This document shows positions 1-32,249 of a stretch of 32,249 nt of DNA, in pieces (within the stretch, counting starts at the first letter, position 1; every line of letters begins with the position of its first letter). The stretch lies in assembly GCA_022841915.1 (NCBI GenBank), contig JALHQN010000036.1:1-32249 (forward strand), in the 5' to 3' direction. The position numbers and the translations under genes were made by a program. The DNA is from Burkholderiales bacterium (GTDB taxonomy: Bacteria; Pseudomonadota; Gammaproteobacteria; Burkholderiales; WYBJ01). A model generated the notes under the pieces. The model did no database searches, had not been told where the DNA came from, and saw only the letters and a program-made list of their open reading frames with translations.

Positions 1-475
1 TCGCGTTCGAGCGAGCGGCTGCGGTACACTAAGCGGCCATATCCCGAGGAGCGAACGGGATAAATCCGTTATCAATCAACGGGTTGGATGATTGGAACTG
101 TTCCCTTCACCCGCTCCAGCCGACCATCCAGTATAGGCAGACTCGGGCGCGTGAGTGGCTACCGCCTGGATTCCGCAAAGCAATGATGCCTTTGCCCTCT
201 ACCGGAGTGGCTTGCTCTCGCAGCAGACCCGTCGGTCACCAGCGTATGGAGTGCCGAATCGCAATCAACGGTGCAGCCCTAAGCTCGGTTCGATGCCGAT
301 GTTCGAGCAATGCCGTAAATCGGCCTATGCTGGCCTTCGGTGGTTAGGTGAATCAGTCAGCTTCCGGCTCTAACCGGTCGCTCTGCGGGGTTTAGTCCGA
401 TCGAGGTTCTGAGTGACGGCAGGTCGTGGTGGCAATGGACACACAGTACATGGTCATTTCTCCCGGTCTTGACAC
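1..475. other. No supported gene in 475 bases at the left edge
   Basis: I see no convincing gene here. Two short overlapping plus-strand frames (84-347 and 155-373) have no recognisable motif and no clear ribosome binding site. Two small inverted repeats are present: TATCCCG/CGGGATA (40-46 and 56-62, 9-base loop) and GGTTAG/CTAACC (342-347 and 370-375). Neither is followed by a T-run, so neither reads as a standard terminator. The segment may be ordinary intergenic sequence or a decayed gene. Confidence 0.5.
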
Positions 476-931
476 CTAATCCGCATCTTGGAAGAGCTCT
501 TTTAGAAGGTCGCCACTGATATGGGGGCCAAAATCGCGCTTTACGACCTTCCCAGTGGTCGCACCGCTCACCACCCCGCGTGCGTCGAAGGTTATCGTGA
601 GCGTCCGGAAGGTCACAGGAGTCCCCGTTACACTGCCTCGTAGGCCCCCGCCAACCAGGAATGCAACGCCACCCTCTTCGGTCGCGCGTACATAATGAAA
701 CCGTGCATCGTCCTTGGACCGTCGATCAGGGTCGCCAATCGCAAGGATCACGTCGGCGCGCGTCGTTTGACCGACGATGATGCCCTGCGGGACATTATCT
801 GAGGTGTTCAGCCGCGACGATTCCCGATCACCAAAGGGAAGTACAGGAAAGGGAACACAACCCGACGACAGGACGAGCAATGCCATCAGCGTGCCTCGAA
901 TCCCTATCCTCGTCGGAACGAATCTGGACAA
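476..931 (-). CDS. BamE/SmpA-like lipoprotein (downstream copy)
   Basis: Predicted lipoprotein of 151 residues. An N-terminus with several Arg is followed by a hydrophobic stretch and lipobox LSSGC, with the lipidated Cys at residue 25. The mature part has the SmpA/OmlA (BamE-type) motif, GQTTRADVILAIGDPD, where a helix leads into a G-D/E-P-D turn. BamE-type domains usually sit in outer-membrane lipoproteins and mediate protein contacts; the role here is unknown. The start is taken as TTG at 931 because it gives a full signal peptide. An ATG at 886 has a better Shine-Dalgarno (GAGG, 7 bases away) but leaves only 9 residues before the Cys. The first 104 bases overlap the upstream paralogue in another frame. 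It is too divergent to call BamE itself. Confidence 0.72.
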   Translation of the reverse strand: MSRFVPTRIGIRGTLMALLVLSSGCVPFPVLPFGDRESSRLNTSDNVPQGIIVGQTTRADVILAIGDPDRRSKDDARFHYVRATEEGGVAFLVGGGLRGSVTGTPVTFRTLTITFDARGVVSGATTGKVVKRDFGPHISGDLLKELFQDAD

Positions 932-1229
932 TTGAATGCCGTCTTAGGACTCCGCGGTCGTCAAACACGACGACCAACACCGCATGCACGCCGAGCCAAC
1001 TTCCCGTGGATTTGCGCAGAATCCATCCGGCCTCATCGCGAGTTAACCGGTAGGTGAGGATTCGCGAATTCTCATACGTCGCATCAGGATCGCCCAAGGC
1101 GACAAGAACGTCCTCTCTCGTCGTGAAGTCCGGCTTGAGAAAATCTAGGAGATCGCTCCGGCCGATGGGTGTGGTCGCACAACCCAGTAACACGAGTATC
1201 AGGAAAACGCATGCCGCAATCGCTTTCAA
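828..1229 (-). CDS. BamE/SmpA-like lipoprotein (upstream copy)
   Basis: Predicted lipoprotein of 133 residues with a classic signal peptide ending in LVLLGC (Cys 17). It carries the same SmpA/OmlA-type motif as its downstream neighbour (DFTTREDVLVALGDPD) and the same late strand motif (VVVFDDRGVL against TITFDARGVV), so the two are paralogues. The TTG start at 1229 gives the complete signal peptide; no in-frame ATG is nearby. The last 30 or so residues are Arg/Cys/Ser-rich, lie wholly in the overlap with the next gene and match nothing in the paralogue. They may be an out-of-frame tail added by a lost stop or a small frameshift. The function is unknown beyond an envelope location. Confidence 0.65.
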   Translation of the reverse strand: MKAIAACVFLILVLLGCATTPIGRSDLLDFLKPDFTTREDVLVALGDPDATYENSRILTYRLTRDEAGWILRKSTGSWLGVHAVLVVVFDDRGVLRRHSIVQIRSDEDRDSRHADGIARPVVGLCSLSCTSLW

Positions 1230-1287
1230 GTTTCAGTCGTCTCGACAGTCGTGGTCGTTGTGACGGAACCGCCTCGGGCACCGCTCG

Positions 1288-1316
1288 ATTATCGTACGGC
1301 AACAGCCGAGCGGCAA
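1288..1316 (-). promoter_or_regulatory. Sigma-70-type promoter for the lipoprotein pair
   Basis: On the minus strand, TTGCCG (1316-1311) and GATAAT (1293-1288) are separated by 17 bases. This is a good -35/-10 match with ideal spacing. Transcription would start near 1281, about 50 bases before the TTG start at 1229. Confidence 0.5.
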
Positions 1317-1344
1317 ATCGGGGAACTGACTCGAGCGCATCCGA

Positions 1345-1372
1345 TTGACGGGGAACACGACCTGCGTATATA
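1345..1372 (+). promoter_or_regulatory. Possible sigma-70 promoter for the PEP-CTERM gene
   Basis: TTGACG (1345-1350), a 16-base spacer and TATATA (1367-1372) give a fair -35/-10 pair. The predicted start is near 1379, leaving a leader of about 110 bases with an inverted repeat ACCTGC/GCAGGT (1372-1377 and 1395-1400). I found no -24/-12 element here. Confidence 0.4.
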
Positions 1373-1488
1373 CCTGCCTGCCGGCGAGCGGCGCGCAGGT
1401 ACGAACGCAGTGTCCGCACGTCCCCGAACTGAACCGTTCGGCAGGGTGCATCGAGCATACATCTGCAGATCACGACCGTGGAGACAGC

Positions 1489-2052
1489 GTGCGACAACTA
1501 CTGCTATTGGCCTTCTTGAGCGTACTGACGAGCTTGCCCTCGCCGGGGCGTGCGTCCAGCGTGACCTTCACCTTCAGTGGCCAGTGTGCCCAGGCCTGCA
1601 GCGAAGTGTCGCTCGCCCTCGGTCAGCAAGTGAGCGGAACGCTGCGGATCGACAGCGCGTTCCTGCCTACTGCGGAAGGCACCTCGACCGAGGTCTTGAA
1701 CTCCAATCTCCTGGATCTCGAGTTCGGGTACGGATCGCAGTTCTTTCGGCTTCCTCAGGTCGTGCTGGAAGGCCGTCTGCTCTTCACGCTGCTCGGCGGG
1801 GGCTACATCGTCAGCAACGGCGTGGGATTGCTCGCTCGCAACGCGGAGTACGAACTGCTGATCGCACCGGCGGGTGACGGGCTATCCTTGCCTTTGGTCG
1901 GTGCGTGGCTATACAGCGAGTCTGTGGCAAGTTGGGGGACGTTCGCCGCACCGGTGCCCGAGCCCGCATCGGCAGTGCTGCTCCTTGCGGGACTGCTTGC
2001 AGTGGGACTCGGTGCGCATGCGGGCAAGCGGGGGCGTCGAATCGGCGTCTAG
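1489..2052 (+). CDS. PEP-CTERM sorting-domain protein
   Basis: Secreted protein of 187 residues with a PEP-CTERM tail. In this family the tail is processed by an exosortase in the inner membrane, and the proteins are tied to exopolysaccharide and biofilm matrix. The sequence shows an N-terminal signal peptide (cleavage probably after GRA, near residue 24) and a mature region with no named domain. The C-terminus runs VPEPAS, a hydrophobic segment of about 18 residues, then a basic end (GKRGRR). A GTG start at 1489 is chosen because GGAGA lies 5 bases upstream and the signal peptide begins at once; the open frame extends further 5' to 1345 with no signal-like sequence. The stop codon overlaps the mutY Shine-Dalgarno. 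No exosortase gene lies in the window, so the partner must be elsewhere. Confidence 0.85.
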   Translation: MRQLLLLAFLSVLTSLPSPGRASSVTFTFSGQCAQACSEVSLALGQQVSGTLRIDSAFLPTAEGTSTEVLNSNLLDLEFGYGSQFFRLPQVVLEGRLLFTLLGGGYIVSNGVGLLARNAEYELLIAPAGDGLSLPLVGAWLYSESVASWGTFAAPVPEPASAVLLLAGLLAVGLGAHAGKRGRRIGV

Positions 2053-2059
2053 GATTAGC

Positions 2060-3151
2060 GTGGCCATTTTCGAAAAGCGCTCGTCCGCTAGTCGCGACGG
2101 GGAGGATCCCGGCGAGTTAGCCGATGATTTCGCGGCGCGCGTCGTCGCGTGGCAGCGGCAGCACGGCCGAAACGATCTGCCGTGGCAGCGCAACCGCGAT
2201 CCCTATGCGGTCTGGGTGTCCGAGATCATGCTGCAGCAAACGCAGGTCGCCACGGTGATCCCCTACTACGAGCGCTTCATGGATCGTTTTCCCGATGTGG
2301 CTGCGCTCGCGGCCGCATCGCTGGACGAAGTGATGCGCTGCTGGAGCGGTCTGGGCTATTACTCGCGAGCGCGCAACCTGCACCGGGCAGCCACCGTGGT
2401 GATGAGCGGGTATGACGGGGTATTTCCGCGCGATGCGGCAGCACTTGCCGAACTGCCCGGCATCGGACGCTCGACGGCGGCGGCGATCGCTGCCCTGGCC
2501 TACGGAGAGCGCGGTGCGATCCTCGACGGCAACGTGAAGCGTGTACTGTGCAGATACTTCGCCATCGAGGGTGATCCGGCCTCGAGTTCGGTCGAGCGCA
2601 GCCTGTGGGCGCTCGCGGAAAGGATGGCACCTGAGCAAGACATCGCGCGCTACACCCAGGGCGTGATGGATATCGGGGCTACCGTGTGCACGCGGCATCG
2701 CCCGCGCTGCCAAGTCTGCGTGCTCGCCCGCGATTGCGTGGCTCGCCGCACGGGTCGCGTGGAAGAACTGCCGCAGGCGCGCAAGCGCAAGCCCGTTCCG
2801 GAGCGCAGCGTTGCGATGCTGTTACTGCATCACGCCGGTCAAGTACTCCTGGAGAAGCGGCCGCAGACCGGCATCTGGGGCGGATTGTGGTCGTTGCCGG
2901 AGGCCGCGCCGGAGGAGGATATCGAAGCGGTGTGCTTGCGCCGGTTCGGCGCGCGCGGTATAGAGGTCGCGGCATTGCCCGGACTCGTCCATGGGTTCAC
3001 GCATTTCCGGCTCCGGATCCAGCCGTGGCGGATCGTGGTCGGTTCGCTGCAGATCGGTTCGGGCGAGCCGGGTCTCGTGTGGCTTTCCCTGGAGGAGGCG
3101 CGAGGTGCGGCCCTGCCGGTGCCGGTGCGAAAAATTCTGGAGGTGCGATGA
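2060..3151 (+). CDS. mutY: Adenine DNA glycosylase MutY
   Basis: Base-excision repair enzyme that removes adenine mispaired with 8-oxoguanine or guanine. The protein has 363 residues, a normal length. Visible features are the catalytic Glu55 in SEIMLQQTQV, the helix-hairpin-helix LPGIGRSTAAA (132-142), the catalytic Asp156 in LDGNV, and the 4Fe-4S ligands C210-X6-C217-X2-C220-X5-C226. Spacing between the two catalytic residues (101) equals that in E. coli MutY. The C-terminal third is the NUDIX-like domain that recognises 8-oxoG (IWGGLWSLPE). GTG at 2060 is the best start: AGGA lies just upstream and the frame to the left is a shadow of the PEP-CTERM gene. The stop overlaps the next start (ATGA). 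Confidence 0.95.
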   Translation: MAIFEKRSSASRDGEDPGELADDFAARVVAWQRQHGRNDLPWQRNRDPYAVWVSEIMLQQTQVATVIPYYERFMDRFPDVAALAAASLDEVMRCWSGLGYYSRARNLHRAATVVMSGYDGVFPRDAAALAELPGIGRSTAAAIAALAYGERGAILDGNVKRVLCRYFAIEGDPASSSVERSLWALAERMAPEQDIARYTQGVMDIGATVCTRHRPRCQVCVLARDCVARRTGRVEELPQARKRKPVPERSVAMLLLHHAGQVLLEKRPQTGIWGGLWSLPEAAPEEDIEAVCLRRFGARGIEVAALPGLVHGFTHFRLRIQPWRIVVGSLQIGSGEPGLVWLSLEEARGAALPVPVRKILEVR

Positions 3152-3747
3152 CCCGGTTGAATCGCCAATTGCTGTCCGTGCTGCTGGTGATACTCGGCAT
3201 AATTTTTTTCGAGATGACGAGACCGGTCGGTCAGCCGCCCGGCATACTCGCTCCCGATCCTCCGAGCGTACGGATGGTCGTGGGCAAGCCGCCTGTGTTC
3301 ACGCGCGATAACCATGCGATCGAGGGGCTCGCCCAGTACAAGGCGAAGGCCCGGGTGCTCTCCTTGGAGCGGTATGGCCGGGATCCCCAGGCGCGCATCG
3401 CGCCGCTCGATGTGGTGCTGGGTTGGGACAAGCTGTCGGACTCGACCACCTTCAAGGGTGTGGACGTCGCTCAAGCTGAACGGCAAGTCGTATTCGAATC
3501 CTACAACCCGGAGCTGCCCAACGAGCTCGTGGCCACGATGGTGGTCAATTTGCATGTCATCGGGGCGGACGGCGAAGTCGACAAGAAGCTGCGTGATGTT
3601 CGCCGCGGCAATGTCGTGCAGATCGAGGGATGGCTGGTCGAGGTGCGTGCGCAGGAGGGATGGCGCTGGAAGGGCGAGGCCCGCGCAGCCTCTCCGGCGA
3701 TGCCGGGCAACGTCTTGTGGGTTCAGAACGTGGAAGTGGTGCAGTGA
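3148..3747 (+). CDS. Conserved membrane-anchored protein of unknown function
   Basis: Protein of 199 residues with one N-terminal membrane segment (about residues 8-24) followed by a probable periplasmic domain. The ectodomain has motifs I associate from memory with an unnamed proteobacterial family: LGWDKLSD, then MVVNLHVIGAD, then GNVVQIEGWLVEV and a GWRWKG segment. No catalytic residues stand out. It starts four bases inside the end of mutY (ATGA) with GGAGG nearby, so translation is probably coupled to mutY. It ends 24 bases from the convergent LON-domain gene. No function is assigned. Confidence 0.75.
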   Translation: MTRLNRQLLSVLLVILGIIFFEMTRPVGQPPGILAPDPPSVRMVVGKPPVFTRDNHAIEGLAQYKAKARVLSLERYGRDPQARIAPLDVVLGWDKLSDSTTFKGVDVAQAERQVVFESYNPELPNELVATMVVNLHVIGADGEVDKKLRDVRRGNVVQIEGWLVEVRAQEGWRWKGEARAASPAMPGNVLWVQNVEVVQ

Positions 3748-3771
3748 GTGCCTGGCTTCGCGGGCATCACA

Positions 3772-4365
3772 TCAGCTCGATTGATTGATGCCTGCGGCGA
3801 TCAGCATGTCGCGCAGCATCGCGAGGCGCTCGTGCGCCGCGTTCGTCTCGAGCAGTTGCTGGCGTATGTCGTTCGACAGGGGCAATATCTCGGCGAGGCG
3901 ATAACTCACCCAGCCTGCGTCGTCCAGCTGGATCTCGCCGGGAAATCGCTCGGCCCCGACGCGCTCGATCACGTCGGCCAATACCTTGCGACAGAGCGGA
4001 TCGGGGGCGTCGGTGGCTTCGTCGACGGGCAGCAGCTGCGCTTCACATACGACCAGACCGAGCGCCGCCACCTCGGTGTTCAACACGCGAAAGCGCCGTT
4101 CGCCCCGGGCCATTAGCTCGAACAGATTCGGGTGCGGCACTTCCCATTGGTCGATTTTCGCCGTGCAGCCGATCATCGCAGGCAAGGCCGGATCACCGAC
4201 TTCGCTGCCCTCGCGGATCAGGCAGACGCCGAATTCGGTGCCATCGCGCACGCAGCGCTTGGTCATCTCCACATAGCGTTGCTCGAAGACCTTCAGCGGA
4301 AGCAGTCCGCCCGGATACAGCACCGTACCCAGCGGGAAAAGCGGCAGCTCGAAGCGCTCGGTCAT
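3772..4365 (-). CDS. LON substrate-binding domain protein
   Basis: Protein of 197 residues consisting only of the N-terminal domain found in Lon protease (LON_substr_bdg). Seen features are LPLFPLGTVLYPGGLLPLKVFEQRY at the N-terminus (split here as LPLFPLGTVLYPGG and LPLKVFEQRY), then FGVCLIREGSEVG and a helical C-terminal part. There is no ATPase or protease domain, so it is not Lon itself. Stand-alone LON proteins are common in Betaproteobacteria; their job is not settled, and peptide or protein binding is an inference. ATG at 4365 is preceded by GGAGG with 7-base spacing, inside the end of rapZ, and the gap to rapZ is two bases. It is the last gene of the long minus-strand run. Confidence 0.88.
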   Translation of the reverse strand: MTERFELPLFPLGTVLYPGGLLPLKVFEQRYVEMTKRCVRDGTEFGVCLIREGSEVGDPALPAMIGCTAKIDQWEVPHPNLFELMARGERRFRVLNTEVAALGLVVCEAQLLPVDEATDAPDPLCRKVLADVIERVGAERFPGEIQLDDAGWVSYRLAEILPLSNDIRQQLLETNAAHERLAMLRDMLIAAGINQSS

Positions 4366-4367
4366 GG

Positions 4368-5228
4368 TCAGGCCTCCGGGAGTTCTCGGTGCCGTACCAG
4401 CACCTTGATCTGTGGCGCGAAGTGTTGGGCCAGTTCCTCGACCAGATACACCGAGCGATGCTGGCCACCCGTGCAGCCGATTGCGACGGTCAGATAGCTG
4501 CGGTTGTCGCGCACGAACGAGGGCAGCCAATTCTCGAGAAAGCCGAGGATGTCGGAGAGCATCAATCGCACCGATGCCTCGGTCTGCAGGAATTCCACCA
4601 CCGGCTGATCGCGGCCGTTCAACGGACGCAGCCGCGGATCGTAAAACGGATTCGGCAGGCTGCGAACGTCGAACACCATGTCGGCATCGAGCGGCAATCC
4701 GTTCTTGAAGGCGAACGATTGGAAGAGCAGCGTCAGGCCGGCACGCTCGATACTGACGAAATCCCGAATCCAGACGCGCAGCTGCGCCGGTCGCAAATCG
4801 CTCGTGTCGATGTGGTGCGCGAGGGCCGAAACTTCGGCGAGCAATTCGCGTTCGCGTGCGATCGACTCCGGCAGCGTCAATTCGCCATCGGAGAGCGGAT
4901 GGCGCCGACGAGTTTCCGAGTAGCGCTTGACCAGGGTGTCGGTGCTCGCTTCGAGGTACATCAGCTGGACCTCGATTCCGCTCTGCCGCAGCACCAGCAA
5001 ATGCTGCGGCAACAGGGGCAGCGTCTCGACACTGCGCACGTCGATGCTGATCGCCACATGCGCATGGGCTGATTCGCGCAAGTACTCCACGACTTCGATC
5101 AGTAGCTTGGCCGGCAGATTGTCGACGCAGTAGTAGCCCAGATCCTCCAGCGCGTTCAACGCGATGCTCTTGCCTGAGCCGGACATGCCGGTCAGCATGA
5201 TGAGCTGCATCGGTGCGGTTCCGGTCAC
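4368..5228 (-). CDS. rapZ: RNase adapter protein RapZ
   Basis: Nucleotide-binding protein of the RapZ/YvcJ family, 286 residues, the usual length. In E. coli RapZ binds the small RNA GlmZ and delivers it to RNase E, controlling glucosamine-6-phosphate synthase; other RNA partners are likely in Betaproteobacteria. The Walker A loop GMSGSGKS is at residues 14-21. [10 protein letters not shown] follows, and the conserved C-terminal motif [12 protein letters not shown] is present. The GTG at 5228 overlaps the hprK stop (GTGA) with AGGA six bases upstream. An ATG six codons later (5210) matches the family N-terminus equally well. Linkage to ptsN and hprK is standard for this group. Confidence 0.94.
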
Positions 5229-6184
5229 TTGGCGTCCTGTTCGTCCTGGGCGTGGAGCATATGCTGCTGGTGTCGGGCAATGAACTCGCGCGTGCTGTCG
5301 ATGCCGCGCAATTGCAGCACGTAATTGCGCACGGCGGCTTCGACGAGGACGGCCAGGTTGCGTCCGGCCGCCACGGGCACCGTCACTTTGCGCACGTCGA
5401 CGCCAAGAACGGTCTGGCTGCTCGCCGCAAGCGGAAGCCGCTCGAGGCGAACGCCGTCGCCTCCGGTAGGCCGCTCCAGATGAACGATGAGCTTGAGGTT
5501 CATACGTGGGCGCACAGACGTTTCGCCGAATATCGTCCGGATGTCGAGTACGCCCAGGCCGCGCACCTCGAGGAAGTCTTTCAGGAGCGGCGGGCAGCGC
5601 CCTTCCAGAGTCTCAGGGGCGGTCCGGTAAAGCTCAACTACGTCGTCGGCGACCAAGCCGCTGCCGCGGGAGATCAGCTCCAGGCCCAGCTCGCTCTTGC
5701 CCACACCGGAATCACCGGTGATCAATACGCCCATGCCCAGCACGTCGAGAAAGACGCCGTGCAGCACGGTGGATTCGGCAAGCGCCCGCGCCAGGTAATA
5801 GCGCAGCAGCCACATGAGATGGACGCTGGGCAAGGGTGAGGCGAACAGCGGCGTGCTGCTGGCCTCAGCCATGCGGCATACCGCTTCGGGGGCGGATTCT
5901 CCGCCCGTCACGATCATGCAAAAGATGTCGGTGGTTGCAAGCTGCGCGAGGGCGCCTTCGCGAACAGACGGATCGAGTGCCTGGAGGTAACTGACTTCGG
6001 TGCGGCCGATCACCTGAATCCAGTTCGGATGGATCAGATTCAAATGGCCGATCAGGCCCTCGGTCGAACTCGACACGCGCTCGGGCGCGATGTCATGCGT
6101 GGCGCCGGACTGCCCGGCGACCCACTCCAGTTGGAGCTTCTCGCGGTTGTCTTCAAACAGCCGTGCTGCGCTGAGGTGCGGCAT
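5225..6184 (-). CDS. hprK: HPr kinase/phosphorylase
   Basis: Bifunctional enzyme that phosphorylates and dephosphorylates a serine of HPr-type PTS proteins. The protein has 319 residues. Motifs seen are [10 protein letters not shown] with the family His at 142, the P-loop GDSGVGKS at 157-164, the acidic pair in LVADD (180-181), and the HprK signature [16 protein letters not shown] from about 206. The N-terminus ([19 protein letters not shown]) fits betaproteobacterial HprK. Its ATG lies 32 bases inside ptsN, so the two are read in overlapping frames. No HPr gene is in this window. With ptsN and rapZ it forms the regulatory PTS arm downstream of rpoN. Confidence 0.95.
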
Positions 6185-6638
6185 GTGGCGCCCAGTCGCT
6201 GATCAGCATGTGAATGGCAGCGGCGCTCGATTCCTGCAGGAGCTTCTCGCGAAGCACCTTGTCGCTGAACATCTGCGCCAGCTCCGAAAGTATCTGAAGG
6301 TGCAAGTCCGTCGCTTTCTCAGGCACCAGTAGAACGAACACCAGATTCACGGGTTGTCCGTCTGGGGCATCGAAGGCGATGGGATGGTTCAATCGTACCA
6401 GAGCTCCGATCGCTTCTTTCAACCCTTTGATCCGTCCGTGAGGGATCGCTATCCCTTGACCCAGGCCGGTGGATCCGAGTTTCTCTCGTGCAAAAAGGCT
6501 GTCGAAGACCTGGCTGCGCGCGATCTGCTGGTTGTTCTCGAAGAGCAGGCCGGCCTGCTCGAACACCCGTTTCTTGCTCGATACGTCGAGATCGAGCACC
6601 ACATTCGATTCCGGCAAAAGTCTAGAGATAAGATTCAT
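6153..6638 (-). CDS. ptsN: Nitrogen-PTS enzyme IIA (PtsN)
   Basis: EIIA-Ntr, 161 residues, the cytoplasmic end of the nitrogen phosphotransferase chain. It takes phosphate from NPr/HPr on a histidine and regulates potassium transport, sigma-54-linked functions and stress responses rather than carrying sugar. The active-site His67 is in GIAIPHGRI, and the flanking motif REKLGSTGLGQ is typical. The ATG at 6638 has only a weak Shine-Dalgarno. The 88-base gap to hpf holds no clear promoter. The gene overlaps hprK by 32 bases. The gene order rpoN-hpf-ptsN is widely conserved in proteobacteria. Confidence 0.94.
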   Translation of the reverse strand: MNLISRLLPESNVVLDLDVSSKKRVFEQAGLLFENNQQIARSQVFDSLFAREKLGSTGLGQGIAIPHGRIKGLKEAIGALVRLNHPIAFDAPDGQPVNLVFVLLVPEKATDLHLQILSELAQMFSDKVLREKLLQESSAAAIHMLISDWAPHAAPQRSTAV

Positions 6639-6726
6639 CCGGCCGATATGCGTGTTGTATGGGTGGTTGAGAGGGCCCTAGCCGGGCGGCTCGGGCGCGA
6701 GGTGCGGAGGCTGACGCGATGCGCGC

Positions 6727-7053
6727 TTACTCTTCCGCAGCGGTTCGCTTGATCGGGGCATCGCCGCGAGGATCGGCACGCTTCTCCTTGTGTTTCAGGA
6801 TCTGCCGATCGAGCTTGTCGACGAGCGCATCGATCGCCGCGTACATGTCGGTGTCTTGGCTTTCGGCGAACAGGTTCTTGCCGCTCATATGGATGTTGGC
6901 CTCGACCTTGCGCTGCTCTCGCTCGGTGGAGAGGGTCACGCTGACGTCCATCAGCCGATCGAAATGGCGCATGATCCGCTCGAGCTTGCTCGTCAGGTAC
7001 TCGCGCATTGCAGGGGTGACGTCAAGGTGATGGCCTGTGACTTGCAGATTCAT
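6727..7053 (-). CDS. hpf: Ribosome hibernation-promoting factor, short form
   Basis: Small protein of 108 residues, the length of short HPF/YhbH. It binds the 30S decoding centre in stationary phase and promotes 100S dimers. The sequence begins MNLQVTGHHLDVTPAMREYL and carries the basic helix KLERIMRHFDR and the SAESQDTDMYAAIDAL-type helix, all typical. The long C-terminal domain of long HPF is absent. ATG at 7053 is preceded by CGGAG at 8-base spacing; the open frame continues upstream only through the end of rpoN. It follows rpoN by 19 bases, the usual arrangement. Confidence 0.93.
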   Translation of the reverse strand: MNLQVTGHHLDVTPAMREYLTSKLERIMRHFDRLMDVSVTLSTEREQRKVEANIHMSGKNLFAESQDTDMYAAIDALVDKLDRQILKHKEKRADPRGDAPIKRTAAEE

Positions 7054-7072
7054 GCGGCGCGCTCCGGTGAGG

Positions 7073-8521
7073 CTAGATCGATTTTCTGAGATTGACCGGG
7101 AGGATCTGCAGCGATTCGCGATATTTCGCGACGGTCCGCCTCGCAACGACAATGCCTTGCTGCCCCAGGATTTCGGATAGCTGGCTATCCGAAAGCGGTT
7201 TCTTGGTGTTCTCCGCGCTCACCAACTGCTTGATCAGCGCCCGGATCGCGGTGGCGGAACACTCGCCACCTGTTTCGGTGGCCACATGGCTGCCGAAAAA
7301 ATACTTGAGTTCGAAAATGCCCCGGGGGGTAAGCATGAACTTCTGGGTGGTCACCCGGGAGACCGTCGATTCATGCAGATCCAGGATCTGTGCGATCTCG
7401 CGCAACACCAGCGGCCGCATCGCCACCTCGCCGTGCTCGAAGAAATGGCGCTGCCGGTCGACGATCGCCTGGGATACCCGGAGTATCGTCTCGAACCGCT
7501 GCTGCACGTTCTTGATCAGCCACTTGGCTTCCTGCAGCTGGCTCGCCAGCTGCTGCGCGCTGGCATCGCGATTGCGCTGCAGGATCTGCGAATACATCCG
7601 GTTGATCCGCAGTTTGGGCATTGCATCCGGATTGAGCGCAGCCAGCCAGATGCCCTTCATCTTCTTCACCACCACATCGGGCACGATGTAGCGAGCTTCC
7701 TCACCGGCGAACGCCGCGCCGGGGCGGGGATTCAGGTTCGTGATCAAACGCTGGATCGCGCGCAGCGCGGTATCGTCGCAGTGCAAGGCCTTTTTGAGCT
7801 TGGGATAATCGCGCGCAGCCAGCAGTTCGAGATGCTGGCGGATGGTCTCGATGGCTTCGGCGCGATAGGGGGTGTTTTCCGGCATCGCTCGAAGCTGCAG
7901 TTCCAGGCATTCGGCAAGGGTACGGGCGCCTACGCCAGGGGGATCCATGTTCTGCAGCAAGCGCAAGGCAACCGAGAGTTCCTCGATCTCCACGTCGAGT
8001 TCCGGCGGCAGCATTTCCGCGATCTCTTCGAGCGGTTGCGTGATGAATCCGGAATCGTCCAGCGCGTCGATCAGCAGTGCCACCAGCGTGCGGTCTCGCT
8101 CCGAGATCGCGGTGAAGCCGGTCTGGGATAAAAGATGCTCGCGCAGGGTGGGCGTGGAAGACGCGATCTGCGGATAGTCGGAGTCGTCGTCGTCATCCCT
8201 ATGGCCGGAACCGAAACTGTCGTCCTCGAAATTCGACAGCGCGGAGGATGTTCCATCCATCGGGGAACTGTCGATCGGAGCGACTTCGGCCTCGCGCGGC
8301 GCACTCGTATCCACTTCGGTGTAGGTCTCGCTCTCCAGGCGGGAAGACGTCATGCCGTCTTGGACGTCCTCGTCGCGCTCGAGCAGTGGATTGTCTTGCA
8401 GGAACCGCTCGAGTTCCTGATTGAGTTCGAGCGTCGAGAGCTGCAATAGTCGAATCGACTGCTGCAACTGAGGCGTCAGGGTGAGGTGCTGCGATAACCG
8501 GAGCTGAAGGGAATGTTTCAT
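7073..8521 (-). CDS. rpoN: RNA polymerase sigma-54 factor RpoN
   Basis: Sigma-54 directs RNA polymerase to -24/-12 promoters and needs an AAA+ activator. The protein has 482 residues. Region I is the Leu/Gln-rich N-terminus (LTLTPQLQQSIRLLQLS), followed by an acidic region II at about 50-110. The core-binding region and a helix-turn-helix (LHESTVSRVTTQKFMLTPRG) come next. The diagnostic RpoN box ARRTVAKYRE is at 460-469. The ATG at 8521 starts 69 bases after lptB. It matters locally because a -24/-12 site precedes the pilin gene at 14527-15270 and a probable sigma-54 activator ends at the right edge. Confidence 0.97.
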   Translation of the reverse strand: MKHSLQLRLSQHLTLTPQLQQSIRLLQLSTLELNQELERFLQDNPLLERDEDVQDGMTSSRLESETYTEVDTSAPREAEVAPIDSSPMDGTSSALSNFEDDSFGSGHRDDDDDSDYPQIASSTPTLREHLLSQTGFTAISERDRTLVALLIDALDDSGFITQPLEEIAEMLPPELDVEIEELSVALRLLQNMDPPGVGARTLAECLELQLRAMPENTPYRAEAIETIRQHLELLAARDYPKLKKALHCDDTALRAIQRLITNLNPRPGAAFAGEEARYIVPDVVVKKMKGIWLAALNPDAMPKLRINRMYSQILQRNRDASAQQLASQLQEAKWLIKNVQQRFETILRVSQAIVDRQRHFFEHGEVAMRPLVLREIAQILDLHESTVSRVTTQKFMLTPRGIFELKYFFGSHVATETGGECSATAIRALIKQLVSAENTKKPLSDSQLSEILGQQGIVVARRTVAKYRESLQILPVNLRKSI

Positions 8522-8590
8522 CTGAACGAAGCTGCCGGCTCGAAATGGAAATCGCGCCCGGAGCGGTGCGGCAGCGGATCGGTGGCCCTA

Positions 8591-9313
8591 CTAGAGGCGA
8601 AAATGTTCACCCAGGTAGACCTTGCGAACACTTTCATTATAGACGATTTCTTCCGGTTCGCCGCACGCCAGCACGGACCCTTCGTTGATGATGTAGGCGC
8701 GGTCGCAAATACCCAGCGTTTCCCGCACGTTGTGATCAGTTATTACGACACCAATGCCGCGGGACTTCAAGAATCCGATGATCTTCTGGATGTCGAGCAC
8801 CGCAATGGGATCGACACCGGCGAAAGGCTCATCGAGCAGGATGAACCGCGGATTGCTTGCCAGTGTACGCGCGATTTCGACTCGCCGCCTTTCACCCCCC
8901 GAAAGACCGCTGGCCGGGTTGTTGCGCAACGCGGCGATATTCAGGTCGGTCAGCAAGTCCTCGAGCTGAGCCTTGATCTGCTCGGTGGAGAGTTGCTGCA
9001 GTTCCAGGATCGCCTGAATGTTCTCCGCCACGGTGAGTCGGCGGAAGATGGATGCTTCCTGCGGCAGATACGACAGCCCGAGCTTGGCACGGCCGTGGAT
9101 CGGCATGTTGGTGAGTCGGCGCTCGTCCAGATAGAGTTCGCCTCCGTCCACGGGCACGAGTCCGACCATCATGTAGAAACAGGTTGTCTTGCCCGCGCCG
9201 TTCGGGCCGAGCAAGCCGATGACTTCACCGCTGGTGACATCCAGAGAGACGTCCTTTACCACCACGCGCGACTTGTACTGTTTTTTCAGGCTGACGGCGC
9301 GCAGCTCGCTCAT
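8591..9313 (-). CDS. lptB: LPS export ABC transporter ATPase LptB
   Basis: ATPase of the LptB2FG complex that pulls lipopolysaccharide from the inner membrane onto the Lpt bridge. The protein has 240 residues. Walker [10 protein letters not shown] is at 36-44, the signature is [12 protein letters not shown], Walker B is [13 protein letters not shown], and the switch His is in [12 protein letters not shown] at 9313 (MSELRAVSL) is preferred over an ATG at 9370, whose added 19 residues do not look like LptB. It lies 88 bases after lptA and 69 bases before rpoN. LptF and LptG are not in the window, as is normal. Confidence 0.96.
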
Positions 9314-9401
9314 TCGAAGTCCGATGCGAACGTGTGCGCTGGCGGCGCAAAGCGCGGGGCCCGGTCCCATGAGTTCATGGGCAGATGGGGCGCGAGGGCT
9401 C

Positions 9402-10013
9402 TCACTTTCGCGGGTCGCTGGCGGCGGGCGCCGGTTTGAGCTTTACGGGCGGTGCAGCCGGCTCCGGCTTGGCGTCTTTGCTCTTGGGCTGAATCACGGC
9501 GCGCACGCGACCTGGAACGCTGCCGGCCGGCGCGTTCTCCGCAGCCCCGACCACGCGAAAGAACTCGGTGGGTTGATCGTACGAGATGTAGCTGCCGCGC
9601 ACTTCGTCAGCGCCGCGCTTCATGTGCGCGCGGTTGAACAGCTGAAGACGTTCGGCCTGGCTGTCGTATTCGATGCGTTCGGCTTCGCCCTCGATGTACT
9701 CGTCGACGCCGTCTCGCTTCTGCCTGAACTTGGCGAGATTGCCGAAGGCCGTGCCCTGGTTGAAGCCTTCCTTGTCCTGTCGGACGATCATGCGGTCGGC
9801 CCGTATGACAAGCGTGCCTTGCGTGAGCACGACATTGCCTTCGAACACGCTGACTTTTTTCGCATCGTCGATCGTGACCCGATCGGCTTCGAGATTGATG
9901 GGCTTTTCTCTGTCCGCGCGCTCCGCCCAAGCAGGGGAGAGGATCGCGCCGAGCAGCAGGATGGCCGCGCCGGACAGACCTGGGCCGACCCGCTCACTCA
10001 GGTCTTTGAACAT
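9402..10013 (-). CDS. lptA: LPS transport periplasmic protein LptA
   Basis: Periplasmic bridge protein carrying LPS from LptC to LptD. The protein has 203 residues, with a signal peptide (cleavage likely after SPAWA near residue 30). The OstA/LptA beta-jellyroll follows, with repeated motifs such as [21 protein letters not shown] and [13 protein letters not shown]. The C-terminus is a Pro/Ala/Lys-rich tail. ATG at 10013 is chosen; a GTG three codons upstream (10022) has no Shine-Dalgarno. The start lies 20 bases inside lptC, so translation is coupled. Confidence 0.9.
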
Positions 10014-10566
10014 AGGTTCCACGCACGTTAGACATGAGTTTCAGCGTCTTCGCTTGGTTGTCCAATTCTAAGCCAACGGCTGTGACTTGGGTATTTGCGT
10101 CCACGATGGTGACCGGGCGGTCCGTCCTGGCGAAATCCTTGTCCGGGACGACGTGCAGGTGATCGGTCGTGAGCGTGAGCTCGCTGCGATCGGCAGTGGC
10201 GGATCGCACGGCCTTCACATCCTCGGTGAAATCGACTGTCTTGCCTTCGCTGGACACGAGCGCCCGTTTGGCCGTGATCGTGAACGTAACCGCTTTGTCC
10301 GTGTATTGGAGCAAGCGAGGCAGTTCGAGTTCGGTGGTATCGTCGTCGGGATAGTGCAGCATGCGCTTGGCTTCCAGCTGATGTGCAGGCACGCCATCGG
10401 GACCCAGGCGCATCGCCACCACGTTGTCGACGATATAGTCGGGATCGTGCCGAGTGCTGCCATCGCGGGGAGGCGGCGGTCCTTGCACGGTGCGCTCGAG
10501 CCAGAACGACAGGGCCGCAAGGATGGATACGAGCAGCAGCGGGAAGGCGGCGGTAAAGCGCTCCAC
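9994..10566 (-). CDS. lptC: LPS export protein LptC
   Basis: Single-pass inner-membrane protein that receives LPS from LptB2FG and hands it to LptA. The protein has 190 residues, with an N-terminal membrane anchor (about residues 7-23) followed by a periplasmic beta-jellyroll: DYIVDNVVAMRLGPDGVPAH, then HYPDDDTTELELPRL, both LptC-like. The GTG start directly follows the kdsC stop (TGAGTG) with GGGGGA as Shine-Dalgarno, so it is translationally coupled. Sequence conservation in LptC is low, but the position between kdsC and lptA supports the call. Confidence 0.92.
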   Translation of the reverse strand: MERFTAAFPLLLVSILAALSFWLERTVQGPPPPRDGSTRHDPDYIVDNVVAMRLGPDGVPAHQLEAKRMLHYPDDDTTELELPRLLQYTDKAVTFTITAKRALVSSEGKTVDFTEDVKAVRSATADRSELTLTTDHLHVVPDKDFARTDRPVTIVDANTQVTAVGLELDNQAKTLKLMSNVRGTYVQRPE

Positions 10567-11136
10567 TCATCCCCCGATTCGGCCGGACGCTTCAGCCTTA
10601 TTGGCGCGCAGGCGCATCAAGGTCTCGCAGGCATCCCGGACAGCGCCTTCACCGCCGCGCCGGCGGGTCACCTGATGCACGCTGCGCCTGACTTCCGCCG
10701 GTGCGTCCGGGACGGTGAACGAAAGTCCGCAAGCCATGAGCACCGGCAGGTCGACGAGGTCGTCGCCCATGTAGAACGCCTGATCGGGCTTCAGCCTTAA
10801 GGTCTCGAGCAGGGCGTGAAAGACCGGCAGCTTTTCGCCCGCGCCCTGGATGACGTGCTTGATGCCCAGTTCGCCGGCGCGCCGCTCGACGCAACGAGCG
10901 CGGCGTCCCGACAGGATCGCCACCTCGATCCCGCTTTCGCGCAGCATCTTGATGCCATGGCCATCGAGAACGTTGAAAGCTTTCATCTCCTCGCCCGATT
11001 CGCCGAGGTAGATGCGGCCATCGGTCATGACGCCGTCCACGTCGAATATCGCCAGCGCTATGCCGCGCGCGCGCGCGGCGAGGGAGGTGCGCGAGGCGCG
11101 GGGCCGCAAGTTTCGCCGAACCGGGGCGCGGGCCAC
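10567..11136 (-). CDS. kdsC: 3-deoxy-D-manno-octulosonate-8-phosphate phosphatase KdsC
   Basis: HAD-family phosphatase making Kdo from Kdo-8-phosphate for the LPS inner core. The protein has 189 residues. The nucleophile motif FDVDGVMTDG has Asp32 and Asp34. AILSGR supplies the motif II serine region, the conserved Lys is in the GAGEKLPVF segment, and YMGDDLVDLPV holds the metal-binding acidic residues. No cap domain is present, as expected for a C0 tetramer. The GTG start shares one base with the kdsD stop (TAGTG). The N-terminal 20 residues are Arg-rich and may be partly untranslated. Confidence 0.95.
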   Translation of the reverse strand: MARAPVRRNLRPRASRTSLAARARGIALAIFDVDGVMTDGRIYLGESGEEMKAFNVLDGHGIKMLRESGIEVAILSGRRARCVERRAGELGIKHVIQGAGEKLPVFHALLETLRLKPDQAFYMGDDLVDLPVLMACGLSFTVPDAPAEVRRSVHQVTRRRGGEGAVRDACETLMRLRANKAEASGRIGG

Positions 11137-12137
11137 TAGATCACCTTGGTACGGAACAAGTCGTGCATGTTCAGCGCACCGATCAGGCGCTGCGCGCCGT
11201 CGACGACCAGCAGTTGATTCACTTTATGCTGCTCCATGATCTGTACGGCTTCGGCAGCCAGCCGATCCGGTTGAATCGTGCGCGGCGCGCGGGTCATGAC
11301 TGCGGTGATCGGCGTGTCGAGGAAATCGGCTTCCCGGCTCAAGGTGCGGCGCAGATCCCCATCGGTAAAGATGCCGGCTACGCCATCGCCGTCGTCCACG
11401 ACCGCCGTCACGCCCATGCGTCCGCGCGACATCTCCAAGATGGCTTCGTGGACGGACGCACTGTCGCGCACTCGCGGAACCGCGTCACCGGTACGCATGG
11501 CGTCTCGCACCAAGGTGAGCGTCACTCCCAGCTTGCCCCCGGGATGCGAACTGGCGAAGTCTCGGTCGCTGAATCCGCGCGCCTTCATCACGGCGACCGC
11601 GAGCGCGTCGCCCAAAGCCAGGGCGGCTGTCGTGCTTGCCGTCGGTGCCAGGTTGAGCGGGCAAGCCTCCTTCGCGGCGCCGGCGTAAAGACAGATGTCG
11701 GCTTGGGTGCCCAGGCTGGAGGCCGGATTTCCCGTCATGGCGATCAATTTGGCGCCGCGGCGCTTGATGAGCGGCACGATCAGGATCAACTCGGCGCTCT
11801 CGCCGGAGTTCGACAGGGCGACGAACACATCGTCGCGGGTGATCATGCCCAGATCCCCGTGGCTCGCTTCGGCTGCGTGAACGAAGAACGCCGGGGTGCC
11901 TGTGCTGGCCAGCGTGGATGCGATCTTGCGCCCGATGTGACCGGATTTGCCTATGCCGCAGATCACCACCCGGCCCTGGCAACGAAGGATGATCTCGACC
12001 GCGCGCGCGAACCCGGGGCCGATATGCTGCTTGAGCGCATTGATCGCCTCGGCTTCGATATCGAGCACCTGACGCGCCGAATCGACGGCGTCGCCGGGCG
12101 GATTGTCGGTGAACGGGTTGAGAGTGCGCTGGGTCAT
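11136..12137 (-). CDS. kdsD: D-arabinose-5-phosphate isomerase KdsD
   Basis: Converts ribulose-5-phosphate to arabinose-5-phosphate, the first committed step towards Kdo. The protein has 333 residues. An N-terminal SIS domain (about 45-180) contains CGIGKSGHIGRKIASTLAS, FFVHAAEASHGDLGMI and LSNSGES. Two C-terminal CBS domains follow (about 210-330). ATG at 12137 heads the long minus-strand run of LPS, rpoN and PTS genes. The upstream 313-base region is shared with the divergent antiporter gene. Confidence 0.95.
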   Translation of the reverse strand: MTQRTLNPFTDNPPGDAVDSARQVLDIEAEAINALKQHIGPGFARAVEIILRCQGRVVICGIGKSGHIGRKIASTLASTGTPAFFVHAAEASHGDLGMITRDDVFVALSNSGESAELILIVPLIKRRGAKLIAMTGNPASSLGTQADICLYAGAAKEACPLNLAPTASTTAALALGDALAVAVMKARGFSDRDFASSHPGGKLGVTLTLVRDAMRTGDAVPRVRDSASVHEAILEMSRGRMGVTAVVDDGDGVAGIFTDGDLRRTLSREADFLDTPITAVMTRAPRTIQPDRLAAEAVQIMEQHKVNQLLVVDGAQRLIGALNMHDLFRTKVI

Positions 12138-12254
12138 GCTGATCGGCGGCTAACCTCGGCTCGTCGTCTTGCTCAAGCCTTGCTTGGGATGGTGCGGCAG
12201 GTCGCGGCGATATGCAGAATCGACTGACGCAGCGCAGTCGCCCTCGTGCGTCCG

Positions 12255-12283
12255 TTGGTTCTGCCGCGGCGCCGCAGTATAGC
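12255..12283 (+). promoter_or_regulatory. Possible promoter for the Kef-type antiporter
   Basis: TTGGTT (12255-12260), 17-base spacer, TATAGC (12278-12283). The -10 overlaps the opposing TATACT used by the kdsD side. The predicted start near 12290 leaves a 160-base leader before the ATG at 12451. Confidence 0.35.
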
Positions 12284-12302
12284 AGAAGGTGCCATGGCTC
12301 AA
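12276..12302 (-). promoter_or_regulatory. Extended -10 promoter for the kdsD operon
   Basis: On the minus strand TATACT (12281-12276) is preceded by TGC, giving an extended -10 (TGCTATACT). TTGAGC (12302-12297) lies upstream at a short 15-base spacing. The start would be near 12269, about 130 bases before kdsD. Confidence 0.45.
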
Positions 12303-12329
12303 GCCGCCGAAGCATCCGATGGCTTGAGC
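12297..12329. repeat. 9-bp inverted repeat between divergent promoters
   Basis: GCTCAAGCC (12297-12305) and GGCTTGAGC (12321-12329) are perfect inverted copies separated by 15 bases. The left arm covers the -35 of the kdsD-side promoter, and the whole repeat lies in the predicted leader of the antiporter mRNA. It could be an operator or an RNA hairpin; nothing in the sequence decides between them. Confidence 0.5.
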
Positions 12330-12450
12330 TTGAATATCGTGTTTGCGGCGGATGATTCGTGCGATAACCTCAGCGATAAATTCCTGCATCGACTGCGCCC
12401 AACCGGTCGAGAAGCCTCGAGCTCAGGATACGCGAGCGCTTAAGCCTTCG

Positions 12451-14448
12451 ATGACCGATACGCTTCAATCCATCCTCCTTTTGCTGGCCGCCGCCGTTCT
12501 GGTGGTGGTGGTCTTTCGCAGCATCAAGTTACCCCCGCTTCTCGGTTACCTTGTTGTTGGTACTGCCATCGGTCCTCATGCGCTCGGATTGATTCCGGAC
12601 ACGCCCGAGACGCATGCTCTGGCCGAGTTCGGCGTGGTATTCCTCATGTTCAGTATCGGGCTGGAGTTCAGTCTGCCCAAGCTGATCAGCATGCGCCGCA
12701 TCGTCTTCGGGCTCGGAAGTCTGCAGGTCGTGGCCACGGTCGCGATCGGCGTGCTGCTGCTGCCGCCTCTGCTGGAGATCGATTGGCGGGCCGGGTTGAT
12801 CCTCGGTGGCGCGATCGCCATGTCGTCCACCGCCATCGTGATCAAGATGCTCGCGGATCGACTGGAGCTCGATTCGGCCCATGGCCGGCAAATCGTGGGC
12901 GTGCTGCTGTTCCAGGATCTTGCCGTCGTTCCCTTGCTGATCCTGGTTCCGGCACTGGCGCAGCCCGCCGGCGAGCTGGCGGGCGCGCTGGCGCTGGCCG
13001 GCCTCAAGGCGTTCGTTGTCTTGTCGGTGTTGCTCGGGCTGGGTCAGAGGCCCATGCGGGCCTGGTTCAATCTGGTCGCGAGACAGTATTCGCCTGAGCT
13101 GTTCATTCTCAATGTGCTCCTCATCACCCTCGGCCTGGCTTACATCACGCATGCAGCAGGACTGTCGCTCGCCCTGGGCGCGTTCGTCGCAGGCATGCTG
13201 ATCGCAGAAACCGAGTACCGCTATCAGGTCGAGGACGACATCAAGCCGTTCCGCGATCTCCTGCTCGGTTTGTTTTTCGTAACGGTCGGCATGCAACTCG
13301 ACATAGGAGCCGTCGTCGGCAACCTGGGCTGGGTGATTCTTGCTCTGGTCGGCCTGCTGGCGTTCAAGGCTGCGCTCATCGCAGGGCTCTCTTTGCTGTT
13401 CGGCAATTCGAAGGATGGCGCTTTGCGCATCGGCCTGGATCTCGCTCAGGTTGGCGAGTTCGCCTTTGTCCTGCTGGCCCAGCCCGGTGCCTCCGACATC
13501 ATTCCCGGAAACATCATGCAGCCGGTGCTGGCGGCGATGCTGCTATCGATGCTGCTCGCCCCCTTCGTCATCGAATATAGCGAGCGCATCGTTCGGCGCA
13601 CTGTCGGGACGGAATGGCTGTCCCGGGCGATGGAACTGCACCAGATCGCGGTGAAGAGCATGGCCGTCGATCGCCATGTGGTGATCTGCGGCTACGGCCG
13701 GTGCGGCCAGAATCTCGCGCGCGTGCTCGATCAAGAAAATATCGGCTACTTTGCGCTCGATCTCGATCCCGCGCGCATTCGCGATGCCGCTGCCGCAGGC
13801 GACACCGTGGTATACGGCGATGCCGGCAAGCGCGAAGTCTTGACCGCCGCCGGCATCACGCGGGCTAGGGCGCTGGTCATCACGTTCAACGATCCGCACG
13901 CTGCGTTGCGGGTGCTCGAACAGGTGCACACGATGCGTCCGGATTTGCCGGTGATCGTGCGCACCCTCGACGACACCTACATCGATCGTCTCGAGGCGGC
14001 AGGTGCTTCGGAGGTCGTGGCCGAAGTCATGGAAGGTTCGCTGATGCTCGCATCGCATGCACTCATGTTGCTCGGCGTGCCGGTGAGGCGCGTCCTGCGC
14101 CGCGTGCAGGCCACCCGGGAAAGTCGCTATCACGTGCTGCGAGGCGTCTTCCGAGGCGACGTCCATGACGAGGCGGACGGTGCGGAGCGACCGCACTCCC
14201 GGTTGCATTCCGTCTTCATAGCACCGGGTGTGCCGAGCATCGGCCGCACGATCGGCGAGTTCTCATTGCAGGATCTTGCCGTCGAGGTCACCGCGATTCG
14301 GCGTCGGGGTGTGAAATCGTTGTCGCCGGCTGCCGAGACGCTGATCGAGCAAGGCGACGTGATCGTGTTGTTCGGCAGCGACGACGCCATCGGGGCCGCG
14401 GAGATCCGACTGTTGCAGGGCTGGCGGCCGAAGAGTCGAGAGGGGTGA
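12451..14448 (+). CDS. Kef-type cation:proton antiporter (CPA2) with RCK domains
   Basis: Inner-membrane monovalent cation/proton antiporter or K+ efflux system, 665 residues. Residues 1 to about 385 form the CPA2 membrane domain of roughly 12 helices, with motifs LPPLLGYLVVGTAIGPHALG, FSIGLEFSLPKL, LLFQDLAVVPLL and LAQVGEFAFVL. A TrkA-N (RCK-N) domain follows, with the nucleotide loop GYGRCGQN from about residue 414, then a TrkA-C domain at the C-terminus (FSLQDLAVEVTAIRR). ATG at 12451 has a weak Shine-Dalgarno. A Kef/YbaL-like gene beside kdsD is the usual betaproteobacterial arrangement. I do not assign KefB, KefC or YbaL, because the motif distinguishing them is not clear to me. Confidence 0.9.
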   Translation: MTDTLQSILLLLAAAVLVVVVFRSIKLPPLLGYLVVGTAIGPHALGLIPDTPETHALAEFGVVFLMFSIGLEFSLPKLISMRRIVFGLGSLQVVATVAIGVLLLPPLLEIDWRAGLILGGAIAMSSTAIVIKMLADRLELDSAHGRQIVGVLLFQDLAVVPLLILVPALAQPAGELAGALALAGLKAFVVLSVLLGLGQRPMRAWFNLVARQYSPELFILNVLLITLGLAYITHAAGLSLALGAFVAGMLIAETEYRYQVEDDIKPFRDLLLGLFFVTVGMQLDIGAVVGNLGWVILALVGLLAFKAALIAGLSLLFGNSKDGALRIGLDLAQVGEFAFVLLAQPGASDIIPGNIMQPVLAAMLLSMLLAPFVIEYSERIVRRTVGTEWLSRAMELHQIAVKSMAVDRHVVICGYGRCGQNLARVLDQENIGYFALDLDPARIRDAAAAGDTVVYGDAGKREVLTAAGITRARALVITFNDPHAALRVLEQVHTMRPDLPVIVRTLDDTYIDRLEAAGASEVVAEVMEGSLMLASHALMLLGVPVRRVLRRVQATRESRYHVLRGVFRGDVHDEADGAERPHSRLHSVFIAPGVPSIGRTIGEFSLQDLAVEVTAIRRRGVKSLSPAAETLIEQGDVIVLFGSDDAIGAAEIRLLQGWRPKSREG

Positions 14449-14452
14449 CAGG

Positions 14453-14480
14453 CCAAGTCAGAATGACCAAGTCAGAATGA
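14453..14480. repeat. 14-bp tandem repeat, two copies
   Basis: CCAAGTCAGAATGA occurs twice in direct tandem (14453-14466 and 14467-14480), immediately after the antiporter stop and running into the terminator stem. It is probably a local slippage duplication. Confidence 0.8.
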
Positions 14481-14512
14481 CGAAGGCCCGCATCATGCGG
14501 GCCTTCGTCATT
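14476..14512. terminator. Bidirectional hairpin terminator
   Basis: A perfect 18-bp inverted repeat (left arm 14476-14493, right arm 14495-14512) with a GC-rich core (GGCCCGCAT) and AT-rich outer ends. It lies between the converging antiporter gene (ends 14448) and pilin gene (ends 14527) and can serve both. T-runs on either side are short, so termination strength is uncertain. Confidence 0.75.
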
Positions 14513-14526
14513 GACTCGATTGCCGA

Positions 14527-15270
14527 CTAGAACAAGCTCGCTCCGCCGCAGTTGACCTCGCCCTGAGGGATAAACCACAGGCCGGCGGTGTCCATGCATT
14601 GCAGAGGAGCATAGGCGCCCTGGGGAGCAGGGGGGGGCGCCGGTGCATTGCCCTGGTAAGTCGAGTAGCGGAAGCCGCCTCGCAAGCCGTTGCCGTCGTC
14701 GATCTTTCGATCCACCTCCGAGGCGATTTCGACCGGAACTTGCGCCCCTGTCTTCAGGTTGTGCTTGTTGGGCGGCGTCGGATTCGTGTCGGCGTAGATG
14801 CCGTCATAGCGCAGCTGCAAGAAGATGTTGTAGGGGTTCTTCGGGTTGTTGTTGTCGGTCGCCGCTGTGTCGCCGGCCGTCATCGTGTAGCTGCCGTTGA
14901 GAAAACCCGCGCTCGCAAGGTGCATCCACGCGAGAATTTCCTCGTGGACTTCCGAGGCCACGCCCCCGACGGTGATCGGAACCGCATCGGACTGGATAAT
15001 GCCGTTGCCGTTACCGTTCAGGCAGGAGTTTCCTGTCGGGCACTTCAAGGTGCTGTTGGCCGAGGCGTAGTCGCCCGGATAGGCACGGAAACGATCCTGG
15101 AAGCCGAAAAACGCGGCCTTGATGCCGTCTTGTTGGGCGATCAGATTGCGCACGCGCGCGCTCGTGATCAATTCCTGTCCCTTCAGCACCCCTCCGAGGA
15201 GCAGGCCGATAATCACGAGCACGATCGCGATTTCGATCAGTGTGAAGCCGCTTTGACGGGTTCTGGACAT
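14527..15270 (-). CDS. Type IV pilin-like protein
   Basis: Prepilin of 247 residues. The short leader MSRTRQSG is cleaved before FTLIE, with Glu at position +5 of the mature protein, and a continuous hydrophobic helix of about 22 residues follows. The ectodomain has several Cys (CPTGNSC early, C-MDTAG and VNCGG near the end), suggesting disulfide loops. It includes an RAYPGDYASA motif common in large pilins and pseudopilins. At 247 residues it is longer than a typical major pilin. ATG at 15270 is preceded by AGGGGA. It has its own 267-base leader with a sigma-54-type promoter, unlike the other two pilin-like genes, so it may be the regulated or major subunit; that is inference. Confidence 0.88.
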   Translation of the reverse strand: MSRTRQSGFTLIEIAIVLVIIGLLLGGVLKGQELITSARVRNLIAQQDGIKAAFFGFQDRFRAYPGDYASANSTLKCPTGNSCLNGNGNGIIQSDAVPITVGGVASEVHEEILAWMHLASAGFLNGSYTMTAGDTAATDNNNPKNPYNIFLQLRYDGIYADTNPTPPNKHNLKTGAQVPVEIASEVDRKIDDGNGLRGGFRYSTYQGNAPAPPPAPQGAYAPLQCMDTAGLWFIPQGEVNCGGASLF

Positions 15271-15309
15271 GATAAACGTCCCCTAAAGACGATTGAGTGA
15301 ACAGTTCTG

Positions 15310-15325
15310 TGCAATATGCATGCCG
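15310..15325 (-). promoter_or_regulatory. Sigma-54 (-24/-12) promoter of the pilin gene
   Basis: Reading the minus strand from 15325 to 15310 gives CGGCATGCATATTGCA. Against the consensus TGGCACRNNNNTTGCW it matches 10 of 12 defined positions, with the invariant GG and GC at exact spacing. The transcription start would be near 15299, about 30 bases before the pilin ATG at 15270. RpoN-dependent pilin promoters are well known, for example Pseudomonas pilA. The rpoN gene itself is at 7073-8521. Confidence 0.7.
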
Positions 15326-15466
15326 ATCGGCCTGCCGAGACTTGCTCTTTGCAGGGCTGGTGCCGGGCCTGACGCAAAGGCCATGCTAGCGCGGGACGCG
15401 CGCCTGCGGATACTTCGCGTCTTTGGTTCGAAGCCATTAAACATTATAGGTATATTCGGGGGGCGA

Positions 15467-15487
15467 TCTGATCGCGCGGCGATCAGA
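15467..15487. promoter_or_regulatory. Palindromic candidate enhancer site upstream of the pilin promoter
   Basis: TCTGATCGC and GCGATCAGA form a perfect 9-bp inverted repeat around a 3-base centre. The centre lies about 178 bases upstream of the predicted pilin transcription start, within the usual distance of an activator site for sigma-54 promoters. It also lies about 50 bases after the end of the 15538-16266 gene, but no T-run follows, so a terminator is less likely. Confidence 0.5.
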
Positions 15488-15537
15488 CAAGCCAGGGGAT
15501 AGCCCGTGCCGCTCTTTGGCGTGATGTCGTGAATTCG

Positions 15538-16266
15538 TCAGTGTCTCGTCGAACCTGTCGGAGATTCGGCGGCCTTGATGCGTTCGAGACTTTCGAGCAA
15601 CAGGATACGTTCGTGCATATCGGTAACCGTGCCACTCGCCAGCAATCCGCCCAGAAGAATGCGTGCCGCTTCGAATTCGCCCATATCCTCGAGCAGGAAG
15701 ATGTGCATCTGGCGGGCCCAGGAAGGCGCGTGTTTGCTGTGCGCCTGGATGGTACGGGCGAACTTCAGCGCCAGCGGCAGATCGTTCAATCGGTGCTTGG
15801 CCATGATTGCGCCGTGGGCAAGCCATGGCCAGCGCCGTTCTGGATCGACCAGGAACTGATCATAGGCAAGCTCGAGCATGAATCGGCTGCGCGCCGGGTC
15901 CGGCACCTGCCCATAGAGCTGGGTGGCCATCAGCAGGGGATACTGCCCGACCGGATCCAGCCGCAATGCGGTAACGAGCCACTCGGCGACACGGGGGTAG
16001 TCCAGTTCCAGATAGGGGATGCTGATGCCGGGCTGGTTGTCGAAGGCCTGCAGGTAAAGAATCAGCAGGTGCGCCGCGGGCAATCGATCGAAGCCTTGCA
16101 TGAGCGCCAGCGCAGGCCCTGCGGGCGGCGGTGTGAGTGCCGCGGCTCGTGCTGTCGGGCGGGGCTGGACCAGAGTGAACCCGACTTGCAGCGAAAGACA
16201 CAGGGCGAGCAGGATCAATGCAGACCGCGGGACCACCCGGGCCGGCCGCAGTGAGCGGCCGATCAA
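15538..16266 (-). CDS. Membrane-anchored helical-repeat (TPR-like) protein
   Basis: Protein of 242 residues with one N-terminal membrane segment (about residues 14-31) and a long helical periplasmic part. The helix pairs look TPR-like, for example YPRVAEWLVTALRLDPVGQYPLLMA (YPRVAEWLVTALRLDP then GQYPLLMA) and LPLALKFARTIQAHSKHAPSWA (LPLALKFARTIQAHS then KHAPSWA), but I see no clean TPR consensus. The TTG start at 16266 overlaps the permease stop (TTGA) and has a strong GGAGGG Shine-Dalgarno. No in-frame ATG is nearby, so translation is probably coupled to the ABC permease. I do not recognise a named family. The position between a permease and a pilin suggests an envelope role. Confidence 0.7.
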   Translation of the reverse strand: MIGRSLRPARVVPRSALILLALCLSLQVGFTLVQPRPTARAAALTPPPAGPALALMQGFDRLPAAHLLILYLQAFDNQPGISIPYLELDYPRVAEWLVTALRLDPVGQYPLLMATQLYGQVPDPARSRFMLELAYDQFLVDPERRWPWLAHGAIMAKHRLNDLPLALKFARTIQAHSKHAPSWARQMHIFLLEDMGEFEAARILLGGLLASGTVTDMHERILLLESLERIKAAESPTGSTRH

Positions 16267-17033
16267 ATTTCCCTCCGGTAGAAATCGAACAGCGCGGCTG
16301 CAATCAGCAGTGCAATCGAGATCGTCGCCTGCAGGGCGATAAGTCCGAGCACGTCCGGTGCCACGGTCTTCTCGGCGATCCATTCGGTCATTGCGAACTG
16401 GTCAAGCGCCGGGATGATGTACGCAAGCATGTCCACCCCGAAGTCGAGCGCTGGCCGTGCGCCGCCCATCTTGCCCAGCAGTGCCGTTTCCGACATCAGG
16501 CGCATGGCGGTGATCGTACGTCCCAGAAGGTAAAGTCCGAAGATTACAGTCACCGCAGGCAGCACCTGACTGAAGGTCACGATGCAGAACATGCTCAGCG
16601 CGCACACGATGGCCAGTTCGAGGAACAGCGACGTGCACCACACGACCACCACGCCGACGGGCACCGATGCCAGCATGGGCAAGGCGGCAAGCAACGCCAG
16701 GACTGCGCACACGGCAATGAAACCGCTCACTTTCCCGAGGACGTAGCTGGATCGGGGAAGGTCGAGCGATAGTACGAGCTCCAGGCCCTTCTCGTTGAAT
16801 TCACGCACCACGCTGCTGGTAATATACAAGGCCAGCATGAAGACGCTCGCCAGGCGAGCGCCGCTTGCGTAGAAGCTCCACTGCAGTCGGTCGGACTCCG
16901 TGATCGCGATCTGGTGGATGAACAGGCTGCCTGCCCAGACGAATGCGAGCACGCCTGTCGCCAGCAGGGGCAAGCGAGTGCGGTACGCCTCCAGCAGCGT
17001 GAACCGAGCGATGGTGAAAACGTGGGTATGCAC
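16263..17033 (-). CDS. ABC-2 type transporter permease
   Basis: Integral membrane protein of 256 residues with about six membrane helices and the ABC-2 permease layout. The N-terminal FTLLEAYRTRLPLL leads into helix 1, and a cytoplasmic loop SSVVREFNEKGLELVLSLD follows helix 2. That E-rich loop followed by R-x-x-Y-xxGK is typical of permeases that pair with a separate ATPase. The GTG start at 17033 has a weak Shine-Dalgarno. No ABC ATPase gene lies next to it or elsewhere in the window apart from lptB, which belongs to LPS export. The substrate is unknown. It is divergent from the histidine kinase gene and co-transcribed with the helical-repeat protein. Confidence 0.82.
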   Translation of the reverse strand: MHTHVFTIARFTLLEAYRTRLPLLATGVLAFVWAGSLFIHQIAITESDRLQWSFYASGARLASVFMLALYITSSVVREFNEKGLELVLSLDLPRSSYVLGKVSGFIAVCAVLALLAALPMLASVPVGVVVVWCTSLFLELAIVCALSMFCIVTFSQVLPAVTVIFGLYLLGRTITAMRLMSETALLGKMGGARPALDFGVDMLAYIIPALDQFAMTEWIAEKTVAPDVLGLIALQATISIALLIAAALFDFYRREI

Positions 17034-17070
17034 GGCAAGGCGTTCGGAGTCGGCGCTGCGCCATCGGAAC

Positions 17071-17100
17071 TTGTGTCGCAGCGGGGTTCTTCAGTATAGC
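17071..17100 (+). promoter_or_regulatory. Possible promoter of the histidine kinase gene
   Basis: TTGTGT (17071-17076), 18-base spacer, TATAGC (17095-17100). The opposite strand reads TATACT at 17098-17093, so the same AT patch may also serve the divergent permease gene, as in the kdsD/antiporter region. Confidence 0.35.
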
Positions 17101-17144
17101 CCAGCTCGGCGCGTGCGGTTGGACACCAAGCAGAGAGCACGCGT

Positions 17145-18833
17145 ATGACCCCGCAGCAACGCATCGTCGCCATGCCTCCCCAGATCTGGCTGGGTTCCAT
17201 GCTGCTCGCACTGCATGCAGCCCTCGCCTGGGATTTCGAGAGCGCGTGGTCCCGCGCGTTCCTGCTCGCACACGTCGGATTGTTTCTCATCTGGCAACCG
17301 ATGTGGCGGGGCGAGCGCAATCTGAGCTACAAGCACGTCGCCCTGATCATGATCATCGGCTTGGTGCTGGTCGGCTTCACCAATTGGTGGCTGATGGCGG
17401 TATGGCTCGCCGTGCTGTTCGGGCTGATCGGGGGGAACGTGCCCGGCATCCGGGAGCGTCGCCACCGGGTCGCGTCGCTGCTTGCAGCCGTCTATCTGTT
17501 GGCCATGCTGCTGGTATGGGTGGTGCCGAAACTCTTCAGCGCGCCGGAGGCGAACAGCGCGGCTGTCGACGTTCTCGTGCGCTACGGGCTGCTGGTACTG
17601 CCGGTGCTCATTATCCTGATCCGCGTCGAGCGGCTCGTCTCGGACGTCCCTCACGCCGTGGATCTGTTCTACAGCGTCATGTTGTTCCTGCTCGTCGCAG
17701 CGCTCGTGCTGGGCAGCTTCATGATCAAGGAGCTCGCGAAAGCGGCCTACCCGATGGCGCTTGCCCAGACCTTGTTGTCTATCGCCCTGCTGCTAATCGC
17801 GTTGTCGTGGCTCTGGAGCCCGCATGGCGGGTTCTCCGGCGTGGGCCAGCTGCTGTCCAGGTATCTGCTCTCGGTCGGTCTGCCGTTCGAGCGCTGGATG
17901 CAGAGTGTGGCCAATCGAGCTGAACACGACGACCAACCCGAACGCTTCCTGGTCAACGCGCTGCACGACATGCTGGAATTGCCGTGGTTGGCGGGGGTGC
18001 GCTGGCAGACGCAGGTCGACAGCGGCGAGTTCGGTCAGCCCTCGAAGTTCGACGCGGAACTGAGCTACGGCGGGCTTACCTTGACCTTCTACACGCGCTG
18101 GTCGCTGTCGCCCGCGCTGCTGCTGCACCTCAAGTTGCTCACCCGGCTGCTCGCGCACTACTACGATGCCAAGCGACGCGAGCAGCAGCAACGCCAGAAC
18201 GCCTATGCCCAGGCGATCCATGAGACCGGAGCCCGTCTCACCCATGATGTGAAGAATCTGCTGCAGTCGCTGACGTCCCTTTGTGCGGCAGCCGAGGCAA
18301 GCGGTCCAGAACGGGCGACCGAACTGCAGGCGCTGATGAACCGGCAGTTGCCGCAGATCACTCACCGACTGCAAACGACCCTGGACAAGTTGCGTGCGCC
18401 CGAAAAATCGGAAAGGATGACAGCTGTCAAAGCTTCGCAGTGGTGGGAGGCTATGACCGCTCGCTACGCACGTCGCGATGTCGTCTGCAGCGGCGGCGAA
18501 ATATCACCCCAGGCAAGCTTGCCGGGCGAACTGTTCGACAGTGTCGCCGACAATCTGATCCAGAATGCGCTCAACAAGGGGCGGGGCGAAGCGGGCTTCC
18601 GGGTGGAGGTGCATTTCTCCTGCGCCGAGACGCCGTGCCTGCGTGTGACCGATGTGGGCTTGCCGGTGCCGCCGGCAGTCGCGCGTCGGCTCTTCGATGG
18701 GCCAGTCCCTTCTCAATCCGGCCTCGGCATCGGCCTGTATCAAGCGGCGAAACAGGCGGCACAGCACGGGTACCGGCTCGTGTTGGCAAGCAACGAACCG
18801 GGACAGGTCCGCTTCGAATTAGGTCAGGGCTGA
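17145..18833 (+). CDS. Multi-TM sensor histidine kinase (PrsK-like)
   Basis: Sensor kinase of 562 residues. Residues 10-235 form seven or eight membrane helices, with no large periplasmic loop. A GAF-like segment follows (about 245-345). The phosphoacceptor helix RLTHDVKNLLQSL has His367. The ATPase domain shows an N-box (DNLIQNALNK) and a G-box (SGLGIGLYQAAKQAAQHG). The H-D-x-K-N form of the H-box and the layout resemble PrsK, the kinase of exosortase/PEP-CTERM systems; this is from memory of the family, not an alignment. No response regulator is adjacent. The probable sigma-54 activator at the right edge is a candidate partner. The gene sits alone on the plus strand inside the minus-strand pilus region. 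Confidence 0.85.
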   Translation: MTPQQRIVAMPPQIWLGSMLLALHAALAWDFESAWSRAFLLAHVGLFLIWQPMWRGERNLSYKHVALIMIIGLVLVGFTNWWLMAVWLAVLFGLIGGNVPGIRERRHRVASLLAAVYLLAMLLVWVVPKLFSAPEANSAAVDVLVRYGLLVLPVLIILIRVERLVSDVPHAVDLFYSVMLFLLVAALVLGSFMIKELAKAAYPMALAQTLLSIALLLIALSWLWSPHGGFSGVGQLLSRYLLSVGLPFERWMQSVANRAEHDDQPERFLVNALHDMLELPWLAGVRWQTQVDSGEFGQPSKFDAELSYGGLTLTFYTRWSLSPALLLHLKLLTRLLAHYYDAKRREQQQRQNAYAQAIHETGARLTHDVKNLLQSLTSLCAAAEASGPERATELQALMNRQLPQITHRLQTTLDKLRAPEKSERMTAVKASQWWEAMTARYARRDVVCSGGEISPQASLPGELFDSVADNLIQNALNKGRGEAGFRVEVHFSCAETPCLRVTDVGLPVPPAVARRLFDGPVPSQSGLGIGLYQAAKQAAQHGYRLVLASNEPGQVRFELGQG

Positions 18834-18918
18834 GCCGACCGTTCGGATGCGAACTGCGTCGCCTCTCGTTGCATCGACGAATACAGGTACGCTTCGCGAT
18901 CGAGGCCGACGGGTGCGG

Positions 18919-19722
18919 TCAGGGCAGTTTTCCCGCGGCGACCAGGCGCTGTTTGAGCACATGCGGCGACAGCCAGGTGACGATGTCGTCGAATTCCCCC
19001 GCGGTGCTGGTCGAGGGGCTGGGTGCGCGGCTAACGAAGATGGTGTCGCTGTTGCTGTTGGCGATTTCGTGGTCGCTCATCGCGGCGCAGCCTACCGCGG
19101 TGCCGCAGCCTGGAGGCAGTATGAGCGCGTTCGTGTCGGCATTGATCGCGCCCCAGCGGTTGGGTCCGTGAGAAAGAATCACGGCAACGACCGCGTTGAG
19201 CGAAGGCGGAACCTGGGTGATCGCTTCGCCCGCCGCGCAAGTGCTGGCGGAGCAAACTTGCAGCGATCCCTGCGTACTCAAGGTCAGGGTGGCTGCCGGG
19301 GCGCGCTGGGCCAGCGCGGGCGATACGCCATACCGATAGCGATTGCCCCAAGGATCGACCGAAGGCAAACCCAGCGTCACCCAGGGCACATTGCCTTCGG
19401 GCGCGACGCAGGCCCCGGCGTCGACGTCCTCGATGCCATCGTTCGGCGTGCCCGCGCCGGCTGCCGCGGTCTTGTCGGGGCAAGGCAGGTGAGGGACGGT
19501 CTGGGCGCTGGCGTAGCCCATCAGCGCCTCCTTGATCTCATCGAGTTGCCGACGGGCGTCGGCCAACTGCCGCTGCTCCACCTGCGTCGACAGGGGCACG
19601 AGAATGCTGCCGAGTATGAGTGCCATGACGAAGATCACGACGGTCATTTCGATGAGGGTAAAGCCTGCGTATCCCCTGCGGCCGCGCGAACGGTTGGGTC
19701 GCATGTGTCTCGTGCTCGTCAT
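18919..19722 (-). CDS. Large prepilin-like protein with LPCPD ectodomain
   Basis: Pilin-like protein of 267 residues. A basic leader (MTSTRHMRPNRSRGRRGYAG) precedes FTLIE with Glu+5, then a hydrophobic helix. The ectodomain carries GYASAQTVPHLPCPD, a Gly/Asp-rich loop, and PWVTLGLPSVDPWGNRYRY. The same order of motifs is in the gene directly upstream, so the two are distant paralogues. The ATG overlaps that gene's stop (ATGA). It is the last gene of the pilus operon, converging with the histidine kinase gene across 85 bases with no clear terminator. It occupies the place where MshO/MshP-type minor pilins stand in Vibrio, but I cannot assign it to either. Confidence 0.85.
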   Translation of the reverse strand: MTSTRHMRPNRSRGRRGYAGFTLIEMTVVIFVMALILGSILVPLSTQVEQRQLADARRQLDEIKEALMGYASAQTVPHLPCPDKTAAAGAGTPNDGIEDVDAGACVAPEGNVPWVTLGLPSVDPWGNRYRYGVSPALAQRAPAATLTLSTQGSLQVCSASTCAAGEAITQVPPSLNAVVAVILSHGPNRWGAINADTNALILPPGCGTAVGCAAMSDHEIANSNSDTIFVSRAPSPSTSTAGEFDDIVTWLSPHVLKQRLVAAGKLP

Positions 19723-21164
19723 TTGTATACCGTGACGTCGTTGAATGTGGCGCTCCGGCGTCGGCTTTCGAACAGATCCGCGGTCAGAACGCTGAAGTCA
19801 TTGTCACCCTCCAAATAACTCGAGGGATTGGCTCGATCACCTGCCATTGCACGTGATTGCATGATCGTGCCCGTGTTCAGTGGTCTACCGCTCACGATAA
19901 CGGCATAGCGGACACCTGCAGTAAATACGCCCGGTGAACTGACGCTAAGGCAATCGAGGCAGGGCAGCGATGCCGCGCCCGGACCGGGCTTGAATTGTTC
20001 GGCGACGGCATAGAAGACGTGCAATTTCCAATTGTTCCACCAAGCGAACCCGTGACCGAGGTTGCAAGGTAAGCCCGGCCAGCTTTCCTCCATGGCGTTG
20101 CCGCTGTCGTTGCGCGTGTTCCTGAGCAACTGCTCTGCGGTGACGCCGCCTATCATCCCGTCGGGCACGCGGCCTGCTCGCAGGCCGCTCTGGTCTGCAA
20201 AGCGATTGTTGACTGCGCTGTCGCTCGTGTCCGTCGCCCAGGGATAGCGTCCCAGGTTGGCAGGACGGACGGCATATTGATCGAGACAGGCGCTTACTTC
20301 GCGCGCCACACGCAGTTCCAGCAAGGGAACGATGTCGTCATAGGTGATGACCGCAATGCGGTCGTTCACGACTAAATCCGGCCCGATTTTCACTGGACCG
20401 CCGATGACGCCGTTATGAGTGCTATCAGCGAAGTCGGCGTTGTCTTCGCCAGCCGTGAGGTTGTCGAGGTAATTGATCGGATTGCACAGCGGCGTGTTCG
20501 TCGGTGGGCTCGCCGTGCAGCGATTGAATTGGTTGCAGTCGTCACCTAGCGTGCAGCTACGATTTTGGAGCTCAGCACCGCCTTGCCGCCGGATCACCTC
20601 GCCGGGTGCGAAGATTACAGCGACAGCGCCGCTGGGTAGCAGAGGGTCCGGATTGGTGCCGTCATGGACGATCGCCTGCGAGGCGTTTCTGACCGTGATG
20701 GTGCCTCGGGTGTCGCTGTTGAGGCAGCCTGCATCTGTCGGCGCGGCACACAGCGTTCGCGGATTGTTCTTGAACGCGTCGGATACGGCATACCATAGCC
20801 GCTCGCCGTCGCCGTCACGCAAATCAGGCAGCCCGAGCGTCCGCCAAGGCAAACGTCCCAGGCGACTTGCGGCGCTCGAGCAGGGGGTATCCGCATCGCC
20901 GTCGTTGTCCACATCGGGACAGGGCAGGTCGCCCGGCCGCTTGGGGTCCTCGAGCGGCACGGCCGATGCATATCCGATCAGGGCCGCCTTGGCCTGCGTC
21001 AATGCCTGTTGAGTGATGAGGGCGCGCTGCGCGTCGTCAGTGCTTCCGCCGCGAGTGAGCACCAGGAATGTGGATATGCCGATGACCGCGAACAGCAGAA
21101 TGCTTGCGATCAGCGCAGCACCGCGTTGGGGTCGAACGCGTGAACGCGGCGGGCGACCGGACAT
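19719..21164 (-). CDS. Large pilin-like protein lacking Glu+5
   Basis: Protein of 481 residues. A basic leader ends in QRG, then AALIASILLFAVIGISTFLVL. This looks like a prepilin peptidase site, but mature position 5 is Ala rather than Glu, as in GspK/PilX-type minor subunits thought to sit at the fibre tip. The ectodomain shares GYASA...LPCPD and PWRTLGLP with the downstream gene, then continues for 300 further residues with many Cys (about 11). ATG at 21164 is used; a TTG at 21179 would overlap the mshK stop (TTGA) and adds five residues. No adhesin domain is recognised, but the size and Cys content fit a tip protein; that is inference. Confidence 0.8.
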   Translation of the reverse strand: MSGRPPRSRVRPQRGAALIASILLFAVIGISTFLVLTRGGSTDDAQRALITQQALTQAKAALIGYASAVPLEDPKRPGDLPCPDVDNDGDADTPCSSAASRLGRLPWRTLGLPDLRDGDGERLWYAVSDAFKNNPRTLCAAPTDAGCLNSDTRGTITVRNASQAIVHDGTNPDPLLPSGAVAVIFAPGEVIRRQGGAELQNRSCTLGDDCNQFNRCTASPPTNTPLCNPINYLDNLTAGEDNADFADSTHNGVIGGPVKIGPDLVVNDRIAVITYDDIVPLLELRVAREVSACLDQYAVRPANLGRYPWATDTSDSAVNNRFADQSGLRAGRVPDGMIGGVTAEQLLRNTRNDSGNAMEESWPGLPCNLGHGFAWWNNWKLHVFYAVAEQFKPGPGAASLPCLDCLSVSSPGVFTAGVRYAVIVSGRPLNTGTIMQSRAMAGDRANPSSYLEGDNDFSVLTADLFESRRRSATFNDVTVYK

Positions 21165-21175
21165 GAGGTGGGCGG

Positions 21176-21856
21176 TCAACGAGCCGCAGAAGCGTCCGCG
21201 CCGGGCGCAGCGCCGCTCTGAGCCGGCGACTCGATTTCGCGCAGCAGGTCACGGAGCAGGTCGCGCTCGCGGCTCGAGCGCCGGGGAGTGTGCGAGTCCG
21301 TTGGATTTTGGCGTGTGGGGGGTATCGCCTCTGCCGTACCGGGACTTGGCGCAGCGCGATAGGCTTCCTTCACTTCGCCGGAATCGATTTCCAGTTGCTG
21401 CCCCACCCGCATGTCCACTACCCGTCCCGTTTGCGGGAGCTGTACCGTGACACTACCCGGGGCCGCGCCCACGCGAGAAGGCCTGACCAGCACACCGTCG
21501 TCCGACTTCCTGCCACGGACTTGCTTGTTGTTCAGCCATACGGTCGTCGCACCGTCGCTTCGCCTCACGATGCCGTTGAGCGTGACGGATCCGGAGGGTG
21601 GCGGCTGCGGCGGCTCTTGCGCCTGCGTATCGGCGACGGCGGCCTGCGGGCGTCGCCGAGCCTCGTCCATGGCCGCTCTTTGCGCCGGCGTGAAGAACAG
21701 GCGGCCCAATTCGGCGGGCGCATCCGAAGCGGGTGTGCCCGGCACCGCCCGCTGCACAATTGTCGGTGCCGGTATGGCGGGCACGGCATCGGCCGCCACG
21801 CCCCATGTCGTATGCATGGCGCCGAGCAGCGTCCAGAGCAGGCGAGATCCTGTCAC
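21176..21856 (-). CDS. mshK: MshK-like periplasmic pilus assembly protein
   Basis: Secreted protein of 226 residues with a signal peptide (cleavage near VAADA, residue 24). A Pro/Ala-rich linker follows, then a small beta domain: VTLNGIVRRSDGATTVWLNN, a GxVxV strand and VGQQLEIDSGEVKEAY. Such a domain is seen in MshK/PilP-type proteins, which link the inner-membrane complex to the secretin. It is about twice the length of Vibrio MshK because of the linker and a charged C-terminal tail (RRSSRERDLLRDLLREIE). GTG at 21856 overlaps the mshJ stop (GTGA) with GGAG at 8-base spacing. The assignment rests mainly on position. Confidence 0.65.
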   Translation of the reverse strand: MTGSRLLWTLLGAMHTTWGVAADAVPAIPAPTIVQRAVPGTPASDAPAELGRLFFTPAQRAAMDEARRRPQAAVADTQAQEPPQPPPSGSVTLNGIVRRSDGATTVWLNNKQVRGRKSDDGVLVRPSRVGAAPGSVTVQLPQTGRVVDMRVGQQLEIDSGEVKEAYRAAPSPGTAEAIPPTRQNPTDSHTPRRSSRERDLLRDLLREIESPAQSGAAPGADASAAR

Positions 21857-22470
21857 GGCTTGCGCTCCATCGGTTCCGGGTTGATCGTAATCCAGGCGAG
21901 TTCGCATTCCGCCCGCAAATTGGGCTGTGAGCGCTGGGGCGTGTCAGCGGCTGTTGCCCGCTCTAGCACGCATTGGTTGATATCGAAAGCACCGGCGTTC
22001 TGCGTTTCCAACTGCTGAAAGAAGCGCATCAGTTCCCCTTCGTGCGCCAGCCTCAGGCTGAGTTTCATCACCGACTGTGCGAGGCCCAACCGCGGCGCAT
22101 TGAGTTCCTGGGCATATGGGTAGGGCTGCTGTGTGCTGACTTGGTACTCGGCACCGAACAGCTGGGTTTGCTGGTTGGTCGTGCGCAAGGCGTCGATCCA
22201 GTTGATGCGCTGTTCCGGACCGATCAATCCTTGCTTGCGCAGCTCCTCGTAATGGGGCAAGTGACGCACGATGAGATCTCGCTCGTCGCCCGAACGCTGA
22301 AATCGGGTGCGTGCTTCACGCAGCTGATTCTCCTGGGCGACGAGGATCCGCTCGTGCTTGATGATCTCGGCGCGTGTCCAATAGATCAGGCTTGCTGCGG
22401 CCACGACGATGACCAGTAGCACACCGAGCGGCGCCTTGAGCGAATCCAGGTGGCGGCTGCTGAGCTTCAT
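21853..22470 (-). CDS. mshJ: MshJ, PilO/GspM-like inner-membrane protein
   Basis: Bitopic protein of 205 residues with a short cytoplasmic N-terminus, one membrane helix (about 14-31), a coiled-coil segment (about 35-65) and a ferredoxin-like periplasmic domain. This is the PilO/MshJ plan. The segment HYEELRKQGLIGPEQRINWIDALR (HYEELRKQGLIGPEQ then RINWIDALR) is typical of MshJ relatives in Betaproteobacteria. The start overlaps the mshI stop (ATGA), so they are coupled, as expected for partners in the alignment complex. Confidence 0.82.
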   Translation of the reverse strand: MKLSSRHLDSLKAPLGVLLVIVVAAASLIYWTRAEIIKHERILVAQENQLREARTRFQRSGDERDLIVRHLPHYEELRKQGLIGPEQRINWIDALRTTNQQTQLFGAEYQVSTQQPYPYAQELNAPRLGLAQSVMKLSLRLAHEGELMRFFQQLETQNAGAFDINQCVLERATAADTPQRSQPNLRAECELAWITINPEPMERKP

Positions 22471-24029
22471 CGTGAATCCCGGAAGATCATGTTGATGCGA
22501 AACGGGGCGCTCGTGGCCCGAATGGCGCTTTCAGTGGTCGAGCCCGACAAAGCCATGGTCGGGCTGACGTTCAGCGGCAGGCCGACGACCCTTACGTCTG
22601 CGACTGCGGCATCCTTGCGCAGCGTTTCGGCGAAGGCTGAAATGGCATCCAGTGCCACCCGGTAGTCGCCATCGAAAGGCTGAATTTCGGCTTCGATGAA
22701 AGCCGCCTGACGGCGTCCGGCGGGCGCACTGGGCGCTCCTGCGGCTTGGACATCGGCTCGGCGGGGCCCCCCGTCGGTGTCGAAGTCGCGGGAACTGTAC
22801 TTCCAGCCGAAGCTCTTGAGCCTCACGTTCGGATACTGCTCGAGCGCATGCCCCAGTACGATCATTGCATTTTCGGGCGTGCGCTTGGTCGCTTTCAGCT
22901 TCTCGGCGACCTGCACGGCCAGCAGCAGGTCGTCCGCGTTGGTGGGCGAGGCGGGGTAACCACGGCTGACCTCCTGATAGCGGCGCTGGTAATCGGCGGC
23001 CTGCGCGACCGCATGAGCCTGCTGGAAGCGCAAGTCGTAGATCTGATAGGCGTTCATCGCAAGCCAGGCGAGGGACACGACGCCCGCCAGGGCAGCGCTT
23101 GCGTACAGGGCGCGGCGCAGCTGGAAAATCTGGAAGCGCTCGGTGACCAGCTCAGGAGCGAGATTGCCTCGCGGCGGCAGGGCACCGAGATAGTGCAGGT
23201 AGAGGGCTTCTGGCGTATCGGCGACCACCATGTCGGGCACGCCCGTGCGCTGGCGGATTTCACCCGCGTCGATGACGCTCGCCTGGGCATTGGAGATCTC
23301 GCGTGCAACCGCTTGTTCCAGGCCGGAGAGGCTGCCGTCGCGGTTCAGCGCAACGACGGCCAGATGCTCGTCCAGGGTCATTACGCGCAGCGCGTGCAGA
23401 TAGAGTCGGGTGTTTGCGATCTCTTCGGTGAATGCGGCGACCCGGTCGCGGGTGTCGGCATTCTCGACCTGGGTCAGCCGGCTGACGCGTAGCTTGCCGT
23501 GGCGAAAAAACGTGAGCCGCAATCCGGAAGGGTGGCGCGCGACGAGCAGCAGGTTCGCTGCGTCCGGTGCGAGCTTCTGTGCCAGGGTTTCGGCGATGAC
23601 AGGAAGCAGGTAGACGCCGGCCACGGGAAGATCGTGAGCGCGGATCTGCGTGAGCCAGACATCGAGCAGATCAGGGTTGAGCAAAGCGAAGAAGAGGTAC
23701 TGGTCGTCTCGGCGCTTGCCGGTGTCCCGCCCCTGGAGCAGTGCGCCGCAGTACGGCGTGTTTCGGTACAGCTGGCGCAGGCGGCGATCGAGCAGCTCCG
23801 AGCGGTCGCGTCCGCTCGCGTGAGGCAGCATTTCGTACCGGTAGTCCTCCTCGACCACGTCGACGAGAACGTGCGCGGGCACGTTGCGCAGCTGCCCGAG
23901 ATATCGATCGAAGGCTGCGAGGCCCTGCTCGTCGTTGCCGAAGACTTCGCAGCGACCGAGCTTGCCGTTGCGCGAGAGGCCCGCGGTCACCCGATCGGCG
24001 GTGACGCAGATCAGCAGCTTGTCGGCCAT
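22467..24029 (-). CDS. mshI: MshI, PilM/PilN-type fusion protein
   Basis: Protein of 520 residues joining two functions that are separate genes in type IVa pili. Residues 1 to about 280 are an actin-like PilM-type domain (MADKLLICVTADRVTAGL, then LNPDLLDVWL and LLPVIAETLAQ). A membrane helix at about 307-330 is followed by a PilN-like periplasmic part with a coiled coil (AQAADYQRRYQEVSRGYP) and a small alpha/beta domain. ATG at 24029 is preceded by GGAAGG at 5 bases; the TTG at 24071 is much weaker. It should sit between the MshE/MshG motor and MshJ/MshK. Confidence 0.85.
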   Translation of the reverse strand: MADKLLICVTADRVTAGLSRNGKLGRCEVFGNDEQGLAAFDRYLGQLRNVPAHVLVDVVEEDYRYEMLPHASGRDRSELLDRRLRQLYRNTPYCGALLQGRDTGKRRDDQYLFFALLNPDLLDVWLTQIRAHDLPVAGVYLLPVIAETLAQKLAPDAANLLLVARHPSGLRLTFFRHGKLRVSRLTQVENADTRDRVAAFTEEIANTRLYLHALRVMTLDEHLAVVALNRDGSLSGLEQAVAREISNAQASVIDAGEIRQRTGVPDMVVADTPEALYLHYLGALPPRGNLAPELVTERFQIFQLRRALYASAALAGVVSLAWLAMNAYQIYDLRFQQAHAVAQAADYQRRYQEVSRGYPASPTNADDLLLAVQVAEKLKATKRTPENAMIVLGHALEQYPNVRLKSFGWKYSSRDFDTDGGPRRADVQAAGAPSAPAGRRQAAFIEAEIQPFDGDYRVALDAISAFAETLRKDAAVADVRVVGLPLNVSPTMALSGSTTESAIRATSAPFRINMIFRDSR

Positions 24030-24099
24030 GCCTGCCTGCCTTCCAATGATTGCATTGAGGAGCGGGCGCAACGTCGCGCCGGCGGGAGCGCGCGCGATC

Positions 24100-25305
24100 T
24101 CATATCGTCAGCTTGCCCAGAATATCGTACACCGGTGCCAGCACTGCCCAAAGGATGAAGGCGAGGATGATGCCCAGGGCCATCGTCAAGGCAGGCTCGA
24201 TGAACTTCATCGCCTTGTCCACAGATTCGCGCACGTCGCGCCCGTAGAAGTAGTTGATGTTCATGAGGGTCGTGTCGAGCGCACCGGTCGCTTCACCCAG
24301 GCGCAGCATGCGCACCACGAGCGGCGGAAAAATGCCGATGTTCTGAAACGCTTCGGCAAGGCTGTCGCCCGCGGTGATCTGCTGGGTGGCGCGCCGCAGC
24401 CCGTCAGCGATGACGCGATTGCCCACGATCTCCTCGCTGTTTCGTAGCGCGTCGAGCACGGTGATGCCGGATCGGTACATCATGGCGAAGAAGCTGGCGA
24501 AGCGCGCGAGAATGATCTTCTGCAGGATCGGGCCGGTGATCGGCATGCGCAGCTTGGCGTAGTCCCAAAGGTAGCGGGCTTTTTCGCTGCGCCGGATCCA
24601 GATCGCCATCGGGACGATGACCACGATCGGGAGCACGATCAAAAGCGGCCACCAGATGCGCAACTGGTCGGAGAGGAAGGTCAGCATGCGCGTTTGAATC
24701 GGGACTTCGACGCGCATGGTCTTGATGAGCTGCGTGACCTGAGGCACCAGCCACACGAGCAGGAACAGCACGACCGCGCTTACGACCAGCAACACCAGCG
24801 ACGGATAGATCATCAAGCGCTTGGTCATGGACGTCAGTTCGTCTTGCCAGCGCAACGAGGCTCCCAGGCTTTCGAACACTTCCGGCAGCGTCCCGGCGAG
24901 TTCGCCTGCGCGAACCAGGCTCACGAACACGGTGGTGAAGACGTTCGGATGCGCGGCCAGGCATTGCGAGAGCACCTTGCCGCCCTCCATGTCCTCGATC
25001 ACCGTCGTGAGGATTTCGCGAAAGCGCGGGTTGTCCATGCCGTCGCGCAGATCGCGCAAACCGTCGATGAGCGGAATGCCGGCGCGGGATATCTGCTCCA
25101 GATCGACGCAGAAAGTGATGAGGTCGAGTCGTGAAACCTTCCCGCGCGCGCCTCGTGCGCCGGATTTCTCCTGCACACGATACGTGATGAGATCCAGGCC
25201 CATGCGCCGCAGCCGAAGTTCGAGGTCGACTTCATTGGCCGCTTCCAGCGAACCGCGGGCAGGGCGGCCCTGTTTATCGATGGCTTTGTAGGTGAATGCG
25301 GACAT
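24100..25305 (-). CDS. mshG: MshG, pilus platform protein (PilC/GspF family)
   Basis: Inner-membrane platform protein of 401 residues. It holds two GspF domains, one before and one after the central membrane helices: about 65-185 (LEQISRAGIPLIDGLRDLRD, LVRAGELAGTLPEVFE) and about 265-390 (FFAMMYRSGITVLDALRNSE, MLRLGEATGALD). Membrane segments lie around 168-190, 215-240 and at the C-terminus (LTMALGIILAFILWAVLAPVY, shown as LTMALGIILAFILWAVL). The N-terminus MSAFTYKAIDKQGRPARG is typical. It follows mshE by 16 bases and is expected to rotate with the MshE hexamer and lift pilins. Confidence 0.94.
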   Translation of the reverse strand: MSAFTYKAIDKQGRPARGSLEAANEVDLELRLRRMGLDLITYRVQEKSGARGARGKVSRLDLITFCVDLEQISRAGIPLIDGLRDLRDGMDNPRFREILTTVIEDMEGGKVLSQCLAAHPNVFTTVFVSLVRAGELAGTLPEVFESLGASLRWQDELTSMTKRLMIYPSLVLLVVSAVVLFLLVWLVPQVTQLIKTMRVEVPIQTRMLTFLSDQLRIWWPLLIVLPIVVIVPMAIWIRRSEKARYLWDYAKLRMPITGPILQKIILARFASFFAMMYRSGITVLDALRNSEEIVGNRVIADGLRRATQQITAGDSLAEAFQNIGIFPPLVVRMLRLGEATGALDTTLMNINYFYGRDVRESVDKAMKFIEPALTMALGIILAFILWAVLAPVYDILGKLTI

Positions 25306-25321
25306 GCGGGCCGGGGCGTGC

Positions 25322-27025
25322 TCAGGTGTAGCGGCCGGTCAGGTCGACCGCCCGGGACACTTCGCCGATGGTCGTGCTGCCATCGATCACGCGCGCGATG
25401 CCCTCATCGGCGAGGGGGCGGAAGCCTTTGCTCAAGGCCAGCGTGCGCAGTTCGCGCGTCGTTGCCCGGCGGGCCACCAGTTCGTCCAGGTCGCTGTCCA
25501 TGACGAGAATTTCCATGATGGCCATCCGACCTTTGAAGCCCTTGTTGGCGCACTGCTTGCAGCCCACCGGGCGGTACAGGTTGACGCTCGAGGACGCCCG
25601 GTTGCCGAGCAGCTTGCGCTCCTCGGGTGATGGCAGATAAGCCTCCTTGCAGAAGGGGCAGAGCACTCTAACCAGGCGCTGCGCGATGACGCCGATGATG
25701 TTGCCCGACATGATGTCGGGCTGGATGCCGATATCCATCAGGCGCGGAAACGCGCCGAGCGCGGAGTTCGTATGCAGCGTGGTGAATACCTGGTGGCCCG
25801 TCATCGCGGCGCGAAACGCCATCTCGGCCGTCTCGCGATCGCGAATTTCGCCGACGAGAATGATGTCCGGATCCTGACGCATGATCGAGCGGATGCCGTT
25901 GGCGAAATCCATCTTGATCGCCTCGTTCACCGACGTCTGCCGCATGAGGTTCAGCGGATATTCGACCGGATCCTCGAGTGTCATGATGTTGACTGTCTCG
26001 TCGTTGATCTCGGCCAGCAACGAGTACAAGGAGGTGGTCTTGCCGCTGCCGGTGGGGCCGGTGACGATGAGAATGCCTTCCGGGCGCGCCAGCATGAGCC
26101 GCAAGCTCGGCATGGACTCGGCAGCGATGTTCATCCGGTCGAGACTGATGATCGACTTTTCCCGGTCCAGCACCCGCAGCACGATGTTCTCGCCGTGGAT
26201 GGTCGGCTGGGTGGAGACCCGGAAATCGATCGGGCGGCCGTTCAAGGTCAGCGAAATCCGACCGTCCTGCGGCGCGCGCGTCTCGGCGATGTTCATCTCG
26301 CTCATCACCTTGATGCGAACCGCGATGCCCGGCCAGTAGGTCTTGTGCAGGCTGCGCACCTGCTCGAGCACGCCGTCGATGCGAAAGCGGATGCGCAGGA
26401 ATGCGTATTCAGGCTCGAGATGGATGTCGGATGCGCCGCGCTTGACCGCGTCGACCAGCAGGGCGTTGACCAGGCGCACCATCGGCTGGGTGTACTCGTC
26501 GCCGATGGCCTGCAGACTTTGGTAATCGATCTCGCCGGTTTCGATCTCGCGCAGGATGCCGTCGACCGACAGCTCGAAACCATAGAACTGGTCGATGAAG
26601 TCTTCCAGCTGGGCTTCGGCGGCCAGCAGGGTTTTGAGTTCGACGCGCTGGCCGAGCATCGCTCGCAGCTGATCCAGCGCCACGACGTTGAACATGCCCG
26701 AAGTGGCGACTGTGAGCGCCCGCTCGTCGGGGTCCCATGCGATCGGCAGCACGCGATGCCGACGAGCAAACTCCTGCGGGACGAGCCGCAACGCCTCGGC
26801 ATCCGCGACGACCTGCGACAGATCGATCGACTCCTGGCCCACCGTGCGAGCCATCGCATCGCGGATCGCGGCTTCGGTGACGAAGCCCAGGCGCACCAGC
26901 TGACGACCGATCGGTGTGTTGTTCGATTTCTGTTCGGTCAGACCGATGCGCAGCTGATCGGTCGTGATCAGCCCCTGCTGAACCAGCAGTTCCCCTAGGC
27001 GCAGTTTCTTTCTTTGCTCGGCCAA
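25322..27025 (-). CDS. mshE: MshE, pilus extension ATPase with c-di-GMP-binding MshEN domain
   Basis: Secretion/pilus ATPase of the GspE/PilB/MshE family, 567 residues. The N-terminal MshEN domain shows the paired motif RLGELLVQQGLI (9-20) and LGxxLV-type GRQLVRLGFV (40-49) with LTEQK between, the pattern known to bind cyclic di-GMP in Vibrio MshE. The ATPase core has Walker A GPTGSGKT (about 322-329), an Asp box (HLEPEYAFLRIRFRIDG, after SDI), Walker B (DIILVGEIRD) and the His box (TGHQVFTTLHT). A zinc tetracysteine follows (CPFC then CKQC). The start is TTG at 27025 with a weak Shine-Dalgarno; no ATG is close. It is separated from mshN by 236 bases, the only real break in this operon. Confidence 0.95.
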   Translation of the reverse strand: MAEQRKKLRLGELLVQQGLITTDQLRIGLTEQKSNNTPIGRQLVRLGFVTEAAIRDAMARTVGQESIDLSQVVADAEALRLVPQEFARRHRVLPIAWDPDERALTVATSGMFNVVALDQLRAMLGQRVELKTLLAAEAQLEDFIDQFYGFELSVDGILREIETGEIDYQSLQAIGDEYTQPMVRLVNALLVDAVKRGASDIHLEPEYAFLRIRFRIDGVLEQVRSLHKTYWPGIAVRIKVMSEMNIAETRAPQDGRISLTLNGRPIDFRVSTQPTIHGENIVLRVLDREKSIISLDRMNIAAESMPSLRLMLARPEGILIVTGPTGSGKTTSLYSLLAEINDETVNIMTLEDPVEYPLNLMRQTSVNEAIKMDFANGIRSIMRQDPDIILVGEIRDRETAEMAFRAAMTGHQVFTTLHTNSALGAFPRLMDIGIQPDIMSGNIIGVIAQRLVRVLCPFCKEAYLPSPEERKLLGNRASSSVNLYRPVGCKQCANKGFKGRMAIMEILVMDSDLDELVARRATTRELRTLALSKGFRPLADEGIARVIDGSTTIGEVSRAVDLTGRYT

Positions 27026-27261
27026 CGCTCGAATCGATCCGTTGTGTAGTCAGTCTGAATTATGGCGCGGAGCCCGTGTGCGTCTGTTGCGCAGTACGCA
27101 TGGCTCGGCTCGGTCGGCCGGTGTTCGCACTCGCCGCCGAAGGAAAATAGCACGTGCGGCCAGGGCGGGGCGAATCCGACCGACCTGCTTTCACTCCAGA
27201 GCGCCGAGCCGGTTTGCGCGCGAACCCGCCATTCGTCGTTCCTGCTGCATCCGGGCCCAGT
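27026..27261. other. 236-base gap inside the pilus operon, upstream of mshE
   Basis: No gene is supported. On the minus strand CATAAT lies about 40 bases before mshE, but without a matching -35. TCGGTCGG and CCGACCGA form a distant inverted repeat near 27113-27120 and 27177-27184. A separate promoter or mRNA processing site for the mshE half of the operon is possible but not shown. Confidence 0.4.
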
Positions 27262-28785
27262 TCACGGTCGCTCGGACAGGGCCGCTTCGAGGCTTCGAAT
27301 GCGTGCCTGCACCGGTGCCAGAGCGAATTGCGCGTTGCCGCGAGCCTGCGCGATCGACACGGCGCGACGATAGTAGTCGAGGGCGAGCTTCTGCTGGCTC
27401 AGGTGTTCCAGGCCGACAGCCAGATTGAACGCGTAGTCCGGATTGTCCGGCGCCATGTTGACCGCCTGGAAGTACGCGCTTTGCGCGGCGGCCCACTGGC
27501 CTTGTTCGGAATAGAGGTTGCCCAGGGAGAAGTACAGGAAGGCGGACGGTTCGCGCGCAATCAATTGCTTCAGGCGGGATTCAGCGGCGGTCGGGTCGGC
27601 GCGTCCGCTGATGTTGAGCAGCCCGGCCTGCGCATAGGCATTGCGCGGCTCCTGTTCGAGGATGCGCAGATAAAGCTGAGTCGCGGCATCACCCCGGTTC
27701 TGCTGCGCGAGCACGCTGGCCAGGCCGAGCATGCCGTCGATACTGCGGGGTTCCGCGGTCAATACTTGGCGATAAAGGCGCTCGGCGTCGTTCAGCTGGC
27801 CTTTTTCCAGCGCCTGGTAAGCGGCCAGCAGATCGCTGCTGACCGGCACGACCTGGGCGGTCGATGGGCTGGTTTCCGCAGGAGTGCGCGTGGCCGTGGT
27901 GCGTGGCGGCGCTTTAGGCGGCGCAGCGGTTGCCTTGGGTGAAACGGTCGCAAGAGAGCCGCTCGGCGGGATGACGGATCCTGATCCTGTGGCGGGCGGC
28001 TGGGTTCTGGACGCGGGTGTCGCGGCCGTTGCCGGTGATGCTCCCGTCGCGCCTGCCGGGGGGGCAATCGCATTACGCGCGGGCGCTGGTGCTGCCCCAG
28101 CCGGCGCAGATTGGCTTTGTTGGGCGGTAGCGGCGGGGGCAGTGGGAGCAGCCGAGGCCCGCGGCTCTGCAGGCGCGCCTGCCTGCGGCGGCGCCGTGGC
28201 CAGAAGTGAGGGCGGGGCGTCGGGCATTGCGGCGACCGAGGGCGGCTCCGGGGCGAGTTGCGGTTGGGGCGGTTCGGCGGGCACCGAGGCCATGGGTGCC
28301 GGAGGCGCGGGCGCTTGGGGCGGAGGCGAGGCCACGGGCCCGGGTGGCGCCGTCACTGGGCTCGCCATGAAGATCCCGGGGTTCGTGATTTGCAGATAAA
28401 GATAGATGCCGTAGCCGATGGCGAACAGACCTGCGGCCGTGCTGAATGCCACCAGCGGCCGGCGCGCGACCCAGTCGAGTACTCCGGGCGAGGAAGCGGG
28501 CGGTGGCGCGGGCCGAGCGCTTGCACGCAATACCGTCTGCGCTTGAGCCGGGCTGGCCGCGGGAATGCGCCCGGAGCCGGAGGCCGCCGCAGGGCTGCTC
28601 GCAGACGCACGTGGCTTCGGCGCGGCCGCAGGCCGCTCCGGCCGCTCGGTAGGCTCGATTGGCTCCAGAGACAATCCGCTCTCGGTGTCGTTGCGCGGTT
28701 CGGGTGGCGCGGTGGTGTCGGAACCGGGTGTGCCCGCCTCGCGGTTCTTGGCAGCGTTTTGCAGGGCTTTCAGCAGCAGGCTCAT
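27262..28785 (-). CDS. mshN: MshN, membrane-anchored TPR protein with Pro/Ala-rich linker
   Basis: Protein of 507 residues. A short cytoplasmic start (MSLLLKALQNAAKNRE, typical of MshN) is followed by a low-complexity stretch and one membrane helix at about 110-132. A very long Pro/Ala/Thr-rich periplasmic linker runs from about 140 to 310, and four or five TPR units run from about 315 to the end (for example KGQLNDAERLYRQVLTAEP and GNLYSEQGQWAAAQSAYFQA). The linker could span the periplasm so that the TPR part reaches the secretin; that is inference. The ATG overlaps the mshL stop (ATGA). The opposite strand over the linker is open in several frames, an artefact of composition. Confidence 0.88.
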   Translation of the reverse strand: MSLLLKALQNAAKNREAGTPGSDTTAPPEPRNDTESGLSLEPIEPTERPERPAAAPKPRASASSPAAASGSGRIPAASPAQAQTVLRASARPAPPPASSPGVLDWVARRPLVAFSTAAGLFAIGYGIYLYLQITNPGIFMASPVTAPPGPVASPPPQAPAPPAPMASVPAEPPQPQLAPEPPSVAAMPDAPPSLLATAPPQAGAPAEPRASAAPTAPAATAQQSQSAPAGAAPAPARNAIAPPAGATGASPATAATPASRTQPPATGSGSVIPPSGSLATVSPKATAAPPKAPPRTTATRTPAETSPSTAQVVPVSSDLLAAYQALEKGQLNDAERLYRQVLTAEPRSIDGMLGLASVLAQQNRGDAATQLYLRILEQEPRNAYAQAGLLNISGRADPTAAESRLKQLIAREPSAFLYFSLGNLYSEQGQWAAAQSAYFQAVNMAPDNPDYAFNLAVGLEHLSQQKLALDYYRRAVSIAQARGNAQFALAPVQARIRSLEAALSERP

Positions 28786-30605
28786 CGTGCGCCACCTGTG
28801 CCCGCGTTTCCTTGCGACTGCGGCAGGAAGCGCTGGAAGAACTTCAGCTCATCGCTTTCGAGCGAAGGATTGGTGATGACCGTGGGCCGCAGGAAGATCA
28901 CCAGCTCGGTCTTGACGTTGTGGTTGTCCCGGAAGCGGAAGATCTCTCCCAGCCGGCCCAGCGCATCCGCGCCCGGGATCTGTTCGCGGTTGTTTCTGAT
29001 GTTGTCCTGCATCAAGCCGCCGAGGACCACGGTCTGGCCTGTGCCCACCTGGAGCACGGATTCCATCTCGCGCACTTGAACTTCAGGCACGAGGTTTTGT
29101 ATCTGGAGCAGCGGATTGGGGTCCGGACGGAACTGCAGAACGCTCGATACCGTCGGTCGCACGGTTAGGGTGACCCTGCCATCCTCGTTGATCTGCGGCG
29201 TGACTCCCATGACCACGCCGACCGACACCGTCTTGGCCGTGGTGCTTACGCTGATGTTCGTCTGGACCTGGCTGGTGACTGTCGAAGAACTGACCTCGAA
29301 GTAGACCACGTTGTCGACGACCTTGAGTAGCGCGGTCTGGTTGTTCATGGCCATCAACTTGGGGCTCGAGAGCACGCGCGTGTTGCCGAATTCCTCCAGC
29401 AAGCGAATGGTGGCCGAGATGTTTCCCAGCCGGGAATCCGGGTTGATGTAGCCGATCTGGAAGTCGTTCGCGCCCCGACGGGTGACGTTCTGGTTCGAGC
29501 CGAAGCCGCTCAGCAGACTTTGAGTGAGGTTCAATCCGCCGGTGATGGCGAGTCTGCTCCAGTCCACACCCGCCTGGTAGACGTCCTTGAGGCTGACTTC
29601 CACGATGGTCGCCTCGATCATCACCTGGCGTTGAACAGCGCTGAGCACGCTGTCGATGTGCTGCTGGATCAACTCGTGTTGACGCTCGGTGGCCAGCACG
29701 CTGAGCGTGCCGCCGACGGGGTTGACGACGATGCTCTGGTTGATGTCGCCCGGAATTTCGCGGGTCGGTTGCCCCTGGAACGCTTTCTCCATCAGGGCGG
29801 GCGCGGCCGCACCGGCGCGCGCCACGGACTCGGCCTGAGCAATCCGCTCGTCTCGCGCGGCGCGCAGGGCCTCGGCCCGGGCAGCTCTTTCTTCGGCGGT
29901 CCGGTTCAGAGCCTGCGTGGACGCAAGGATAGAGCGGACGTTGTCTTGCAGCACTGTCCAGAAGTGATTCTGGGACTTGGTCGAAACGGTGGTCTGCGAC
30001 TGGTTGGTGCCTTGGCCGCCACCCTGGCCGCCGCCGGTCACCGACCCGGTGATCGAACCGGACACCCCGATCTGAGATTCGCTGTCGCGCTGCATGTTGA
30101 CGTAGTTGATGCGGTACGTCTTGAGGTAAGGCGTGTCGGGTTGAACGACGAGCGTGTTGCCCTCGCGCTTATAGCGAACGTTCACCTGTTTGCTGATCCG
30201 ATCGAGGATGGCGGGCAGCGTCTCGTTGATCGCGTTGATGCTGACGATACCCGTCAGTGCCGGGTGGATGTCGATGTTCTGTCTGGTGTCTCTCGCCAGC
30301 GCCTGAAGCAGTTCTTTCACCGGTACGTCGTTCACCACGACGCTGTAGGTCGGCGGCTTGATCGTGGGCTTAGGCACAGGCACCGCGAAGCTGCTGCTTC
30401 TGACGGGCGCAAGTATGTCGCCGGCAGGCTTGGGGGAGAGCGCGATGTGCCCCTCGGAGGGCTGGACGCTGGGTTGCCTGTTCGCGCACCCTGTCCCCGT
30501 GGCGGCCAGAGCAACCAACATGAGCAGGACACTCTGACGGCGGGAAGCCGCGGGCCCCTTGGGGGCTGCACCGCGGCGTGGCAAGCGCGACATGACGGGC
30601 CGCAT
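28782..30605 (-). CDS. mshL: MshL, outer-membrane secretin
   Basis: Secretin forming the pilus exit pore, 607 residues. The N-terminal signal sequence runs to TGTGC around residue 40, a weak lipobox. An STN/N0-like domain follows (VVVNDVPVKELLQALARDT ... DIHPALTG). Next come a Gly/Gln/Ser-rich insert (GGGQGGGQGTNQSQ) and an Ala/Glu/Arg-rich helical stretch, then an N1-like domain. The secretin domain closes the protein (VMIEATIVEVSL, LLEEFGNTRVLSSPKLMAMNNQ, TVVLGGLMQD, ELVIFLRPTVI). ATG at 30605 has an excellent GAGGTG Shine-Dalgarno with 6-base spacing; the TTG at 30644 is not needed. It follows mshM by 42 bases. Confidence 0.93.
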   Translation of the reverse strand: MRPVMSRLPRRGAAPKGPAASRRQSVLLMLVALAATGTGCANRQPSVQPSEGHIALSPKPAGDILAPVRSSSFAVPVPKPTIKPPTYSVVVNDVPVKELLQALARDTRQNIDIHPALTGIVSINAINETLPAILDRISKQVNVRYKREGNTLVVQPDTPYLKTYRINYVNMQRDSESQIGVSGSITGSVTGGGQGGGQGTNQSQTTVSTKSQNHFWTVLQDNVRSILASTQALNRTAEERAARAEALRAARDERIAQAESVARAGAAAPALMEKAFQGQPTREIPGDINQSIVVNPVGGTLSVLATERQHELIQQHIDSVLSAVQRQVMIEATIVEVSLKDVYQAGVDWSRLAITGGLNLTQSLLSGFGSNQNVTRRGANDFQIGYINPDSRLGNISATIRLLEEFGNTRVLSSPKLMAMNNQTALLKVVDNVVYFEVSSSTVTSQVQTNISVSTTAKTVSVGVVMGVTPQINEDGRVTLTVRPTVSSVLQFRPDPNPLLQIQNLVPEVQVREMESVLQVGTGQTVVLGGLMQDNIRNNREQIPGADALGRLGEIFRFRDNHNVKTELVIFLRPTVITNPSLESDELKFFQRFLPQSQGNAGTGGAR

Positions 30606-30647
30606 CGATTTCACCTCTGTTCTACGCCATTCCGGCATCCGCAACGG

Positions 30648-32180
30648 TTACAACGTGTTGTTGCGGCTCATTTCTTCCCGAATTCCCTGCACGGTGCGCA
30701 AATAAGGCTTGAAGGCCTTCAAATGCGTCGGCAGTCGATCGAGCGCGCTTTGAGCGGCTTCCCGAGTGCTGAAAGTGCCATACAGCACGGTAAGGAACGG
30801 CTTTTGTTTGGCCAAGGTACGGTACACAAAAATATTCGATATTTCAATTGATTTGGCAATGGTGCTAAGGTGATCCCTAAGCTGCTGTGGGTTTTCTGAG
30901 CCGAGCAGCTGTATGGAGAGTGTCTCCGGGTCGGACGCGCTTAGCCAGTCGAGCGTCACCTGCAGCCGGGTTTGGAGCATATCACTCTGTTCCGCAAGGG
31001 TTTGCGGGGCTCTTTCAGGTTTCTGCGGCGATTGCTGCAAACCGGGTAGGGACGTTTCCTGTTGCGCGACCGCAACAATGGCGGCTGGAGGCTCTTCTGC
31101 GCGGGCCAAGACGGGCAGGGTCGCGGGTTTTTCGTCCGTCGCCGAGGAGGGCGCTGCCGGTGCTGCGGCTTCGCTACGCGCCGGTTCAGGGCTGCTCGCT
31201 TGCGCAGGATCCCGGGATGCAGCTGGCTTTTGCAGCTCGCCGGAGCCAGGAATGCCGGGTCGGCTTCCTGCGTTCATCCAGACGAGGATGCCAATCACGA
31301 TCGCCACGATGGCTGCGGCCCCGATTCCGATCAACCAGGCTGTGCGCGGCGTGGACTTTGCGCTGCTGTCGCGGGCGAATTCGCTGTCGCGAATGGCGGC
31401 GGCGACGTGTCGCGGCAGGATAGTGTGCGTGCTTTCGGAAAACGCCGCCAGCAACGCCTTGTCGGCGATCAGGTTCACCCGTCGGGTCAGGCCCTCGGAG
31501 GCTTGGGCGATGCGTTTGACCACGCCCGGACTGAAGATGTCGGGGCCGCGATAACCCACGGCCCGCATGCGGAACATGAGGTATTCGCCGACTTCCGGCG
31601 CGGCTAGCGGCGGCAGGGCGAAGCTATGGGTGATCCGTTCGCGCAATTGCCTGATGTTCGGTTGACGCAGATTGTCGTCGAGTTCGGGCTGGCCGAAGAG
31701 GACGATCTGCAGCAACTTGTGCTTGCCCGTCTCGAGGTTCGAGAGCAAACGCACTTCTTCGAGTGTCGCGATCGGCATGTTCTGAGATTCTTCGATGAAG
31801 ATCACGACCTGCTTGTTTTCCGCGTGCCTTTCGAGGAGGTAGGCATACAAGGCGTGCATGACTTCCATCCGGCTCGCGTCGCGCTGGACTTGCAGTTGCA
31901 GTTCGAACGCGATGGCGTGCAGGATCTCTTCCGGAGACACGCTCGGGTGCGCGAGGTAGACGGTCTCGACCTGGGGCGGCAGTCTCGACTGGAGCATGTT
32001 GCAGAGCATGGTCTTGCCGGTGCCCACTTCGCCGGTGACCTTGATGATGCCTTCGCCTTGCGAAATGGCGTAGATCAGCGCGTCGAGAATCGCACCTCGG
32101 TTGCCGCCGGCAAAGAAGACCTCCGTATTCGGTGTGATGCGAAACGGGGCCTCGGAGAGTCCGAAATGCGCGTAATACAT
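30648..32180 (-). CDS. mshM: MshM, ExeA/GspA-type ATPase with C-terminal SPOR domain
   Basis: Bitopic protein of 510 residues. The cytoplasmic AAA ATPase (about 1-265) begins MYYAHFGLSEAPFRITPNTE, as in MshM, with Walker A GEVGTGKT (50-57), Walker B VVIFIEE (125-131) and the downstream LSNLETGKHKLLQIVLFGQPEL. A membrane helix lies at about 280-301, then a low-complexity Ala/Pro/Glu linker. A C-terminal domain of about 70 residues follows, with KQKPFLTVLYGTFSTREAAQ and ALDRLPTHLKAFKPYLRTV; it reads as a SPOR domain, which binds denuded septal peptidoglycan. Vibrio MshM lacks this tail. Its likely role is inserting the secretin through peptidoglycan, like ExeA. ATG at 32180 is 3 bases after the stop of the partial gene upstream. 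Confidence 0.9.
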   Translation of the reverse strand: MYYAHFGLSEAPFRITPNTEVFFAGGNRGAILDALIYAISQGEGIIKVTGEVGTGKTMLCNMLQSRLPPQVETVYLAHPSVSPEEILHAIAFELQLQVQRDASRMEVMHALYAYLLERHAENKQVVIFIEESQNMPIATLEEVRLLSNLETGKHKLLQIVLFGQPELDDNLRQPNIRQLRERITHSFALPPLAAPEVGEYLMFRMRAVGYRGPDIFSPGVVKRIAQASEGLTRRVNLIADKALLAAFSESTHTILPRHVAAAIRDSEFARDSSAKSTPRTAWLIGIGAAAIVAIVIGILVWMNAGSRPGIPGSGELQKPAASRDPAQASSPEPARSEAAAPAAPSSATDEKPATLPVLARAEEPPAAIVAVAQQETSLPGLQQSPQKPERAPQTLAEQSDMLQTRLQVTLDWLSASDPETLSIQLLGSENPQQLRDHLSTIAKSIEISNIFVYRTLAKQKPFLTVLYGTFSTREAAQSALDRLPTHLKAFKPYLRTVQGIREEMSRNNTL

Positions 32181-32183
32181 GGC

Positions 32184-32249
32184 TTATTGGTCTTCCGCCC
32201 CCTCTTGCGCGCCGTAGTTCTGGATGCGGCTGTAGAGCGTGGTGCGGTG
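32184..32249 (-). CDS. C-terminal end of a probable sigma-54 activator (partial)
   Basis: Only the last 21 codons are present, running off the right edge: HRTTLYSRIQNYG then AQEGAEDQ and a TAA stop at 32184. The segment R-T-T-L-Y-x-R-I-x-x-Y-G is the recognition helix and end of a Fis-type helix-turn-helix, as found at the C-terminus of NtrC/PrsR-type sigma-54 activators. It lies 3 bases upstream of mshM on the same strand, so it is the gene before mshM in the operon. The AAA+ and receiver domains, if any, are outside the window. Confidence 0.6.
   Translation of the reverse strand, partial: HRTTLYSRIQNYGAQEGAEDQ

Follow-up and report, generated by a model that had tools for sequence, protein, structure and literature searches.

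How is a pilin gene switched on when it lies apart from the machinery that its product needs? The locus analysed here (the window, a stretch of 32,249 nucleotides from a Burkholderiales bacterium) raises this question because its pilin gene is separated from an MSHA-like machinery operon by an upstream gene, a gene for a permease-like membrane protein and a gene for a membrane histidine kinase (Table 1). The operon comprises genes for a pseudopilin, four unassigned proteins, MshG-like and MshE-like proteins, a TPR protein, an MshL-like secretin and an AAA/SPOR ATPase; because the secretin narrowly missed the MshL model (TIGR02519, 247.1 of 250.2 bits), we call the system MSHA-like only. The best NCBIfam matches of the first machinery ATPase (30648-32180; TIGR03015) and of the TPR protein (27262-28785; TIGR02917) were to PEP-CTERM system families, both well under cut-off, and that of the kinase (17145-18833) was likewise PEP-CTERM-related (PrsK, under cut-off). 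The genome has a second pilin gene (L158, C3:58296-59018), 64% identical and far from the machinery. Two or three tandem pilin copies stand at the pilin locus in two other genomes (G025:C11:14-1781 and G032:C58:20491-21999), and the pilin loci of four metagenome records titled Bordetella parapertussis (L037, L051, L062, L089) resemble those of Betaproteobacteria, which makes the names look doubtful.

Table 1. Coordinates of the features considered in the window.
Feature	Position	Strand	Basis or remark
rpoN, sigma-54 factor	7073..8521	minus	in window, family match
Pilin gene, 247 aa, class III signal (N_methyl)	14527..15270	minus	Pfam PF07963 and translation
-24/-12 sigma-54 promoter element of the pilin gene	15325-15310	minus	sequence and conservation; expected start about 15299
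21-bp palindrome proposed earlier	15467-15487	no strand	not conserved
Third dyad TGACGAATTCACGACA, strongest in the window, overlaps the second	15525..15540	minus	16.4 bits
Second dyad, weak, spaced 20 bp from the distal dyad	15536..15551	minus	9.9 bits; 12.7 bits at the same place in the sister species
Distal candidate activator dyad CGCCGAATCTCCGACA	15556..15571	minus	14.6 bits; aligned with the distal dyad of the sister species
Upstream gene (281 aa) without a family match, its 3' end covered by the dyads	15538..16383	minus	
Membrane protein, ABC-2 permease-like by eye; no family match	16263..17033	minus	
Membrane histidine kinase, proposed sensor	17145..18833	plus	HATPase_c; co-occurs with the activator
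MSHA-like machinery operon	18919..32180	minus	same gene set in related clusters
3' end (last 66 bases) of the sigma-54 activator gene, first gene of the operon	32184..32249	minus	contig overlap and domains

An earlier, sequence-only reading of this DNA had placed a sigma-54 promoter, with GG and GC at exact spacing, in the pilin leader, and we found it there. Read on both strands, the leader holds CGGCATGCATATTGCA on the minus strand, with ten bases between GG and GC, in agreement with the consensus TGGCAYR-N4-TTGCW; the element ends 40 bases before the pilin ATG (15270), and the expected start falls 29 bases before that ATG. A match of this kind is by itself common (ten sites score ≥10 on the two strands of the window, the pilin site included), and its significance comes not from rarity but from conservation. 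We compared the window with 80 related pilin loci from named genomes, the best 80 of at least 447 relatives; 79 of these 81 have at least 280 bases upstream and form the leader set (the loci are mutually related, and merging similar leaders gives 71 groups). A -24/-12 element (score ≥10, 120 to 30 bases before the ATG) was kept in 68 of the 79 leaders vs. 25 of 3950 shuffled leaders, as the earlier reading would have it for related genomes. T stands first at 51/68 of these sites and TT precedes GC at most of them, letter counts that describe the sites and do not test them further, as the score demands GG and GC and rewards the other consensus letters. The conservation supports well the view that the pilin promoter is a real and widely conserved sigma-54 promoter, from which transcription would need sigma-54. 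We consider it extremely improbable that the pilin gene is instead transcribed by sigma-70, with the -24/-12 element having no role in this strain: a TATAAT does occur on the minus strand (15448-15443), some 175 bases upstream of the ATG, but it is absent from the sister species, the -24/-12 element is conserved, and no sigma-70 pair was found in 15250-15620.

The same reading took a perfect 9+9 bp palindrome upstream of the promoter to be the activator site. The palindrome is indeed present (TCTGATCGC-GCG-GCGATCAGA, some 178 bases upstream of the expected start); a perfect 9+9 palindrome with a gap of up to 12 arose in only 7/300 shuffles of the 300-base leader. However, the whole window holds 18 such palindromes (vs. 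1 to 8 in five shuffles), so that the one at 15467-15487 has been picked from many, and it is confined to this genome: in each of the other 78 leaders the closest counterpart carries 6 to 9 mismatches over 18 positions, none of these leaders (0/78, in the set drawn from the best 80 of at least 447 relatives) comes within five mismatches, and the sister species, whose pilin is 91% identical, has unrelated sequence at this position and retains the promoter and the dyads described below. The palindrome is thus not conserved with the promoter, and the search for further genomic copies that the earlier reading had suggested gave, at up to two mismatches, a single other match, inside an open reading frame. 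Given its absence from the other 78 leaders, the palindrome is probably not the activator site, an assignment that we now regard as very improbable. Its position, about 50 bases past the last stop codon of the upstream genes, and its ability to fold as a 9-bp stem would also suit a 3' hairpin or terminator of those genes; we think this unlikely, as no T run follows it, it is not among the results of the terminator scan, and leader hairpins are not stronger than those of shuffles (z of -1.0 for the window, mean z of -0.6 over 62 loci), which leaves the terminator unsupported. No Rfam family was found in 14400-15700.

It is a different inverted repeat that recurs far upstream in the leaders. A matrix built from such repeats describes a 16-bp dyad with a consensus of about CGTCGAAAAATCGACA, in which the third base from either end is variable. 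When the matrix was tested on held-out leaders (four-fold, with similar leaders confined to one fold), dyads of >12 bits were found in 65/79 leaders, themselves from the best 80 of at least 447 relatives, vs. 21/1580 shuffles. With the matrix from all leaders, two dyads of >8 bits each lie exactly 20 bp apart in 51/79; this full matrix, trained on the same leaders, gives both dyad and promoter in 62/79, the promoter only in 6, the dyad only in 3 and neither in 8, and puts the dyad centre at a median of 209.5 bases from the expected start (range 64 to 273). The window's own dyads are weaker than average; together they span 15525-15571, and their centres lie about 233 to 264 bases ahead of the expected start. 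Lying upstream of the palindrome by about 40-100 bases, the dyad has the features expected of an enhancer site: it is an inverted repeat, it is conserved, and it stands at looping distance ahead of a -24/-12 element. The enhancer had been misassigned to the palindrome. At the second pilin gene (C3:58296) we found no dyad and no -24/-12 element near the start; two scores of 9 lie more than 470 bases upstream.

The dyad often overlies the neighbouring gene. Among 69 near leaders with a dyad of >10 bits, it falls wholly within the 3' coding part of the upstream gene in 43, across the stop in 6 and past the stop in 7, and the upstream gene was not found in 13, in 11 of which the kinase gene adjoins the leader; the window's strongest dyad (15525-15540), which sits where that coding region ends, was counted as past its stop. 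Coding constraint can therefore add to dyad conservation in the 43 leaders of the first kind. Of 15 dyad-bearing distant leaders, 3 carry the dyad inside the upstream gene and 10 past its stop; in the other 2 the stretch holds no such gene. The dyad is thus not wholly inside the upstream gene, or the gene was not found, in 26/69 near and 12/15 distant leaders; judged from these positions, coding constraint alone does not explain dyad conservation.

We also searched the whole genome for the plain dyad consensus with up to 3 mismatches, which gave 37 places vs. 14 for a reversed control. The 30 of these 37 places that were examined include no dyad pair; four are single sites of >15 bits, none with a -24/-12 element of ≥9.5 within 400 bases downstream. 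Since the plain-consensus search misses the window's own dyads, it says little about a wider regulon.

The candidate activator is encoded at the other end of the locus. The last 119 bases of the window (32131-32249) are identical to the first 119 of contig C3, so that the two contigs probably adjoin each other in the genome; by this overlap the activator gene, L165, ends inside the window, its stop codon (32186-32184) followed after three bases by the ATG (32180) of the first machinery gene. L165 (493 aa in all) opens the machinery operon and encodes an NtrC-type response regulator with a receiver domain, a sigma-54 AAA+ domain with GAFTGA and a Fis-type HTH (Pfam, alignment). The receiver, Walker A, GAFTG and HTH residues are all kept in 14 aligned activators, and the THD-KN-LQ box in 14 aligned kinases; in 13/13 fetched stretches that hold it, the activator gene stands directly before the ATPase and secretin genes. 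L165 scores 357 of 558.6 bits with the NtrC model TIGR01818, below its cut-off, and the NtrC of this genome is a different protein (L160, 707.3 bits, over the cut-off); what the earlier reading called nitrogen-sigma control should not be read as nitrogen control of the pilin.

The kinase and the activator occur together across genomes. With cut-offs of our own choosing (for the kinase about 1e-70 in a first and 1e-40 in a second set, for the activator about 1e-115 and 1e-110), the kinase was found in 25 of 60 genomes (ours among them), and the activator in all of these and in G041; a set of 274 genomes drawn from the class comprises 38 with the kinase and 40 with the activator, 37 of which have both. 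The class-wide exceptions are G258 (64% complete), with the kinase and no activator, and G091, G275 and G324, with the activator and no kinase. The two are thus jointly inherited, as a cognate pair should be, in 25/25 relatives and in 37/38 genomes class-wide. Both are kept even though they are far apart in some genomes (about 170 kb in G022), so that their co-occurrence is more than the inheritance of a single block. A cultured relative, Thiobacillus thioparus DSM 505 (L079), carries the kinase gene as well as a related pilin. In G041, the sole exception among the relatives, the cluster is complete on one contig (C8:1-16500, L224), from the pilin through the upstream gene and the permease to the pseudopilin and the machinery; the interval that separates permease and pseudopilin has no kinase gene, and the activator frame, of 361 aa, matches residues 125-491 only and is missing the receiver domain. 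The absence of kinase and receiver together is expected if the kinase serves the receiver. Upstream of the G041 pilin gene there is a -24/-12-like site at -103, and no dyad exceeds 12 bits.

The DNA elements were scored in the same genomes. Among the 25 kinase-bearing relatives, a -24/-12 element of ≥9.5 precedes the tested pilin copy in 23 (G013 scores 9, and G025 has none there), and a dyad of >12 bits is on the sense strand in 18 and not in 7. Of seven pilin-like genes in kinase-free relatives, six have no -24/-12 element of ≥9 within 200 bases and none (0/7) has a dyad of >12 bits, a soft control, as six of the seven are more distant pilins. In 20 kinase-side regions from distant genomes of the class, a motif search found a prepilin gene in 16 and not in four; with the matrix unchanged, both strands scored and no shuffle baseline, a dyad of >12 bits accompanies 15/16 of these genes and a -24/-12 element of ≥9.5 accompanies 13/16.

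Of 15 sigma-54 activator matches in the genome, eight are strong (>200 bits), and the promoter could be sigma-54 dependent and yet served by one other than L165, above all by a general PilR (L164, which we take to be PilR from its resemblance). NtrC, GlrR-like, NifA-like, L163 and L166 were examined by family, and L162 and L164 by co-occurrence profiling; neither L162 nor L164 has a distribution that follows the kinase, and both were rejected as candidates. Orthologues of L164 (E up to 1e-115) are present in 44/60 genomes, 21 of them without the kinase, no L164 orthologue was found in G002 and G003, which have promoter and dyads, and both L162 and L164 are unlinked to the pilin locus. Even though the TGT/GTCT elements of reported PilR sites (PMC6058289) are loosely like the dyad halves, we judge control by PilR or by another activator to be decidedly unlikely.

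We consider it very probable that a dedicated two-component, sigma-54 circuit made up of the kinase, L165, the dyads and the promoter switches on the pilin gene. The membrane kinase (17145-18833) would phosphorylate L165; L165 would bind CGTCGAAAAATCGACA-type dyads, normally two copies 20 bp apart and here within 15525-15571; the bound activator would reach the promoter by DNA looping; and the pilin gene would be transcribed from the sigma-54 promoter at 15325-15310. The sequence-only reading had further held that pilin control is separate from that of the machinery operon. This holds for the promoter itself, no like promoter having been seen before the machinery: in 15 stretches scanned, single elements occur before the activator or the machinery, but a dyad of >12 bits together with a -24/-12 element of ≥11 was found in none, so that the machinery operon is probably not under the same control. 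It does not hold for the circuit, whose likely activator is the operon's first gene; on the gene order and sites described here, the pilin is likely under sigma-54 control that is tied to the machinery operon.

A two-component pair acting with sigma-54 at a pilin gene is already known. In commensal Neisseria, Nps/Npa and RpoN are reported to control pilE (PMC6528607); nps and npa form one operon there, and, by the abstract, pilE is the only gene controlled in this way among those for pilus biogenesis and function. The likeness, at the level of the published description, is that of a two-component pair acting via sigma-54 on a pilin gene; in contrast, kinase and activator are here at opposite ends of the MSHA-like operon. 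PilS/PilR, reported to control pilA with sigma-54 in Pseudomonas and Azoarcus (PMC6058289, PMC3262810), likewise comprise a membrane kinase and an NtrC-type regulator and act with a -24/-12 promoter before the pilin gene; however, our genome has a separate PilR candidate, L164, with its own kinase, and our dyad is unlike the reported TGTN11AGA and GTCT elements. PrsK/PrsR and the PEP-CTERM sigma-54 motif, a -24/-12 element with an upstream motif before single genes, offer a third parallel; the upstream motif ends in TTTACA and lies about 63 bases before its promoter motif (PMC1569441, PMC9850573). A similarly shaped kinase, a Fis-type sigma-54 regulator and an upstream motif with a -24/-12 element are common to both, whereas the dyad here is CGTCGAAAAATCGACA and lies about 210 bases before the start. 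PrsK (TIGR02916) is the closest NCBIfam model to our kinase, weakly so at 59.5 of 300 bits, and L165 scores 356.3 of 502.6 bits with PrsR (TIGR02915), both below cut-off. The locus shares with the Vibrio MSHA system an MshL-like secretin and an ATPase with an MshEN domain, although our secretin falls just under the MshL model; we know of no local sigma-54 pair at the Vibrio MSHA locus. Among the titles and abstracts searched, we found no description of a kinase/activator pair at an MSHA-like locus, which is weak evidence of novelty, as subscription journals were mostly outside the search. With its general design already known from Nps/Npa and PilS/PilR, the module described here looks new.

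Since the machinery operon includes the activator gene, production of the pilin may depend on production of the machinery, which we offer as an idea and not as a result. That this amounts to a class-wide pilin switch, in which the activator is made with the machinery and then turns on the pilin via distant paired dyads as a checkpoint on the order of assembly, is a tentative proposal that we hold to be possible rather than probable; if it is true, pilin would be made only while its export machine is made, and the kinase would perhaps read pilin or the state of the surface. For experiments, the site to mutate would be the dyads at 15525-15571 and not the palindrome at 15467-15487. The proposed circuit would supply a regulator, a sensor and a searchable, testable DNA site for an MSHA-like pilus system found in many families of the class, and would account for the link between a pilin gene that seems isolated and machinery genes at a distance of about 4-17 kb.
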